Positions 1 through 64,000 of a DNA stretch of 64,000 nucleotides are shown piece after piece (positions within the stretch are counted from its first letter, which is position 1; every line of letters begins with the position of its first letter). The notes under the pieces are model-generated. The model did no database searches and had not been told where the DNA came from. It saw only the letters and a program-made list of their open reading frames with translations. Origin of the DNA: Kosakonia radicincitans DSM 16656 (GTDB lineage: Bacteria; Pseudomonadota; Gammaproteobacteria; Enterobacterales; Enterobacteriaceae); NCBI RefSeq assembly GCF_000280495.2, contig NZ_CP018016.1, forward strand, positions 4,960,001-5,024,000, in the 5' to 3' direction. Made by a program: the position numbers and the translations under genes.

Positions 1-459
1 CGGTAGCGGTTCGATACCCAGCGCGGAAAAATAGCTGGAGGTTTCATTTTCGTAATGAGAAATAACCCCGGTAAACTCCAGTTGCCCGGCAAGTGTAGAA
101 ATATCTGCCGCCAGTTCCGGTTCGCTTAATATCGCCTGTTTTAAAGACGGGTAATCCGCAATCAGGCTTTTATTTTTATTGGACGTGGCAAAATAATTCT
201 GGTGGTAGATCTGCACGTGACCACTATTCGTGCGGACCGTTTGCTCTTTTAAGATCCAGAACGAGTAATCGATAAATCCGCCATACAGGAAAATGGCGAC
301 GCCCCCCAAAATAATCGCCGACAGGGTCGAAAATGAGCGGCGCTTATGTCGGAAGAGGTTGAGAAATGCGAATTTCACGTCCCGCGCATGCATCACGGTA
401 CACCACAACAGAAAAAGCAGAATCAGTAGCACAATAGCGTTAATAAAGATCATGCTCAT
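1..459 (-). CDS. FtsX/MacB-like ABC transporter permease (N-terminal part)
   Basis: The reading frame starts at an ATG at 459, directly after the stop of the upstream gene (460-462), and stays open to the window edge, so about 153 N-terminal residues are visible. The protein begins with a hydrophobic segment (about residues 3-22), then a basic stretch (FRHKRRS) and a second hydrophobic segment (about 45-62), followed by a soluble periplasmic-type domain. This is the N-terminal layout of LolC/MacB-type permeases with a MacB_PCD domain. The ATPase at 1100-1807 belongs to the same LolD/MacB class, so the two should form one transporter. These transporters typically move lipoproteins, lipids or peptides out of the inner membrane. 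The substrate is not known; the operon suggests an acyl product or the protein it modifies. The C-terminal half lies outside the window. Confidence 0.8.
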   Translation of the reverse strand, partial: MSMIFINAIVLLILLFLLWCTVMHARDVKFAFLNLFRHKRRSFSTLSAIILGGVAIFLYGGFIDYSFWILKEQTVRTNSGHVQIYHQNYFATSNKNKSLIADYPSLKQAILSEPELAADISTLAGQLEFTGVISHYENETSSYFSALGIEPLP

Positions 460-1116
460 TTACTCACCCTTCACCAGCGGCAGCAGCACCTGCGCCACTT
501 CATTCTCATCCCACGCAGGCGCAACGTTGTTATGTAATTCCAGTGCCTTTGCCGCGACAGCGTCCTGGAGTTTTATTTGTGCCAAAAGCTGTGCGGCTTG
601 CGGGTATTTTTTGCAGTTATAGAGCGCGAGATAACGCATATGCTGGATCCGCGCAATTTGTGCAGGGTTAAAGAGCGTCTTATCTTTCAGCATCCATTCG
701 GTATCCTTGATCGTGACCGCGCAGCGTCCCATTTCCGGCGCCAGCCAGGCATCGACGCGTGCACGCATATAGCGCACCCGTAAATTATCTTCATGGCTGT
801 CAATAGCTTCATCGAGGTAGAAAAAACCGGTTTTGGCATATTCAGACGCGTTAATAAAGTCGTTCACCGCTGAGGCGTTTTCCGCCTGGCGCAGCACGCC
901 CCAGGCATAAAAGATTAACGAGACGACATTTTTTGTTTCGCCATACTCTTTGAACAGTGCGCTGGTTACGATGGCCAGTTGATCGGGCTGTGCCGGGAAA
1001 CCGCTCCGCATAACGCTTTCAACCGCCGGTACGCTGGAAGCATTGGCCACACCCGCGCAGGTAATGCTAAGCAGCCCTGCGCAGATAACGTCCCGCCATT
1101 TACGCCCTTGAGTCAT
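460..1116 (-). CDS. Secreted helical-repeat protein of the ABC export module, function unknown
   Basis: About 218 residues. I prefer the ATG at 1116 over the one at 1131 because a GGAGGA ribosome-binding site sits 7 bases before it and because the protein then opens with a clear signal peptide (basic start, hydrophobic core, cleavage near VANA-SS). The mature part is alpha-helical with TPR-like spacing (for example YAKTGFFYLDEAI and a C-terminal YPQAAQLLAQIK stretch). I do not recognise the family. The gene overlaps the end of the ATPase gene by 17 bases and abuts the permease gene, so the three are translationally coupled. It probably acts in the periplasm as an accessory of the ABC system, but that is inference from position. 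Confidence 0.7.
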   Translation of the reverse strand: MTQGRKWRDVICAGLLSITCAGVANASSVPAVESVMRSGFPAQPDQLAIVTSALFKEYGETKNVVSLIFYAWGVLRQAENASAVNDFINASEYAKTGFFYLDEAIDSHEDNLRVRYMRARVDAWLAPEMGRCAVTIKDTEWMLKDKTLFNPAQIARIQHMRYLALYNCKKYPQAAQLLAQIKLQDAVAAKALELHNNVAPAWDENEVAQVLLPLVKGE

Positions 1117-1807
1117 ACACCAATCCTCCATCCTTAATTTCTACCACCCGGCGCGCGCACTCCTTTAACTGCGCGGAATGCGTGGAGATGATGAATGTGG
1201 TCTTCGTCTGCTGATTGATATGCAGCAGAAGTTCCAGAATGGCTTCGCCGGTTGCCATATCCAGGTTACCGGTCGGTTCATCGGCGATAACGACCGCCGG
1301 GTCATGCGCCAGGGCTCTGGCAATCGCCACCCGCTGCTGCTGCCCGCCGGAGAGCTGGCCAGGTTTACGGTTGGCAAAATCTTCCAGACCAACACGATTC
1401 AGTAAGTCACGCGTTCTTTCACGCGCCTCTTTTTTACCGAAATGACCATTCAGGATCAGGGGATAAAAAACGTTATCAAAAACATTCAGAACAGGAATGA
1501 GATTGAAAAATTGAAAAATAAATCCCAGATGCTTACCGCGCACCGTTGATAACTCTTCTTCCGGTAATACATTGAGTAATTTATTCAAAAACATCACCGC
1601 TCCGGATGTCGGCTGATCGATACCAGACATGATATTTAGCAACGTACTTTTTCCGCTGCCCGAAGGGCCGCATAATGCCAGAAATTCACCTTTCGCGATT
1701 TCCAGATTAATATCCCTCAGCGCGTCGATTTTTCCCTCGCCGGAACCATAGCTCTTCGAAATATGACTAAGTAATATTGCTGGTAGTTCTCTGATTATGT
1801 CACTCAT
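1100..1807 (-). CDS. ABC transporter ATP-binding protein, LolD/MacB type
   Basis: This 235-residue protein has all ABC ATPase motifs: Walker [10 protein letters not shown] (about residues 47-55), Q-loop [10 protein letters not shown], signature LSGGQQQR, Walker [13 protein letters not shown] and the H-loop STHS. The DEPTGNLD form and the length are typical of LolD/FtsE/MacB ATPases, which partner FtsX-like permeases. It should energise the permease at 1-459 from the cytoplasmic side. It is co-transcribed between the ketosynthase-like gene (1818-2774) and the periplasmic protein gene, linking export directly to the acyl-synthesis genes upstream. Confidence 0.93.
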
Positions 1808-1817
1808 CGCAATGTCG

Positions 1818-2774
1818 TTACCCTACAGAATATTCAATATCAAAATAGTGATAACCAGATAAATTATCCGGCACGATAGTGCGAATTTTTCCGGAAGCAA
1901 CAGGATGTTGACGCAAATATTCAAAGCTTAGTGCAGGAGTCAGACAACCGCTGTAACCATAAATATCGGCAAGGCGAATAACCTTTTGCTGCAGCTCTGC
2001 CGGAAATGATTTTTCCCGTAAGCCTGCAAATGCCATGATTTCGACATCCTCAGCGTTGAGCTGCGAAATATCGGCACGTCCGGCCGCCATATAGCGACCA
2101 CTATTCACTTTCAATGCACTTTCGTGACGGCTGAAAATAAAACATCCCACGCGTTCAACCGTCAGGTTAACCCCATCAGCTTGCTGAGCGCTTTTCGCCC
2201 ACCGCGCAACGGCAATATCTTCCTCAGAAAAGACCATGATCGGGATGGCGCGATAGGCACAGCAAATCACCACATAATCGAAAACATCCCAGCACAGATA
2301 ATCCTGCGCCATGCTCATTGCCTGAGTGAATGCATATTTCTCACCGCGCATTTTGCAGGTCGGATCGTTAACAGAAAATTTCTTCACCAGATTTTTCGGT
2401 AACGTGTCGAGCATCGAAATATGCAATGCGCTGGAAATACTCTCCAGCAGCCCGGTTTCTCCCCACGAATCCGCATAGATAAATGCCGTTCGCGATTTGA
2501 ATAATTTCATCCGTTCTTTCGTGGATAAAGCCTGTAGCGCAACATCTGCGGCCTGCTCCATCGCCTCAAGGTATTTTATATACTGCGGGTTACGGATCAT
2601 CTCACCGGCATAGAGCGAGCCATCGGTACCAAAACGTTTAAGTCCCCACCCATTCTTCCGGGTAGACTTAAGCGCCAGATTATATAAATGCGCTTCCCAG
2701 GCATTCAGCCAACTGGGTTGATAGAAATAAAACCTGTCTTCCGGCTCAATAAGAGCAAACGATGATAAGTACAT
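1818..2774 (-). CDS. Degenerate ketosynthase-like (thiolase-fold) protein
   Basis: About 318 residues. The ATG at 2774 is preferred over 2786: a GGAAGG ribosome-binding site lies 4 bases before it, while the earlier ATG has none. No confident family match is evident by eye. Several stretches resemble ketosynthase landmarks: a helix/strand pair like the nucleophile elbow region (AFTQAMSMAQDYL then VVICCAYRAIPIM), an AGxxVFS-like strand (VGCFIFSRHES) and a YGYSGCLTPA stretch at the place of the usual GHxxGAAG. No catalytic Cys-His-His set can be assigned. It lies between an active-looking ketosynthase gene (9 bases beyond its preceding ATG) and the ABC ATPase gene. It may be a non-catalytic partner of the ketosynthases; this is inference. 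Confidence 0.45.
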   Translation of the reverse strand: MYLSSFALIEPEDRFYFYQPSWLNAWEAHLYNLALKSTRKNGWGLKRFGTDGSLYAGEMIRNPQYIKYLEAMEQAADVALQALSTKERMKLFKSRTAFIYADSWGETGLLESISSALHISMLDTLPKNLVKKFSVNDPTCKMRGEKYAFTQAMSMAQDYLCWDVFDYVVICCAYRAIPIMVFSEEDIAVARWAKSAQQADGVNLTVERVGCFIFSRHESALKVNSGRYMAAGRADISQLNAEDVEIMAFAGLREKSFPAELQQKVIRLADIYGYSGCLTPALSFEYLRQHPVASGKIRTIVPDNLSGYHYFDIEYSVG

Positions 2775-2795
2775 CAAACCTTCCATGGTTATTCA

Positions 2796-4010
2796 TCACG
2801 CGGGATTAATTGCAGACAGCACAATCCCAATTACCGAGCCATCCACACCGACGCCAACCTTCAGCAAATGATTTTTTTCATGCCCGCATACGCCGCGATC
2901 AATCAGCATAAACGGTGCCATCACATCCAAAATGGCGTCATTACTTACCGGAGCAATTAATTCGCGCTGGGTTAATGAGTGATGGGCAATAATCAAATCG
3001 ATAATGCCGGAGCCGGTCGCGCAGTAACCAATCTGCCCCTTATACGCCAGCACAGGAATCGCGTGCGAATCAGCAAATATTTCAATCGCTTTGGCTTCGG
3101 CTTTATCGCTGACGGAAGAACCATTGCCATGAGGAATAATGGCGCATAAATCCTGCACATTAACGCCCGCTTTATCGGTCACCGCACGCATGATTTTCAG
3201 GACATTCAGACTCAGCCAGGAAGCATCATTACTTCTGCCGGCGCTAATTTGCGCGTAGGAGGATTGCAGGCGCACGCCGCCCGTGACATCTCTGTCGCGA
3301 CGGTGGCGCAGGCTCTCCAGCACAACAACGCTGAACCCTTCGGAGAACAATACGCCTTTGCTGTTTTCACCAAACGGCTGGACTACTTCACTGTCCAGCA
3401 TCGACTGAGAATCAAGGAACCAGATATCCTGGGTTTTAATTTTCGAACAATTAATCACCACAACCAGGTCGATACCGCCCTGCTCGATCGCCTGGCAACC
3501 CAAATGAACGGCCGTCAACGATGAATTACTGGTGCAGTTCATATTTGGCGGCAAATACTGCAACTGGTATTTCTGCGCAAGTCTGCACGCTATCGTATCC
3601 TGCGACATATTCGATACGTGCAGGCGGGTTAATGAGCGGGTGAGCTTAATATCTTCAACGTCATTGCGATCGTAAAAAGCGTGATAATCGATGCCATCGA
3701 CGCGCCTGCCCAGCCCGGTTAAATAAACCCGCACGTTATTGCCTGCGAGAGAGTGTGTATCCAGTTTGGCCTGCGCAAGTGCCTCCTCGATCAACTGATA
3801 CACAATCTCTAATGCGCCATCATTAATGTGCTCCAGCCTGGCGACATATTTATTGCCATTAAACCCGCAGGTAATTGCCTCGTCATCAGAACGAAACCAG
3901 GGTTTCCTTTCCACCCGCTTCCCCTGACGAAGATACTCGATAAGCTGAACACTATTTCCGGCAAAGGGTAAATGTGCACTGTAGCCTGAAATGATGGCGG
4001 CATTTTCCAC
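2796..4010 (-). CDS. Beta-ketoacyl-ACP synthase-like protein with altered active site
   Basis: A 404-residue ketosynthase-family protein, the normal length for FabF/FabB-like enzymes. Visible landmarks are the nucleophile motif NCTSNSS (Cys159) and PHGNGSS (His294, in place of HGTGT). The second catalytic His of the GHxxGAAG motif is replaced by Tyr (GYCATGSG, Tyr329), after a retained Lys (AYKGQ). A Cys-His-His triad is needed for decarboxylative condensation in elongating enzymes, whereas KASIII and acyl-transfer relatives use other sets, so this protein may prime, acyl-transfer or off-load rather than elongate. Its ATG lies 4 bases after the stop of the fused ketosynthase gene, so the two are tightly coupled. 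Confidence 0.85.
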   Translation of the reverse strand: MENAAIISGYSAHLPFAGNSVQLIEYLRQGKRVERKPWFRSDDEAITCGFNGNKYVARLEHINDGALEIVYQLIEEALAQAKLDTHSLAGNNVRVYLTGLGRRVDGIDYHAFYDRNDVEDIKLTRSLTRLHVSNMSQDTIACRLAQKYQLQYLPPNMNCTSNSSLTAVHLGCQAIEQGGIDLVVVINCSKIKTQDIWFLDSQSMLDSEVVQPFGENSKGVLFSEGFSVVVLESLRHRRDRDVTGGVRLQSSYAQISAGRSNDASWLSLNVLKIMRAVTDKAGVNVQDLCAIIPHGNGSSVSDKAEAKAIEIFADSHAIPVLAYKGQIGYCATGSGIIDLIIAHHSLTQRELIAPVSNDAILDVMAPFMLIDRGVCGHEKNHLLKVGVGVDGSVIGIVLSAINPA

Positions 4011-4014
4011 AGCC

Positions 4015-6573
4015 TTATTCCTTAATTACCAGTGCGTAATAGTTCCCACCTTCCGTTGCCCCTACCAACAAGACATGCTTGATTGCCAGTTTCATCGGTT
4101 GACGGACAAAGTTCACGCGTTCATCGAAGAACGCCACGGTATTAGGAATCGCCGGAACGGACTGTTTTTTAATGCAATCGATGATGACTGCGAGGTTGAG
4201 CAAACCCGCCGCTGAGGCGACAAAACCAAAGCAGGCGTTGTAGTTAACGACCGGGACGTTCGGCTGTTTCTCGCCAAACACCTCGCGGATAGCGTCAATT
4301 TCAATCCGCGAATGCTCGTCGCTGCCATTGCTGGTGCCGCACACCAGATCGATCTCGCGCGCGCTGATGCCAGCGTCCGCAAGCGCACGGGTCACCGCCA
4401 GCGCCATTGAGGACGATTTTTCCGCCAGCTCGGCGACATCGAAGTAACTGTTGCTGCATGACTTCCCGTAACCCACGACTTCCGCCAGCACTTCCGCACC
4501 GCGCGCTGCGGCTGTCTGCGGATCTTCCAGCAGCAACATACAGGCGCCTTCACCCGGCACATACCCTTTGGCGTCTTTGCCGTAGACCTGATAATCGCTT
4601 GCCGCCGAGGTCATCTGGATCTTCTGCGTGACAGCATCCATATAGAGCGACATTGAGGGAAAATATTCATCCGCGCCGCCAACGATCACCTGCGGTTGCA
4701 GGTTCTGGCGCACAATCTCATAGCCGTAGGTTAAGGCGCCGAGCGCAGCATTTTCACCGCTTGCCAGCGTCGTGGTATAGCCTTTGATCCCTTCTGAAAT
4801 GCCGCAGAAGGTGGGAATCGCGTTCATCAGAGAACCCGGAAATTCCGAAGTTCTCACCTTACGCGGATCGGGTTTCAGGCTCTGCAAATATTTATAAGTT
4901 GTTTCCTGCGGACCACGGGACATTCCCATAATCAGGCCCAGCGCATCGCCATCGCGTTTAATTTTACGTTTCCCCTGCTCCAGCGCTTCGCAGAGCGCGA
5001 TAAGGGCAAACGTACCGCCCCGCGTTGCCTTACGCGGATCAAAACGACGTAAGTGCTTGCGTGGCTCCAGGCCCCTTACCTGGAAAGTTTTGAAATTCTT
5101 TTCGCTCTCTGGCAACGTGGCGTTGCTGAAAGAGAAGGCGTCACCGAACAGATCCGCGCACTGCCCGGTCTCATCCAGCACTTTGAGCAGTTCTTTCGCT
5201 TCTTCCAGCGTATCGTCCGGGAAAGTCACTCCGCCCAGTTCAACGTTCTGCTTGCCTTGCCAGACGTTTTCGAGGATCTCATTGAGCGTATGGCCGATAG
5301 CCGATACCGCGCCAATGCCGGAAATCGCCACGCGTTTGGCGTCGTAGGTGCTGACAGGAACGGACGCCGGCTCCATGCTGACGATCATGCAGCAGTTGTT
5401 GCCGCCGAACGCATAGTTATTCTTCATGAAGATATTGATTTTCCGGTCAAGGAAATCATTCGGCACATAGTCCAAATCGCACCCCGGGCGCGCTTTCGAG
5501 AAGTTCAGCGTCGGCAGTACCTGATGACCAGGCAGCGTCACCAGGCAAGCGATTAATTCCACGATGCCCGCCGCGCCGATGTTGTGTCCGAAGTAGGATT
5601 TGGTTGAGCTGATCAGCAGGTTTTCGTGGTTGGCAAAAACCTTTTTCATCGCCAGCGTTTCGATGCGGTCGTTGGCTTCGGTGCCGGTGCCATGCGCATT
5701 GACGTAATCGATCTGCTCAGGCTTCAGCCCGGCATTCTCCAGCGCCTTGTGCATTACCTGCACGGCACCGCTGGCGCGCGGATCCGGCCCGGTTTCATGG
5801 AATGCATCGCAGGAGGTGGCATAAGAGAGGATCTCGCCGTAAATCGTCGCCCCGCGCGCAACCGCATGCTCATACTCTTCAAGCACGATGGCGCCAGCGC
5901 CTTCGCCAATCGACATTCCCGACTGCCCAGAGAAAGGGGTACAGGAGTCCGGATGCATAACGTTCAGCGCATAAAAACCGGCGAATGTCGGCAGGTAGAT
6001 AGGCTCAGTCCCCACGGCCAGCATGGTTTTGCTCTTGCCGTTCTGAATAAAATCATATGCCATGCCCACTGCGTTGGGGCTGGCCGTACAGGCGGTGGCG
6101 ACCAGTTCAACGCCTCCTTTCAGGCCGAGCAGCGTGGAGACGCTGGAGCAGCAGGAAGAGAAGCCGCCGGAGAAGAGCGCCTTGCGCAGGGAAAAGTCTT
6201 GCAGGCGTTGCTCAAAGAGCGGCAAAAACGCTTCGGTCCCTGCGGATGAGACGCCCACGATTAAGCCGGTATCGCACAGGCTTGCCGCGTTATCCGCCAG
6301 CCCTGCCTGATTGAGCGCGTCTTTTCCCACTTTATAAGCCCACAGCGCAGCGTTATCGAGTGAGTCCGCGAGCCCTTCTGGCAGGCCGGAGTAATCGATA
6401 TCATGCAGCACTTCCGCCGCTCTGGCGTTTTCAAACCATGTTGAAAAACGCTCACTGTCAGCAACGCCGCACTTCTTATTCAGCAACGCTTCTCTGAAAT
6501 CCGCGACATTTTCTGCCAGCGACGACAAAATCCCGATGCCGGTGATGACAACCCTTTTCCTGCTTGTCTGCAT
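4015..6573 (-). CDS. Fused ketosynthase/chain-length-factor-like protein (KS-KS)
   Basis: An 852-residue protein with two ketosynthase folds in tandem. The first (about 1-400) has a full catalytic set: TACTAS (Cys162), HGTGT (His294) and FGHNIGAAG (His330), so it should elongate acyl-ACP chains. The second (about 405-852, starting at KRVAISGIGAVS) is recognisable by its fold but has lost all three residues: LASGENA instead of TACSS, CGTSNGS instead of HGTGT, and FGFVASAAG instead of GHxxGAAG. That is the pattern of a chain-length factor (KS-beta), here fused to its partner rather than encoded separately. The next gene, another ketosynthase, starts 4 bases after its stop. The gene begins about 100 bases after the GcvT-like gene, with a long hairpin in between. 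Confidence 0.92.
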   Translation of the reverse strand: MQTSRKRVVITGIGILSSLAENVADFREALLNKKCGVADSERFSTWFENARAAEVLHDIDYSGLPEGLADSLDNAALWAYKVGKDALNQAGLADNAASLCDTGLIVGVSSAGTEAFLPLFEQRLQDFSLRKALFSGGFSSCCSSVSTLLGLKGGVELVATACTASPNAVGMAYDFIQNGKSKTMLAVGTEPIYLPTFAGFYALNVMHPDSCTPFSGQSGMSIGEGAGAIVLEEYEHAVARGATIYGEILSYATSCDAFHETGPDPRASGAVQVMHKALENAGLKPEQIDYVNAHGTGTEANDRIETLAMKKVFANHENLLISSTKSYFGHNIGAAGIVELIACLVTLPGHQVLPTLNFSKARPGCDLDYVPNDFLDRKINIFMKNNYAFGGNNCCMIVSMEPASVPVSTYDAKRVAISGIGAVSAIGHTLNEILENVWQGKQNVELGGVTFPDDTLEEAKELLKVLDETGQCADLFGDAFSFSNATLPESEKNFKTFQVRGLEPRKHLRRFDPRKATRGGTFALIALCEALEQGKRKIKRDGDALGLIMGMSRGPQETTYKYLQSLKPDPRKVRTSEFPGSLMNAIPTFCGISEGIKGYTTTLASGENAALGALTYGYEIVRQNLQPQVIVGGADEYFPSMSLYMDAVTQKIQMTSAASDYQVYGKDAKGYVPGEGACMLLLEDPQTAAARGAEVLAEVVGYGKSCSNSYFDVAELAEKSSSMALAVTRALADAGISAREIDLVCGTSNGSDEHSRIEIDAIREVFGEKQPNVPVVNYNACFGFVASAAGLLNLAVIIDCIKKQSVPAIPNTVAFFDERVNFVRQPMKLAIKHVLLVGATEGGNYYALVIKE

Positions 6574-6607
6574 AAATATTACCTGGAGTTAACGACGAAT
6601 AGGCATG

Positions 6608-6665
6608 AAATAACCAGGCACGGGAAATATCCGCTACCTGCTCTTTATTTCCCGGCTGGTTATTT
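6608..6665 (-). other. Long imperfect hairpin between GcvT-like and KS-KS genes
   Basis: Two nested perfect inverted repeats fill this gap: outer arms AAATAACCAG (6608-6617) and CTGGTTATTT (6656-6665), inner arms CGGGAAATA (6621-6629) and TATTTCCCG (6646-6654), around a 16-base loop. In the mRNA (minus strand) it would fold into a stem of about 19 base pairs interrupted by a small bulge. No run of U follows, so it is not a classic terminator; an RNA-processing, stability or translation-tuning element is more likely. Confidence 0.6.
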
Positions 6666-6672
6666 TCAATAA

Positions 6673-7833
6673 TCAAACTGCGCTTTTTCTTTTGCTGGTA
6701 TCGATATAACTGTGCTCAGTTGGGCTAACCAACATGCTCAAATTATAAATAAACGGCATACCTTTCGTTTGCGCAGCGACCTTTTCATTCGCGGTTTGAA
6801 TATGGAAGCCGCTAATATCGGACCATGCATATTCATTATCGATAAGCGCCAGAGCAATATATCGTTGTAAGGCGGGTGAAAAGAGGGCTTTGACAACTTT
6901 ACCAACCTCATTGCCATCCACCATGACGCGATCGCCAGCGTAAATACCCGCACACGCTTCTGCGGCGATCATACCAATCATTTTCGATTGATGAGTGTCA
7001 TGAGACAGCGCTTCGACAGCCGCTTTACCGACAAAATCTTCTTTGTCGTATTGCACGGCCCATTGCATTTGCAACTCAATGGGATTCAACGTGCTGTGCG
7101 CCAGGCTGCGACCATCCCAGCAAGGATTCTCTACCCGCGCGATGATCTGGTAATCAAGGCCGCCGGTCTGCAAGCGATATTTGTCGCCGATATCGACAAG
7201 TTTCTGCCACTGTTCCGCCAGCGCAGGCTGTTGACCGATCGCCATGTAAGCAAATTCGCCGTGTTTACCACAGCGGAAAATCATCAGCTCATCATCGGTA
7301 CTCATATACTCATAATACGGCAGACCGATAATATCGAAGCCATGAATTTCAGCCATGACTTCCCAGGCGTATGGACCTTCCAGCAGAATAGCGCCCCAGT
7401 TCTCTTCACGCATGGCGCGAATTTCCGGGATCTCCTGGATATCGAGTTCATCCGCTTTTTGCAGACTTTTATTCAGACGCTCAATCAGTTCGCCTGCAGG
7501 AATATCTTCTGAAAGCAGGTAATAACCGTCAGCAGCGCAGAGAACATACACATCACCACGGATCGTGCCATCGTCATTCAGCACCAGAGAGTAGATGCCC
7601 TGCTCATCACGAATAATCGAAACATCGGCGGAAACCAGATGGTTAACCAGCGCCCATGCGTCATCGCCCATCACGCTGACAATCGCTACGTGCGAGTAAT
7701 CGACCAGCAGCGCATTTTCGCGCATCGCCTTATATTCGACCATCGGTTCGTTATAGGCGAAGGGGATGGAATAACCGTTATAAATGCCCATCATGGCATT
7801 ATTTTTCAAATGAATATCATTAAGAGATGTCAT
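6673..7833 (-). CDS. GcvT/DmdA-family aminomethyltransferase-like protein
   Basis: A 386-residue protein with the layout of glycine-cleavage T proteins: an N-terminal folate-binding domain (YNGYSIPFAY, then LLVDYSHVAIVSVMGDDA near residues 42-59, the usual D-xSH...xGxDA region), a central region (QTGGLDYQIIARVE) and a C-terminal GCV_T_C-type domain (IGMIAAEACAGIYAGDRV, GKVVKALFSPAL). Family members move one-carbon units to or from tetrahydrofolate. There is no gcvH or gcvP here; the neighbours are ACP and ketosynthase genes, so this is unlikely to be the housekeeping enzyme. A role in modifying or priming the acyl chain is plausible but inferred. Substrate unknown. Confidence 0.8.
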   Translation of the reverse strand: MTSLNDIHLKNNAMMGIYNGYSIPFAYNEPMVEYKAMRENALLVDYSHVAIVSVMGDDAWALVNHLVSADVSIIRDEQGIYSLVLNDDGTIRGDVYVLCAADGYYLLSEDIPAGELIERLNKSLQKADELDIQEIPEIRAMREENWGAILLEGPYAWEVMAEIHGFDIIGLPYYEYMSTDDELMIFRCGKHGEFAYMAIGQQPALAEQWQKLVDIGDKYRLQTGGLDYQIIARVENPCWDGRSLAHSTLNPIELQMQWAVQYDKEDFVGKAAVEALSHDTHQSKMIGMIAAEACAGIYAGDRVMVDGNEVGKVVKALFSPALQRYIALALIDNEYAWSDISGFHIQTANEKVAAQTKGMPFIYNLSMLVSPTEHSYIDTSKRKSAV

Positions 7834-7868
7834 ATAAGTATCCTGTTAAATTCCCTTTTAAATGCAGA

Positions 7869-8150
7869 TTACGAATTTTTCTTCTGAATGATAAATGTCG
7901 CCAGGCTATTGATACTTCTCATATATGAAGGATCGTCGCTTTCCGTGACTTTAATATCGAATACTTTATCCAGCAGAACAACAATCTCGGTGGCATCCAC
8001 AGAATCCAGCTTCAAACCATTACCAAATAGTGCTGTATCATCATCGATTTGAGATTCATCCCTTTGAATATTCAATCGCTGAATAATTTCAGTTTTGATG
8101 GTCAGCAATACATCTTTGCGCTTTTCAATATCGTCTTTAATTGTAAGCAT
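7869..8150 (-). CDS. Acyl carrier protein
   Basis: A small, acidic 93-residue protein with the ACP four-helix pattern and the phosphopantetheine attachment motif LDSVDATEI; Ser50 would carry the arm. It differs clearly from housekeeping AcpP (which has the DSLD form), as expected for a dedicated secondary-metabolism carrier. It sits between the dehydratase and GcvT-like genes, and a holo-ACP synthase gene in the same operon (9498-9866) could activate it. Base composition is AT-rich compared with the fused ketosynthase gene downstream. Confidence 0.92.
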   Translation of the reverse strand: MLTIKDDIEKRKDVLLTIKTEIIQRLNIQRDESQIDDDTALFGNGLKLDSVDATEIVVLLDKVFDIKVTESDDPSYMRSINSLATFIIQKKNS

Positions 8151-8169
8151 AACTAACTCTCCATGTTAA

Positions 8170-8718
8170 TTACTTAGATTCACGAAAATTAATAATCGTA
8201 CCGTGGCTTATCAGTCGTTTCCCTGCATGGGCCGTAACAGAATAGTGTTTAAAACCATTGGCATCGGAAAATGATAATTTACTTACGACCTCAATAGAAT
8301 CACCGGGAAAAGCTATTTCTTTAAATTTCAGGTTTTGCGCAGCAAGCACACCACGCACCTGCGCACGCCGCGTACGAATAATCTCCAACATTTCAGGCTC
8401 ATTTATCCGCGCATGGATATCACGTAACGAAGTGAGTTCGACATGATATTTCTCACGATAAATTTCGCAAATATCCGTCAGGAAGGAGAAATACTCGCTG
8501 GCCTGACCAAATATTTCTGAAATAATGACGCCGGGCATAATCGGATCGTCAGGGAAATGTCCGGACAACCACGGATCGTTATAGGTGACATGTTTGACGA
8601 CTTTCACGTAGCCATTTTCACCGTATTTATAGTCATCAATTTTGTCGACCATTATCAGGGGCTGTCGCCAGCCGCCCATCTCAAGGAAGATCCTGGCGGG
8701 AATCGTGTATTTAGACAT
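8170..8718 (-). CDS. 3-hydroxyacyl-ACP dehydratase, FabZ-like hotdog fold
   Basis: A 182-residue single hotdog protein. The motif GHFPDDPIMPGVI (about residues 53-65) carries the catalytic His, and the following helix SEIFGQASEY carries the conserved Glu position and Gln. FabZ is usually about 150 residues, so this one has a longer insert or tail (including a charged helix near INEPEMLEIIRTRR). It should remove water from 3-hydroxyacyl-ACP to give the enoyl form. No enoyl reductase gene is present in the operon, so double bonds could remain in the product. It starts 3 bases after the ketoreductase stop. Confidence 0.9.
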   Translation of the reverse strand: MSKYTIPARIFLEMGGWRQPLIMVDKIDDYKYGENGYVKVVKHVTYNDPWLSGHFPDDPIMPGVIISEIFGQASEYFSFLTDICEIYREKYHVELTSLRDIHARINEPEMLEIIRTRRAQVRGVLAAQNLKFKEIAFPGDSIEVVSKLSFSDANGFKHYSVTAHAGKRLISHGTIINFRESK

Positions 8719-8721
8719 AAA

Positions 8722-9483
8722 TCACCGCATTACCAGACCACCATCGATAACGATAGTTTGGCCGACGATATAACTGGAGGCAGAGGAACTTAAGAAAACA
8801 ATGGCGTTTGCCACTTCTTCGCACGTACCGAGCCGTTTTAAGGGAATGGAGCCAACCACGCTGCGCACAACGGTGCGCGAGACTTTTTTCACCATACGCG
8901 ATTCAATCATACCCGGTGCGACAGCGTTAACGCGGATGCCATAAGCAGCCAGTTCGGCCGCCAGCGTGCGGGTAAAGCCCAGCATGGCCCCCTTGGAGGC
9001 GCTGTAATTGGACTGTCCGACACTCGGGATAATGGCGGCAATGGAGGCGACATTGATAATTGCCGGGCTCTGCGCTGAATGCAGTAACGTCAACACGGCT
9101 TTGATTAACCGGAAGACGCTGAGCATATTGGTGTCCATCACCTGGCTGAAATCCTCAAAACTCATTGAGGCAAACAGGCTGTCTTTGACAATACCCGCGT
9201 TATTGACCAGAACATCAATCTTTCCGGCCACTTCAGAGAGATGGGAGCATAGCGCCGCTACGCTCTGCGGATCGGCCAAATCGCACTGCATAATGTGCAG
9301 TTTGTCACCCGCCGGATGTGACGCTTTCAGCGCGTTGAGTTGTGTGGCATTCGATTTATAAAGCGCATAAACAACACAGTTTTGCTCTAAATACTTTGCG
9401 CAAATGCCCAGCCCAATATCGCCACTCGCGCCCGTCACCAGCACGGTGTTTTCATTAAGATCGTTGTATTTATACATATTCAT
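8722..9483 (-). CDS. 3-oxoacyl-ACP reductase, FabG-like SDR
   Basis: A 253-residue classical short-chain dehydrogenase: nucleotide-binding TGASGDIG (about 17-24), NNAG (about 92-95), the catalytic Ser region NVASIAAIIP and YSASK (Tyr/Lys pair), and the PG motif VNAVAPGMIES. These are the features of FabG enzymes that reduce 3-oxoacyl-ACP with NADPH. Co-transcription with ACP, dehydratase and ketosynthases supports this role over a general SDR function. Confidence 0.92.
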   Translation of the reverse strand: MNMYKYNDLNENTVLVTGASGDIGLGICAKYLEQNCVVYALYKSNATQLNALKASHPAGDKLHIMQCDLADPQSVAALCSHLSEVAGKIDVLVNNAGIVKDSLFASMSFEDFSQVMDTNMLSVFRLIKAVLTLLHSAQSPAIINVASIAAIIPSVGQSNYSASKGAMLGFTRTLAAELAAYGIRVNAVAPGMIESRMVKKVSRTVVRSVVGSIPLKRLGTCEEVANAIVFLSSSASSYIVGQTIVIDGGLVMR

Positions 9484-9497
9484 GATAAAAATTTAAG

Positions 9498-9866
9498 TTA
9501 ATAAATAATGACTGTCGCCACGGCGTGAGTCCGGCAATGCGAAATACTCAGGGATACATTCTCCATCCCTTTCTCTGCAAGAATCTCTTTCAGTCTTCCG
9601 GTAAAAACAAATTGCGGGCAACCATACTCGTCATGAATAATTTCGATATCATGAAAGCGAATACCATCGCGAAAACCACAGCCTACCGCTTTTACCACCG
9701 CTTCTTTCGCCGCCCAGAAACCGGAAGCGCATTCATAATTTATATCGGAAGGGTTAATCTTTGTGATTTCCTTTTCAGTATAAACGCGCTCAATAAAATC
9801 CATTTTCCCGTTGGCAATCGCCCGACTTATGCGCGCAACTTCTACAATATCCGTACCAATACGCAT
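9498..9866 (-). CDS. Holo-ACP synthase (AcpS-type phosphopantetheinyl transferase)
   Basis: About 122 residues, the normal AcpS length. It opens with [12 protein letters not shown] (metal-binding Asp) and carries [13 protein letters not shown] (Glu of the metal site and CoA-binding Lys), the two AcpS signatures. It would transfer phosphopantetheine from CoA to Ser50 of the ACP encoded at 7869-8150. A GTG at 9878 in the same frame is an alternative start; neither has a strong ribosome-binding site. The gene sits directly behind tpsB, which places a pathway-specific activating enzyme between the secretion pair and the acyl-synthesis genes. Confidence 0.9.
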
Positions 9867-9884
9867 CGTACTACACACTCAAAA

Positions 9885-11504
9885 TTATAGCTGATACGAG
9901 AAGTTGAAATTAAAGTTAGCCTTGTTCACTACCAAATCACCAGGATATTTCAGCGGCGTAGTGATGGAGAAATCATATCCCAGGCTCTTTATATTCCCTT
10001 CGATACCCATGGCGCCGCCAGCAATAGTTTCATCGCCATAGTAACCATCTTCTTTCACCTGCCCAAAATCCATACCGAAATAGAGTCTGGCATTAGCCGT
10101 ACCTATGGGCCGATAGAATGTATTTTGCAGATAAAAACCACTGTTCCCTGTCAGGCCATAGCTATTTTCAAATCCACGCACACTCCACCGATCGCCCGCG
10201 GTCATCTGATCCTGCAAGGTCAACTGGCGCGGCGCATATTGCGCATAGAAGCTCCCGTTGTAGTAACCATTGGCAAACAGCTGAGTATAATTTCCCTGAA
10301 AGTTAAACAACTGACTTATTGGGCTGACTTCACCATACTGCATATCCGGCGTTTGTTCGCCGCCAAACCATGTTAAGAAACGCTGCCACGAGAGGGTGGC
10401 GTCCAGAGAAGCATCGGCAAACTGCTGCTTATAATTAAGCCCGAACTTCACGTTCCCCATATCGCGGCTCTGTAATACCAGCTCTTCGCCGTCGAGAGTA
10501 TATCCGGAGGTTCTGCGGATAAGCTCGGCACTTGCCGCGATCTTCCTGCTTTTATCACGATAGACCGTCCTTGCTGCTTTCGCGCTCAGGTACTCGCTGT
10601 TACCGGCGTAATCCAGCGAAAAGTAAGAGAGCGGAACCGTTTGTCGCGAATCACTCTTACTGTAGAAAAATGTGTAATTCCAGTAGCCGACCGGGAATGA
10701 ATAGTAGCCACTGATGTTTTGATACTTACCGGTGGTGCTGCTGGTGCCGGCCAGGTAAAAGAGATCGCCTAATTTCGCCGTATTAAAAAGATAGCCTACC
10801 GCAGAGGTTAAATACTGACCGGTCGCTTCATCGCCCCAGTTGTTATAACTTGCTCTGACGCTCCACTTTTTAAAACGGTTAGTGTTAATACTGACGTTGC
10901 TGTAACCATTTTGGCTACCCGGCTCTATATTAATTTTAACATTCACGCCGGGAACAAATTGCAGGTTTTCCAGCCCCTGTTCAATATCACGGATATTCAG
11001 AATATCTTCATTTTTAAAAGGTAACATCCACGCGCGAATATCATCACCAGCAACAATGACATTTTCAATCTTACCTGCTTCGACGGTAAATTTGAGTTCA
11101 CCGGTAGAGATATTCTGTGTCGGAATGATAACCCGCGTAGTTACATAGCCCGCATCAATATAATAATCCTGCAAAGCTGATGCGACTGTATTAATACCTG
11201 CAACACCGATACAGCGCCCGGCAATGTTCTCATTAATAGATTGCGTAATTTTAGCTTTTAGAAAATCATTTTCAAGAAGAACATTCTTGACAGTAAAACA
11301 ATTTTCTTCCCTGGGAAGATCTTGCAGAGTAAATACTTTCCGATCGGTATTTGAGAAAACATCTTTTTTCTCAAACTGTTGTTCATGCAGCACGCTGGCA
11401 TCCGCATTCTTTTGCTGTTTTATCAGGTTATCAACATTATCCTTTGCTGATACCTGAGTGCCCACAATCATGAGCATACAAAAAGCTATAAATCGCAATT
11501 CCAT
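9885..11504 (-). CDS. Two-partner secretion outer-membrane transporter (TpsB, ShlB/FhaC family)
   Basis: About 539 residues. The start at 11504 gives a good signal peptide (MELRFIAFCMLMIVG...VSA) and has an AGAGTGA site before it; an upstream in-frame start at 11546 would add 14 unlikely residues. The mature protein has an N-terminal helix and linker, a POTRA region (ATALQDYY-like to VNVKINIEPGSQ, about residues 100-200), and a C-terminal beta-barrel with alternating strands and the RGF motif (WSVRGFENSYGLTGNSG) typical of FhaC loop L6. It should translocate the TpsA protein encoded just upstream across the outer membrane. Confidence 0.93.
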   Translation of the reverse strand: MELRFIAFCMLMIVGTQVSAKDNVDNLIKQQKNADASVLHEQQFEKKDVFSNTDRKVFTLQDLPREENCFTVKNVLLENDFLKAKITQSINENIAGRCIGVAGINTVASALQDYYIDAGYVTTRVIIPTQNISTGELKFTVEAGKIENVIVAGDDIRAWMLPFKNEDILNIRDIEQGLENLQFVPGVNVKINIEPGSQNGYSNVSINTNRFKKWSVRASYNNWGDEATGQYLTSAVGYLFNTAKLGDLFYLAGTSSTTGKYQNISGYYSFPVGYWNYTFFYSKSDSRQTVPLSYFSLDYAGNSEYLSAKAARTVYRDKSRKIAASAELIRRTSGYTLDGEELVLQSRDMGNVKFGLNYKQQFADASLDATLSWQRFLTWFGGEQTPDMQYGEVSPISQLFNFQGNYTQLFANGYYNGSFYAQYAPRQLTLQDQMTAGDRWSVRGFENSYGLTGNSGFYLQNTFYRPIGTANARLYFGMDFGQVKEDGYYGDETIAGGAMGIEGNIKSLGYDFSITTPLKYPGDLVVNKANFNFNFSYQL

Positions 11505-11524
11505 GAATTCACTCTGAAAGAAGT

Positions 11525-11553
11525 AAAGGCAGCAGCAGTTTGCCACTGCCTTT
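11525..11553 (-). other. Hairpin between tpsA and tpsB
   Basis: Arms AAAGGCAG (11525-11532) and CTGCCTTT (11546-11553) with a 13-base loop. On the plus strand a T-run follows, giving terminator shape in a direction with no gene. In the direction of the operon mRNA the A-run precedes the stem and no U-run follows. It may act as a 3'-end stabiliser or partial attenuator so that tpsA mRNA exceeds that of the downstream genes; this is inference. Confidence 0.5.
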
Positions 11554-11562
11554 TTTTACACC

Positions 11563-14241
11563 TTACATACCAAGAACAGTGCCGGTGTTATTCAATTTCT
11601 TCACATCCTGAGAGAAATCTTCATACGCACCTAACAATGCATCTCTGCCGCTGTTAGTGACAGTATTGGCCGTTATTTTTGCCGAACCATAGCTCAGCAT
11701 ATTGAGATAGTTGTAGACGGTACCGTTAGCGGTGACATCCATATAATTATCACTGACGATATTGCCATGGTTCGTAATATTTTGACCAGCAGAAATGACA
11801 ACCTGCTTACCAACAATATTGCGATTGGTACGGTTTGTCACACTGCCTTTCGTTTTCAGCGTCAGAATTTCACCGCCAGCAATATCACCGTTATTATCAA
11901 TACCATTCAGCGCATCAATAGCCAGGTCTTTACCCGCGGCAATGGTATTCGAGTTATACAGAATACCTTTACTAACGTTGAATTTCAGATCGCCTTCTGC
12001 ATTAATAAAACCGTAGTTCGTGAAACTATTATTCACGTTCAGATTCAGATTCTTATCAGAAGAAATAATCCCGGTCGCATTATTATCAATAATGGAACCG
12101 TTACTGTAGTTTTGCAGAGAAACGGTGCTGATATTCATGTTGCCAGCGCTGGCAGTTGTCGCATAGTTATTGTAGAACATATAACCAACGTCAATCGCCA
12201 TATCACCCGCACTGTACAGCAAACCACGCGTATTATTCAGCGTGCTGGCAGCTTCAAGTTTCATATTGCCGAAGTCGGAAATAATACGACTATTGGTGCT
12301 ATTGATATTTCGGGCAGAAAAAGAGACGCCTTCTTTACCAATCATGCCGCCGATTTGCTGAGGAATACCGAAATATTCACCATATCGGGTACCAAAATCG
12401 TTACCGTTGTTATTAGAAATAGTACCTAATACATTCACGTTCAGTAATTTTCTGGCCACAATCAGCGCAGTATCATTGTTGACGTTGTTTTTAGCATTCA
12501 GGGTGATATTTTCCCCCAGCATCAAACCACCAACATTATCGATATCGCCAGCATTCAGCTCCACATCACTTTTGTTCGAGCTGATAACACCGATGTTGTT
12601 GCTCACCGTACCGCTAACAGCAATATCTACGCCACGATCTGCGCTCAGGCCGCCCCGGTCATTATTCAAAGAGGTGCCACGGGCCAATACTTTAACGCTG
12701 GAGACGATCTTGCCGGTGTAGTTATCGATATCACCGGTGCTCTTAACAGTGACAACGTCGTTCGACGCGATCTGACCGCCACGATTAACGATCCTTTTGG
12801 CTCCAATATAAAGTTCTTTCTGCGAAATGATCCCCAGAGAGTCAGAACTGTTGTTATCTGCCGTTTTGGTCGTTTCATTGCTGATCGTACCGCCAGAACC
12901 GAGTGTGAGATGGCCGTTAGCTGCGCGAATCAACCCTTTGTTATTATTGATATTGCCTGCGCTTAAGATGTCGATATCACCAGCGGACTGCAAGTTACCG
13001 CCAGAGTTATCGATTGACGCCGCTTCAATACCGACATAACCACCGCTAATCTGCCCATTGCGGCTGTTCAGATTGCCGGTTTTTAACGCCACGATACCCG
13101 CTTCAATACCCACGGTTTTACCTTTACCCGTGTTGGTCAGCGTAGCTTTGTTGGTATCGACAGCCAGCATACCGGCGGCAGCGATTTTGCCATTACTGTT
13201 AGTCAGCGCGCCGCTGTTAATATTGATATTACCGTTAGTGGCAATGCGACCTGCGCGGCTGTTTACAATCTCGCCCTTGTTAGTATTGATGGAAATAGTA
13301 TCAATTGAAGAGATTTCGCCGGTCGTATTATCAATTCTGCCATTGGTTTTGATATCAATAAGCCCGGCAGACTGGATTTTCGCATTACTGTTTAGCAGGA
13401 TGCCTTTGGTATCAATTTTGATGCCATTTACGCCGCCAGCAATTGTGCCCTGGTTGCGAACGCCGACACCGGCTTCGGTACTTACCAGGTTAATCTTGTT
13501 GGCATACATCCCGCCAAGCGCAGAAACGTCAACGCTGTAATAGTTGCGCAGCCCGGATGCCGCAACTGTACCCGCAACCTCACCGCGCGCATTAACATAG
13601 TTATTTCCCGCTACGATGTTCAGTTCATCAGCGGTGACTTTTCCATTGATGACAACATTGCGTGACAGGATCTCTGTCGGGCTGGCACTGCTCAGTTTAC
13701 CGACGGTAATGGTGCCGCCATTGACGTTGTATCCCGCCAGTTCGCCATCAGTCAGTTGCGCTTTCCCGGTGGTCAGCGTTAATTTGCCGGTATTGATGGA
13801 GCCACCGCCATTCACCGTAATGCCATTCGGGTTAGCGACGATTAAATCTGCCTTATTGCCCGCGACTTCCATCATGCCATTGATGACGGACGCATTTCTC
13901 GAAACCACTTCGTTCAATATTACTTTGGCCGGGCCGCCAACCAGATTACTGTTCCCTGCAATCTGGCCAGCCAGCACGGTATCCGAGGCCGAAGTACCGT
14001 TATTGAAAATGAGGCCGTTTTTATCAACGTTCAAATCATCCCAGAAGTTATGAGACAACCCACTGGAATTTGGCGTGTTAATATCAACGACCGGCACCCC
14101 ATTGGTGTTATAAACGGTACCATTTTTCATTACTAATCCGGCTGAATTTGCCACTGCCGGCAATGCGCAAATCATCGCAACTGTTAGCGGCCCGAGTTTT
14201 GACCTGACAAACCGTTGAACTTTTTTATCCAATGCACTCAT
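11563..14241 (-). CDS. Filamentous haemagglutinin-like exoprotein (TpsA)
   Basis: An 892-residue protein. It starts with the extended signal peptide typical of TpsA (basic N-region then hydrophobic LTVAMICALPAVANSA), followed by the TPS secretion domain (about residues 35-280) with the VANPNGI hallmark at about 143-149. The rest is beta-helix repeat rich in Asn/Gly/Ser (patterns such as NNNGxI, LNSxxG, VSNxxG). The size is small for an adhesin of this family, and the C-terminus ends abruptly (NNTGTVLGM) with no toxin domain or VENN motif, so it is not a contact-dependent inhibition toxin. It is the first gene of the 14-kb operon; an AAAAGGAATTC site precedes the ATG. Confidence 0.93.
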   Translation of the reverse strand: MSALDKKVQRFVRSKLGPLTVAMICALPAVANSAGLVMKNGTVYNTNGVPVVDINTPNSSGLSHNFWDDLNVDKNGLIFNNGTSASDTVLAGQIAGNSNLVGGPAKVILNEVVSRNASVINGMMEVAGNKADLIVANPNGITVNGGGSINTGKLTLTTGKAQLTDGELAGYNVNGGTITVGKLSSASPTEILSRNVVINGKVTADELNIVAGNNYVNARGEVAGTVAASGLRNYYSVDVSALGGMYANKINLVSTEAGVGVRNQGTIAGGVNGIKIDTKGILLNSNAKIQSAGLIDIKTNGRIDNTTGEISSIDTISINTNKGEIVNSRAGRIATNGNININSGALTNSNGKIAAAGMLAVDTNKATLTNTGKGKTVGIEAGIVALKTGNLNSRNGQISGGYVGIEAASIDNSGGNLQSAGDIDILSAGNINNNKGLIRAANGHLTLGSGGTISNETTKTADNNSSDSLGIISQKELYIGAKRIVNRGGQIASNDVVTVKSTGDIDNYTGKIVSSVKVLARGTSLNNDRGGLSADRGVDIAVSGTVSNNIGVISSNKSDVELNAGDIDNVGGLMLGENITLNAKNNVNNDTALIVARKLLNVNVLGTISNNNGNDFGTRYGEYFGIPQQIGGMIGKEGVSFSARNINSTNSRIISDFGNMKLEAASTLNNTRGLLYSAGDMAIDVGYMFYNNYATTASAGNMNISTVSLQNYSNGSIIDNNATGIISSDKNLNLNVNNSFTNYGFINAEGDLKFNVSKGILYNSNTIAAGKDLAIDALNGIDNNGDIAGGEILTLKTKGSVTNRTNRNIVGKQVVISAGQNITNHGNIVSDNYMDVTANGTVYNYLNMLSYGSAKITANTVTNSGRDALLGAYEDFSQDVKKLNNTGTVLGM

Positions 14242-15096
14242 GTTATTGAATTCCTTTTACCTGGTTTGAAAATTTAATATATATATTTTTTTGCTGTATT
14301 CTTTTAAATGAATATCGCAATACATCTTCCCGAAGTAACATTTAATTTGATAATTCAGTTATATCGAAGAAGTTTCAATGAATAGAAAAGCGGCTTATCG
14401 TAAGCCACATTAATACCATGACTTATTAAAAATAAGCGTCTCATATTATTGAGTGATGTAACAATCAGATGCAATAAACCTTATTTAAGGCAGAGAAAAC
14501 CTAACAGGAAAAGAAAGGTAAAACAATATATCAGAATCCAAATAGGATTTTTCAGATTAATTAAAAATGCAAAAATAAAAAGACAAAGTTATATTGATAA
14601 AGATGACACCAAATAACTTGAAATAAAATTCAAAAATGATTCCCGGGATTTAAAACAGAAAATAGTGAAAAAAACACTGTCTGTCACAATACAGCCTTTA
14701 GACTACCGCCTGCCTCCTCATCATCACATTTCATAACCCTCGCCACTTCCATTTCGCACCCCAACCAGGATTTTTCAATATGTCGCTCCCGAATCACTTA
14801 TTTCACAAGCACACCGTTGATAAACAGATCACATTTCTTACCCTCTGCGGTCATCTTTTTTATTGGCTTCGTGTATTAATTAATAGAAAAATAAGATAAA
14901 ACAAATAATATAATTGCCATTTCTGAATAATCCCATAATTAAAGTCAACATATTGCCTATAGTCTTTACTTTAAATAATATGTAATAAAATCCCTGGGCG
15001 GTGATATTAATGATGGAATGACAAAAGCTGCCATCGGCAAATATTATTTGCCATATCATTATTTCTAAATGGGTTTTAAAACATAAGGATATATAT
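14242..15096. promoter_or_regulatory. AT-rich divergent intergenic region (855 bp) between tpsA and the fimbrial operon
   Basis: No convincing gene is present. The stretch is strongly AT-rich with many A/T runs, a composition typical of H-NS-silenced horizontally acquired promoters (established for enterics; binding here is inferred). It must contain the promoters of both the tpsA operon (leftward) and the fimbrial operon (rightward). A small hairpin (GGCTTA/TAAGCC, 14392-14406) lies about 150 bases before tpsA, probably in its leader. Confidence 0.6.
15036..15052. promoter_or_regulatory. 17-bp palindrome upstream of the fimbrial operon
   Basis: GGCAAATATTATTTGCC is a perfect inverted repeat with 8-base arms around one central base, 45 bases before the first fimbrial ATG (15097). 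It has the form of a dimeric regulator operator; position suggests control of the fimbrial promoter. The regulator is unknown. Confidence 0.5.
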
Positions 15097-15663
15097 ATGC
15101 GAACCGGAATTAAAAAAACGTTACCGTTACTGGGCGTTATGACATTACCGTTACCACTTTTTGCCGCGCCGACAGTGACCTTTCAGGGCGAAATCTCAGG
15201 CCAGACCTGCGACGTACTCATCAATGGCCGCACAGATTCCGTCGTCTTATTACCTACCGTGTCTCTGACCGACTTCAGCCCTCCTGGCACGCCGTTAACC
15301 CAGGGCCAATTTTACGGCCAGACTCCTTTTACTGTTTCAATTAGTGGCTGCCAGTCAACATCCAGCGTGACCAATATCAACACCAATTTCCTTGGTTATA
15401 ACGTTGATCCTACGGGTGTACTTGGCAACAGCTATTCGGGTGGTGATGCGGCGACAGGCTTCGGCATTCAGTTGATGGACGCAGGTTCCGGGGGCACCGA
15501 GATCCGGCTTTCCGGTGTCACCTCCGTGCCTGGGCTGAGCCTTCCGGCCAACCAGACAGAAGCCAGTTATGATTACGGCGCACGCTATTATGTCCTCAAT
15601 AGTACCACTGCCGCCGCCGGTAAAATTACCGCCATTGCTGAATATTCGCTGAGCTATCTCTAA
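15097..15663 (+). CDS. Fimbrial major subunit (type 1 pilin family)
   Basis: A 188-residue pilin with a signal peptide (cleavage near FAA-PT), then VTFQGEISGQTCDV and, about 40 residues on, ISGCQ: the two conserved Cys that form the pilin disulfide. The C-terminus ends in alternating beta residues with a penultimate Tyr (AIAEYSLSYL), as pilins taken up by chaperones do. It is the first gene of the operon; an AAGGAT site precedes the ATG. It should polymerise into the fimbrial shaft through donor-strand exchange. Confidence 0.93.
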   Translation: MRTGIKKTLPLLGVMTLPLPLFAAPTVTFQGEISGQTCDVLINGRTDSVVLLPTVSLTDFSPPGTPLTQGQFYGQTPFTVSISGCQSTSSVTNINTNFLGYNVDPTGVLGNSYSGGDAATGFGIQLMDAGSGGTEIRLSGVTSVPGLSLPANQTEASYDYGARYYVLNSTTAAAGKITAIAEYSLSYL

Positions 15664-15670
15664 ATCAAAA

Positions 15671-15695
15671 CTGGCTGCGTGACGACGTCAGCCAG
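15671..15695 (+). other. Hairpin after the major pilin gene
   Basis: CTGGCTG and CAGCCAG arms with an 11-base loop, 8 bases after the pilin stop and without a T-run. Such hairpins behind major pilin genes are known to stabilise the pilin mRNA or limit read-through into chaperone and usher genes; that role here is inferred. Confidence 0.45.
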
Positions 15696-15740
15696 AAATC
15701 CATTCAATATTACGCAATAAATAACCAGCGCAGGGATAAT

Positions 15741-16460
15741 GTGAAAATGAATAGGTTAATGTCTTTTACTGTATTTTTATTTTCCATCACCATTTCTGTG
15801 AACGCAGCCGCAAACGTGATCATGACCGGGACGCGAATCATCTACCCCGATGATATCAAAGAAAAAACAATTCAATTAAGAAACACCAGTTCACAGCCTT
15901 TTATCGTCAGTATTCAGGTTGATGATGGTTCCGGTATTGAAAAAGCAAAACATCCTGAAGCACCTTTTATTACCACCCCGCAAATATTCAGAATGGAACC
16001 AGAGAGTGGGCAATCCGTGAAACTGATCTTCACGGGGGACAATTTGCCTCAGGATCGTGAATCGATTTTTTACTTCAGTTTTAGTCAATTACCTTATCTG
16101 GAGAATAAAGATAAGGATCGCAATCAATTAGTACTGGCGCTAACTAATCGCCTCAAAATTTTCTATCGTCCGCATACGATTCCCGGAAATTCGTATGAAA
16201 CCGCAGAAAAGCTGTCATTCCAGCTAAAGCCGCATGGCATTGAGGTAACAAATCCTACCGGTTATTACTCCGTTATTCGCCGCGCCGAGCTTATTGCTAA
16301 CGGCACAAAATATCCACTTGCCGATGCGGTCATGGTTCCCCCCAAAAGCAAAGTCGAATGGCCTTTACGCGCCAATACGGTAAGCACCCAGAACGCATCT
16401 ATCGCGCTGGTGACGGTGAATGATTACGGCGTAAATGTGGATTCCAGACACCCCTTATAA
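15741..16460 (+). CDS. Periplasmic fimbrial chaperone (PapD-like)
   Basis: A 239-residue PapD/FimC-family chaperone with signal peptide, an N-terminal Ig-like domain (TRIIYPDDIKEKTIQLRN, FRMEPESGQSVKLIF) and the strongly conserved DRESIFYFSFSQLP motif. The G1-strand Lys region (RLKIFYRP) is present. It folds pilin subunits and carries them to the usher. The start is either GTG at 15741 (4 bases after GGGA) or ATG at 15747. It lies between the pilin and usher genes. Confidence 0.93.
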   Translation: MKMNRLMSFTVFLFSITISVNAAANVIMTGTRIIYPDDIKEKTIQLRNTSSQPFIVSIQVDDGSGIEKAKHPEAPFITTPQIFRMEPESGQSVKLIFTGDNLPQDRESIFYFSFSQLPYLENKDKDRNQLVLALTNRLKIFYRPHTIPGNSYETAEKLSFQLKPHGIEVTNPTGYYSVIRRAELIANGTKYPLADAVMVPPKSKVEWPLRANTVSTQNASIALVTVNDYGVNVDSRHPL

Positions 16461-16508
16461 CGTTTGCTTGTGCTAAGGCAGGACTCTTTTCGGTATGGGC
16501 AATCTTCG

Positions 16509-19031
16509 ATGAATAAATTCGCTGTTTTACTTTCGGCTACCGCCTTTTTTTTTATTTTATTGCCCGCCTGGGGTAAAGAAATAGCCGCAACTCTGGCTGC
16601 CAGCGAAGACCGTTACACCTTTGATCCACAACTCTTTCGTGGCAGCCGTTTCAGTCAGGATTCATTAACGCGGCTTGCCACGCCGCAGTCGATTGTTCCG
16701 GGCAATTACAAGATGGATGTGTACACCAATAATAAATTGACGGGTACCTATGATGTCTATTTTAAAGGCTTTGCCGACGGTACAAGCCAGCCTTGTCTGA
16801 GCCCGGAGATCCTTGAGTCCACGCACATTAAAAACGCCAAAAGTCCCGCTTCCGCCTCGCCTGAAGATAATTGCGTATTAATTCAGGAGGCCGCACCGGG
16901 CGGCACCAGCCGGACAAATTTACCGCAACTGCGTCTGGATCTTTCCGTGCCGCAGAACCAGATACGCATTCAACCGCGCGGATACGTTGACCCGAATGAA
17001 CTCGATAATGGCGCATCGATGGCGTTTATCAATTACCTCGCGAATTACTACAACGTCTCCTATTCAGAGCCAACTACCCCGAATCAGCATTCGTTGTGGA
17101 TGTCGTTAAGCGGCGGTATGAATTTTGGTTCCTGGCAATACCGGCAATTATCTAATTTCACATGGAATAACCAAAACGGTAACCGCTGGAAAAATATCCG
17201 TAGTTACGTCCAGCACCCGCTCCCAGGCCTGAATAGCCAACTGATGTTCGGCCAGCTCATCACCAAAGGGCGTTTTTTCTCCGGACTGAACTACCGTGGC
17301 GCCAGCATCGCCACCGACGAACGAATGTTGCCGGATTCGATGCGCGGCTATGCGCCTGTTATTCGCGGCGTGGCGACGACCAATGCCCGCGTCTCCGTCA
17401 TGCAGAATGGCAATGAAATTTATCAGACTACCGTCGCGCCGGGGCCGTTTGAAATAACCGATCTCTATCCCACCAGCTTTAGTGGCGATCTTGATGTCTC
17501 GGTAACTGAAGCCAACGGCTCCGTGAGCCGCTTCAGCGTGCCCTTCTCCGCCGTTCCGGAATCGATGCGGCCGGACATTTCCCGCTTCAATCTCGAAATG
17601 GGCAAAACCCAGGACAACGGCGATGATTCGTTTTTCAGCGATATGACCTGGCAGCACGGCCTCACCAATGCCGTCACCTTCAACACTGCGACGCGCGTTG
17701 CCGACGGTTACCAGGCGCTGATGCTCGGCGGAGTTTATGCCAGCGCTTTCGGCGCTATCGGCGCGGATCTAACCTGGTCACACGCACGGCTACCTGATAC
17801 CGGCTATACCGACGGCTGGATGTCGCAGCTTCGCTGGAGTAAAACCTTCCAGCCGACCAACACCACGGTTTCTATGGCGGGATATCGCTATTCCACCCGC
17901 GGCTATCGCGACCTGATGGACGTGCTGGGAGCGCGGGAAGCGCAGCGCAATAATCAGTTGTGGGAATCAGATAGCTGGCGCCAACAATCGCGCTTTGACC
18001 TGACCATGAACCAGAGCCTGGCAGATTTCGGCAACGTTTTTATCTCCGGCTCCATGCAGAATTATCGCGGCGGAAAAAGCCGCGACACGCAACTTCAGCT
18101 TGGTTACAGCAACAGTTTCCGCTACGGGATTTCAATAAATCTTTCCGTTGGCCGACAGCACACCGGCGGCTATCAGAATGCCGGGGATATGCAGACGTTC
18201 ACCGCGTTTTCCCTCTCTTTCCCGCTCGGCGGGAGCAGCCCGCGCGTACCCAGCCTGAGTAATTCATGGATGCACTCAACGGACGGCAGCGATCAATATC
18301 AAAGCTCGCTTTCCGGCATGCTCGATACCGGGCAGACCGCAAGCTACAACCTGGATGTCATGCGCGACCAGCAATATCACCAGACGACGCTCAGTGGCGG
18401 TGTGCAAAAACGGTTCTCTCAAACCACCGTCGGCGTGAACGCCTCGCGCGGGAATGACTACTGGCAGGCTTCCGCTAATGTCCAGGGCGCGGTGGTGGCG
18501 CATTCCGGCGGCATCACATTTGGCCCGTATCTCGGCGATACCTTTGCGCTGGTCGAAGCCAAAGGTGCTGCCGGGGCGAAAGTGTTCAATTCCGAAAATC
18601 TTGCGATCAACGACAGCGGTTATGCGCTGCTCCCGGCCATTACCCCCTACCGTTACAATCGCATCACCCTCGATCCGCAAGATATGGAGGGCGATGCCGA
18701 GCTGGTCGACAACGAAAAACAGATAGCGCCGATTGCCGGGGCGTCGGCCAAAGTCGTCTTCCGTACCCGCAACGGGAAAGCATTATTGATCAAATCGACG
18801 CTGCCGGATGGCTCTGAGCCGCCAGCAGGCGCGGATGTACTTGATGAGAACAACACCCTGATCGGCATCGCCGGGCAAAACGGGCAAATTTACTTGCGCA
18901 CCGATCGACCCAAAGGGCGATTAACGCTGCGTTGGGGAGATGCCCCCCAGGATCGTTGCTATCTCTCGTACGACTTCTCCGGAAAAGATACCGCGAGCCC
19001 TTTAATCCGCCTGAATGCAATCTGCCAGTAA
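16509..19031 (+). CDS. Outer-membrane fimbrial usher
   Basis: About 840 residues from the ATG at 16509, which opens with a signal peptide (MNKFAVLLSATAFFFILLPAWG). The frame is open further upstream, but those 15 residues would spoil the signal. It shows FimD/PapC architecture: an N-terminal chaperone-binding domain, a large beta-barrel with plug region (YAPVIRGVATTNARVSVMQNG) and C-terminal domains (a PPAGADV...IGIAGQNGQIYL plug-like fold, final RCYLSYDF and a C-terminal Cys). Length is normal. It assembles and secretes the fimbria. Confidence 0.95.
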   Translation: MNKFAVLLSATAFFFILLPAWGKEIAATLAASEDRYTFDPQLFRGSRFSQDSLTRLATPQSIVPGNYKMDVYTNNKLTGTYDVYFKGFADGTSQPCLSPEILESTHIKNAKSPASASPEDNCVLIQEAAPGGTSRTNLPQLRLDLSVPQNQIRIQPRGYVDPNELDNGASMAFINYLANYYNVSYSEPTTPNQHSLWMSLSGGMNFGSWQYRQLSNFTWNNQNGNRWKNIRSYVQHPLPGLNSQLMFGQLITKGRFFSGLNYRGASIATDERMLPDSMRGYAPVIRGVATTNARVSVMQNGNEIYQTTVAPGPFEITDLYPTSFSGDLDVSVTEANGSVSRFSVPFSAVPESMRPDISRFNLEMGKTQDNGDDSFFSDMTWQHGLTNAVTFNTATRVADGYQALMLGGVYASAFGAIGADLTWSHARLPDTGYTDGWMSQLRWSKTFQPTNTTVSMAGYRYSTRGYRDLMDVLGAREAQRNNQLWESDSWRQQSRFDLTMNQSLADFGNVFISGSMQNYRGGKSRDTQLQLGYSNSFRYGISINLSVGRQHTGGYQNAGDMQTFTAFSLSFPLGGSSPRVPSLSNSWMHSTDGSDQYQSSLSGMLDTGQTASYNLDVMRDQQYHQTTLSGGVQKRFSQTTVGVNASRGNDYWQASANVQGAVVAHSGGITFGPYLGDTFALVEAKGAAGAKVFNSENLAINDSGYALLPAITPYRYNRITLDPQDMEGDAELVDNEKQIAPIAGASAKVVFRTRNGKALLIKSTLPDGSEPPAGADVLDENNTLIGIAGQNGQIYLRTDRPKGRLTLRWGDAPQDRCYLSYDFSGKDTASPLIRLNAICQ

Positions 19032-19045
19032 AGGGAGAAACCGGC

Positions 19046-20386
19046 ATGACAAAGCACGCTATTTTGTTCCTGAAACTCCTGCTCGCGTTGTTGGCACTGC
19101 TGCACGCGTCGGCGTGGGCCATATGTACCAAAACCAATGTTAGCCAGACCGATGATTTCAACTCCGCGCAGATCAAGTTCGGCAAGATTAACCTGATCGA
19201 TACCTACTTCGCGCCCGTCGGAACATTAATTGCCACCACGGTAACGCCACCAACCAACTACACTGCCGGCGGCGCTTCGGGCGCATCGGTATTGTGGGAG
19301 TGCGATCAGGCCGACCTGGCCAGTATCCATTTTTTGGTGGCGATCAATGGTGACGATCGAGTGGGCGGCTATTACAACATCGGCGCAAACGACAATTTGA
19401 CGAATGTCTACGCCACATGGTTTGCCTATGTTGGCATCAAGCAGTCAATGTCGGGCATAACGTTGACGCGCAACTGGCAAAAAATCCCCGTGACGACTTA
19501 CGCCACCGTCGGCTCAAAAATTCAGATCCGCTTACAGGATATTCCACCGTTGCAGTCTGAGCTTTACCGGGTCAGTACGTTACCCGGTTTGGGCGCAATA
19601 ACCAGCTATTGCGGCAACAACAATAACAACGGTTCGGGCATTGTCTTTGCCACCCCCTCGGGTGAGCTGTATACCTGCACGCAACCGAATGCCTATATCC
19701 AGCTTTCCGGCCCCGGCGCTATCGTACCTTTTGGTCATGATGAAGCCGGTGAGGACAGCGCCACAAACTCAGACTTTTGGCTTGCTGACAATGGTTTTGG
19801 TTACGGCATGCGCATGGCGAACAAACTTTATAACAATCCCACCTGCACGGTACGCAACGCCACGCCGCTGGTGCTGTTACCCACCATCAGCGTGAGAGAT
19901 CTGGACGCTGGCATGGCAAGCAGCGCGAATTTCAACGTGCAACTGGAATGCAACAACACGGTCGTTTCCGGCCTGAACGATACCCAGGTTGCGCTGGGTT
20001 TTCAGGTTTCCGAAGGCGCTTACCGCGCGGCGCAGAGTCTGAATCTGGTCAACGCCAGCGGCGGCGTCAGGGCGCTGGTTTCTGATAACTATAATGCGCC
20101 GGAGATGGCGAAAGGCGTGGGCATAACCATTGCCAACAGCGTCAACCCGGGCCAGCCAATGACGTTTCTTGGCCAGTCCACGAATGTGCCGCTTTCGCCC
20201 ACGCCCGCAGGCAATAACGCAGGCTGGTATCCGGTGCTCACTGGCGCAACGCCGAACGGCAGTTCATACCCCGGCTTCAGCAATTACAGCCTCTCCTTTA
20301 TCGCCAGCCTGCAAAAACTGCCTGGAATGACGGTTACCGCAGGCCGCGTTCATGCCACCGCGTACGTGATTGTGAAAATGCAATGA
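19046..20386 (+). CDS. Fimbrial tip adhesin
   Basis: A 446-residue protein from the ATG at 19046 (GGGAG site 7 bases before; signal peptide LLALLALLHASAWA). It is about twice pilin length: an N-terminal part without pilin signatures (about 25-270, candidate receptor-binding domain with many Asn/Thr/Tyr) and a C-terminal pilin domain starting near PTCTVRNATPLVLLPTIS with the paired Cys (FNVQLECNN) and a C-terminal donor-accepting pattern (ATAYVIVKMQ). This two-domain layout is that of FimH-type tip adhesins. The ligand cannot be predicted. Confidence 0.85.
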   Translation: MTKHAILFLKLLLALLALLHASAWAICTKTNVSQTDDFNSAQIKFGKINLIDTYFAPVGTLIATTVTPPTNYTAGGASGASVLWECDQADLASIHFLVAINGDDRVGGYYNIGANDNLTNVYATWFAYVGIKQSMSGITLTRNWQKIPVTTYATVGSKIQIRLQDIPPLQSELYRVSTLPGLGAITSYCGNNNNNGSGIVFATPSGELYTCTQPNAYIQLSGPGAIVPFGHDEAGEDSATNSDFWLADNGFGYGMRMANKLYNNPTCTVRNATPLVLLPTISVRDLDAGMASSANFNVQLECNNTVVSGLNDTQVALGFQVSEGAYRAAQSLNLVNASGGVRALVSDNYNAPEMAKGVGITIANSVNPGQPMTFLGQSTNVPLSPTPAGNNAGWYPVLTGATPNGSSYPGFSNYSLSFIASLQKLPGMTVTAGRVHATAYVIVKMQ

Positions 20387-21090
20387 GCCGGTTTTTCATG
20401 CTGCTGTTTGTCCTGTTCGTACCGGCGACATTGGCTGGCGTAATGCCGGCCATGACACGGGTGATTTATCCACCGAATGCGCGTGAAAAAACGCTGATGC
20501 TGGTGAACACCAATGCCTGGCCGGTGATAGTACAAACCTGGGCAGATAACGGCGAAGGCTCGCCGGATAACGGCGCTGCGCCCTTTGTCATTCTGCCGCC
20601 GGTCTTTCGCCTGGCCCCCGGAAGCACGCAGGGGTTGCGCATCATTTATAACCGCGATCCGCTGCCGACGGATCGGGAATCGGTTTTCTGGCTCAATCTG
20701 TATGAAGTGCCGCCGGACAACGCAGGCCTGGACAAGCCGTTTCTGAAGCTGGCAATGAATACCCAGCTAAAGATCTTTTACCGCCCACAAACCCTCACCC
20801 TGACACCCGAGGAAGCGATCGGCAAACTGACATTTCGCCTGTATGCGGAGGGTGAAAAGTCCTGGCTCGAATTCAACAACCCAACGCCGCTGGGCATTTC
20901 GTTTACCACAATCAGCGTGACAGGCCACACCGGGCAGACGAAAGCGCACCAGCAGGACGATATGATGATTAGACCCTTCAGCCAGCGGCGTTACTTGCTG
21001 GAGCGCAATGTCGGCAGCGAAGCAATAAACGTGGAAGCGGGCTGGATAAACGATAGCGGGGAAATATTGAAACATCGGTTTATGAAATAA
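20383..21090 (+). CDS. Second periplasmic fimbrial chaperone
   Basis: A 235-residue PapD-like chaperone whose ATG overlaps the adhesin stop (ATGA). It has a signal peptide, TRVIYPPNAREKTLMLVN, FRLAPGSTQGLRIIYN, and the DRESVFWLNLYEVPP signature. It resembles the first chaperone in layout but is clearly diverged. Being coupled to the adhesin gene, it may be specific for the adhesin, while the first serves the shaft pilin; this is inference. Confidence 0.93.
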   Translation: MSRFFMLLFVLFVPATLAGVMPAMTRVIYPPNAREKTLMLVNTNAWPVIVQTWADNGEGSPDNGAAPFVILPPVFRLAPGSTQGLRIIYNRDPLPTDRESVFWLNLYEVPPDNAGLDKPFLKLAMNTQLKIFYRPQTLTLTPEEAIGKLTFRLYAEGEKSWLEFNNPTPLGISFTTISVTGHTGQTKAHQQDDMMIRPFSQRRYLLERNVGSEAINVEAGWINDSGEILKHRFMK

Positions 21091-21206
21091 ACCATGTGCA
21101 TTTTACTGCAATGGGAGGGTTAAAATTCAGCGAAATCACCTGACTGTTTAAAATATAAATTCAAGTTATTCACGGGGTTATTTAGCGCGGCGTAAATTGT
21201 AATAGC

Positions 21207-21238
21207 AGTGCCCTCACTCATCAGGAGGGCACTTTTTT
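21207..21238 (+). terminator. Rho-independent terminator of the fimbrial operon
   Basis: A perfect 9-base-pair stem AGTGCCCTC/GAGGGCACT with a 9-base loop followed by six T, about 115 bases after the last fimbrial stop. Confidence 0.9.
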
Positions 21239-21251
21239 GATTGGGTGAGTG

Positions 21252-23165
21252 TCAGAAAGACTCCCAGTCAGCCCCATTGCTTGTTGACGTTGCGGGCCTC
21301 AGGCTAACCTTGCTGCGAGCCGCTGCGGGTGCGTGTTTCGGCTTCGCGGTCTCTGAGCTCAGCTTGAACACGGAAACCAGTTGAGTGAGCTGTTCAGCCT
21401 GTTGTTCCAGTGATAATGACGCCGCAGACGACTCCTGAACCAGCGCAGCATTCTGCTGGGTCGTTGAATCCAGCTCCGTCACTGCTTTACCAATCTGATC
21501 AATACCTCTGCTCTGCTCTTCTGAGGCGCTTGAAATTTCATTCATAATCCCGCTCACGTTGGTGACTGAGGATACAATCTGCTCCATGGTCGAACCGGCT
21601 TTATTCGCCATTTCTGAACCGGTCATCACGCGTTGCACGGACTCTTTTATCAGCCCTTCGATCTCCTTAGCGGCATTAGCGCTGCGTTGGGCCAGGCTTC
21701 TTACTTCGCCCGCCACCACCGCAAATCCGCGCCCTTGTTCACCTGCGCGTGCCGCCTCTACAGCAGCGTTAAGTGCAAGGATATTGGTCTGGAAAGAAAT
21801 GCCATTTATTACGCTGATAATATCCGTGATCTTGTTTGAGCTTTCAGTGATAGTTTCCATCGTGCTGACGACGTCCCAGACAATTTTCCCACCGGAACGC
21901 GCATGCTCTGCCGCCACCCCTGCGAGCTGACTGGCTTCACGCGCATTGTCTGCATTGCGCTTAACCGTTGAGGTCAACTCTTCCATACTTGCCGCAGTTT
22001 CAACCACCGCAGCAGACTGCTCTTCCGTGCGGGAAGCCAGGTCAATATTGCCTGCCGAAATATCCGACGAGGCATTAGCCACATGAATTACCGACTCTTT
22101 AATTTGGGTGATCATGTCGCGAAGTCTGTCATTCATCATGCCCATTGCCTGCGTCAGGCGGCCCAGTTCATCGGTTGACTGCGGCTCAATGATGGCGGTC
22201 AGGTCACCACCGGCAATACGTTCAGCCAGCGTCAAATTATGTTTTATCTGGCGTGTCATCTGCCGGGTAAGCAGCCAGGCGACCAGTAACCCCGTCAGCA
22301 CGGCGCAAATGGCAACGATACCCATAATTATCATTACCCGCTGAATAATATCGATATTTTTCTGGGTCTGGCCGGTCACCAAATCGGCAGTAATGGTGTT
22401 AATTTTTTCTGCGATACCGGTGAGATCCGTAGCAGCTTTCTGCGATTCCTGCAGAGCATTCATATAAGAGACAACGTTATCCTGCATCCCGTTAAGAAAT
22501 GCCTGCGCCAGTTCTTTGTCTTCCGCATTGAGGCTCAGGTTTTCTGAATGGACGATCTTCGACGCGGCATCGGATTGTGCCTTGAAAACATCTACCCCCT
22601 GCTTACCTGCCGATGACTGGATTGCATAAGCGGCACCCCAGATATTATTGAGGCGATTGAGTAACGTTATTTCATCTTTAGACGTATTTTCTTGCTGCTC
22701 TATGCGGGTACTGAATTTATCCAGCAAGGTTTTCAGCTCGGGAGAGGTCAACCCCTGCGCTTTCCCGACAGTCACTTGTTCCAGTTTAACGAACGTGTCG
22801 CGGTGGCTGGCATAGTCAGGAATAGTACTGCGCAATTCTTCAAACAAAACGCGGGCATCGCTGTCCCAGGTAAAGTCCAGACCAGTGATTGCTTTTTGAT
22901 CCATCTTTTCAATGGCGACTTTATTCGCCTGAAGTGATGTTTCATCATGGTTTAATTGATAATTCAAGCGGCTACGTCGCGCAGTATTAAGCTCCGTGCT
23001 GATTTCATTGATTAATTTGCCCTTTAAGGCATGGTCACGGATATTGGCAGACTGTTGTATGCTGATGAGTGAAGACAGCACAATAATAACGATTAAAACT
23101 GCAAACCCGCCAAACAGCTTGGCAGCCACAGGCAGATTTTTTATTGACGGTAACAGCTTAGACAT
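21252..23165 (-). CDS. Methyl-accepting chemotaxis protein
   Basis: A 637-residue transmembrane chemoreceptor: TM1 (about 14-36), a periplasmic four-helix ligand domain (about 37-275), TM2 (about 276-300, [18 protein letters not shown]), a HAMP domain, and the cytoplasmic signalling hairpin with the invariant tip [19 protein letters not shown]. The C-terminus is NGADWESF, close to the NWETF-type pentapeptide that tethers CheR and CheB, so it is a high-abundance-type receptor. The ligand is unknown. It is a single gene with its own flagellar-class promoter, and converges on the fimbrial operon: motility and adhesion genes lie back to back. Confidence 0.95.
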
Positions 23166-23285
23166 AGAGGTATCCTCAGTAATCTTTCTTAATTTTCGAA
23201 AGATGGTTTCATTTTTACTTCTTATCTGATCACAGGTTTATTCACTTGTTTTTGAGGACTCAGGAGAAGTTGGCCATCTACTTAC

Positions 23286-23312
23286 TTATCGTCAATTACG
23301 CAATTTCTTTTA
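23286..23312 (-). promoter_or_regulatory. Sigma28 (FliA)-type promoter of the chemoreceptor gene
   Basis: On the minus strand TAAAAGAA, 11 bases, then GACGATAA. The FliA consensus is TAAAGTTT-N11-GCCGATAA: the TAAA core and spacing are exact and the -10 element matches 7 of 8 bases. It lies about 120 bases before the chemoreceptor ATG, with a TGAGG ribosome-binding site just before the start. Confidence 0.8.
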
Positions 23313-23665
23313 ATAAAATAATGGGAAAAGAGATCCACTGAAAATATATCCCAGACAAATGAATAACGTTGCAAAAAATAATGTGGGCAAGTCTACATAT
23401 TACTATGCGGTTATCGTGGTAATGATGATCCCGCAAAGTTATTTATTCTCTGATGCCATAGCCTGGCGTAAACCTATTAATGAGTTTTCACTATCCGAAG
23501 GATATTTTGGAGTGGCTGATAGCGTGTTATTAATTATCGTTTCGCACTGTCCGTGAAGCCTGTTTACGATAATATGCTGAGCTGCTTCACTATTTACCCT
23601 GCCGGGATATGCCCCAGGCTTGTTTTTCAGCACTCACCATCGACAACCTTCATCGTGCCAGCAAA
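23313..23665. other. Intergenic stretch without a recognisable gene
   Basis: Between the chemoreceptor promoter and the HxlR terminator. A 65-codon open frame (23359-23556) shows no ribosome-binding site or recognisable domain and is not called. Nothing else is seen. Confidence 0.5.
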
Positions 23666-23697
23666 GAGCGAAAAGCAGGCATCCGTGATTTTCGCTC
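23666..23697 (-). terminator. Terminator-like hairpin after the HxlR gene
   Basis: Arms GAGCGAAAA (23666-23674) and TTTTCGCTC (23689-23697). Read on the minus strand the stem is followed by TTTG, 25 bases after the HxlR stop. The U-run is short, so it is a moderate terminator. Confidence 0.55.
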
Positions 23698-23722
23698 AGC
23701 AACAAAAAAGTTCTGCTAATAC

Positions 23723-24049
23723 TTAAGCCTCGCGTTTTTCTGCCCACTTCAGCATTGCATCGAGAGCAGGGCACAGCGCCTGTCCCCACTCAGTGAGCCG
23801 ATATTCCACTTTCGGCGGCACCTGGGGATATACCGTCCGCGACACGATTCCGTCGGCTTCAAGCTGTCGCAATTGCTGCGCCAGCATCTTCTGCGAAATA
23901 CCGGGGATCAGTTTTTCGAAATCGGAATAGCGCTGCACCTTTCCGTCGAAGAGATGAAAAAGAATAATTAATTTCCAGCGCCCTTCCAGCAGTCGCAGGA
24001 CTTGCTCCACGCCGCTTGCAGCAGATTCCGGGCTATATAACTTACTCAT
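23723..24049 (-). CDS. HxlR-family transcriptional regulator
   Basis: About 108 residues from the ATG at 24049; a GTG at 24091 would add 14 residues. It has the HxlR winged-helix pattern: VLRLLEGRWKLIILFHLF, RYSDFEKLIPGISQKMLAQQLRQLEADGIVSR and YRLTEWGQAL, ending in a short helix. Family members bind as dimers and often respond to aldehydes or quinones, usually controlling a divergent oxidoreductase. Here it is divergent from an NTF2-like/SDR operon, which is the probable target. Confidence 0.9.
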   Translation of the reverse strand: MSKLYSPESAASGVEQVLRLLEGRWKLIILFHLFDGKVQRYSDFEKLIPGISQKMLAQQLRQLEADGIVSRTVYPQVPPKVEYRLTEWGQALCPALDAMLKWAEKREA

Positions 24050-24107
24050 AATATAGTCACTCACTTTTTCGTGCGTACTTGTCAATTTCACAGTCTATGT
24101 TGAAAAT

Positions 24108-24129
24108 TCCCGTACTGTAAATTACGGGA
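24108..24129. promoter_or_regulatory. Inverted repeat overlapping the ribosome-binding site of the NTF2-like gene
   Basis: TCCCGTA (24108-24114) and TACGGGA (24123-24129), 8 bases apart. The right arm contains the GGGAG ribosome-binding site of the gene starting at 24140. It could be the HxlR operator in DNA or a translation-masking hairpin in RNA. Confidence 0.5.
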
Positions 24130-24139
24130 GTATAAAGCC

Positions 24140-24466
24140 ATGTCATTATCACTACCGCACGCTATTTCTACCTATTTCGCGATCAGCAATGGTGGCGATA
24201 TCGCCAACGTTAAGCACTGCTTTACCGCAGATGCCGTCGTGAAAGATGAAGGTAAAACCCATCAGGGACATGCGGCGATCGAGGCATGGCAACGTGCCGC
24301 GCAGGCCGCGTTTGACTACAGCGTTGAGCCGGTTCAGATTCTCATCGACGGCGACCGGGTGACCGTCACGTCGAACGTCGCCGGTAATTTTCCCGGCAGC
24401 CCGGTAGTGCTGAAACATACTTTCGGCCTGGCCGGCGACAAGATCAACACACTGGAGATTGTCTGA
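24140..24466 (+). CDS. SnoaL/NTF2-like protein
   Basis: A 108-residue protein with the cone-shaped NTF2 fold pattern: an N-terminal helix ([20 protein letters not shown]), [22 protein letters not shown], and C-terminal strands ([24 protein letters not shown]). Proteins of this type act as small isomerases/cyclases or ligand binders. The last base of its TGA stop is the first base of the next gene's ATG, so it is coupled to the SDR gene. Substrate unknown. Confidence 0.85.
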
Positions 24467-25245
24467 TGTCGTGGGATCTTGATTTCCAGGGCACGCGCGT
24501 GGTGGTGACGGCGGGCACTAAAGGCGTTGGTAAAGCGGTCGTCGGGTTATTAAAACAGCTGGGCGCCAGGGTGTTAACGACGGCGCGCCACGCTCCTGCG
24601 GAATGTCTCGCCGATGTCTTCGTCGCGGCAGACCTGACCACTGCCGACGGGTGCGCCTCAGTAGCGCAAGCCGTTCAGACGCACCTGGGCGGTGTCGATA
24701 CCATCATTCATGTGGTGGGCGGTTCTACCGCTCCCGCCGGTGGTTTTGCGGCGCTGGGCGAAGAGGAATGGCAGCAGGAACTCAACCTTAATCTGTTGCC
24801 AGCGGTACGCTTAGATCGTGCGCTGTTGCCAGGAATGCTGGCACAGGGTAGCGGAGTGATCATTCACGTCACCTCTATCCAGCGTGAATTGCCGTTGCCG
24901 GAATCGACCACCGGCTATGCAGCGGCCAAAGCGGCGCTCTCGGCATACAGCAAAAGCCTGTCGAAAGAGGTTTCGCCAAAGGGAATTCGGGTTGTGCGCG
25001 TTGCGCCCGGCTGGATCGAAACCGAAGCGGCGGTGGCACTGGCGGAGCGGCTGGCGCAGCAGGCGGGAACGGATTATGAAGGCGGTAAACAGATCATCAT
25101 GAATGCACTCGGTGGTATTCCGCTGGGGCGTCCGTCAAAGCCGATTGAGGTGGCGAATCTCATTGCCTTCCTCGCCTCATCTCATGCAGCCGCCATCACC
25201 GGTACCGAATATGTCATCGATGGCGGCACCATCCCGACGGTGTAA
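24466..25245 (+). CDS. SDR-family oxidoreductase
   Basis: A 259-residue classical short-chain dehydrogenase with cofactor motif TAGTKGVG (about residues 14-21), HVVGG in place of NNAG, catalytic Ser (HVTSIQ), YAAAK (Tyr/Lys) and RVAPGWIET. The C-terminal IDGGT is typical. Expressed with the NTF2-like protein and probably repressed or induced through the divergent HxlR regulator; the pair resembles aldehyde or quinone-responsive detoxification sets, but the substrate is not evident. Confidence 0.9.
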
Positions 25246-25255
25246 CGCTGTATCA

Positions 25256-25282
25256 CAATCGGCGCATCATTTGCGCCGATTG
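25256..25282 (+). terminator. Strong hairpin after the SDR gene (no T-run)
   Basis: A perfect 11-base-pair stem CAATCGGCGCA/TGCGCCGATTG with a 5-base loop, 10 bases after the SDR stop. No T-run follows, so termination may be weak or depend on Rho; it also faces the convergent GST gene. Confidence 0.55.
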
Positions 25283-25334
25283 CGATCGCTTGTGGAAATC
25301 GGATAACCGTAATCTCCGCTCATTAGCATCGCTT

Positions 25335-25940
25335 TTAACCCAGGGGATATTTTTTAAACGCTGGCAGGGCTTCACATGCTTCAGCAAGCGACTGAATGTT
25401 TTTAAAATTGTCTGCCGCTACCACCCCTGGGATCATGAACTGAATAAACGACCACACCACCGTACTGGTTACCGCGACCTGGTCAGGGCGGGGTGCTATA
25501 GCGCGACCTTCAAGCAGAGTATCCCATTCACGGCATGCTGCGAGCAGTTGCCGGGTAATTCGCTCAACCCACGGCTGATGTTGTTTTTCTTCTGGTCTGA
25601 GCTTGTGCTCATAAATATTTTGCACCGCTTTTTCGCAGGCTGCGAGAATAATGCCCAAAATCTGCAGATCTTTTGCCAGCGCGTCGGTATTGGCGGGTAA
25701 AAGTTTGTGATTTGCTCCGGACAGGGCTTCAAAATAATAAAGAATGAGCGTTGAATCCATCAACTGCAAACCGCTATCCAGAATGACCGTCGGGGCTTTG
25801 ACTACCGGGTTAATGCGGGAAAACTCTTCAAATGTGCTAAATACCGAGAGCGGCATACTGTTGAATTCGATGCCATAGAGTTCCAGGGATACCGCAACAC
25901 GCCTTACGTAAGGCGAATCCATCATACCAATGAGTTTCAT
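25335..25940 (-). CDS. Glutathione S-transferase-like protein
   Basis: A 201-residue GST: an N-terminal thioredoxin-like domain (MKLIGMMDSPYVRRVAVSLEL with the Ser9-type active-site position, NPVVKAPTVILDSGLQLMDS, the cis-Pro and DS glutathione-binding motif) and a C-terminal helical domain. Such proteins conjugate glutathione to electrophiles or reduce mixed disulfides. It is divergent from a LysR regulator that probably controls it. Confidence 0.9.
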   Translation of the reverse strand: MKLIGMMDSPYVRRVAVSLELYGIEFNSMPLSVFSTFEEFSRINPVVKAPTVILDSGLQLMDSTLILYYFEALSGANHKLLPANTDALAKDLQILGIILAACEKAVQNIYEHKLRPEEKQHQPWVERITRQLLAACREWDTLLEGRAIAPRPDQVAVTSTVVWSFIQFMIPGVVAADNFKNIQSLAEACEALPAFKKYPLG

Positions 25941-26203
25941 CGTTATTCCTGTTCGTGCTACACAACTGTCGTTAATCGATTACCTGTCAGCATCAGGTGA
26001 TTCGGCAAAGCAGGCAGGCACACATTATCGTAAATCTGCAGGGGCGAATATCATGGATTCCTTACCTCAGGTGTTAGTATTTCTAACCTGTTATTCCACT
26101 TTCGCAGGATGAAAAGGCAACGATGGAAATTAATCCATTTAAAATCATTAAGTTAATTTATCACGCCATTAAATCCAGATTTAAAAAAGGTTTATATGGT
26201 AGT

Positions 26204-26229
26204 AACGTTAACGTATTAAACAACGTTAA
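26204..26229. promoter_or_regulatory. Two copies of AACGTTAA before the LysR gene
   Basis: AACGTTAA at 26204-26211 and 26222-26229, 18 bases apart centre to centre, close to two helical turns, just before the LysR start. Candidate binding site for LysR autoregulation or control of the divergent GST gene. The rest of 25941-26241 is AT-rich and shows no gene. Confidence 0.4.
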
Positions 26230-26241
26230 GAAAAATGCCCT

Positions 26242-27132
26242 ATGTCGGATTACCCACCTATCTCCGCTCTGCGAAGTTTCGAGGCGGTTGCGCGCCTTGG
26301 CAGCGTCACGTTGGCCGCGAACGAGATGAACATAACGCATTCAGCTATTAGCCAACACATTAAAACGCTGGAGGGCATAATAGGCATAAAGCTATTTATC
26401 CGTCACGGGCGCGGGGTACAGATTAATGAAGAAGGGAGGCTTTATGCTTTGCAAATACGCGAAGCATTGAACCGTATCTCGGATGCCACCAGGCTGGTGC
26501 AGGTGAAACCGCGCGCAATAGAACTGACGCTGGCGACATTGCCTTCTTTTGGCTGTCACTGGTTATTGCCGCGCCTTTCGCGATTCCGCGAGAAATATCC
26601 CCATATCTCATTACGTCTGCAGGCCAGTCTGACGGTGACCAACCTGCAACAGGAAGGCATCGATATTGCGATTCGTATGGGTCAGGGTGACTGGGAAGGA
26701 ATGGAAAGCCGCTTTCTTTTTTCTGATGAGCTTATTGTCGTCGCCGCACCCGGTTATAACAATGGCAAGCTACCTGGTACGCCAGACGAGGTGGCAAAGA
26801 GCAGCATTATTTTTTCGATGGAATCGTGGAAAAGCTGGTGCCTCAATGCAGGGCTGGAGAAAGAGATCCTGCCTGCCGGGTTACGCATTAATGATTCAAA
26901 CCTGGTCATCGAAGCCGTACGACGGGGAACCGGCATTGCTCTGGAGCGTCGCTCTCTGGTTGAAGACGCTATTTCACGGGGAGAGCTGGTACAAATAACT
27001 CCGGTCACCGCACCTTATCCCTGGCACTACTGGCTTGTGACATCCCCACTGGCAGAAAAAAAGCCGGAAGTCGCTCTTTTTATTGCCTGGCTGGAGGAAG
27101 AAATAATAGTCGGGAATAAACAGCGGCAGTAA
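26242..27132 (+). CDS. LysR-family transcriptional regulator (GcvA-like)
   Basis: A 296-residue LysR regulator with N-terminal winged helix (LRSFEAVARLGSVTLAANEM, ITHSAISQHIKTLE) and substrate-binding domain (about 90-290) including HWLLPRLSRF and DIAIRMGQGDW, which are typical of the GcvA/AmpR-like branch. It is divergent from the GST-like gene with a 300-base gap, the usual LysR arrangement, so that gene is the likely target. The ribosome-binding site is weak. Confidence 0.92.
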   Translation: MSDYPPISALRSFEAVARLGSVTLAANEMNITHSAISQHIKTLEGIIGIKLFIRHGRGVQINEEGRLYALQIREALNRISDATRLVQVKPRAIELTLATLPSFGCHWLLPRLSRFREKYPHISLRLQASLTVTNLQQEGIDIAIRMGQGDWEGMESRFLFSDELIVVAAPGYNNGKLPGTPDEVAKSSIIFSMESWKSWCLNAGLEKEILPAGLRINDSNLVIEAVRRGTGIALERRSLVEDAISRGELVQITPVTAPYPWHYWLVTSPLAEKKPEVALFIAWLEEEIIVGNKQRQ

Positions 27133-27494
27133 TGAGCTCACCGGCGGTTGTGCGCGAGGAGCATAAATAACCGCGTTATTGCGGGCACCCTGTACTTCTG
27201 GAAATGGCAAAACCCTACCGACAACAGGATAACTCCCCTCTTTTATCGTGGCAGTGGTAATAAACGTCACGTTGGCACAGTAACTAATTCAAAAATATTA
27301 AACATGAACGTCATAAAATTCGAACTTTAACGCCAGACATCAATTCCGGTTACTTTTTCCCTCTTGCAGCCAGCGCCTTCTCTGGGTTTCCGCATTCCTT
27401 TGCTCATGCTTTTTCATGTTTTATCCCGGAAAAATACCCATATTATTGTCTTGACATAGGTTTACGTTCAATTCAGGAATATTAAGTTTTGTTT
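27133..27494. other. Intergenic stretch before the siderophore receptor
   Basis: No gene is supported. The region becomes AT-rich towards its right end, where the receptor promoter and Fur site must lie. Confidence 0.5.
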
Positions 27495-27513
27495 GATAAT
27501 GATAATGTTTATC
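27495..27513. promoter_or_regulatory. Fur box of the siderophore receptor gene
   Basis: GATAATGATAATGTTTATC matches the 19-base Fur consensus GATAATGATAATCATTATC at 17 positions. It lies 40 bases before the receptor ATG, so iron-loaded Fur should repress it. Confidence 0.88.
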
Positions 27514-27552
27514 AGAATCATTACCATAAATTACCAATATTCAGGGTTGACG

Positions 27553-29619
27553 ATGAGACGCACAAAAATTGCCGCAGCAGTGGCCATGCTCATGGCCGGT
27601 AAATGCAGTTATGCAGCAGAACAAACCATAACGGTGTCAGGGAATATTCTTGGCGATTCACGCGCAGAAGAAGTGAAAACCTGGGCCGGTAGCCGCACCG
27701 TTATCAGCAACGATCAATTGGAAAAAGGGGCCAATCGCACTCTTGATGATGCGTTACAGCGTGTGCCCGGGGTCAAGATTCAGGATGAAACCGGTACAGG
27801 CGTGCTTCCGCAAATTGCGGTACGTGGCTTGTACGACAGCCGCAGCGGCCGCGCACAAATCCTTGAGGACGGAATTCCACTGGTACTGGCACCTTACGGC
27901 CAGGAAGGTATGTCGCTGTTTCCTGTAACATTTTCGACCATTGATCGCATTGACGTGGTTCGCGGTGGCGCGGCAGTACAATATGGCCCGAATAACGTTG
28001 GCGGCGTCATCAATCTGATCAGTAAACCCATTCCGCTGAAATGGGAAAATGAGATTGCCGAGCGCGCCACGTTTTACGGTAAGGGACACAATCTTTGGGA
28101 TACCTACCTTCGCACTGGCGGCATGCTGAATGATGACTTCGGGCTGCAGGTCGAAGCTAACCAGGTAAAAGGTAGCTCGTTCCGCGAGCATAGCGACAGC
28201 AAAGTTCAGAACTTCCGCGTACGCGGCCTGTGGAATATCAACGAAGACACAACCTTAAATCTCTCCTACCAATACTACGATGCACACGCCGATCTGGCGG
28301 GTGCCCTTTCGACCGCAGACTATAATCGCGATCGCCGTCAAAGCACCCGTCCATGGGATGATTACGACGGTCACACCAAGCGTTATAGCGCAGTTTATAA
28401 CCAGCAACTCGGTTCACTGGGTTTTATTGATAACGCAGAATTTAACTGGATGTTCTTTGGTCATGAGTCGGATCGTGATTTCCACGTCGGCATGAGTAAA
28501 GTCGCCGGTCAAAACTTCAACCCGGCCTTACCTGCCGATATCGTGCAAAACTCGCCGCGCAGTTTCAGGGTCTGGGGGACTGAACCGCGTATCAGCATGG
28601 ATATCAACGGCGATAATGTGAACCAGCAATGGATTGTGGGTGGGCGCTTTGTCAGTGAAAAAATCGATTACCAGGTACGTCAGCGCACCCTGGCAACAGG
28701 CGTGACAGCGGTAACGCGTGACTGGGACTTTGATAATAATGCCTGGGCAGGTTATATCAGCAATGCCGTCAAACTGTTCAATGACACGCTGACCATTACG
28801 CCGGGTATGCGCTATGAGAACATCAGCGAAAAATACACCGATAAAAAAACGGGCCAACGAACCTCCACACCGGACACGCAGTGGCTACCCGGCCTGACGG
28901 TAGGTTACCAGCTTACCTCGCAGTGGTTCCTGTATGCAGACATGCAGAAAAGCCTGCGTCCGGCACAGGCTACGCAAATCGTCAAAGGCGGCGACGTCAA
29001 CTCTGAACTGGCGTGGAACTACGAGAGTGGCGTACGTTACAAACCAACCGAGAATGTCAGTCTTCATGCCGGTCTGTATCGCATTGATTATAAAGACCAG
29101 ATCTCCTACGACAGCGTATCCGATAGCTATCTCAACATCGGACGCACCCGCCATCAGGGCGTTGAGCTGGAAGGGTTCTGGAGCCCGCAAGCCATTGAAG
29201 GCCTCAAATTGCATGCAGGATATGCTTACCTGCAGGCTGAACAGCGTAACGGCGTGAACCGTGGTAAGGAAGTGCCGTATGCCTCGCGCACGCAGCTGAC
29301 GTTGGATGGAAGCTATGACTGGCGTGAAACCACCTTCTCACTGGCAGGCTACTACTTTAGTAAATCCTATTCGGATGCAGCGAATACCGTTTCGGAGAAC
29401 AGCACCGGTTCCGTTGGTCAAATGCCGTCTTACTGGGTATGGAATGCTCAAGTGAGCCGCGATCTGTTTAAGTCAGGCAGTACCGTGCTGAACGGCTATG
29501 TCGGAATTAACAATATCTTTAATCGCGACTACTGGTTCCGCGGTATTGATACCAGCCCGTGGGGACGTCAGCCAGCGCCGGGACGTTCAGTCACTGCGGG
29601 CGTTAGCCTGAAGTTCTGA
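27553..29619 (+). CDS. TonB-dependent siderophore receptor (FecA/PvuA-like)
   Basis: About 688 residues from the ATG at 27553, which begins a signal peptide (RRTKIAAAVAMLMAGKCSYA-A). The frame continues 20 codons upstream, but those lie on the Fur box. A TonB-box-like stretch (QTITVSG) opens the mature protein, then the plug domain (SNDQLEKGANRTLDDALQRVPG, RGLYDSRSGRAQILEDG, VVRGGAAVQYGPNNVGGVIN) and a 22-strand-type barrel ending in Phe (VTAGVSLKF). The plug resembles receptors for citrate-type siderophores. With the vibrioferrin-type biosynthetic operon next door it should import that ferri-siderophore. Confidence 0.92.
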   Translation: MRRTKIAAAVAMLMAGKCSYAAEQTITVSGNILGDSRAEEVKTWAGSRTVISNDQLEKGANRTLDDALQRVPGVKIQDETGTGVLPQIAVRGLYDSRSGRAQILEDGIPLVLAPYGQEGMSLFPVTFSTIDRIDVVRGGAAVQYGPNNVGGVINLISKPIPLKWENEIAERATFYGKGHNLWDTYLRTGGMLNDDFGLQVEANQVKGSSFREHSDSKVQNFRVRGLWNINEDTTLNLSYQYYDAHADLAGALSTADYNRDRRQSTRPWDDYDGHTKRYSAVYNQQLGSLGFIDNAEFNWMFFGHESDRDFHVGMSKVAGQNFNPALPADIVQNSPRSFRVWGTEPRISMDINGDNVNQQWIVGGRFVSEKIDYQVRQRTLATGVTAVTRDWDFDNNAWAGYISNAVKLFNDTLTITPGMRYENISEKYTDKKTGQRTSTPDTQWLPGLTVGYQLTSQWFLYADMQKSLRPAQATQIVKGGDVNSELAWNYESGVRYKPTENVSLHAGLYRIDYKDQISYDSVSDSYLNIGRTRHQGVELEGFWSPQAIEGLKLHAGYAYLQAEQRNGVNRGKEVPYASRTQLTLDGSYDWRETTFSLAGYYFSKSYSDAANTVSENSTGSVGQMPSYWVWNAQVSRDLFKSGSTVLNGYVGINNIFNRDYWFRGIDTSPWGRQPAPGRSVTAGVSLKF

Positions 29620-29625
29620 TAGCCA

Positions 29626-29657
29626 AAAGAAGCCCGTCACGTTGAACGGGCTTCTTT
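29626..29657. terminator. Bidirectional terminator between receptor and binding-protein genes
   Basis: A perfect 12-base-pair stem AAAGAAGCCCGT/ACGGGCTTCTTT with an 8-base loop, with A-rich and T-rich flanks, located between two convergent genes. It should serve both. Confidence 0.85.
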
Positions 29658-29659
29658 CA

Positions 29660-30778
29660 TTAAGGCTGGACGTAAAACAACCCGCTGTAAGGAATGCCGA
29701 CAAAGTCGCGGTATAGCGATGCTAAATCGGCCTGCGGATCGACATCGTCAAACTGCTGAGGATGGAAAAGTTTAGCCATGGCTTCCAGTGCTACTACGTT
29801 GAAAGGGCTATCGTAGAATTGGTGATAGATGGCCATTACCTGCTTGCCCTTCGCCACGGGCAATACACTCACCCCTTCTCGCTGCATCAATTTCTGCAGC
29901 TTCGGTAAGGTACTGGCGCGGCTGGCTTCATATCCCAGCGGCACTGCCAGCGAAGAACTCCCGCGCTGGCTCCAGTCGGCGCCACTCATTAAATAAATGT
30001 CGGGGCGCACCGCAATCAGCAATTCGGCGCTAATATCGGCTCCCTGAGGGGGAACTTTGTCCGCCATCAGATTGCGGCCACCGGCTTCAGGAATGAACTG
30101 GCCAAAACTGTCGCGACCAAATACGGTACAACAGTTCATGCCCGTCATACCGGCATGGTTTTCAAACACAACGCCAGGCCACGCTTCGCGGGGGATTGTT
30201 GCCACTCGCTGGCGGGTACGATCCAACAATTGATTCCAACGCTGAATGAAACGCCCGGCATTCTGCTGTTCGGCAGTCACCTCCCCCAATAACCGCATAC
30301 TCTTCGGTGTATGGGTTAAGGGTTGCTGGCGAAAATCGATAAACACCACCGGAATTCCGCTTTTCTCCAGTAATGCCAGCGTCCCTTCACTTTCGAGCTT
30401 CTTCAGGATCCCCGTATCGAAAACAATCAGATCCGGTTTTAGCATCGCGGCTTGCTCAACGTTAAAGCTGCTCCGGTAAGGGTTAATAAATACCGGTATG
30501 GAAGGCAGCGCTGGATAATGCCGGGTAAAAAAACGCCCCATATCCGGCGCCCGGGTTTGCAGCGAATCATCCCATCCGACAATCCCTTTAAGCGCATCGC
30601 CAGGATGCAGCAGGCTCATCGGTAACAACATCCGGCTGTCAGCGAGAATGATGCGCGTTGCGGGTGCGTTAAGCGTGACCTGGCGACCGGCAAGATCGGT
30701 CACCGTAACCGATTGAGCCTGTGCCGCCCACGGCCACACTAAAGCGGTAAATATAATAATAAGCCACTGGCCTTTCAT
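29660..30778 (-). CDS. Iron-siderophore ABC transporter substrate-binding protein
   Basis: About 372 residues from the ATG at 30778, which starts a signal peptide (GQWLIIIFTALVWPWAAQA-Q); an upstream ATG at 30850 would hide it. The mature part is a class III periplasmic binding protein (BtuF/FecB type): VTVTDLAGRQVTLNAPATRII, MLKPDLIVFD, a long connecting helix and a C-terminal lobe. It should bind the ferri-siderophore in the periplasm. It is longer than FecB-type proteins (about 300). No membrane permease or ATPase gene accompanies it in this window, so the import system must be completed elsewhere. Confidence 0.88.
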   Translation of the reverse strand: MKGQWLIIIFTALVWPWAAQAQSVTVTDLAGRQVTLNAPATRIILADSRMLLPMSLLHPGDALKGIVGWDDSLQTRAPDMGRFFTRHYPALPSIPVFINPYRSSFNVEQAAMLKPDLIVFDTGILKKLESEGTLALLEKSGIPVVFIDFRQQPLTHTPKSMRLLGEVTAEQQNAGRFIQRWNQLLDRTRQRVATIPREAWPGVVFENHAGMTGMNCCTVFGRDSFGQFIPEAGGRNLMADKVPPQGADISAELLIAVRPDIYLMSGADWSQRGSSSLAVPLGYEASRASTLPKLQKLMQREGVSVLPVAKGKQVMAIYHQFYDSPFNVVALEAMAKLFHPQQFDDVDPQADLASLYRDFVGIPYSGLFYVQP

Positions 30779-31014
30779 TCTGGCGATTTCCTTACTGAGC
30801 TTGCGCTGACTAAACCACACATAAGTGTTTTTAATTTTTGCTGCCATCAATATGGCAACCCCAAACAGCCTTTTATCAAATATTAGATATATATCAAAAA
30901 GTTACAATAAAACCGCAATCAGACTACTTCGATTCAGCAACTATCACTTAGTGAATTTATTTAATGATCTTGTTTAAATCTTTTGAAAAGCGCTAGTTCA
31001 TTAGTAATGATAAT

Positions 31015-31033
31015 GTAAATGATAAGCATTACC
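31015..31033. promoter_or_regulatory. Fur box of the siderophore biosynthesis operon
   Basis: GTAAATGATAAGCATTACC matches the Fur consensus at 15 of 19 positions, and an overlapping AGTAATGATAATG stretch just to the left adds a second partial site. It lies 17 bases before the first biosynthetic ATG and may also repress the divergent binding-protein gene. Confidence 0.8.
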
Positions 31034-31049
31034 AACATGGACTAGTTAT

Positions 31050-31817
31050 ATGATCTCGCTTGCACTACCAGGGGAACGCCGCAGGTCCAGCAATGGGCTA
31101 TTTGGCATTCTGAACTCCGTTCCCCACCCAACTCTTGTTGAGATGATTGCCATTGCCGGGTATGACTTCGTGATACTCGATCTGGAACATCTTCCCCATA
31201 ACGAAACGCTTCTTAGCCACTGTATTCAACTGGCACAACTCAACCACTGCACCCCATTGATACGCCTCACCTGTGACGATATTCCGCGTGCCGGACGCCT
31301 GCTCGATATGGGAGCTGGCGGGATTGTACTATCACGGGCGGAAAGTGCGGAACAGGTTAACGCCCTGAAAAATGCGATGTTCTTTCCCCCCATTGGAACA
31401 CGAGGTATCACCGGCGGCAGCGTAACCGGCTTTGGTACTTTGCCCCTTGAGGATTATATCCGCCAGGTCAATGAGAAGTTATGGCTGGTACCCATGATTG
31501 AAACGCCGCCCGGCATTGAGGCTATTGACGCCATATTGCTTATCCCTCAGGTCACAATGGTTATGGAAGGTGCGCTTGACCTGGCAATGAGCATGCAACT
31601 TGGCCCGCAGCCTACGCATCCTGAGGTTGAAGCGCTTATTCGCCAACTGGCTACACGTTGCGCAGCCGCAGGGAAATCTTTTTGCGCCAACCCCCGCACC
31701 GCAGAACAGCAGCAATACTGGCAACGCCAGGGCGTGGACAGCTGGCTGTGCGGCGAAGATCGCGGTTTTTTGTTTCGGGCGCTAAAGCAACGGCTTACTG
31801 ACGTTCAGTCTCTTTAA
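31050..31817 (+). CDS. HpcH/HpaI-family citrate synthase-like enzyme (SbnG-like)
   Basis: A 255-residue protein of the HpcH/HpaI aldolase family: GYDFVILDLEH (Asp/Glu/His), LIRL, an IETPPGIEAID metal-binding Glu and a GALDLAMSMQLG Asp motif. The length and genetic setting match SbnG of the staphyloferrin B pathway, known as an iron-regulated citrate synthase that feeds siderophore assembly. Vibrioferrin also contains citrate, so a dedicated citrate source makes sense when iron starvation lowers the TCA cycle. It leads the operon and directly follows the Fur box. The ribosome-binding site is weak. Confidence 0.82.
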   Translation: MISLALPGERRRSSNGLFGILNSVPHPTLVEMIAIAGYDFVILDLEHLPHNETLLSHCIQLAQLNHCTPLIRLTCDDIPRAGRLLDMGAGGIVLSRAESAEQVNALKNAMFFPPIGTRGITGGSVTGFGTLPLEDYIRQVNEKLWLVPMIETPPGIEAIDAILLIPQVTMVMEGALDLAMSMQLGPQPTHPEVEALIRQLATRCAAAGKSFCANPRTAEQQQYWQRQGVDSWLCGEDRGFLFRALKQRLTDVQSL

Positions 31818-31850
31818 CCTTTCCTACTCAACACCCAAACAGGTATACAC

Positions 31851-33017
31851 ATGTTCAACCAAAAGCCCTATGTGATCATCAGTCACGTTGTTAACGCGGC
31901 CGTGACAGAAGGTTTTATTCCCGCAGCGCAACGCCTGGGCTATTCGGTGATCCTGCTTACCGATCACGCGATGGCGCATAACAGCAAGGTGGATGACAGC
32001 GTTACGGTTATCGAATGCGAAGTGTTTAACCCACTGTCCATTCTCGACACGCTCACCGAATGGGGGATCACGCCTGCTGCGCTGTTCTCCAATAGCGATC
32101 ACTTGCAAACGGCTACCGCTATTGCCGCCACTGCACTTGGTCTGCCCGCCAAGAACTGGCAAATTTGCTACGCCGCGAAAGAGAAATGGCGCATGCGCCA
32201 GCGCCTGAAAGCACTCGGGCAACCTTCAGTCTGGTCTGCTCAACTCCTTCCTGATGCATCACCGGCCGCGGACTGGCCGTGGCCAGTCGTGATCAAGCCA
32301 GGCCAGGGCGTGGCGTCTATGGATGTACGGCTTATTGAGGATCTCACGCGTTGCCAGCACTACCTTAACTCCCTGCCCGTCCGCCAGACATTGCTGGTTG
32401 AAGCGTTCATGCAAGGACCGCTGTTTACGCTGGAAACTCTCGGCGATGGCAATGAGCTGGTGGCAATTGGCGGTTTCGATGTCGAACTCTCCGCGCCGCC
32501 GCACTTTGTGGAGATGAGTGCGCGTTGGGCCGGTGAACATAGCACACGCTGGAAGCAGCAGGCGCTGGCGCAGTTGCGTGAGTTTGGCGTGGGGTTTGGC
32601 GCTTGCCACAGCGAATTTATCGTTACCGATAATGGCCCCGTCTTAGTTGAAATCAATTACCGCAGTATTGGCGATGGCCGCGAATTTCTGCTGGACCGCC
32701 TGCTGCCGGAGGGGTGGTTCACGCCGATCCTGCGCCTGCATCTTGGCGAACCGCTGCCGCCGATAAAAACGGAACAGGGTGAAGCACTCATCCACTATCT
32801 CGTCGCCGATCGCAGTGGCACTTTGCAGAGCGCACCTCAACCGCTCAGCGCGCCGGGTCTGCACTACCGTCCACTGAAATCCACTGGCGATCGCATCGAA
32901 CTCACCCACTCGAATAAAGATTACCTCGGCGTGCTGTACCTTGAAGCCAGCGATGACACGCAGCTAAAACAGCTCACGAACCGCACTCTCGCCGCGCTAA
33001 AGTGGGAGATTGTCTGA
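31851..33017 (+). CDS. ATP-grasp ligase of siderophore biosynthesis (PvsA-like)
   Basis: A 388-residue ATP-grasp enzyme: an N-terminal Rossmann-like part (NAAVTEGFIPAAQRLGYSVIL), an ATP-binding region (WPWPVVIKPGQGVASMDV) and the metal-binding ENYRSIGDGR-type motif (VEINYRSIGD). In vibrioferrin synthesis PvsA is the ATP-grasp ligase joining L-alanine to a 2-oxoglutarate-derived unit. The overlap with the next gene (TGATG) and the pvsABCDE order support this assignment. Confidence 0.85.
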   Translation: MFNQKPYVIISHVVNAAVTEGFIPAAQRLGYSVILLTDHAMAHNSKVDDSVTVIECEVFNPLSILDTLTEWGITPAALFSNSDHLQTATAIAATALGLPAKNWQICYAAKEKWRMRQRLKALGQPSVWSAQLLPDASPAADWPWPVVIKPGQGVASMDVRLIEDLTRCQHYLNSLPVRQTLLVEAFMQGPLFTLETLGDGNELVAIGGFDVELSAPPHFVEMSARWAGEHSTRWKQQALAQLREFGVGFGACHSEFIVTDNGPVLVEINYRSIGDGREFLLDRLLPEGWFTPILRLHLGEPLPPIKTEQGEALIHYLVADRSGTLQSAPQPLSAPGLHYRPLKSTGDRIELTHSNKDYLGVLYLEASDDTQLKQLTNRTLAALKWEIV

Positions 33018-34729
33018 TGAATCAGCATGACTACATTACGCTGCGTATCATAAACGCCTGCCTGCGCGAAAACGTCAGTGGTTTGATAAGCCAGGGGCAG
33101 ATTACACAGAATTCTCAGCATCAGTGGCTTACCTGGCAGTCGGCCAGTCAGACATTGCGCCTGCAGGTGGATGCCTGTGATTACATGCAGCCATGGCGGG
33201 CGGTATCCCCTGAATGGCAGATAAAAACCGCGCAAGGATGGCACTCGCAGTCTGGCTATGCTAACTGGCTGGCGGCGTTAATGCCGGATCAGCAACCGGA
33301 AACGCGAGAGCTCTTTGCTACCTATAAAGAGGAAGCCGACAGTGCCGTGGCACAAGGCGAACTCTGTGCCCTCGCTTTTACACAACAGCGCGCATCACTG
33401 TTACGTTCACCGCATGAAATGAACTGGGGCGAGCGCCTGCGTCATGCCGATCAACTGGCAAGCTTCCTTGATCATCCTTACTACCCGACTGCGCGCGCGA
33501 AATTTGGTTTTAGCGAAGCCGACCTGCGCCAGTACGCGCCAGAGTTTTGCCAGCCGTTTCGTCTGCGCTGGCTGGCTTTACCCCACCAACAATTAACCCT
33601 TACGGCACCGGAAGCCAGACCGGACTGGTGGCCATTGCCGTCACAGGTAGGCCTGGATCCACAGCACTTCGCCCGGCATGCATTGATCCCTGTGCATCCT
33701 CTTACGTTGAGCCAATTGCATGATCTTCCCGAAGGTGCGGTAATCGCGCCTGATGCCTGGCTCGATGTCTACCCCACCTTATCAGTACGTACCGTGCAGT
33801 TAGCGGACTACCCGGATCAACATCTCAAAGTGCCGCTCAGCATGCGCACACTGGGGCAGAAAAATATCCGCCTGATCAAACCCTCAACACTGTATGACGG
33901 CCAGTGGTTCGCTGAAGTGCTGACCATGCTGGGTGAACAGGACAACCTGCTGCGCGGCAAATATCGCCATGTCGATGAGCGTTTTTGTGGCCATGTTGCG
34001 GAGAATAAACAGTTAGCCTTTCTGTTGCGGCGCTACGCAGCGCCCCGCACCGGTGAAACGCTGTTACCGGTTGCGGCACTTGGCAGCAAACTGCCGGACG
34101 GTCGTTATTATCTCTCTTCTCTGCTTGAACAACCCGGTATGCCAGACGTCGCGGAGTGGTGGCGTGATTACTGCCAGTTGATGGCGGATGTTCACCTGAC
34201 GCTGTGGTTACGCTACGGCATTGCCCTCGAATCCAATCAGCAGAATGCCGTGCTGAGCCTTACGCCAAATGAAGCCCTGACACTGGTGATGAAAGACAAC
34301 GATGCGGCGCGCATTCTGCCTGAGCGTTTTAAAGCCGCCTGCCCGCACCTGGCAGAGCGCCTCATCACACTGCGCGATCCGCGCATTTGTGTGTCTGATG
34401 AAGCCGCGCTGGCACAGATGTTTATCACCATAACCCTGCAACTCTGCCTGGCAGCGGTGCTGGAAAGTCTGACCGCAGACGCACTGCTCGATCGTGAAGC
34501 GGGTTATCAAACGTTACGACATGCGCTTGAGCAGAGCCTGGCACGTCTGGAGAGTGAAGGCGTCGACACCGCCTTTGCACGACAGCAGTTGTTTGTCTCC
34601 CCCACGCAGCCAGTGAAATACCTGTTGCTGAGCGGCAGTCTGTTAAGCAAACAGGCGTCCGGCGCTGCAGATATCAACAAGTTCTACGGCCAGAGTGGGC
34701 CGAATTTCCTGCTGCGGGAAAAACGCTAA
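33017..34729 (+). CDS. NIS siderophore synthetase (IucA/IucC family, PvsB-like)
   Basis: About 570 residues from the ATG at 33017, which overlaps the previous stop. It has IucA/IucC features: LIPVHPLTLSQLHDLP, KVPLSMRTLGQKNIRLIKP and a C-terminal FhuF-like palm region with LWLRYGIALESNQQNAVL. These enzymes adenylate a carboxylate (usually of citrate) and couple it to an amine or alcohol. As the first of two synthetases in the operon it corresponds to PvsB. It overlaps the MFS gene by one base. Confidence 0.88.
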   Translation: MNQHDYITLRIINACLRENVSGLISQGQITQNSQHQWLTWQSASQTLRLQVDACDYMQPWRAVSPEWQIKTAQGWHSQSGYANWLAALMPDQQPETRELFATYKEEADSAVAQGELCALAFTQQRASLLRSPHEMNWGERLRHADQLASFLDHPYYPTARAKFGFSEADLRQYAPEFCQPFRLRWLALPHQQLTLTAPEARPDWWPLPSQVGLDPQHFARHALIPVHPLTLSQLHDLPEGAVIAPDAWLDVYPTLSVRTVQLADYPDQHLKVPLSMRTLGQKNIRLIKPSTLYDGQWFAEVLTMLGEQDNLLRGKYRHVDERFCGHVAENKQLAFLLRRYAAPRTGETLLPVAALGSKLPDGRYYLSSLLEQPGMPDVAEWWRDYCQLMADVHLTLWLRYGIALESNQQNAVLSLTPNEALTLVMKDNDAARILPERFKAACPHLAERLITLRDPRICVSDEAALAQMFITITLQLCLAAVLESLTADALLDREAGYQTLRHALEQSLARLESEGVDTAFARQQLFVSPTQPVKYLLLSGSLLSKQASGAADINKFYGQSGPNFLLREKR

Positions 34730-35886
34730 TGCGCAGTACGTTGCAGGTGGTTCTGGCCTGCCACTTCCTGGCCGCGTTTACCGTACTTGGCGTACCGCTC
34801 TATCTGCCACGGCTGCTGGTTTCATTTGGCATCGCTGAACGCAGCCTGTGGGCAGGCGTGCTGTTCAGCCTGCCTTCAGTGATGACGGCAATTTCTGCCG
34901 CATGGTGGGGACGGTTTGCCGATCGCTACGGGCGGCGGTTGTCGCTGCAGCGGGCCTTGTTCGGGCTGACATGCGCATTTTTACTGGCCGGCGTATCGCC
35001 CTCGTTACCCTGGTTGATCGTCGCACTCGCGTTGCAGGGAATAGCGGGAGGAACCCTGGCTGCGGCGAATGGCTATCTTTCCACGCATCTGCGCGGTGAA
35101 CAACTGGCGAAAGCCCTTAACTGGACGCAATCATCCGCCCGGTTGGCGCTGCTGAGCGCACCGCCACTAATAGGCGGGATCCTGATGTGGCTACCCGATA
35201 TTGGGCAGCGTCTGTGGCTGGGGCTGGCAATGTTATCGCTGTGCGGCTTGCTGCTTAGCCTGCGGCTGCCCGCCGATCCGGCCATTGAGCCGACACACCG
35301 TGCAGTGCAGAACAACGGCATGCAATCCACGTTTCATTATCTGTGGGCGATGCAGTTCCTGTTCAACTTCGCCATGGTGGTGACGTTCCCCTACTTCCTG
35401 CCCTATGCCGCACACTGGCTACCTACGGAAGTGCTGATCGGTACGTTCTATAGCTGGCCGCATCTGATCTATCTGCTGCTTTTGCCACTCTGGCACCGTC
35501 TGGCGGGACGCAGCCTTTATTTTGTGCCAGGCATGGCGCTGATTGCGATAGCGGCATGGTGGCACAGCCAATTAACCGGAGCGTCATCGCTGCTGGCGGC
35601 TCGCACGCTGTTTGGTTGCGGCATGCTGCTGGCTTACAGCGGCGCCAATCAGATGCTAAGCGACACCATTCGCCAACACAGCGCCGGAAAACAGTTCGGG
35701 CAGATCGATGCCGCTGGCAAGTGGGCTGGCGTGGCTGCCGGTATTGGTGCTGGCTGGTTGGTTTCGCATGTGTCATTACAGGCGCCTTTCCTGGCTTCAG
35801 CGGCGGCGGCTTCTGGCGCCGTCTTACTCTTTGTTATTTCCCCTTTACGAGGATCAGGTTATGTCCGTATCACTCGCCGTTCGTGA
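34729..35886 (+). CDS. MFS siderophore exporter (PvsC-like)
   Basis: A 385-residue major facilitator protein with about 12 hydrophobic segments and the GRFADRYGRR loop between TM2 and TM3 (about residues 61-70), the MFS signature. It lies between the two NIS synthetase genes, as pvsC does, and should export the finished siderophore through the inner membrane. Its 3' end overlaps the next gene by 26 bases. Confidence 0.88.
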   Translation: MRSTLQVVLACHFLAAFTVLGVPLYLPRLLVSFGIAERSLWAGVLFSLPSVMTAISAAWWGRFADRYGRRLSLQRALFGLTCAFLLAGVSPSLPWLIVALALQGIAGGTLAAANGYLSTHLRGEQLAKALNWTQSSARLALLSAPPLIGGILMWLPDIGQRLWLGLAMLSLCGLLLSLRLPADPAIEPTHRAVQNNGMQSTFHYLWAMQFLFNFAMVVTFPYFLPYAAHWLPTEVLIGTFYSWPHLIYLLLLPLWHRLAGRSLYFVPGMALIAIAAWWHSQLTGASSLLAARTLFGCGMLLAYSGANQMLSDTIRQHSAGKQFGQIDAAGKWAGVAAGIGAGWLVSHVSLQAPFLASAAAASGAVLLFVISPLRGSGYVRITRRS

Positions 35887-37618
35887 AAACCCACTGCTGA
35901 CAGTAAAAGTCACCCCGGAAAGGGAGCAGGCGGAATTTGCCGGGCTGACAGCACTGCTGAACTGCTATATTCGCGAATTCGCCCGCCCGGCGGGACGCGT
36001 TAAACAGGTGCGCCAGGGCAATATTCCGTTGTCGTTAGCCAGCCGTATGGTTTCGGGCAAAGTGATTTTGCTGCAAATGGGAGAGGATGGCAGCACGTTA
36101 CTCGCCATCCGGGCTACCCGCTGGAGTTTATTGGATCGCGGCGACTTTATCGGTACTCCGTTTGTGAAAGAGTTTGGTCGCCCGTGGCGGGCCGTCCGTT
36201 GTAGTGAAGCAATGGCGCTGCTGGTCAATGATATGGTGCGGCAGACCGGACAATTACCCGATGTAGAACTGCTGGATCAGATTGAAAACAGCATCCAGGT
36301 GACTGCCTCTTTCCTGCAGCATCTGCCAAAGCAGGCCAGCGAGCATAGCTACATCCACAGCGAAGAGCGTCTGCTTTGGGGTCATCCGATGCATCCGAGC
36401 CCGAAAAGCCGTCAGGGTGTGACGCCAGAGGCGCTACTGGCTTGCTCGCCCGAAGTCGCAGCGCGCTTCCCGCTGTTCTGGTTCCGCATTCATCCCTCGC
36501 TGTTACAGGTTCGGGGCAGTGCGCCAGTTAAGGCAATGCTGGATAAGCTCCATGGCGAGCACTGCTATCCTTGCCATCCATGGGAGGTTCGCCACATCAT
36601 GCAGTCGCCGCTTTATGCGCGTGCCGTTAGCCGTGGGCTCATCACGCCGCTTGGGCTTACGGGTGCAGAATTCGCGGCGACATCATCGGTGCGTACGTTG
36701 TATCGCGCCGATCTGCCCTATTACCTTAAATGCTCCATTCATGTGCGGCTCACCAACTGTGTCCGCAAGAATGCCTGGTATGAACTGGAAAGCGCAGTTG
36801 CGCTGAATACGCTACTTGAGGAACGTTTTGCGCGCCTGGAAAGCACGGTGCCTGGCTTTCACATCATGCGCGAACCAGCCGCCAGCAGCCTTGATTTCTC
36901 CGCGCTGGCGCAAGCAGACGAAGCGGAAGAAGTGCGCCATTTACAAGAGTGTTTCGGCATTCTTTATCGTGAGAATCTCACCGATCAACAGCCCTGGCTG
37001 GCGGCATCGCTGTTTGCACTCGACCACCAGGGCCACAGCCCGCTTCACCTGCAAATTCAGCAGTTGAGCGCCGCGCAGGGGCTTTCTCTACAGCAGGCGA
37101 ATTTATTGTGGCTCGACAGGTATCTTTCGGTGCTACTCCCTGGTGTGCTGGAGGCGTTCTTCACGGAAGGAATGGTGTTTGAGCCACACCTGCAAAACGT
37201 TCTGGTTTCCATTGAAAATCATCTGCCGACGCAACTGTGGGTACGCGATCTGGAAGGCACAAAACTCACCACCGAGCGCTGGTCAGCCTCCGATTTGGCG
37301 ATGATGTCCGGACGTGCCAGAGAGTCCGTCTGGTACAGCCGTGAACAGGGCTGGCGTCGCGTCGCCTATTGCCTGCTGATCAATCACCTGTCGGAAGTGC
37401 TGTTCCGCCTCGCCGATGACGATCAGGTAATGGAACAGCAATTGTGGGATTTACTGGCGGCGCAACTTGGCCGTTGGCGGCATCAGCCGGAAATCGCTGC
37501 GATCCTCGAAGGCGGCGCTATCCCGTCAAAAAACAATCTGAAAACCCGCCTGCTGCGCAAAGCGGATAAACACGCGGATTACACCCTGCTGCAACACCCA
37601 ATGAGGAGCGCGCAATGA
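35861..37618 (+). CDS. NIS siderophore synthetase (PvsD-like)
   Basis: About 585 residues. The ATG at 35861 has a GAGGA site 7 bases before it; the longer upstream frame reads through the exporter gene and is not used. It carries the classic motifs LLWGHPMHPSPKSRQG (ATP-binding) and YYLKCSIHVRLTNCVRKN, plus a C-terminal palm (FEPHLQNVLVSIENHLP). It corresponds to PvsD, which attaches serine to citrate in the vibrioferrin pathway. It overlaps the decarboxylase gene by ATGA. Confidence 0.9.
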   Translation: MSVSLAVRENPLLTVKVTPEREQAEFAGLTALLNCYIREFARPAGRVKQVRQGNIPLSLASRMVSGKVILLQMGEDGSTLLAIRATRWSLLDRGDFIGTPFVKEFGRPWRAVRCSEAMALLVNDMVRQTGQLPDVELLDQIENSIQVTASFLQHLPKQASEHSYIHSEERLLWGHPMHPSPKSRQGVTPEALLACSPEVAARFPLFWFRIHPSLLQVRGSAPVKAMLDKLHGEHCYPCHPWEVRHIMQSPLYARAVSRGLITPLGLTGAEFAATSSVRTLYRADLPYYLKCSIHVRLTNCVRKNAWYELESAVALNTLLEERFARLESTVPGFHIMREPAASSLDFSALAQADEAEEVRHLQECFGILYRENLTDQQPWLAASLFALDHQGHSPLHLQIQQLSAAQGLSLQQANLLWLDRYLSVLLPGVLEAFFTEGMVFEPHLQNVLVSIENHLPTQLWVRDLEGTKLTTERWSASDLAMMSGRARESVWYSREQGWRRVAYCLLINHLSEVLFRLADDDQVMEQQLWDLLAAQLGRWRHQPEIAAILEGGAIPSKNNLKTRLLRKADKHADYTLLQHPMRSAQ

Positions 37619-38796
37619 CGCCGAAAGTCAGAGAGGCGCTGCAACAGTTGCAGCAACAGCGCTCAGAGCCGTTTTGCGCTTATGTGTATGATCTCGTTGC
37701 ACTACGCCAGCATATCCGCAGCATGTGTCATGCATTGCCAGCAGGTTGTGAACTGTTTTACGCCGCAAAGGCGAATCCTGAAGCCCCCATACTTCGTACA
37801 TTATGCGAATACGTTGATGGCTTTGAAGCGGCATCCGGTGGCGAACTCAACTGGTTACGTGAGCAGGTGGCTGGCAAGCCGCTGATTTTCGGCGGCCCCG
37901 GCAAGCTGCAGAGTGAACTGCGCCAGGCGGTGCAGCTCGGCGTGGACGTTTTACACGTGGAGAGTTTAACCGAGCTGCGTCGTTTACAGGCTATCGCGCT
38001 TGATGAGAATCGAACGGTCTCCGTACTGTTGCGGATGAACATTGCGCTGGAGGGGATCGGCGGTACGCGTCTGATGATGGGAGGCAAACCGACGCCTTTT
38101 GGTCTCGATGAGCATGATCTGCCCGCGGCATTACGCGAAATCGCCAGCTCTCCGCAAATCAATCTGCGCGGTTTTCACTTCCATCTGATGTCTCACCAAC
38201 TGGATGTGGATAACCATCTGGCGTTGATCCGTCTGTATCTGGACAAGGTTCGCAGCTGGTGCGATCGCTGGTCGCTGAACATTGACTTGATTAACGTCGG
38301 TGGTGGTATCGGTATTAACTACCTTGAACCGCAGCATCACTTTGACTGGACATCTTTTTGCCAGCGCCTGCCAGACGTGACGCAATTCAGCCAGGCGCAA
38401 GGCTGGACGCTGCGCTTTGAGTGTGGTCGTTTCATTGCCGCTGCCTGCGGTTATTACGTCATGGAAGTGCTGGACGTCAAAAAGAATCTCGGCGAATGGT
38501 TTGCGATTGGTCACGGGGGAACGCACCATTTTCGCACCCCGGCGGCGCAAAGCCATAACCACCCGTTCAGCATATTGCGACGCGAACAAAATGCTGAATG
38601 GATAAAAGATGAGCGTGTGACGCTGGTCGGGCAACTCTGTACGCCAAAAGATGTACTGGCGCGCCAGCAGCCCGTTGCCGCGCTGGCACCGGGTGACTGG
38701 CTGGTGTTCAGCCTGGCGGGCGCTTACGCCTGGAACATATCGCACCAGAACTTCCTGATGCATTCCCCACCTGAGTTTATTTGGCTCGAAAACTGA
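37615..38796 (+). CDS. PLP-dependent decarboxylase (PvsE-like)
   Basis: A 393-residue fold III (alanine racemase/diaminopimelate decarboxylase-type) enzyme. FYAAKANPE (Lys52) should bind PLP, HLMSH follows in the barrel, GGGIGINY binds the phosphate and a C-terminal LCTPKDVL Cys motif completes the site. In the vibrioferrin pathway PvsE decarboxylates the seryl-citrate intermediate to give the ethanolamine moiety. It is the last gene of the operon. Confidence 0.9.
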   Translation: MTPKVREALQQLQQQRSEPFCAYVYDLVALRQHIRSMCHALPAGCELFYAAKANPEAPILRTLCEYVDGFEAASGGELNWLREQVAGKPLIFGGPGKLQSELRQAVQLGVDVLHVESLTELRRLQAIALDENRTVSVLLRMNIALEGIGGTRLMMGGKPTPFGLDEHDLPAALREIASSPQINLRGFHFHLMSHQLDVDNHLALIRLYLDKVRSWCDRWSLNIDLINVGGGIGINYLEPQHHFDWTSFCQRLPDVTQFSQAQGWTLRFECGRFIAAACGYYVMEVLDVKKNLGEWFAIGHGGTHHFRTPAAQSHNHPFSILRREQNAEWIKDERVTLVGQLCTPKDVLARQQPVAALAPGDWLVFSLAGAYAWNISHQNFLMHSPPEFIWLEN

Positions 38797-38824
38797 AGAA
38801 AACGGTTTACCTTCTGACACGACA

Positions 38825-38862
38825 GGCGGCCCGCTGAAAAAGAGTCAGGCCGCCCTTATTTT
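38825..38862 (+). terminator. Terminator of the siderophore operon
   Basis: GGCGGCC (38825-38831) and GGCCGCC (38848-38854) arms followed by CTTATTTT, 28 bases after the last stop. Confidence 0.7.
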
Positions 38863-38896
38863 AGCGATGGCAGTGTTGAGAGGGCGATGATGAACG

Positions 38897-39808
38897 TTAA
38901 GCCTCTTGCTGCAATGCTCCTGCGACGGGAGTGATTTCAGCAAGCAGCCAGCGTTCAAAATCCGCTAATGCCGCTTCATTCATTCCGGTTTCCGTCGGCT
39001 TGATCAAACAGAATGTTTTGCTCAGGCTGGCGGATTCTGGCCAGGGTGAAACAAGCAGACCGCGCCTCAATTCATTTTCGATATACATACGCGGCACCAG
39101 TGCCACGCCTTGCCCCGCCATAACGGCAGCGATGGCCATTTCATGCAGGTCGTAGCGCACTCCCAGCCCTGGATTATCCAGGTTTATCTGACTTTCGCGG
39201 GCATAGAGATGCCACGCGTCCGGATTCTGCCGTCGGTGAATCCGTGGCAGAGCGTTTAACTGTTCCTCAACGTCACCTTGCACCAGCAGCGCGGGGTGGC
39301 ACACCGGAACCAGCTTTTCCTGAAACAGAAACTGCATGCGCATGCCGGTCCATGCGGGATGTTCAAAATGGATCACAGCGTCAAAGCCACTTCCGCTCAG
39401 AATAAAAGGGTCGGTACTGGCCGCAATATTTAACGTTATGTCCGGATGCAATGATCTGAAGCTGCCCAGGCGCGGGATCAGCCATCGGCTGGTAAAGGTC
39501 GGCAGGACGGCAATATCCAGACTCTTATTCCCCTCTGGCAAGCCCATGATGTATTGGGTATCCCTTTCGAGCCGCGCCAGCGTTTCGTGGACATGACGCG
39601 CATAGCGTGCGCCTGCGGGATTAAGCTTTACGCGGCTTCCCGTACGGTCGAACAGCCTGCAGTTCAGCAACGATTCAAGGCGTGCAATCTGACGGCTAAT
39701 AGCCCCTTCCGTCAGGGAGAGTTCTTCTGCGGCGCGGGCAAAACTGCCGTGCCTTGCGGCGGCATCAAAAGCCTGCAGAGAAGTGCTGCTGGGTATTTTT
39801 CTGCGCAT
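38897..39808 (-). CDS. LysR-family transcriptional regulator
   Basis: About 303 residues from the ATG at 39808 (AAAGG site 7-8 bases before). It has an N-terminal helix-turn-helix (LQAFDAAARHGSFARAAEELSLTEGAISRQIARLE) of the GcvA-like branch and a substrate domain with SRWLIPRLGSFR and VALVPRMYIENEL. It is divergent from the 39970-41695 operon, its likely target, with a small inverted repeat in the shared promoter. Confidence 0.92.
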   Translation of the reverse strand: MRRKIPSSTSLQAFDAAARHGSFARAAEELSLTEGAISRQIARLESLLNCRLFDRTGSRVKLNPAGARYARHVHETLARLERDTQYIMGLPEGNKSLDIAVLPTFTSRWLIPRLGSFRSLHPDITLNIAASTDPFILSGSGFDAVIHFEHPAWTGMRMQFLFQEKLVPVCHPALLVQGDVEEQLNALPRIHRRQNPDAWHLYARESQINLDNPGLGVRYDLHEMAIAAVMAGQGVALVPRMYIENELRRGLLVSPWPESASLSKTFCLIKPTETGMNEAALADFERWLLAEITPVAGALQQEA

Positions 39809-39862
39809 AAAAGAGCCTTTCCTCTGTGCTGATAACGCCATCCAGTGAGTTAATATCACTGA

Positions 39863-39877
39863 ACAATGAAATATTGT
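39863..39877. promoter_or_regulatory. LysR-type inverted repeat
   Basis: ACAAT and ATTGT arms separated by 5 bases between the divergent LysR gene and the operon starting at 39970. It fits the general dyad form of LysR sites; no experimental equivalent is known to me. Confidence 0.4.
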
Positions 39878-39969
39878 CGATTTTCAGGCCGGAATACACC
39901 TTATAGCATGATCAAAAGTCATTAAGCGGATTATTCGTTGTCCGCTGTTTATCATGCGGAGGCAGGACA

Positions 39970-40515
39970 ATGTTGTATATCGTGGAATGCTCATATACCG
40001 ATCCCCAAAGCGAGGGAGAATGGAATGCATTTTACAGCCTGGAAAAATTACCAGCGCTGGTCTCTGTGAATGGGTTCCGTACTTCTCAGCGCTTTCGCGC
40101 CGTAAACCCCGGCTGCCCGGCTTATCTCGCCCTTCACACCGTAAAAGATGCAGAGGTACTCAGCAGTGATGATTATCGGCGCAAAGGGGGCGGTAATTTC
40201 TCCCGTTGGCAGGCATATATCACTGACTGGCATCGTAATCTGTATGCATGCGCAGCACCGGCTACGGCCGTCTCGTCAGATGAAATTCTGCTTCTCAGCG
40301 CGCAGCCGATAAGCGCTTTAGCCACAGCGCTGGGGAACCCGGCGATGGAAATGCACGCGGCAGGGCTGGAACGATCCCCGGAACATCGCGTTGCCTGGGT
40401 TCTGCCACGTGAAAACGCCTTGCCGCTGGCGGAGGTGCCCGGCGTATATCTTTACGAACCGCTGACATCGCAGCTGCAATGTCCTGTTGAGCGCCACCAG
40501 CAGGGGAGCCATTAA
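39970..40515 (+). CDS. Conserved hypothetical protein, DUF4286-like
   Basis: A 181-residue protein with two stretches resembling ferredoxin-like (dimeric alpha/beta barrel) domains: MLYIVECSYTD...PGC-PAYLALHTV near the start, and a second, weaker half (YACAAPATAVSSDEILLLSAQ). The first half fits DUF4286. A GGAGG site precedes the ATG by 7 bases. It begins a three-gene operon with a tautomerase-like and an MBL-fold protein, so a role in small-molecule breakdown is plausible, but no function can be named. Confidence 0.7.
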   Translation: MLYIVECSYTDPQSEGEWNAFYSLEKLPALVSVNGFRTSQRFRAVNPGCPAYLALHTVKDAEVLSSDDYRRKGGGNFSRWQAYITDWHRNLYACAAPATAVSSDEILLLSAQPISALATALGNPAMEMHAAGLERSPEHRVAWVLPRENALPLAEVPGVYLYEPLTSQLQCPVERHQQGSH

Positions 40516-40518
40516 ATC

Positions 40519-40845
40519 ATGCCTAATCTGACGTTTTACCTTTCGGAAGAACACGCTGACAGGTATACCGATCTTCCCGATTTTACCCGCACCTGTAGCG
40601 CCCTCTGCACTGACATTCTCGCCGCAGAGCCGGACAACGTGCATATCATATTTGTCACGGTAAAGCCGGGATGCGGGCATCCGGTCTATGCCGAGCTCTT
40701 TTATCGGCTGACACCCAGGCGCACGCAGGAAGTGATGGAAAACTTTATGCGTGAACTGGATCTCGCCACGCAGCAGGCCTGGGGGCTAATGGCGCGTATT
40801 CGCTGCTTTGGCTCCCCTGCTCCGTACCCGTACGCCAAAAACTAA
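40519..40845 (+). CDS. Tautomerase-superfamily-like protein
   Basis: A 108-residue protein that starts Met-Pro, leaving Pro1 after Met removal, as tautomerases need for catalysis. The beta-alpha-beta pattern (LTFYLSEEHADRYTDLPDFTRTCSALCTDILAAEP, VHIIFVTV) and an IRCFG stretch fit the family, although similarity is modest. It starts 3 bases after the preceding stop. Substrate unknown. Confidence 0.6.
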   Translation: MPNLTFYLSEEHADRYTDLPDFTRTCSALCTDILAAEPDNVHIIFVTVKPGCGHPVYAELFYRLTPRRTQEVMENFMRELDLATQQAWGLMARIRCFGSPAPYPYAKN

Positions 40846-40858
40846 TCCTGAGGTATGT

Positions 40859-41695
40859 ATGAACCCACTTACCTTTCCATCACGCCAGATTGGCGATTTT
40901 CAGGTCACGGCGGTGAGTGATGGCAATATGTCCGCCAGCCTGGAGTTACTGTCAGGTATTGCCACAGAGGATGCCGCATTCATTCAGCATCGCGCCGGAA
41001 TTGCTGAACCCGGTAATATCCATATCAACGGCTATCTCATTCGCGGGCGGGGGCGAACCATCCTGGTTGATGCCGGTACCGGAGGGCTGAACAACGCGGG
41101 CGGGCAGCTTAAAGCCAACCTCGTAGCCATCGGAATCAGCCACAACGACGTGGACACCGTGTTATTAACGCACTGTCATCCTGACCATATTGGCGGCCTG
41201 CTTGATGCGGAAAAACAACCGGTCTTTCAACATGCGGAACTTCTGCTGCATCATCGCGAAGCGGACTACTGGCGGGATGATGAAAAACGAAAAATAGCCA
41301 GCGAACGCGGCCAACGTAATTTCATGCTGGCGCGCCAGACGTTAGAGGCTTATGCACGGAACGTCCGCTTTTTTAGCGAGGGCACCATAACAGAGGGCAT
41401 TTCTGCGGTATGGCTACCGGGCCACACGCCAGGGCATACCGGGTTTCGCATTGACTCGGAGGAAAAAAGCTTACTTATCTGGGGAGATATCGTCCATTAC
41501 CCGCATATTCAGACGGCACAACCGGCGGTGAGCATTCTGTTTGATGCCGATCCCGCGTTGGCCGAAGCAACCCGCAAAAAAGTTCTGGCGCAAGCCGTCC
41601 GGGAAAAACTGCTTATTGCGGGCATGCACCTGGGCCAGGCTGGGTTTGCGACCGTTTCCAGGGCCGATACGGGATACCGCCTTTCCTGCTCATGA
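40859..41695 (+). CDS. MBL-fold metallohydrolase
   Basis: About 278 residues. The metal-binding motif HCHPDH is at residues 105-110, followed by PGHTPGH (third His) and GDIVH (Asp and downstream). The DAGTG strand precedes. This is the layout of AHL-lactonase-like and related hydrolases; C replaces the X in HxHxDH, which is common. It overlaps no neighbour and uses the second of two nearby ATGs, with GAGG before it. Last gene of the LysR-linked operon. Confidence 0.9.
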   Translation: MNPLTFPSRQIGDFQVTAVSDGNMSASLELLSGIATEDAAFIQHRAGIAEPGNIHINGYLIRGRGRTILVDAGTGGLNNAGGQLKANLVAIGISHNDVDTVLLTHCHPDHIGGLLDAEKQPVFQHAELLLHHREADYWRDDEKRKIASERGQRNFMLARQTLEAYARNVRFFSEGTITEGISAVWLPGHTPGHTGFRIDSEEKSLLIWGDIVHYPHIQTAQPAVSILFDADPALAEATRKKVLAQAVREKLLIAGMHLGQAGFATVSRADTGYRLSCS

Positions 41696-41728
41696 GGATT
41701 CCGCTCCTCAGCGCCCAGCTCTTTAATC

Positions 41729-41760
41729 GCCTGGCGCAGGCGCAATGTCCTGCACCAGGC
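41729..41760. terminator. Hairpin between convergent MBL and SDR genes
   Basis: GCCTGG-C-GCAGG and CCTGC-A-CCAGGC arms with an 8-base loop, immediately before the SDR stop. No T-run follows on either side, so termination strength is uncertain. Confidence 0.45.
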
Positions 41761-41764
41761 GTCA

Positions 41765-42535
41765 TCAGTAAGAGAAGGGGGAATGCTGCTGTGCCTCTTT
41801 CAGCCAAAGCCCGGCATCTTCACCCGCTGCGGTGTATAGCGGCGCATTTGCATCGTGAGCAATGGCGAAAATGGCCTTCGCGACATCATCAGCATGCGTC
41901 ACGGGTGAGTTGCTCTCGCCCACCATCTGGATAAATTCCTTCACCATTTGTCCGTAGGCGGGATCGTCCATCCCGGCAAAATGCGCGCGCGCATTCTCGC
42001 CAAACTTCGTTTCCGGAGAGCGCCCCGGTAATACGACATGAACACGAATACCAAAAGGCCTGACCTCAATGGACAAAGACTCGCTCCATGCATTCAACGC
42101 CGCTTTACTGGCGCGATAAAGCCCAATCATCGGCATCGCTTTAGTCGTCACGGACGAAGAGACATTGATGATGACGCCTGATTTTGCCTCTCTCATCAGC
42201 GGCAGAAACGCCTGCGTTAATGACAATGTTCCCAGGACATTGGTGTTCATTAATTGCTGCGCGGTGGCAAAAGAGGTGAGTTCGACCGGTACAGGCGCGC
42301 CAAAACCTGCATTATTCACCAGTACATCAATCGCGCCCGCTTCTTTCACCACATGGCTAATGCTCTGCGCGGAAGTAATATCGAGCGGCAAAATCGTCAG
42401 TTTGTCGCTTTCCGGCAAACAGGTCGGGTCAGGCGTTCTCATCGTGGCAATCACTTCCCAGCCCTGGTGTAAAAAAAGTTTTGCGGCGGCAAGGCCAAAG
42501 CCTGAAGAACAACCGGTAATCAGTACAGTAGGCAT
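41765..42535 (-). CDS. SDR-family oxidoreductase
   Basis: About 256 residues from the ATG at 42535 (AGAGGA site), which starts directly at the cofactor fold (VLITGCSSGFG). NNAG, catalytic Ser (NVSSSVTTKAMP) and YRASK follow, then LPGRSPET. It belongs to the classical SDRs related to 17-beta-hydroxysteroid-type enzymes. It is divergent from an AraC regulator across a 94-base gap and is probably its target. Confidence 0.92.
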   Translation of the reverse strand: MPTVLITGCSSGFGLAAAKLFLHQGWEVIATMRTPDPTCLPESDKLTILPLDITSAQSISHVVKEAGAIDVLVNNAGFGAPVPVELTSFATAQQLMNTNVLGTLSLTQAFLPLMREAKSGVIINVSSSVTTKAMPMIGLYRASKAALNAWSESLSIEVRPFGIRVHVVLPGRSPETKFGENARAHFAGMDDPAYGQMVKEFIQMVGESNSPVTHADDVAKAIFAIAHDANAPLYTAAGEDAGLWLKEAQQHSPFSY

Positions 42536-42629
42536 ATTTGATCCTCTTTCATGGCAAGAACAGTGATCATAGCCGCCGCTATCCGGACAATATATAATCA
42601 AAAGTCCCGCAAACTTTAGAGATCGTCCA

Positions 42630-43574
42630 ATGTCAGATCCGTTGACCGATATCGTTGCCCTGCTCAATCCCAAACCTTCGCATTCAAAACTCGTTGAGGG
42701 GCGCGGAGAGTGGCGTATTGTTCGGGAGTCTGGCGGAGAGGCTTTTTACTGCGCCGTGCTGGAAGGCGAATGCCTGATTAATGTGAACGGGCAAGGACCA
42801 AAGTTACTTGTTGCCGGTGATTTTATTCTGATACCCGCCGCTTACTCTTTCGAGAACACCAATGCGGGCAGATGCAGCCCCACGGAAATCACGATGCCTA
42901 CAATAATCAGCGAAGGGCACGTGAGAATTGGCGCAGCAAGCGGGCCAGCCGATCTGGTCATGCATGTCGGCCATTGTGAATTCGATACCCCGGATAAACA
43001 ACTCATCGTCTCTTTACTGCCAAACGAGATCCTGATTAAAGGACAGCGACGTTTCGTCACCTTGCTTGAACTTCTCCGTGAGGAAAGCCGGGCCAGGCGA
43101 CCCGGCCGTGACGTGGTATTAATGCATCTTTTACAACTGCTGTTAGTGGAATCGTTACGCAGTAATCCTGAACTGCCGAAAGCGGCGGGCATTCTGAAGG
43201 GGCTGCAACATGAAAAGATCGCCGTCGCGCTGCATCTCATGCATGAAAAACCGGGGGATGAGTGGCAAATCGCGCAACTCGCCCGCCACGCCGCAATGTC
43301 CCGCTCCGCTTTTTTCGCCGCTTTCAATGAGACTGTCGGCATGCCGCCAGGGCAATATCTTCTCTTCTGGCGCATGTCGTTAGCGAAAAAAGCGCTGGTG
43401 AGCAGCAAAGAGAAAATCGAACAGATTGCCTTTCGCATCGGCTATCAGTCAGCGAGCGCCTTTAACGTGGCCTTCACGCAATATGTGGGCGTTCCGCCGG
43501 GCGTATTCAGGCGTCAGAATGGGGCCGCTCAAACGCATGAGCCTGCGTTGAATGAGGATCGGGCTTTTCCATAA
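42630..43574 (+). CDS. AraC-family regulator with cupin N-terminal domain
   Basis: A 314-residue regulator: a cupin_6-type sensor domain (about 1-170; EGECLINVNGQGPKLLVAGDFILIP) and a C-terminal pair of helix-turn-helices (WQIAQLARHAAMSRSAFFAAFNE, IEQIAFRIGYQSASAFNVAFTQYVG). AraC proteins of this sort often activate a divergent dehydrogenase gene, here the SDR at 41765-42535. Confidence 0.93.
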   Translation: MSDPLTDIVALLNPKPSHSKLVEGRGEWRIVRESGGEAFYCAVLEGECLINVNGQGPKLLVAGDFILIPAAYSFENTNAGRCSPTEITMPTIISEGHVRIGAASGPADLVMHVGHCEFDTPDKQLIVSLLPNEILIKGQRRFVTLLELLREESRARRPGRDVVLMHLLQLLLVESLRSNPELPKAAGILKGLQHEKIAVALHLMHEKPGDEWQIAQLARHAAMSRSAFFAAFNETVGMPPGQYLLFWRMSLAKKALVSSKEKIEQIAFRIGYQSASAFNVAFTQYVGVPPGVFRRQNGAAQTHEPALNEDRAFP

Positions 43575-43635
43575 GCCTGCGCCGCACGTAAGCCAGGACA
43601 GTAGTCGGGGGCTTCTCGCGAGATAACCGACAAAT

Positions 43636-44112
43636 TTACAGACCCAGCTCCGACAGACCCGGATGATCATCCGGACGACGCCCCAGCGGCCAGTGGAATT
43701 TGCGTTCACTTTCTTTAATCGGCATATCATTGACACACGCGTAGCGGTGATGCATCAGCCCATCTTCACCAAATTCCCAGTTTTCGTTGCCGTAAGAACG
43801 GAACCAGTTACCGGAGTCATCGCGCCACTCATAAGCGTACCGGACAGCGATACGGTCACCGTCAAACGCCCACAACTCCTTGATGAGACGGTACTCCAGC
43901 TCTTTTTTCCACTTACGCTCAAGGAATGCTTTAGCTTCTTCACGATTATTGGCGAACTCGGCGCGGTTACGCCATTTGGTATCCAGTGAGTACGCCAGGG
44001 ATACTTTTTCGGCATCGCGGCTGTTCCAGCCATCTTCGGCGAGCCGGACTTTCTCAATCGCCGACTCGCGAGTGAAAGGCGGAAGTGGTGGGCGAGTTTG
44101 TGTAGCGGGCAT
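43636..44112 (-). CDS. DUF1348 (NTF2-like) protein
   Basis: A 158-residue protein of the DUF1348 family: [56 protein letters not shown] and a C-terminal [17 protein letters not shown] are hallmarks. The fold is NTF2-like; function is not established. It lies downstream of the TetR regulator gene on the same strand with a 58-base gap, so both may share a transcript. Confidence 0.9.
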
Positions 44113-44170
44113 GGTGAAGCCTCCTGTAAAAATGGATATATCAGTAGAAACAGTTTTTGATACTCAGGCC

Positions 44171-44740
44171 TTAAGAAGAGGCCTGTTCCAGCAATAGTTT
44201 CGCAACGTCCCTTGCACTGTCGGCGGCGCTACAATCGCCCATCACATAGGACATGGTGATAGCGCCCTCGATCAGAATCAGCAGCTGTCTGGCCAGAACG
44301 GCCGGTTGCTCAATGTTTAATTGCTCAGTGAGTTCCAGCGTGTAATCGAGCAATTTTTGTTTATGCAGTTTTGCTATCTGGCGAACGGGGTCTGCCGGGT
44401 CCCCCACTTCTCCGGCGGTGTTGATAAATGCGCAGCCCCGAAAGCCTTCTGACTCAAACCAGCCCCTGAGCACCGTGAACATATTCAAAATGCGTTGCTG
44501 GGGAGTTGCGCCTTTATCAGATTCCGTTCTGAACCACTGCATCCAGCGTTCATCACGTTCATTCAACGCGGCGGCTGCCACGTCATCTTTGGTCGCGAAA
44601 TAGCGATAAATACTTTTCCTTGCCACGCCTGAGGTTTTGACCAGAAGGTCCATGCCGGTGGCATGAATTCCATTCCGATAGATCAATTGCTCAGCAGTGG
44701 TCAGGATTTTTTCTCGGGTTTCGGTCGTTTTCTTGTTCAT
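44171..44740 (-). CDS. TetR-family regulator
   Basis: About 189 residues from the ATG at 44740; the frame runs further upstream through the operator and is not used. The N-terminal helix-turn-helix is typical (ETREKILTTAEQLIYRNG, GVARKSIYRYFATKDDVAAAAL), with a C-terminal ligand domain including the RGCAFINTAGEV stretch seen in the TetR_C_16/AcrR-like branch. It probably represses itself and the DUF1348 gene through the palindrome just upstream. Confidence 0.92.
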   Translation of the reverse strand: MNKKTTETREKILTTAEQLIYRNGIHATGMDLLVKTSGVARKSIYRYFATKDDVAAAALNERDERWMQWFRTESDKGATPQQRILNMFTVLRGWFESEGFRGCAFINTAGEVGDPADPVRQIAKLHKQKLLDYTLELTEQLNIEQPAVLARQLLILIEGAITMSYVMGDCSAADSARDVAKLLLEQASS

Positions 44741-44751
44741 GCGATGATGGT

Positions 44752-44765
44752 AGAACGATCGTTCT
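44752..44765. promoter_or_regulatory. TetR operator palindrome
   Basis: AGAACGATCGTTCT, a perfect 14-base palindrome 11 bases before the TetR ATG; the size and place fit a dimeric TetR operator used for autorepression. The core ACGATCGT-type sequence is common among TetR/AcrR sites. Confidence 0.78.
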
Positions 44766-44804
44766 CCCTGGTCAACAATTATCTTAAAGAGAATGGTCAA
44801 AATG

Positions 44805-44842
44805 AAAAATGCAGTCCGTATGTATTAACGGACTGCATTTTT
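44805..44842. terminator. Strong bidirectional terminator
   Basis: A perfect 15-base-pair stem AAAAATGCAGTCCGT/ACGGACTGCATTTTT with an 8-base loop and A/T flanks on both sides. It insulates the TetR promoter from the mmuPM operon, whose transcript would run leftwards into it. Confidence 0.85.
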
Positions 44843-44920
44843 ATGAATGGAACGTATCGCGTTGCGATAAAACGCAGAAAACGGTTCATCATGTTATCGA
44901 TACCGCGCAGGATAAAAGGC

Positions 44921-44947
44921 GCAGGGGCTATAAGTTCCAGCCCCTGC
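44921..44947 (-). terminator. Terminator of the mmuPM operon
   Basis: GCAGGGGCT/AGCCCCTGC arms with a 9-base loop; in the minus direction GCCTTTTA follows. It starts 17 bases after the mmuM stop. Confidence 0.65.
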
Positions 44948-44963
44948 TTATTCCTCTTCGCCG

Positions 44964-45896
44964 TTACCGGTGTTCACTCAGGGCGGAAATATCCTGTGGG
45001 GTAGTCCGGCAGCATCCGCCAATCAGTCTTGCGCCAGCCTCTAACCACTGGGGCAAATGTGCCGCTAAGGATCCGCAGGTATCGCCGTGCACATGCCACG
45101 CCTTGGTGACTGCGTCGTAAGTTTCCCCGGAGTTAGGGTAGACCACCAGCGGCAGCGCACTGAGGCTTTGCAGATGTTTGAGTGCGGCGGTTGTTTTGCT
45201 CAGCGCAATACAATTAATCCCCAGCGCGACGATTTGCGGATAAGCAGACAGCGCGTTCACCACTTCAGCCAGCGGCGTACCATCGCTTAAGTGCTTGTCG
45301 TCACGTAAGGTAAATGAGAACCACGCCTGCACATCGGGATATTCAGACAGCAGGTCAGCCAGTGCTTTTATTTCAGCGAAGGAAGGTAACGTTTCGCAGG
45401 CCAGCAGATCGGCACCGGCATTGAGCAACGCTTCAATCCGCGGGCGATGAAATACCTGAAACGCCTCGTGGCTACGCACATAGTCGCCGCGATACTCAGA
45501 GCCATCGGCCAGATAAGCGCCGTATGGCCCAACAGAACCCGCCACCAGCAGCGGACCGGCGTTGGGGTTTTCTGCGCGATAAATTTCACTCGCTTCTTTT
45601 GCCAGCTTCACACTCTGTTCAATCAGCGCTTTCGACTGCGCCTCCGTCAGACCGCGTGCCGCAAAGCCTGCGGGCGTGGCCTGGTAACTGGCGGTAATGG
45701 CTATCTGTGCGCCCGCGCGGAAGTAATCCAGATGCACATCCCGAATGATTTGTGGATTTTCCATTAATACTTTGGCGGACCAGAGATTATCGGCAAGGTT
45801 GCATCCGCGCGCTTCAAGCTCGGTAGCCAGTGCACCATCAAGCACGACAAAGGGATGACGTTCAAGCAGCGCGGCAAGGGAGTTAATCTGCGGCAT
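44964..45896 (-). CDS. mmuM: Homocysteine S-methyltransferase
   Basis: A 310-residue enzyme with the zinc ligands of the family: Cys in LGINCIA (about residue 227) and the pair in GGCCRTTP near the C-terminus. The [12 protein letters not shown] start and TASYQAT stretch are also typical. It transfers a methyl group from S-methylmethionine to homocysteine, giving two methionines. Its start overlaps the end of mmuP by 14 bases, the arrangement known from E. coli. Confidence 0.95.
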
Positions 45897-47283
45897 AGTC
45901 CGCCTCCTTCAATTTGGTTTTGTGGGTAAGAAAATAGGCACCGTAGCAAAGGGCGACAAACGGCAGACCGCAATAGAGCGCAATGCGCTGCTCCGGATCG
46001 AACGCCAGCCCAATGCAGGCCATCAGACACAGCACGAATCCAAGTACGGGAACCAGCGGATACCAGGGTGCGCGGTATTGTAACGCCGCAGACGGCTTGC
46101 CCGACTGTAAGTGGCGGCGGCGAAAGACAAAGTGGGCCGCACAGATGCTGAGCCAGACAGCCACGACGGCAAAACCAGAAATGGCGCTAAGCGCAACGAA
46201 CACCGTATCAGGGGCAATCACGCTGGATAACAGCGCCAGCAGGCCGCCGATCATCGAGACAGAAAGGGCTATCAACGGCACGCCATGCTTATTGACGCGG
46301 GCAAAACAGCCCGGCAACGTTTTTTCGTTTGCCAGTGACCAGAGCATGCGACCCGAAGCATAAAGCCCGGAATTCGCCGCTGAAAGGATAGCGGTCAGAA
46401 TGACGAAGTTAAAAATATCCGCCGCATACGGAATGCCTATTTTTTCAAAAACCAGTACAAACGGGCTCTTCTCAACCCCCGCCACATTTGCCGGAATCAG
46501 CGCGGCAAGGACAAAAACGGTGCCGATAAAAAACAGGATTAACCGGGCAATAGTGGCGCGGATCGCGACCGGGATAGCGTGGTGCGGATTTTCCGTTTCG
46601 CCCGCCGCAATACCGATAAGCTCCGTCCCGGAAAAAGCAAAATTGACCGCCACCATGGTCATCAGAATCGGCAAACCGCCGTGCGGGAACCAGCCTTCGC
46701 TGGTGAGGTTAGAAAGCCCCGGCGACGGTGAACCATCCTTCATCGGGATAAACCCGAAAATCACCCCGCAGCCGAGAATGATAAAGACGACGATGGTCGC
46801 GACTTTAACGAGCGAGAACCAGAACTCCCCTTCAGCAAAGAAGCGCGTTGAAATCGCGTTAAGACAAAAAATCACCACACAAAACAGGGCGCTCCATATC
46901 CAGACCGGAACATGTGGGAACCAGTACTGCATACAGAACCCGGCGGCGGTAAAGCTCGACCCCAGAGCGACTGTCCAGGTAAGCCAGTACAACCATGCCA
47001 CGGTATACCCTGTCGCCGGGCCAATATAGCGCGCCGCGTAAACATGAAAAGCGCCCGTGACCGGCATCGCCACGGAAAGCTCACCAAGACACTGCATAAC
47101 CAGCCAGACGACCAGCGCCCCAATCAAATATGCCAGCAGAGTACCTGCCGCGCCGGTGGTAGAGATGATGTATCCGGTATTAAAAAATAACCCTGTGCCA
47201 ATGACGCCGCCTAATGAAAGCATGATCAAATGGCGCGTTTTCATGGTGCGCTTAAGCTCTCCATTCTCTTGTTGTGCGTGCAT
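45883..47283 (-). CDS. mmuP: S-methylmethionine permease
   Basis: A 466-residue APC-family amino-acid transporter with 12 predicted membrane segments; the first holds [19 protein letters not shown], the family substrate loop. The N-terminus ([18 protein letters not shown]) and the operon with mmuM identify it as MmuP, importing S-methylmethionine of plant origin. MetJ-type boxes lie just upstream. Confidence 0.93.
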
Positions 47284-47293
47284 ATCACCTTCT

Positions 47294-47317
47294 AAACGTA
47301 TAGATGTCTAAATGTCC
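47294..47317 (-). promoter_or_regulatory. MetJ operator (three tandem met boxes)
   Basis: On the minus strand GGACATTT, AGACATCT, ATACGTTT follow one another directly; the met-box consensus is AGACGTCT (matches 5, 7 and 6 of 8). They begin 11 bases before the mmuP start, so MetJ with S-adenosylmethionine should repress the operon when methionine is plentiful. Confidence 0.78.
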
Positions 47318-47489
47318 ATGTCCGGGTTATTTATATCTTTATTGTTAACAAAAGGCCAGCATTAGGCTGACATCTGGCTGGGTTGGGCTGGGAATGAGCA
47401 AGAAATACGCAAAGAGCCGGCAATATCTGTGGCTACGGTCAATGGCGAATCAAGACCCATGATTACATATCAAACATTTCATGCGGCGA

Positions 47490-47525
47490 TAAAAAAGCTG
47501 AGTCCGGTTTAATACAGGACTCAGC
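47490..47525 (-). terminator. Terminator of the glucuronide operon
   Basis: On the minus strand a 9-base-pair stem GCTGAGTCC/GGACTCAGC with an 11-base loop is followed by a run of seven T (TTTTTTA-type), about 50 bases after the uidA stop. The remaining stretch from 47318 to 47489 shows no gene. Confidence 0.88.
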
Positions 47526-47575
47526 TCGTCTGCCTGGTACGTATAATTTCTTGCTCAATAAACAATTAAAGAATT

Positions 47576-49357
<1,782 letters not shown>

Positions 49358-49392
49358 CTATCTGCATCTATATATGGGAAAAAAAACAACAT

Positions 49393-50667
49393 TTATTTCA
49401 ACATGAAGTCATATTGTATTCCCGCTTTAACATCCCAGTAGTGCAACTCATTACCAAGCGTGCTGCCATTTCTTTTTTCTTTTGCAATATCCGATGCTAC
49501 ATACATTTTCATTCCTGCAAGCGCCCCGTCAGTTACGTTGTAGAAAACACCGGTGAGGATACCTTGACCATTAATTTCAATCGTTCTCTGGGGATCTTCA
49601 TATCCGTGGGTAATTAGTGGCGCGACCATGACGCTAAGATTTGGCTGGAAGAAATATTGCACTCCCGCCTGCAAAGAAAACATATCCTCTTTATTTCGAT
49701 CAATACTCAGAGAGTTGGGGTAGCCAATATCCGTATCCACGTTCGATCCAATATTATTCATCGCATGCGTCACCATGCCGGCTGCGCCAAAAAAACTTAT
49801 TTTCGGCATACTGTAGGTTACCTGCCCTGAATAGACCTGAGTATTATTATGAAAACTACGGGAGCGTGAAATGCCGTCCAGCAGGGCGTGAAACGCCAGA
49901 AGCTCAACTTTGATCGTGTCTTTATTCTCAAGTAAGATTTTTTTCTCAACAATAGCTTCATATTGAGACGAGACATCATCCTGCCAGGAGCCCCCCAGAG
50001 AATAGCGACTGCTATTGTCATGCCAGCTACCAGCCAGAAAAGAACGTGCGCGTTTCGTATCATAATGACCCGTTGTCGGGTTATAGATCCCTTCATTACG
50101 CACGCCTACGGCGGCATCCGGCCAAAGAAATACGCGGGTACGGTACATAGCCCATAAATCGATATTATTGCTGGGCTCGTAACGGCTGAGCACGCCCTCA
50201 GAAAGGGTTGGCATCGTTCGCGTTGAGCCGGATGCAATAAGCGGGACCCGGTATGGCAGACTACCGTAACCATTATCTGTCCCAAATCGGCCAATTTTAA
50301 AATGAAGGTTATCAGTGGGTTTGAGTTTAACCGCGCCGGAAACAAGTCCAAAACTATCGTGATCGGCAAGATAACCGCGCGTACTCCAGCGATCTTTTGC
50401 GCCTAGCTTATAAACATAATACGCCCCGGCTTCCGCGCCAATAAAATCGGAATAATAATGTGTATTTACGTCAAGCATGGCCCCCTGAACCCAGCCATAA
50501 ATATCTCTTGCCGATGCCCCCGCGCTGGGTCTGTCTGCACGACGAAAATCATTTTTAAGACGAACTCTTAATACATCCTCATTATCGTTAATTTCTGCGG
50601 CCTGTGCTGTTAATGCGCTAAACGCCAGAAGTAAAAGCGCAACTACTGTTCTTTTATTTTCCATCAT
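49393..50667 (-). CDS. uidC: Outer-membrane glucuronide porin, UidC-like
   Basis: A 424-residue outer-membrane protein with a signal peptide (cleavage near AQA-AE) and beta-barrel strands, ending in aromatic-rich GIQYDFMLK. It is similar to E. coli UidC (GusC) at the mature N-terminus (RLKNDFRRADRPSAGA, DIYGWVQG), in RFGTDNGYGSLPYR and at the C-terminus. UidC enhances glucuronide uptake across the outer membrane. Its place directly before uidA keeps the uidC-uidA partnership while uidB is missing. Confidence 0.9.
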   Translation of the reverse strand: MMENKRTVVALLLLAFSALTAQAAEINDNEDVLRVRLKNDFRRADRPSAGASARDIYGWVQGAMLDVNTHYYSDFIGAEAGAYYVYKLGAKDRWSTRGYLADHDSFGLVSGAVKLKPTDNLHFKIGRFGTDNGYGSLPYRVPLIASGSTRTMPTLSEGVLSRYEPSNNIDLWAMYRTRVFLWPDAAVGVRNEGIYNPTTGHYDTKRARSFLAGSWHDNSSRYSLGGSWQDDVSSQYEAIVEKKILLENKDTIKVELLAFHALLDGISRSRSFHNNTQVYSGQVTYSMPKISFFGAAGMVTHAMNNIGSNVDTDIGYPNSLSIDRNKEDMFSLQAGVQYFFQPNLSVMVAPLITHGYEDPQRTIEINGQGILTGVFYNVTDGALAGMKMYVASDIAKEKRNGSTLGNELHYWDVKAGIQYDFMLK

Positions 50668-50772
50668 AGTTATTCTCTATAATAGTACATGGGAAGGTTG
50701 TTCTTTAAAAAAAGAAATATATAGATGCTATAATTTTTATAGGTAAAATTCAGTGCGCGGCGACTTTAGCGA

Positions 50773-50787
50773 TATCTGATTCAGATA
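50773..50787. other. 15-base inverted repeat between EIIC and uidC
   Basis: TATCTGATTCAGATA has perfect 7-base arms around one base, in the 150-base gap between the EIIC stop and the uidC start. It could be an internal operator or small RNA hairpin. Confidence 0.35.
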
Positions 50788-50819
50788 GTAACTTTTTATT
50801 ATCGAAAGCCGCCTTATAT

Positions 50820-52097
50820 TTACTTATTATTCCCCTCGCCATTCATTTCCAGCGCATAGGATTCTTTATCTGCCTTTTTAAAGAATGGATACCAGACGAT
50901 GATTTGTATTCCCACAAGGAAAACCTGCAACACAGCGATTTTCCAACTTCCCTCCATAATACCGCTTAGAATAATCGGCATTCCGGTTATCGGTGTAATC
51001 CCTGCAACTCTGGGGACAAGTCCTATGTAGGTTGCGAGATAAGCGATGCTCAGGCTAATCGCATTCATAAAGATAAAAGGGATGGCAAAGCGGAAATTAA
51101 AAACCATTGGCGTACCGAAAACTAATGGTTCACTAATACCAAACAGCGCCGGTATGGTAGTCAGTTTCCCCAGTGTCTTATATTGTTGACTTTTTGCAAA
51201 AAACAGCATCAGTAAGGTAAGACCTATCGCGCTGGCAGACATTGTATAAGTGCTGACAAATGAGCGTCCGGTGATATTGGGCAGTGCCTCACCGGCAGAA
51301 TAGGCCGCAAGTTGCACTGCATCCATTGCGGTAAAAATCGGCAATACAACAGAGTAAATAACCATCGTGCCATGGATGCCCATAAACCACAGTAATTGAG
51401 CTAATGTCCAAAGTATTATGATGGAAGCAATGTTGCCCCCGACACCCTGCAGAGGTAATTGTAAAAATGCATAGATAAATTGATGCATACTTTTAAACGG
51501 AGTAACCGCAAAAAGCACAGAGATAGCAGAAAATAGCAGAATAGAGACAAATCCAGGGATAAGACTACTGAAACTACTGGAAACAACAGGCGGCACACTT
51601 GCTGGCATTTTTATCGTGAAGCCCTGCCGTTTAAAAAAAATATAAACCCATGTAGACAGTAAACTAACAATAATTGCAGTGAAAATACCCGTACCGCCTA
51701 ACCACTGCATGGGAATGACCGGAGCGCCATTTTCCGAAAACGTCACTGGCGTAACAATAAAGAAATTCAGCAATGCCAATAACCCACAGAACAGGCCATC
51801 TTCATCATGTTGTTTTGCGTAGTTACCAGCAATAGCGACACCGAATATAACGGCCAGGAAATTAGTAGTAAACATGATAATGACTTTTAACGCTGCAGCA
51901 ATACCTGCACTGGCGATAAATTCTTTATATGCTGGAATCGGGAGGTTCAGAAATAATGCAGCAAATGCTCCTAAGATAGTAATAGGCATAGCCCCCATCA
52001 TTCCACCTGTAATACCATTCACCAGTTTGCTGGTCTGAATTTTATTAACTATAGGATGAATTTTATTGGCTATCGTTTTTCTGTCAAATTTGGACAT
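50820..52097 (-). CDS. PTS EIIC component, Lac (cellobiose/chitobiose) family
   Basis: About 425 residues from the ATG at 52097 (AGGGGATC site before it); an earlier in-frame ATG at 52136 is unlikely. It has about ten hydrophobic segments and the PTS EIIC landmarks GIHGT (FMGIHGTMVIY) and ISEPLVFGTP, which contact the sugar and phosphoryl acceptor. It is closest to CelB/ChbC-type permeases for beta-linked disaccharides. In this operon the likely substrate is a beta-glucuronide or a uronic-acid-containing disaccharide, inferred from uidA and uidC. Confidence 0.92.
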   Translation of the reverse strand: MSKFDRKTIANKIHPIVNKIQTSKLVNGITGGMMGAMPITILGAFAALFLNLPIPAYKEFIASAGIAAALKVIIMFTTNFLAVIFGVAIAGNYAKQHDEDGLFCGLLALLNFFIVTPVTFSENGAPVIPMQWLGGTGIFTAIIVSLLSTWVYIFFKRQGFTIKMPASVPPVVSSSFSSLIPGFVSILLFSAISVLFAVTPFKSMHQFIYAFLQLPLQGVGGNIASIIILWTLAQLLWFMGIHGTMVIYSVVLPIFTAMDAVQLAAYSAGEALPNITGRSFVSTYTMSASAIGLTLLMLFFAKSQQYKTLGKLTTIPALFGISEPLVFGTPMVFNFRFAIPFIFMNAISLSIAYLATYIGLVPRVAGITPITGMPIILSGIMEGSWKIAVLQVFLVGIQIIVWYPFFKKADKESYALEMNGEGNNK

Positions 52098-52154
52098 AGG
52101 GATCCCCTGCCAATGTATATTGGCTATACAAGTCAACGCTTTTCTTATGAATTT

Positions 52155-52460
52155 TTAGCTCAATAAGGCCAGTGCATCAACCAGCACTTTTTCGCCGTTC
52201 ATCATGCCGTAATCAACCATGTCGATGACAGCAACTTTTATTCCATGAGGTTCATATTTTTCTTTTAGGTCATCCTCAAGATACGAAATTTGCGGACCTA
52301 ATAGTAAAACCTCTGTTTGCCCTTTATACGTTTTGAATTTTTCTTCAGGCATTGCGATAACAGTGACATCGATACCTTTGCTTTTAGCACTTTGCTGCAT
52401 TTTAGCCATCAACATAGAGGTAGACATACCAGCAGCACAAACAAGAGTAATATGTATCAT
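52155..52460 (-). CDS. PTS EIIB component, Lac family
   Basis: About 101 residues; the phosphorylated Cys8 is in LVCAAGMSTSML, the standard EIIB-Lac loop. The ATG at 52460 has AAGGA 6 bases before it, whereas the earlier ATG at 52466 touches it directly, so the second is used. It passes phosphate from EIIA to the sugar bound to EIIC. Confidence 0.93.
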   Translation of the reverse strand: MIHITLVCAAGMSTSMLMAKMQQSAKSKGIDVTVIAMPEEKFKTYKGQTEVLLLGPQISYLEDDLKEKYEPHGIKVAVIDMVDYGMMNGEKVLVDALALLS

Positions 52461-52475
52461 ATGCATTCCTTATTA

Positions 52476-52799
52476 TTATTTGTTTTTAATAAGTTTGTAC
52501 ACTTCAATCATTTCCAGGGCAATATCTCTGGTGGTCATGGCATTCATTAGATGATCCTGCCCATGAACCATAATAAGTGATACTGCGGCTTTTTTTTCTC
52601 CTCGCGCTTCTGCCTGAATCAATTCCGTCTGAAAGTAATGTGCCTTCTGCAAAGAGGCATTTGCTTCCGAGATCCGCACCTCTGCTGTTGCGAAATCACC
52701 CATCCTGGCGGCTTTCATTGCCTGCATTGCTTTACTTTTTGCGCTTCCGCCATTCACCACCAACTCGGTGATAATATCTTCCAGGCTAATTTCCGTCAC
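52476..52799 (-). CDS. PTS EIIA component, Lac family
   Basis: About 107 residues forming a three-helix trimer-type EIIA-Lac. The phospho-accepting His79 lies in VHGQDHLMNAM with the conserved Asp82. A GTG at 52799 lies 9 bases after GAGGA and gives an N-terminus like other EIIA-Lac proteins; another GTG at 52808 overlaps the ribosome-binding site. It lies first among the three PTS genes. Confidence 0.92.
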   Translation of the reverse strand: MTEISLEDIITELVVNGGSAKSKAMQAMKAARMGDFATAEVRISEANASLQKAHYFQTELIQAEARGEKKAAVSLIMVHGQDHLMNAMTTRDIALEMIEVYKLIKNK

Positions 52800-52904
52800 T
52801 TGTACCACTCCTCACTATGATTATTTCAGATGATACTAACCATCAGTGTTCAGGTTCTCCAGCGGGAAAATTACCATCTTTAATCTGGTAAAAATTGCCA
52901 TATC

Positions 52905-54818
52905 TCACGATATGACACCCCCTTTCAGTAACGTCATGAGCACTTCAAATCGTTGTTCCTTAAGCAGTTGCTGTAAGGCCTCACTATCAAACAGCAATTT
53001 CGTTGTCAGCTGGTAAAAGCGCCCGATCTCCGTATCTTCTTCAGAAGAAATAGAAATGAGAAAAATAACCTGTACCTCATTATGCCCCCACCATATAGGT
53101 TGCTGTAATATGCCTACCGTGACAAAACTTTCTCTGGTCATGACCTGAAATGGATGAGGAATAGCGATCAGGTTCCCAAAATCCGTTTGCCCCAGCACTT
53201 CTCTTTTCATTACCGCATCTAAAAAACCGTCAGGCAATGGAAAGTATTTTTCCGTATGCTGGCAGAGTAATCTGAGCGCTTCCTCTTTATTCTCTGCCAC
53301 AATATCTGTTAGAAATAACTCTGGTAGATAATATCTATGCAAAAAAGCGTTGCTGCTGGCTTCAAAGATTTCACTGCAGGTGATAATATCTTTATTTTCC
53401 AGGAATAAATTTACTTCGAACACTGGTACCGGCACGTCAATATTGATCGGGATGGTTGTAAATATATATTCAATATTATGCCCAGCAAAATCAAAGGAAT
53501 TCAGCTCCCAGGCAGTGCACTCATAAATATTTTCAATGTATTTACCAAATGCTTGTTTATATTTGTACATAAAAAGTTGTGTGGTACCTTTGCCTGACAC
53601 ACACACAACGATGATATTCTTTTTGTCAATTTTCTTATCTTTTTTTTCCAGCGCAAGCTCAAAAAGAATAGCGAAATAAGCAATTTCATCTTCCGGAATA
53701 TTGGTAACATAATGCTCTGACAGAGCAATGCATGCCGTTGCTGCCATTGTATAGGCAAAAGCGTATTCTTTCTTTATTTCATGCAGTAATGGATTACTGA
53801 GTGGAATACCGTATTGCATCCGTATATCCAGCGGAACCATATGCTGATTTAATGACATACGTAATTCCAGGTTATCCATAAAATCGATGTTAAAGCTTTT
53901 ATGTACAATCTCCAGCATCCGCCAGGTTAGTTCATCAATTTTTCGGGAAATAACAATATTTACACCGGGGTGATTATAAGAGCCAGACGATAATTTAGCT
54001 CCCATATGCAGTGCTATATAGAACTGTTCGCTTTCTGGCATGAGGGTCTGGAGTTCTTTCTGGGTACGCAGCACAATCTCTTTAGTTGCCTCCAGAACAT
54101 CCGGTTTCACCAATTGCACGATTCTGTTACCGTCAATATCTACGGATTGTTCGTGTTTAGATCTATATGATGCGATGAAAATATGAGAAATAAGGTTTTC
54201 CAGTGAGACCTCTGATATACGATATTCATTTTTATGCAAAACGGATAAAACGATATTGCCAATCGCCTTTAGCTTTTCTTCTTTTTTTCCATCAGAATTC
54301 ATAAAGTCATCACGTTTGATGAGATTATTTGCTATGCATACCCTTTTATTGAATTCGCTGCCGTCGATAATAATACCATAATTAGGCCGTCTTTCTAAAA
54401 CCAGATTGTGTATGTGCAGAATATACTCAACTTTTTTTAGATCTGCAGTCATCGTATTGCGGGAAACATAACACTGCTCGCATAAATCATCTAGTTTGAT
54501 ATAGCTGTGTCGATTTAATAAAAAAGCGAGAATAAAAGTAATTCGTTCATTCGATGTCGTTGGCCGGGAAACCTTATTTTCTTTATTATCAGAAAGAGCA
54601 AACTGGTTAAAGCAATCATAATCGTCAACCGTTAATCTATACCCCATATTCGATTTCGAAGCGATCATGGCACCATGTGATATTACGATATCATTCAGTT
54701 CTTTCAAGCGGACACGAACTGTCTTTTCACTAACATTAAGCCTTGCGGCTAGTTCGCGAGCGGTATGATATTCTTCATCCATCAATTCCTTAAAAAGGAC
54801 TGATAATTTGCTATACAT
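52905..54818 (-). CDS. PRD-containing transcriptional activator (LicR/MtlR-like, BglG superfamily)
   Basis: About 637 residues from the ATG at 54818 (AAGGGGA site). Domains in order: a winged helix (YHTARELAARLNVSEKTVRVRLKEL), an Mga/HTH-like second DNA-binding part (LDDLCEQCYVSRNTMTADLKKVE), two PTS regulation domains (about 180-390), an EIIB-like domain with VVCVSGKGTT (its Cys is three residues before the usual place) and a C-terminal EIIA fructose/mannitol-type domain (IPHPFQVMTRES with the His). Such regulators sense PTS phosphorylation. It should activate the downstream PTS-uidC-uidA genes when substrate is taken up. Confidence 0.9.
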   Translation of the reverse strand: MYSKLSVLFKELMDEEYHTARELAARLNVSEKTVRVRLKELNDIVISHGAMIASKSNMGYRLTVDDYDCFNQFALSDNKENKVSRPTTSNERITFILAFLLNRHSYIKLDDLCEQCYVSRNTMTADLKKVEYILHIHNLVLERRPNYGIIIDGSEFNKRVCIANNLIKRDDFMNSDGKKEEKLKAIGNIVLSVLHKNEYRISEVSLENLISHIFIASYRSKHEQSVDIDGNRIVQLVKPDVLEATKEIVLRTQKELQTLMPESEQFYIALHMGAKLSSGSYNHPGVNIVISRKIDELTWRMLEIVHKSFNIDFMDNLELRMSLNQHMVPLDIRMQYGIPLSNPLLHEIKKEYAFAYTMAATACIALSEHYVTNIPEDEIAYFAILFELALEKKDKKIDKKNIIVVCVSGKGTTQLFMYKYKQAFGKYIENIYECTAWELNSFDFAGHNIEYIFTTIPINIDVPVPVFEVNLFLENKDIITCSEIFEASSNAFLHRYYLPELFLTDIVAENKEEALRLLCQHTEKYFPLPDGFLDAVMKREVLGQTDFGNLIAIPHPFQVMTRESFVTVGILQQPIWWGHNEVQVIFLISISSEEDTEIGRFYQLTTKLLFDSEALQQLLKEQRFEVLMTLLKGGVIS

Positions 54819-54941
54819 CGTATCCCCTTGATGATAACCATCATCTTTTGCCTTATCAGACTTTATCATCGAAGAATAAGGAACTCCACCCAGGCAACCG
54901 CCATTAAGATCTGGTAATGGACTGAGTTTTCATTCTTTTTT

Positions 54942-54957
54942 TTTGACATCCGTCACA
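54942..54957. promoter_or_regulatory. CRP-like site upstream of the PTS regulator gene
   Basis: TTTGA-N6-TCACA matches 9 of 10 conserved bases of the CRP half-sites (TGTGA-N6-TCACA). It lies about 125 bases before the regulator start, a place fitting catabolite control of a sugar operon. The rest of 54819-55261 is AT-rich with no supported gene. Confidence 0.55.
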
Positions 54958-55261
54958 AAAGAAGCAATGATTTTATTTTTATTTTATAAATACATTGAAT
55001 TAATTAATAAAACGCTAAGCATTTTAGAATTCGAAAAAGCAACGTTTAATAAAAATATAAGACTTGTTATTCTGATGACAAAGAAAAATTCGAATGTATG
55101 TAAGCACACTGAATTAAAAAACCATTAAACAGTTTATGTCAGAATAATGCACAGGTGATATTCAAATCTGCCAGAATATTTTCTGGTCAGATAGGATATA
55201 CCTTATTATATTTAAGATTGTGGAATAATCATTAATCACCTGAAGACTTCACTCTCTGCGG

Positions 55262-55432
55262 ATCATCCTTTGCGCCACCGGGCAAAAAAGCGAGTCAACG
55301 CATGCACAGGAAAAACGGTGATAAATAGGGACTTCTGGCTCGCGTCCCTCACCGGGCTTTTCCAGCTCAACGGCGATAGCGACACGCCCTTTCACCTGCT
55401 GGTGTAACCCGGTGAGCCAGATTTCAGATGCC
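55262..55432 (-). pseudogene. IS110-family transposase remnant (frameshifted)
   Basis: On the minus strand, one frame from 55432 reads EIWLTGLHQQVKGRVAIAVE, like the IS110 stretch 'W...L...F.GR.vAiAlE'. After a frame change near 55330, another frame reads FITVFPVHALTRFFARWRKG and then a stop; this equals the following IS110 piece (YDF-ITVFPVxxxxLARYR). Only about 57 codons remain, both ends are lost, and no start, terminal repeat or full element is seen. It shows that a transposable element once inserted between the glucuronide and IclR loci. Confidence 0.65.
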
Positions 55433-55455
55433 TGTCAATCACAGGGAATAGAGGC

Positions 55456-56208
55456 TCAGGTGAAGTCAGATAATTTTTGCCCGGAAACGATCAACTCTTT
55501 CAGCAGCATCTGACGGCGCTCCTCCGGCGTATCGCGACTTACCATAAAGCAAATAGCGGCGACTGCCTGCCCGCTACGGGAACGAATCGGCGCCGCCATA
55601 CAGCAGGTAAAACTCTCTGACAAACCTTCGGTCAGGCAATATCCCTGCTGCCCGGCACGATGAATATCTTCGAGGAATGCCTGCTTGTCGAGGACTTGCC
55701 CGTTCGCCAGTCGGTAATCCTCTTCGGGGATAAGATCGAGAATGGCGCTGTCCGACCAATTACTGAGCAGCAGACGACCAGTGGCCGTCCAGGTAATCGG
55801 CACCCGCACCCCGATATCAGAAGTGATTTTGAACGGGTGAGCATTACTTTCCGACAGCACAACGGTGTACTTATTCCCTTCCAGCATACAGAGCTGCACC
55901 GTCTCGCCATGACGGGCCACGATCTCAACCATTAACTGATGCGAGCGGCGGATAAGGTCGTTATGCGCCATGTAGTCCGCACCGTAATAGTGCATTTCAC
56001 GGCCAAAAAACACCGCGCCGTCGGCATCCAGTTCAAGCAACCCTGCCTCACTCAGCAGGTTAACGAGTTCATATACGCTGGAACGCGGTGCACCGGTAGC
56101 GTCGATCAAATCGCGCATCGCCATAGGCTGACGAGCGATATGCAACTGGCGAAAAATGTCGATAACACGGTCAACACCGCGCGCCCGCGATGGCTTCTCG
56201 TCCGGCAT
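55456..56208 (-). CDS. IclR-family transcriptional regulator
   Basis: About 250 residues from the ATG at 56208 (GGAG 9 bases before; a TTG at 56214 is an alternative). It has an N-terminal winged helix (RGVDRVIDIFRQLHIARQPMAMRDLIDATGAPRSSVYELVNLL) and a C-terminal effector domain (about 80-250) with TWTATGRLLLS and SESFTCCMAAPIRSRSGQAVAAICF. It is divergent from the ridA-ABC-deaminase operon and probably controls it through the large palindrome at 56537-56566. Confidence 0.93.
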   Translation of the reverse strand: MPDEKPSRARGVDRVIDIFRQLHIARQPMAMRDLIDATGAPRSSVYELVNLLSEAGLLELDADGAVFFGREMHYYGADYMAHNDLIRRSHQLMVEIVARHGETVQLCMLEGNKYTVVLSESNAHPFKITSDIGVRVPITWTATGRLLLSNWSDSAILDLIPEEDYRLANGQVLDKQAFLEDIHRAGQQGYCLTEGLSESFTCCMAAPIRSRSGQAVAAICFMVSRDTPEERRQMLLKELIVSGQKLSDFT

Positions 56209-56536
56209 AAGCAAATTCTCCTGATGCAGTCGGGCGGTCGCGCCAGACAGTAAAAAAGAAAAGCATCATACACCGAGCATCGCCGTTAACCCATCCCCGT
56301 TAATTAAAATTTCATTGCCAGAGTTTATATTTCTTTGTTCTATTTTGGGGCCTCATTTTAGCGCATTGCATGCAGGTTATTTTTTTAAACCACGACAGCG
56401 ATAACATTTTCAGGCAGAAAATTTCGGCATTCCTTTTTTATTTTGCGATCGCAACGACATCACGAGAAATTAAATTCCTCGCGATATATTGCAAAAATAA
56501 AAAACCTGTGCAAATCTTGCCCTATCCGGTATTGCA

Positions 56537-56566
56537 GATAGCAGTCTGATATACCAGACAACTATC
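56537..56566. promoter_or_regulatory. 30-base palindromic operator (probably IclR)
   Basis: GATAG-CA-GTCTG-ATATAC-CAGAC-AA-CTATC is symmetric over 30 bases, imperfect only in the linkers. It lies 47 bases before the ridA ATG, in the shared 404-base region. The length suits IclR proteins, which bind long dyads as dimers of dimers. Confidence 0.65.
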
Positions 56567-56612
56567 ACCCGGTACTAACGGGTATTCTCAGAACAAAAAG
56601 GAGCAGCATTGC

Positions 56613-57005
56613 ATGACGATTAAGCGTTATGGCATTGAAGGCGGCACCGGTACAGGTGGGCAGAAACTGCCGTTCGCGCGGGCCGTTGAGGCCGATGGCT
56701 GGCTCTATATCTCGGGCCAGACACCGATGCGTGAGGGCGAAGTTGTGGAAGGCGGTATCATCGAACAGACGCAACTGGCGTTCGACAACTGTCTGACCAT
56801 CATGCGGGAAGCAGGTTACCGCGTGGAGGATGTGGTGCACGTGACGGCGGTATTAACCGACGCACGCTATTTCAGTTCATTTAATAAAGTATTCAGAGAG
56901 ATATTTAGTGATAATCCGCCCGCGCGTATTTGTAGCGTGCAGGATTTAGTGGTCGACTGCAAAGTGGAAGTGGATATGAAATGTTTCCGCGCCGACCGTA
57001 AATAA
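56613..57005 (+). CDS. RidA-family reactive enamine/imine deaminase
   Basis: A 130-residue YjgF/RidA protein: WLYISGQTPM, DNCLTIMREAGYRVEDVVHVTAVLTD and the substrate-binding Arg in NPPARICSV. RidA proteins hydrolyse the unstable enamine/imine products of PLP-dependent dehydratases, preventing damage. The operon also encodes a DSD1-like PLP enzyme (60216-61487), an obvious partner. It is somewhat diverged from housekeeping RidA at the start (YGIEGGTGTGGQKLPFARAV), as operon-specific copies usually are. Confidence 0.93.
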   Translation: MTIKRYGIEGGTGTGGQKLPFARAVEADGWLYISGQTPMREGEVVEGGIIEQTQLAFDNCLTIMREAGYRVEDVVHVTAVLTDARYFSSFNKVFREIFSDNPPARICSVQDLVVDCKVEVDMKCFRADRK

Positions 57006-57018
57006 TTAAAACCGTTAA

Positions 57019-57069
57019 AACAGGCTGAGCGTTTCTATTTCTTCTTCGCCAACACCAGGACAGCCTGTT
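57019..57069. other. Long-range inverted repeat after ridA
   Basis: AACAGGCTG (57019-57027) and CAGCCTGTT (57061-57069), 33 bases apart, in the 199-base gap between ridA and the binding-protein gene. It may form an mRNA hairpin that separates ridA from the transporter genes. Confidence 0.35.
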
Positions 57070-57204
57070 ATTAATTGATGCTTTTGCTTGTTCATTAAAA
57101 TATCCCGAAATAATCAGCGCTGCCGCTGCGCCGGTGATCGTCTGACTTATAACGGATGACACGGTATTACACCGTCTCGTTAAACATTAAAAGAGAGCAT
57201 AAAA

Positions 57205-58041
57205 ATGAATGCAACATCGCTGAAATTAAGTGCCAAGGCACTGGCGGGCGCGCTGGTATTGCTGGCTGTTGCGGGCTGTACGCCGACCGAAGAGAAAAAA
57301 GAGGCGGGTGCTGCGCCACAGTCTGCGCTGCAAACCGTGCTGCAGCGCGGCACGCTGCGCGTGGGTGACTGCCTGAGCTTTGCCCCGTTTGGTTTTTACG
57401 ATAAAGACGGCAATCCGGATGGTTATGATGTCGATCTGGCTAAAGCGCTGGCGAAAGAGATGGGCGTCAAACTGGAAATGGTCAATACCACCAGCGCCAA
57501 CCGCATCCCTAACCTGCAAACCAATAAAGTTGACGTGGTGTTCTGTAACTTCACCCGCAATCTGGAACGCGCCAAAGAGATCGGTTTCACCAACCCCTAT
57601 GTCGTGGCGAGCGAAGCGATGCTGGTGCGCAAAAACAGCGGTATTCAGTCCGCGCATGATATGGCCGGAAAAACCATTGCCACCGTGAAAGGTTCCACTA
57701 ACGGCGATGAAGTGCGCAACCTCGGCATCGACGTGAAAATTCAGGAGTACGATTCCTCTCAGGCAGCAATTCTGGCGGTGAAACAGGGCCAGGCGGATGC
57801 CATGATCGAAGATAACAACTTCCTCGCCTATCAGGCGAAACTCGATCCGTCGCTGACCGTGACCAACGAAGCGCTGGTGCCGCTGGAGTACAACGCCTTC
57901 GGTGTGAAACAGGGCGATCAGGTATGGACCAACTATCTGAATGAATTCCTTTTTGAAATCAATGCTTCCGGCGAGAACGCCCAGTTGTATGAGAAATGGT
58001 TCGGCAGTAAACCGCGCTACCCGCTGAATCCGCAATACTGA
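57205..58041 (+). CDS. Amino-acid ABC transporter substrate-binding lipoprotein
   Basis: A 278-residue family 3 solute-binding protein. It has a lipobox LAVAGC with Cys25, so it is a lipoprotein anchored to a membrane rather than free in the periplasm. Mature motifs: GTLRVGDCLSFAPFGFYDKDGNPDGYDVDLAKALAKEM, a DVVFCNFTRNLERAKEIGFTNPY stretch and the closing helix. Members bind polar or cationic amino acids. The operon enzyme suggests a D-amino acid or related compound as ligand; this is inference. Confidence 0.92.
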   Translation: MNATSLKLSAKALAGALVLLAVAGCTPTEEKKEAGAAPQSALQTVLQRGTLRVGDCLSFAPFGFYDKDGNPDGYDVDLAKALAKEMGVKLEMVNTTSANRIPNLQTNKVDVVFCNFTRNLERAKEIGFTNPYVVASEAMLVRKNSGIQSAHDMAGKTIATVKGSTNGDEVRNLGIDVKIQEYDSSQAAILAVKQGQADAMIEDNNFLAYQAKLDPSLTVTNEALVPLEYNAFGVKQGDQVWTNYLNEFLFEINASGENAQLYEKWFGSKPRYPLNPQY

Positions 58042-58094
58042 TTGTTCGCCCACGGCGCAGCCGCCGATGCTGCGCCGCCTGAAGGAGTCACACC

Positions 58095-58829
58095 ATGAGT
58101 TATCAATGGCTAACCCTGTGGCGCTACGCCGACACCTTTCTGGAAGCCGCGTGGCTAACACTACAGGTCACGCTGCTGGCGTTTGCCCTGGCGGTGGCGC
58201 TCGGTCTGCTGGCCGCGCTGGCGAAATCCTCGCCGCTGGCGCCGCTACGCTGGCTCAGCCACTGCTACGTCGAGTTCCTCCGCAACACGCCGGTGCTGCT
58301 GCAAATCTTCATCATCTTTTTTGGCCTGCCGTCGCTGGGTATCACCATGAGCGCCTTTACCGCAGGCGTACTGGCGCTGGGGATTAACGTGGGTGCTTAC
58401 CTGGCGGAAACCTTCCGCGCGGGCATTCAGTCGGTAGCGAAGGGTCAACTGGAAGCGGCGTATATCCTCGGTATTCCGCGCCGACAAATCTTCCTCAGCG
58501 TGGTGCTGCCGCAGGCCGCGCGCGCAGTGTGGCCAGCCATTATCAACAACCTGATTCAGCTACTGCTCGGCACTTCGCTGCTCTCAGCCATCGCGCTGCC
58601 GGAGCTGACCGGTACCGCAACGGTGATCAATGCGCGCACCCTGCTGTACATCCAGACCTTCAGCGTCGTCGCGCTGGTTTATCTGGTGCTGAGCAACTTG
58701 TTCTCGTGGCTTGGCAACATGGCAGGACGCCGGATGTTCCATCCGCCGCTGGTAACGCCAGTAAAAAAGCCCGGCTGGTGGTGGGCAAGAAAATGGATTA
58801 ACCCAGTGAAACGGGAGAATGCGCTATGA
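58095..58829 (+). CDS. Amino-acid ABC transporter permease (HisM/GlnP family)
   Basis: A 244-residue permease with about five membrane segments and the EAA loop (EAAYILGIPRRQIFLSVVLPQA), typical of His/Glu/Gln-type importers. GAAGGAG lies 8 bases before the ATG. The C-terminal tail is positively charged. It overlaps the next permease gene by 4 bases; the two should form the heterodimeric channel. Confidence 0.93.
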   Translation: MSYQWLTLWRYADTFLEAAWLTLQVTLLAFALAVALGLLAALAKSSPLAPLRWLSHCYVEFLRNTPVLLQIFIIFFGLPSLGITMSAFTAGVLALGINVGAYLAETFRAGIQSVAKGQLEAAYILGIPRRQIFLSVVLPQAARAVWPAIINNLIQLLLGTSLLSAIALPELTGTATVINARTLLYIQTFSVVALVYLVLSNLFSWLGNMAGRRMFHPPLVTPVKKPGWWWARKWINPVKRENAL

Positions 58830-59470
58830 GCGAACTTATCATCGGCTCGCTGCCAATCCTGCTGAAAGGCCTGGTCGTCACTTTACTGCTCTCCATCGCC
58901 GCTATCGTCGGCAGTACGCTGCTCGGTTTACTGGCGGCAGTGTTACGCACCAGCCGTTTGCCGGTCGCCAGACAGATCGCTGTGTTCTATACCGAACTGT
59001 TTCGCGGCACACCGGTCCTGATCACACTGATGTTTATCTATTTTGGTGTGGCGTACTTCGGCTATGAAATCAATCTGTTCGCTGCCGGTATCCTCGGCCT
59101 GAGCATTTATCAGGGCGCTTACATCGCCGAAGTATTCCGCGCCGGTATTGAAGCCGTACCTAAGGGCCAGTGGGAAGTATCGTGGATCCTCGGCCTGTCG
59201 AAGCGCCAGACGTTTCTTAGCGTGATCCTGCCGCAAACGCGTGGCATTGTGCTGCCGCCGCTGGTAGGCCAGTACCTTTCTCTGATTAAAGATACGTCGA
59301 TTGTCAGCATGATCGGTATGTCGGAATTGATGCACCAGGGCCAGGCGATTGTCGATCGCATCGGCCAGCCAGTGGTGATCTACGGCCTCGTCGCCCTGCT
59401 CTACTTCGTAGTCTGCTTTCCGCTTTCCCGTTGGGTTCAACATCATCAAACCAGGAGCCAGTTATCATGA
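58826..59470 (+). CDS. Amino-acid ABC transporter permease (second subunit)
   Basis: A 214-residue HisM/GlnP-family permease (ATGA overlap with the previous gene). It has an N-terminal [19 protein letters not shown] segment, FRGTPVLI and the EAA-type loop ([20 protein letters not shown]). Partner of the previous protein in the inner membrane; it overlaps the ATPase gene by ATGA. Confidence 0.93.
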
Positions 59471-60204
59471 GCAAATCCGCCATTACGCTGAGCCGGATTA
59501 CCAAATCCTTTGGCTCAACCCTGGTGCTGAAAGAGATAAGCCTTGATGTTTCGCCCGGCGAAGTGCTGGTACTGATTGGCGCATCCGGCTCCGGCAAAAG
59601 TACCGTGTTACGCATCATGAGCGGGCTGGAAACCGCCGATGGCGGGGAAATCTGGGTTAATGAAGTGCCACTGCATGACCGCAAACGTAGCAGCGAAATC
59701 TGCGGCCACGTCGGCATGGTGTTTCAGCAGTTCAATCTGTTTCCCCATAAAACCGCGCTCGGTAACGTGACGCTGGCGTTGATTAAAGCGCAGAAACTGT
59801 CCGAGGCCGAAGCCAATAAACGCGGCCTCGCAGCCCTGGCGCGTGTCGGGCTGGCCGAGCGCGCGCATCACTACCCGGCTCAGTTGTCCGGCGGTCAGCA
59901 GCAACGTGTGGCGATTGCTCGCGCGCTGGCGGTGGAGCCGAAAATTATGTTTTTTGATGAAGCGACGTCAGCGCTCGATCCCGAACTGGTCGGCGAAGTG
60001 ATGGAAGTAATGCGCAGCCTGGCGCGTGAAGGGATGACCATGGTGGTGGTCACTCACGAGATGGGTTTTGCGCGTAAAACCGCTGACCGCGTGGTGTTTA
60101 TGGATCAGGGCGTGATAGCCGAGCAGGGTTCGCCGGAGCAGATTTTCGTTAATCCGCAGAATCCGCGCACCCAGCAGTTCTTATCACGCGTGCTTGAGCA
60201 CTAA
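59467..60204 (+). CDS. Amino-acid ABC transporter ATP-binding protein
   Basis: A 245-residue GlnQ/HisP-type ATPase. Walker [10 protein letters not shown] (about 38-46), Q-loop [11 protein letters not shown], signature LSGGQQQR, Walker [15 protein letters not shown] and H-loop THEM are all present. The ATG at 59467 overlaps the permease stop; the frame extends upstream within the permease gene but has no better start. Confidence 0.95.
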
Positions 60205-60215
60205 CAGGAGGCATG

Positions 60216-61487
60216 ATGTCGATTCACTTTCCATTGCAGGCGGACGGCGCGCTGGATGCGCAGCAGCCTGCACCGCGTTTTAAATCGGTCGCCGGTTCCG
60301 GCAATCAGCCGCTGGCTAACGGCACCCCGATCTTTAGCAGCCCCGAGGTGTTTTCCCCACTGATGCTGATGAAGCAATCAGCACTGGAGAATAATCTGCG
60401 TCAACTGGCGGATTTTTGCCGTGAACAAGGCGTGATGCTGGCAGCACACGGCAAGACATCAATGTCTCCGGCGATCCTGCGCCGGGCTGTAACGGAAGGC
60501 GGTGCCTGGGGATTGAGCGCCGCGACACCTGCGCAGGTTCGAGCGTTGCGCCAGTTCGGCATTCGTAACGTCTTCCTTGCCAACGAACTGGTCGATCCCG
60601 GCGGCATTCGCTGGATCGGCGAATGGCAAAAACAGCATCCCGACCATGGCTTCCTGTGCTACGTCGATTCGCTGCAGGGGGTTCGTTTGCTGGAGCAACA
60701 TCTCGGCGACAGCCGCATTGCGGTACTGCTGGAGATGTCGGTCAGCGGCGGACGTACCGGCTGCCGCTCATCCGCTGAAGCGCTGGAGATTGCCGCCGCG
60801 ATTGCTGCCAGCCCTGTCCTGCAACTGGTGGGCGTTGCGGGGTATGAAGGCGCGCTCGGTGCCGGACGCGATGCCGCAGGCGTGCAGCGGGTAAAAGATT
60901 ACTGCCAGATGCTGATCGCCACGGCGGCGCTGCTGGCCGAACATCAGCTGTTTGCCAGCCAGCATATTATCCTCAGCGCTGGCGGCGGCGCGTGGTTTGA
61001 CGTGGTCTCGGCCTGTTTTACGGCCGCGAACCTGCCGCTGCCGATGACGCCGCTGATTCGATCAGGCGCCTACATGGCGCACGACAGCGGGCTGTACGCG
61101 CGTATCGCGCCTTTCGCGCAGCCCGGTGCCACGCATCATTTCACCGCCGCGCTGGAGATCTGGGGACGGGTGTTGTCGCGCCCCGAACCAGGCCTGGCGT
61201 TTGTTGATTTCGGCCGCCGTGATGTGCCGTTCGATCAAGATCTGCCGAATCCACTGTGGGTGCGGAATGTCGATGGCAGCGCCCTGCGTGCAGCTTCTGG
61301 CATGCGCATCAGCGAGGTAAATGATCAGCATGCGTATCTGTTGCTGCCGGAAGAGGATGCGTTAAAGCCCGGCGACTGGGTAGGCTGCGGTATTTCACAC
61401 CCCTGTACCGCCTTCGATAAATGGCGGTATTTGCCCCTGGTGGATGATGATTATTGCGTCACCGATTCACTGGAAACCGCATTCTGA
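60216..61487 (+). CDS. DSD1-like PLP-dependent amino-acid deaminase/aldolase
   Basis: A 423-residue fold III enzyme. Lys80 in AAHGKTSMSP should bind PLP, an SGGRTGCRS stretch lies in the barrel, and near the C-terminus ISHPCTAFDKW provides the His-x-Cys zinc site seen in eukaryotic-type D-serine dehydratase (DSD1) and D-threonine aldolase. It would deaminate or cleave a D-hydroxyamino acid; which one is not clear. AGGAGG lies 4 bases before the ATG at 60216 and only 1 base before the one at 60213. With RidA and a dedicated importer it forms a catabolic unit. Confidence 0.88.
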   Translation: MSIHFPLQADGALDAQQPAPRFKSVAGSGNQPLANGTPIFSSPEVFSPLMLMKQSALENNLRQLADFCREQGVMLAAHGKTSMSPAILRRAVTEGGAWGLSAATPAQVRALRQFGIRNVFLANELVDPGGIRWIGEWQKQHPDHGFLCYVDSLQGVRLLEQHLGDSRIAVLLEMSVSGGRTGCRSSAEALEIAAAIAASPVLQLVGVAGYEGALGAGRDAAGVQRVKDYCQMLIATAALLAEHQLFASQHIILSAGGGAWFDVVSACFTAANLPLPMTPLIRSGAYMAHDSGLYARIAPFAQPGATHHFTAALEIWGRVLSRPEPGLAFVDFGRRDVPFDQDLPNPLWVRNVDGSALRAASGMRISEVNDQHAYLLLPEEDALKPGDWVGCGISHPCTAFDKWRYLPLVDDDYCVTDSLETAF

Positions 61488-61504
61488 GTGAGATATGAGC
61501 TCGT

Positions 61505-61530
61505 AACAGCGCGATGTATCGCGCTGTTTT
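61505..61530 (+). terminator. Terminator of the ridA-ABC-deaminase operon
   Basis: A perfect 10-base-pair stem AACAGCGCGA/TCGCGCTGTT with a tight TGTA loop and following TTTT, 18 bases after the last stop. Confidence 0.88.
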
Positions 61531-61610
61531 AGAACGGATACTCTATGAATGATGGAGTGAACTGCGCCCATCCGTTCTTTAAATGCCGCAACGTCAAGGC
61601 CGAAAAGGGG

Positions 61611-62531
61611 TTATTCCGGCCAGTACGATTCAGCTTTGACTTTTAATAAATGGCGTAAACGGTGAGCTTCCTTTTGCGGCGGACAACCAAAGAACCGGCT
61701 AAATTCTCTGCTGAATTGTGTCGGGCTGACGTAGCCAACCCGAAAAGAGGCTTCACTGGCAGTGACATTACGCTTTACCATTAAAAAACGCGCCTGATGC
61801 AGCCTGATGGAAATCAGATACTGTTTTGGCGTCGTACCGGTGAATGCCCGGAAATGACGATGAAAAGAGGGGGCGCTCATTCCGGCCTCTTTCGCCAGCA
61901 TGTCAACGTCAATAGGATCCATAAACCGGGTATGCATCGTGCGGATAGCACCCGCAATTTGCCGGAAATGCCCCTTTCCGGAGAGCGCCGCTCTGATTGC
62001 CGCCCCCTGAGTATCAATCAGTACACGATAATAAAGTTCCTTCAGAATACCCGGCCCCAGAATTCTGCTTTGCTCTTCATCAGAAAGTGCCACCAGCAGG
62101 CGATAAACCGTATCGGCCAGCTCTTCTCCCAGCGGAGTGGAAAACAGGATCCCTGCCTTCTCACCTCCTTTTCCTTCGCCCATTTCAATCAGTAATTCGG
62201 CAATAGTGGCGACATCAAGCGATACAGACATCGCCAGCAGAGGTTCTTGCTGGCTGGCCGTCGTCTGGCTGGTGAACGGCAGAGGTGCCGAGACAACCAG
62301 ATAGTGCCCGGGATCGTAGGTAAATTCCTGCCCGCCCATCAAACCGGTTTTCTTTCCCTGCAGAACAATAACAATGCATGGTTCATAAAGGACAGGCGTA
62401 TGGGGCATCGACTCATTGGCCCGCAACAGTTTTATCTCCTTCATCCCGGTGCGCGTGTAGCCTTCATCAGGCGCCAGCGCCAGCAAAGCAGGGATCATTT
62501 TCCGCATAAGGCTTGAGGTAACGCCGGACAT
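61611..62531 (-). CDS. AraC-family regulator with AraC_N-type sensor domain
   Basis: About 306 residues from the ATG at 62531 (AGGAGG site); the longer upstream frame lies over the divergent promoter. The N-terminal domain (about 1-180) matches the AraC_N type (MPHTPVLYEPCIVIVLQGKKTGLMGG, YLVVSAPLPF), followed by two helix-turn-helices (MLAKEAGMSAPSFHRHFRAFTGTTPKQYL and ASEASFRVGYVSPTQFSREFSRFFG). It is divergent from two SDR genes and probably regulates them. Confidence 0.93.
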   Translation of the reverse strand: MSGVTSSLMRKMIPALLALAPDEGYTRTGMKEIKLLRANESMPHTPVLYEPCIVIVLQGKKTGLMGGQEFTYDPGHYLVVSAPLPFTSQTTASQQEPLLAMSVSLDVATIAELLIEMGEGKGGEKAGILFSTPLGEELADTVYRLLVALSDEEQSRILGPGILKELYYRVLIDTQGAAIRAALSGKGHFRQIAGAIRTMHTRFMDPIDVDMLAKEAGMSAPSFHRHFRAFTGTTPKQYLISIRLHQARFLMVKRNVTASEASFRVGYVSPTQFSREFSRFFGCPPQKEAHRLRHLLKVKAESYWPE

Positions 62532-62696
62532 TGCGCCTCCTGTATATGAAAAGATAAATTTCACCGCCATCAGCAGGTTTCCAAACCGAATTCTGACAGA
62601 AATAGATAATCTTTGTACAGGAACCTTCATTGTTGCATTGCGCTGCTTCTCATACCCTTTTGCGGACAACGTGACACAGCATGTGAGGAACAAAAA

Positions 62697-63443
62697 ATGG
62701 CAGATTTTTTGGGATTAGCGAACCGAGTGGCGATTGTCACAGGAGCCGCAGGGGATATTGGCAAAGCCACTGTAAAACTTCTCGTCAGCCATGGCGCGAA
62801 GGTAATCGCGCTGGATATCGACCCGGCGGTTCATGCGCTGGCGCAGCGCAATCAGGTGGCGACACAACGTTGCGACGTCAGCCAGGAAGCGGAAGTCATC
62901 AGCGCGGTCGCTCTCGCGCAGGCTGAATTCGGCGGCGTGGATATTCTCATCAACAATGCGGGCAAGACCCTGAATAAACTGGCGACTGAAACCTCCGTTG
63001 AAGAATGGGACAGCATTATGACCATCAATGCCAGAGGCTATTTTCTCCTGAGCCGGGAAAGCCTGAAGGTGATGCAGCCCCGCAGGCAAGGCGCGATTGT
63101 CAATGTGGCGTCCGTGGTCAGCATGGTGGGCATGAAAACCACGGCTGCTTACTCGGCCTCTAAAGGCGCAATTGCCCAACTGACGAAAGTGCTGGCGCTG
63201 GAGGCTGCTGAGTATGGCATCCGGGTTAATGCCGTCGCTCCCGGCGTCGTCGAAACGAATATTCTTTCCGGCATCGTGGAAGACAGCCGCGCCACGCTGG
63301 CCAGCTACGGCCACGTTCATCCACTTGGGCGGGTGGCTCAGCCGAAAGAGATTGCTGAAGCGATTATCTGGCTGGCATCGCCGAAAGCCAGCTTCGTGAC
63401 GGGAACAGTATTAATGGCTGACGGCGGTTATACCGCACAATAA
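62697..63443 (+). CDS. SDR-family oxidoreductase (FabG-like)
   Basis: A 248-residue classical SDR from the ATG at 62697 (GAGGAA site). It has VTGAAGDIGKA (about residues 14-24), NNAGK, a catalytic Ser in NVASVVSMVG and YSASK, followed by VNAVAPGVVETN. The fold is FabG-like, but the setting (AraC regulator, second SDR gene) suggests a dedicated alcohol/ketone oxidoreductase rather than fatty-acid synthesis. Confidence 0.92.
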   Translation: MADFLGLANRVAIVTGAAGDIGKATVKLLVSHGAKVIALDIDPAVHALAQRNQVATQRCDVSQEAEVISAVALAQAEFGGVDILINNAGKTLNKLATETSVEEWDSIMTINARGYFLLSRESLKVMQPRRQGAIVNVASVVSMVGMKTTAAYSASKGAIAQLTKVLALEAAEYGIRVNAVAPGVVETNILSGIVEDSRATLASYGHVHPLGRVAQPKEIAEAIIWLASPKASFVTGTVLMADGGYTAQ

Positions 63444-63456
63444 CCGGGAGACAATG

Positions 63457-64000
63457 ATGAAAAAGCAGAGCATTTTGATTGTCGGGTCTGAGAAAGGGCT
63501 GGGGCTGGGGCTGACAGAAGCCTATCTGGAGCGCGGCTGGGAAGTTTTTGCCACCCACTTACCGGCGGCGGACACCTCTTCACTGCTAGCCCTGGGAGAG
63601 ACTTACCCAGGCCATCTCACCACCAGCGAGATTGATGTCACCGATACGTCCCATATCGGGCCGCTTATCGGCAAGATGCGTGAACGGCAGTTTGACATTA
63701 TTTTTATGGTTGCCGGTATGTACGGCCCTTTGCATCAGTCCGTGTTACAGGCTTCTGACGCTGAATTTCAGCAAATCATGATGACCAATGCTTTTGGCCC
63801 TGCCCGCCTGGCCCGGCACCTCCTGCCGATGCTTAAGCCGGATGGAAGCCTGGTTTTTATGTCGTCGCACCGGGGCAGTATTGCCGGCAATACCGAACCG
63901 GGGATAGGTCTTGAGCTTTACCGGGCCAGTAAAGCGGCGCTGAATATGCTCGCTCGCTGCATTTATATGGATATCAGCCAGGGAGCGCAGACGGTTCTGT
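63457..64000 (+). CDS. SDR-family oxidoreductase, truncated by the window end
   Basis: At least 181 residues from the ATG at 63457 (GGGAG site 6 bases before); another ATG at 63454 is only 3 bases away from it. The cofactor loop is unusual (VGSEKGLGLGL), then VAGMYGP in place of NNAG, catalytic Ser (MSSHRGSI) and YRASK. These fit the CsgA/C-factor-like SDR branch. It follows the previous SDR gene by 10 bases and is presumably co-transcribed. The C-terminus is outside the window. Confidence 0.88.
   Translation, partial: MKKQSILIVGSEKGLGLGLTEAYLERGWEVFATHLPAADTSSLLALGETYPGHLTTSEIDVTDTSHIGPLIGKMRERQFDIIFMVAGMYGPLHQSVLQASDAEFQQIMMTNAFGPARLARHLLPMLKPDGSLVFMSSHRGSIAGNTEPGIGLELYRASKAALNMLARCIYMDISQGAQTVL

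Follow-up and report, generated by a model that had tools for sequence, protein, structure and literature searches.

The gene run at the window edge

The window, a 64,000-nucleotide stretch of DNA from Kosakonia radicincitans DSM 16656, begins with 13 ORFs, all on the minus strand and separated by small gaps or overlaps, exactly where a sequence-only reading had placed them (Table 1). That reading took them for a 13-gene operon; the run of genes is real, but it is cut by the window edge. As seen in locus L006, the operon extends about 5 kb further through four genes past the permease, giving 17 genes in total. Fifteen of the 16 intergenic gaps are at most 35 bp or are overlaps, and the widest is 99 bp. 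A promoter scan returned 25 promoter-like sites against a mean of 24.6 in shuffled sequence, a count at shuffle level that therefore has no bearing on the question of a single transcript. A fimbrial operon adjoins divergently, both in the window and in E. coli.

Table 1. Genes of the operon, with positions in the window and the evidence for each assignment
Feature	Position	Strand	Evidence
tpsA, secreted beta-helical exoprotein with TPS domain, 892 aa	11563..14241	-	PF05860 141.4 bits, cut-off 33.5
tpsB, outer-membrane TPS transporter	9885..11546	-	PF03865 220.8 bits, PF08479, PF17287
acpS-type phosphopantetheinyl transferase	9498..9878	-	PF01648 68.7 bits; TIGR00516 89.4 bits, cut-off 59.8
FabG-like ketoreductase (KR)	8722..9483	-	SDR Pfam match; YSASK motif
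FabZ-like dehydratase (DH)	8170..8718	-	PF07977 (FabA-like)
Acyl carrier protein (ACP)	7869..8150	-	PF00550 (PP-binding)
GcvT-like protein, folate-contact positions changed	6673..7833	-	PF01571 (GCV_T) 108 bits; residue mapping
KS1, ketosynthase fused to inactive CLF-like second half (predicted), 852 aa	4015..6573	-	two ketoacyl-synthase stretches (Pfam)
KS2, ketosynthase-like	2796..4010	-	PF00109/PF02801
KS3-like, thiolase-fold protein without Pfam family	1818..2786	-	predicted model, Foldseek
LolD/MacB-type ABC ATPase	1100..1807	-	PF00005 125.4 bits
Probably exported protein, no Pfam family	460..1131	-	signal peptide by eye
FtsX/LolCE-like permease, truncated by window edge	1..459	-	full length 434 aa in L006
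LolA-like protein, 280 aa	outside window		PF17131 125 bits
OprD/AlgE-like barrel protein, 462 aa	outside window		predicted model, medium confidence
FabD-like malonyltransferase, 309 aa	outside window, past permease		Pfam
YcdU-like protein, 334 aa	outside window, last of 17 genes		Pfam search and gene order

Pfam agrees with most of the identities first proposed for these parts, namely the TPS pair, ACPS, SDR, FabA-like, PP-binding and GCV_T domains, the KS repeats, the second KS and the ATPase. The exceptions are the KS3-like and exported proteins, the two in the window that match no Pfam family; four of the operon's 17 proteins have none.

The acyl pathway and its exporter

The ACP serine motif pattern is found in the window copy and in all 30 locus copies, and the DH His/Glu motif in the window copy and 27 of the 30. 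In KS1 the first half carries Cys/His/His in 31 of 31 sequences and the second halves lack them (alignment, judged by eye); the protein is predicted to be one intact KS-CLF fusion with an inactive CLF-like half. An active-type KS would thus be paired with an inactive KS-like CLF as in type II PKS, except that here the two are fused.

The other KS relatives are more degenerate. All 30 KS2 rows carry Tyr where the second catalytic His would be expected, and 25 of the 30 keep the Cys. KS3-like has no invariant Cys or His despite its predicted thiolase fold, a medium-confidence model (pLDDT 69) that matches OleA in Foldseek (E 1.6e-11). The GcvT-like protein scores 109.9 bits against the GcvT equivalog TIGR00528, under the cut-off of 235.85. 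Its Asp94, presumably the counterpart of the T. maritima catalytic Asp96, is present in 32 of 32 sequences (in A1, Asp in 12 of 14 and Glu in 2 of 14). At the positions of Tyr188 and Arg227, which are taken here to be the folate-contact residues of GcvT, it carries Lys (31/32) or Arg (1/32) and Gln (25/32) or Leu (7/32), respectively.

Pfam matches reveal no separate enoyl reductase among the 17 genes, in line with the sequence-only reading, so the chain should remain unsaturated and is perhaps a polyene. An acyltransferase gene, in contrast, only seemed to be missing because the window edge cut off the FabD-like gene that sits just outside it.

Both ABC proteins fall well short of the LolCDE equivalog cut-offs. 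The best NCBIfam match of the ATPase is LolD (233.9 bits, below the cut-off of 307.75), with MacB (209 bits) and the darobactin exporter (201.5 bits) also under their cut-offs, and the permease reaches 93.6 bits against a LolCE equivalog cut-off of 362.45. The PF17131 LolA-like carrier and the large barrel suggest that the product is a lipid destined for the outer membrane.

The two-partner secretion pair

TpsA combines the Pfam TPS domain with a haemagglutinin repeat, and TpsB has POTRA and ShlB domains, with PF08479, PF17287 and PF03865 all over cut-off. The ORFs as listed are 16 bp apart, with a putative hairpin at the tpsA-tpsB junction, and the true start of tpsB, judged by eye, lies near 11504, ahead of a signal peptide. 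This adjacent pair of TPS-domain exoprotein and POTRA-ShlB transporter is that of two-partner secretion (FHA/ShlB type, type Vb); the difference is that tpsA and tpsB here head an operon for an acyl pathway.

The sole Cys of window TpsA sits in the signal peptide and the mature part is Cys-free, which excludes a lipoprotein-type cysteine anchor. Window TpsA may begin with Gly once the signal peptide is cleaved. N-terminal glycine acylation is the CexE/Aap type of modification, but it is dismissed as a general TpsA mechanism because the residue following the likely signal peptide differs among relatives (by eye). No Lys is conserved throughout 28 aligned TpsA sequences, the best being present in 24. 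TpsA also co-diverges least with KS1 (Spearman 0.36, against 0.51-0.77 for the other operon proteins).

Distribution and synteny

At 21 of 31 loci from named genomes of other species or strains, tpsA, tpsB and acpS are followed by the acyl genes on one strand, arranged as in the window, which indicates that the gene order is not due to chance; at the remaining 10 the acyl-core genes still keep their order as far as they are present. Within the host family, TpsB at 45% identity or more is found in 17 of 392 genomes and adjoins acyl genes in 16 of the 17, one of these 16 being without tpsA. This TpsB subfamily therefore does not usually occur apart from the acyl genes, an arrangement that would have spoken against the proposed association. 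In E. coli the two parts are matched in nearly equal numbers among 5426 complete genomes (tpsAB in 370, the acyl-ABC stretch in 371), and at a coverage of at least 80% in 367 and 368, O157:H7 strains included. The association of a dedicated acyl pathway, an exporter and a TPS pair is thus supported.

The reverse does not hold. Of 28 resolvable family genomes, 15 have the tpsA-tpsB-acyl order and 11 have the acyl/ABC core without adjacent TPS genes, and because of these 11 the original proposal of a product dedicated to the adhesin is unsupported. Genome G1190 holds a TpsB subfamily member at 45% with tpsA on the opposite strand and no acyl genes in 19.6 kb, and three loci (L021, L024 and L136) have tpsB without adjacent tpsA.

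In a tree, a split with a support of 100 sets the TPS-bearing operons apart as a single clan. A FabL-like reductase occurs in the TPS-free operons, whose chain is accordingly predicted to be more reduced, and is missing from the TPS-bearing ones. The clan, which includes Acinetobacter (L029), mostly keeps adjacency, order and strand. In Proteus-type operons tpsA still lies beside acpS, without adjacent tpsB, LolA-like or barrel genes, and the route through the outer membrane is therefore not common to all operons; PF17131 and the barrel gave no match in four Proteus-type genomes, the barrel search being one without a positive control. These genomes carry other TpsB genes elsewhere, unproven candidate partners for their tpsA; for some of them (L087, L091 and L092) the short flanking sequence searched showed no TpsA match.

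The KS3-like marker is found in 30 of 392 sampled host-family genomes and in 6 of 394 in the order sample, two of these in other families. It appears in 2 of 398 genomes of the phylum sample and 1 of 369 of the class sample, every match there within the host family.

Relation to known systems

The sequence-only reading knew of no described system with this combination, but the gene set has been published before: on the descriptions available, O-island 47 of E. coli O157:H7 probably holds the 17-gene operon, with OtpAB as its tpsAB. The island is described as 31,727 bp from z1528 to z1556 (PMC8565820), and OtpA of E. coli is listed with unknown function (PMC5422565). E. coli L007, a pig isolate, shares the 17-gene content and order with the window and L006, ycdU being last, as well as the divergent fimbrial operon, and O157:H7 records match both the tpsAB half and the acyl-ABC half. 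The window copy is Kosakonia-like (megablast, 75% DNA identity over the aligned 52% of the query), and its TpsA has 892 aa versus 1270 aa in L007. In the literature searched, mostly open-access and in part through top-ranked papers, neither the product nor a coupling of lipid and TPS was the subject of any paper.

Aryl polyene clusters (apeA-R) share KS, CLF, KR, DH, ACP and a LolA-like gene with the operon, together with the idea of an unsaturated chain delivered to the envelope. Against the gene list in Table 1 of PMC8253772, however, several features differ. Those clusters have two ACPs, separate KS and CLF and an RND-family transporter, while the operon has one ACP among its 17 genes, a fused KS-CLF, an ABC ATPase with an FtsX permease, and AcpS and FabD-like genes of its own. 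In none of the 17 proteins does Pfam recognise an aryl-starter acyl-ACP synthetase, a lysophospholipid acyltransferase, a thioesterase or a methyltransferase, and ApeR is a second active FabB-like KS where KS2, with its Tyr, probably is not. Membership of this cluster family is rejected. The LolCDE-LolA lipoprotein-sorting system likewise shares an ATPase, permease and carrier of its kind with the operon, which differs in scoring far under the equivalog cut-offs and in having a single permease and a dedicated barrel.

A proposed surface-lipid factory with a coupled exoprotein

The reading given about an even chance is a 17-gene envelope operon whose core is a surface-lipid factory, coupled to a two-partner secretion exoprotein that most likely joined it once. 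AcpS would activate the dedicated ACP, the FabD-like protein would load malonyl units, the KS1 fusion would lengthen the chain, and KR and DH would reduce and dehydrate it. The GcvT-like, KS2 and KS3-like proteins may finish or release the chain. From family and fold, the LolCDE-like transporter would extract the product from the inner membrane for the LolA-like protein to ferry, and the barrel would hand it to the cell surface, where TpsA, predicted to be secreted by TpsB, may work with the lipid.

It is unlikely that the TPS pair is instead a passenger, one of two independent systems in an envelope-gene island that perhaps share a promoter. The core without adjacent TPS genes, G1190, the adjoining fimbrial operon here and in E. 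coli, and the weak co-divergence of TpsA all suit such an island, but the adjacency, order and strand retained across most of the clan, as far as Acinetobacter, and the near-equal E. coli counts argue against it.

Somewhat more doubtful is a lipidated exoprotein, with the acyl chain covalently on TpsA or its membrane anchor. The TpsB subfamily beside acyl genes and the Proteus-type tpsA held next to acpS are consistent with it, and it has a history of the same low probability, in which a single joining of a TPS gene to a surface-lipid operon of older date was followed by loss of the operon's FabL-like enoyl reductase and so by a change in the chain. Against it stand the Cys-free mature TpsA, the absence of a universal Lys, the variable N-terminal residue, the acyl core without adjacent TpsA, and the lack of any protein-acylating enzyme recognised by Pfam in the 17 proteins, four of which have no family. 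Least probable is a diffusible antibiotic or signal leaving by a MacB-like pump with the TPS pair merely co-regulated, to which the MacB/FtsX-type permease and the MacB and darobactin exporter matches of the ATPase would be suited, while the LolA-like carrier, comparable to ApeL of the aryl polyene cluster (PMC8253772), and the large barrel suggest an outer-membrane lipid.

The surface-lipid factory with a coupled exoprotein draws on the domains and folds, the tight spacing, the TPS-acyl synteny, the E. coli counts, the clan and the motif states, and also on the core without adjacent TPS genes. The weak TpsA correlation, G1190, the loci with tpsB but no adjacent tpsA, the Proteus-type gene losses, the ABC scores and the medium-confidence KS3-like and barrel models count against it. 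Because of the synteny asymmetry, TpsA would need the lipid module more strongly than the module needs TpsA.

What is new here is the comparison: the TpsB/acyl synteny, the core without TPS, the single clan and its FabL-like contrast, the KS states and the ycdU remnant. The product may be a further envelope lipid of the type II assembly-line kind, beside the aryl polyenes, made with unusual parts: a KS-CLF fusion, two degenerate KS/thiolase-fold proteins and a GcvT-like enzyme. Judged from sequence, ycdU in a K-12-derived strain is a remnant of the 17-gene operon, which suggests an origin for this orphan K-12 gene.

Extent of the Operon and Its Neighbours

The sequence-only reading described 13 minus-strand genes in the window, and all were found as it described them. 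In G000, the genome around the window, the operon continues past the window edge with the genes listed in the table, for a total of seventeen. Their spacing is tight, with 15 of the 16 intergenic gaps at most 35 bp or overlapping and the widest 99 bp. The window KS3-like protein, the third of three ketosynthase (KS)-like proteins, shares 92% identity with one from K. radicincitans, and the proteins of a K. sacchari locus (L014) are 91–100% identical to those of the window operon, so a Kosakonia host is probable. G000 has PF01648 phosphopantetheinyl transferase matches at five places, including the operon's acpS. The hairpin between tpsA and tpsB might set the tpsA/tpsB ratio.

The divergent fimbrial operon begins with a PF00419 gene; its other genes were assigned by likeness to an annotated E. 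coli locus (L007) with the same arrangement. A fimbrial operon also lies upstream of acpS in L139 and L147, two operons without adjacent two-partner secretion (TPS) genes. The EAL-domain gene and the small gene past the YcdU-like gene are candidate regulators. In L149, a weak LuxR-type match, below the cut-off, directly precedes acpS, and L139 and L147 have genes that resemble it by eye. The ycdU region of E. coli J53-p133 is a leftover of the operon.

Features of the operon, its surroundings and related loci
Feature	Location	Description
Permease	beyond window edge, G000	434 aa at full length
LolA-like protein	past window edge, G000	280 aa
Barrel-modelled protein	past window edge, G000	462 aa
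FabD-like malonyltransferase	past window edge, G000	309 aa
YcdU-like protein	past window edge, G000	334 aa, ~6 hydrophobic stretches
EAL-domain gene, then small gene	L006:8580-9940	just past YcdU-like gene; small gene has weak HTH match (below cut-off)
Hairpin	window 11525-11553, minus strand	13 pairs; between tpsA and probable tpsB start
Fimbrial operon	window 15097-21090	adjoins tpsA divergently
Low G+C	window 14001-16000, 52001-54000	~0.39-0.40; remaining 2-kb bins 0.42-0.59
Tandem tpsA	L020:199-6240, L033:197-6196	two tpsA, then one tpsB
TpsB of G1190	L184:9995-18065	TpsA-like gene ~4 kb off, opposite strand
ycdU, E. coli J53-p133	L093:5648-6987	preceded by 5'-truncated malonyltransferase pseudogene and IS3

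The Acyl Assembly and Predicted Export Proteins

KS1 (852 aa) comprises a ketosynthase and a fused second KS-like half. The first half has a complete Cys/His/His set in 31 of 31 alignment rows; the second, judged by eye, is without it, and L036 has a Cys near that place. This pattern is consistent with a KS-CLF pair. In KS2 the first His is kept, Tyr replaces the second His in 30 of 30 rows, and the Cys position holds Cys in only 25 of 30 (Ser in 3, Gly and Asn in 1 each), so malonyl-unit condensation by KS2 is unlikely. The KS3-like protein (322 aa) matched no Pfam family. Its structure model, built with 14 sequences (pLDDT 69), has a thiolase fold and matched 837 chains at E ≤0.001, OleA first (E 1.6e-11, TM ~0.55). 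An 18-row family alignment has no invariant Cys or His; Cys215 is nearly invariant, and a cysteine-based role may therefore apply.

The window operon's ketoreductase (KR), dehydratase (DH), ACP and FabD-like protein all carry their motifs. Across locus copies the pattern is present in 29/30 KR, 27/30 DH and 30/30 ACP proteins, and in 5/5 full-length FabD-like proteins. The aligned Asp of the GcvT-like protein, which we take to be catalytic, is found in 32 of 32 sequences of one alignment and in 12 of 14 rows of another, the other 2 having Glu; two positions, presumably folate contacts, are substituted. The ATPase and the permease both resemble LolD/LolCE/MacB proteins, with scores under equivalog cut-offs. 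A model of the barrel from the K. sacchari copy (pLDDT 79) is nearest to OccD2 (E 5e-13) and AlgE (E 1e-11), at TM ~0.5.

Association of the TPS Pair with the Proposed Lipid Operon

Searching named genomes with a GcvT-like profile yielded 31 loci. Both tpsA and tpsB precede acpS in 21; 2 have tpsB without tpsA, 4 (Proteus, Morganella, Providencia) have tpsA without adjacent tpsB, 2 have no adjacent TPS and 1 is cut by its contig. The four Proteus-type loci have no LolA-like or barrel gene between the permease and FabD-like genes, and the single Desulfatitalea locus has no TPS genes within 15.7 kb of context. The KS3-like gene is carried by 30 of 392 sampled host-family genomes. Its neighbourhoods, in which automated calls missed or split a few genes (e.g. 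acpS in L137, ACP in L124 and L131, KS1 in L138), include 15 with tpsA and tpsB (window counted), 1 with tpsB only, 1 with tpsA only, 11 without TPS and 2 cut by contig ends. The Kosakonia-type loci L021, L024 and L136 have tpsB and the acyl operon without adjacent tpsA. "Without TPS" refers to genes beside the operon; TPS-domain genes occur somewhere in 8 of 9 genomes searched, including those of TPS-free L036 and L042. An extra SDR is present in 11/11 TPS-free operons and absent from TPS-bearing ones within the sequence examined. The best model for three tested is the FabL enoyl reductase, at 158–191 bits against a cut-off of 328; one extra protein tested matches DUF6134.

As the counts below indicate, a TPS pair of the window kind accompanies the lipid operon more than the lipid operon accompanies the pair. 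Some TpsB matches the window's at E ≤1e-30 in 193 of 392 host-family genomes. Among the matches listed, TpsB of at least 45% identity occurs in 17 genomes, in 16 of them within an acyl-operon neighbourhood, and the remaining matches are at most 36% identical. The exception, G1190 (2.7 Mb), has a subfamily TpsB with no acyl genes within 19.6 kb around it. Among 5426 E. coli genomes, tpsAB matches number 370 and those of the acyl-ABC part 371; these need not be the same genomes, and several listed records are common to both.

A tree of GcvT-like and KS1 proteins from 41 loci (25 TPS-type, 4 Proteus-type, 11 TPS-free and Desulfatitalea) splits TPS-bearing operons from all others with support 100; supports inside the TPS-free group are 43 to 100. 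Rooted on Desulfatitalea, it reads as a single joining of TPS to the operon, but this root depends on a lone long branch whose locus spans 15.7 kb. Spearman correlations of protein distances with those of KS1 are lowest for TpsA (0.36), against 0.56 for TpsB and 0.51–0.77 for the others; the TpsA value speaks against tight co-evolution.

Proposed Mechanism

In a bold reading, the acyl product would be covalently attached to TpsA. No shared attachment site stands out, because mature window TpsA contains no Cys and no Lys is common to all 28 TpsA sequences. In the mechanism proposed here, a type II assembly line would make an unsaturated acyl lipid. Protein families and intact motifs indicate the steps up to the enoyl chain, and the chain would be finished after that stage. 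The ABC, LolA-like and barrel proteins would carry the lipid to the surface, where TpsA would act jointly with it.
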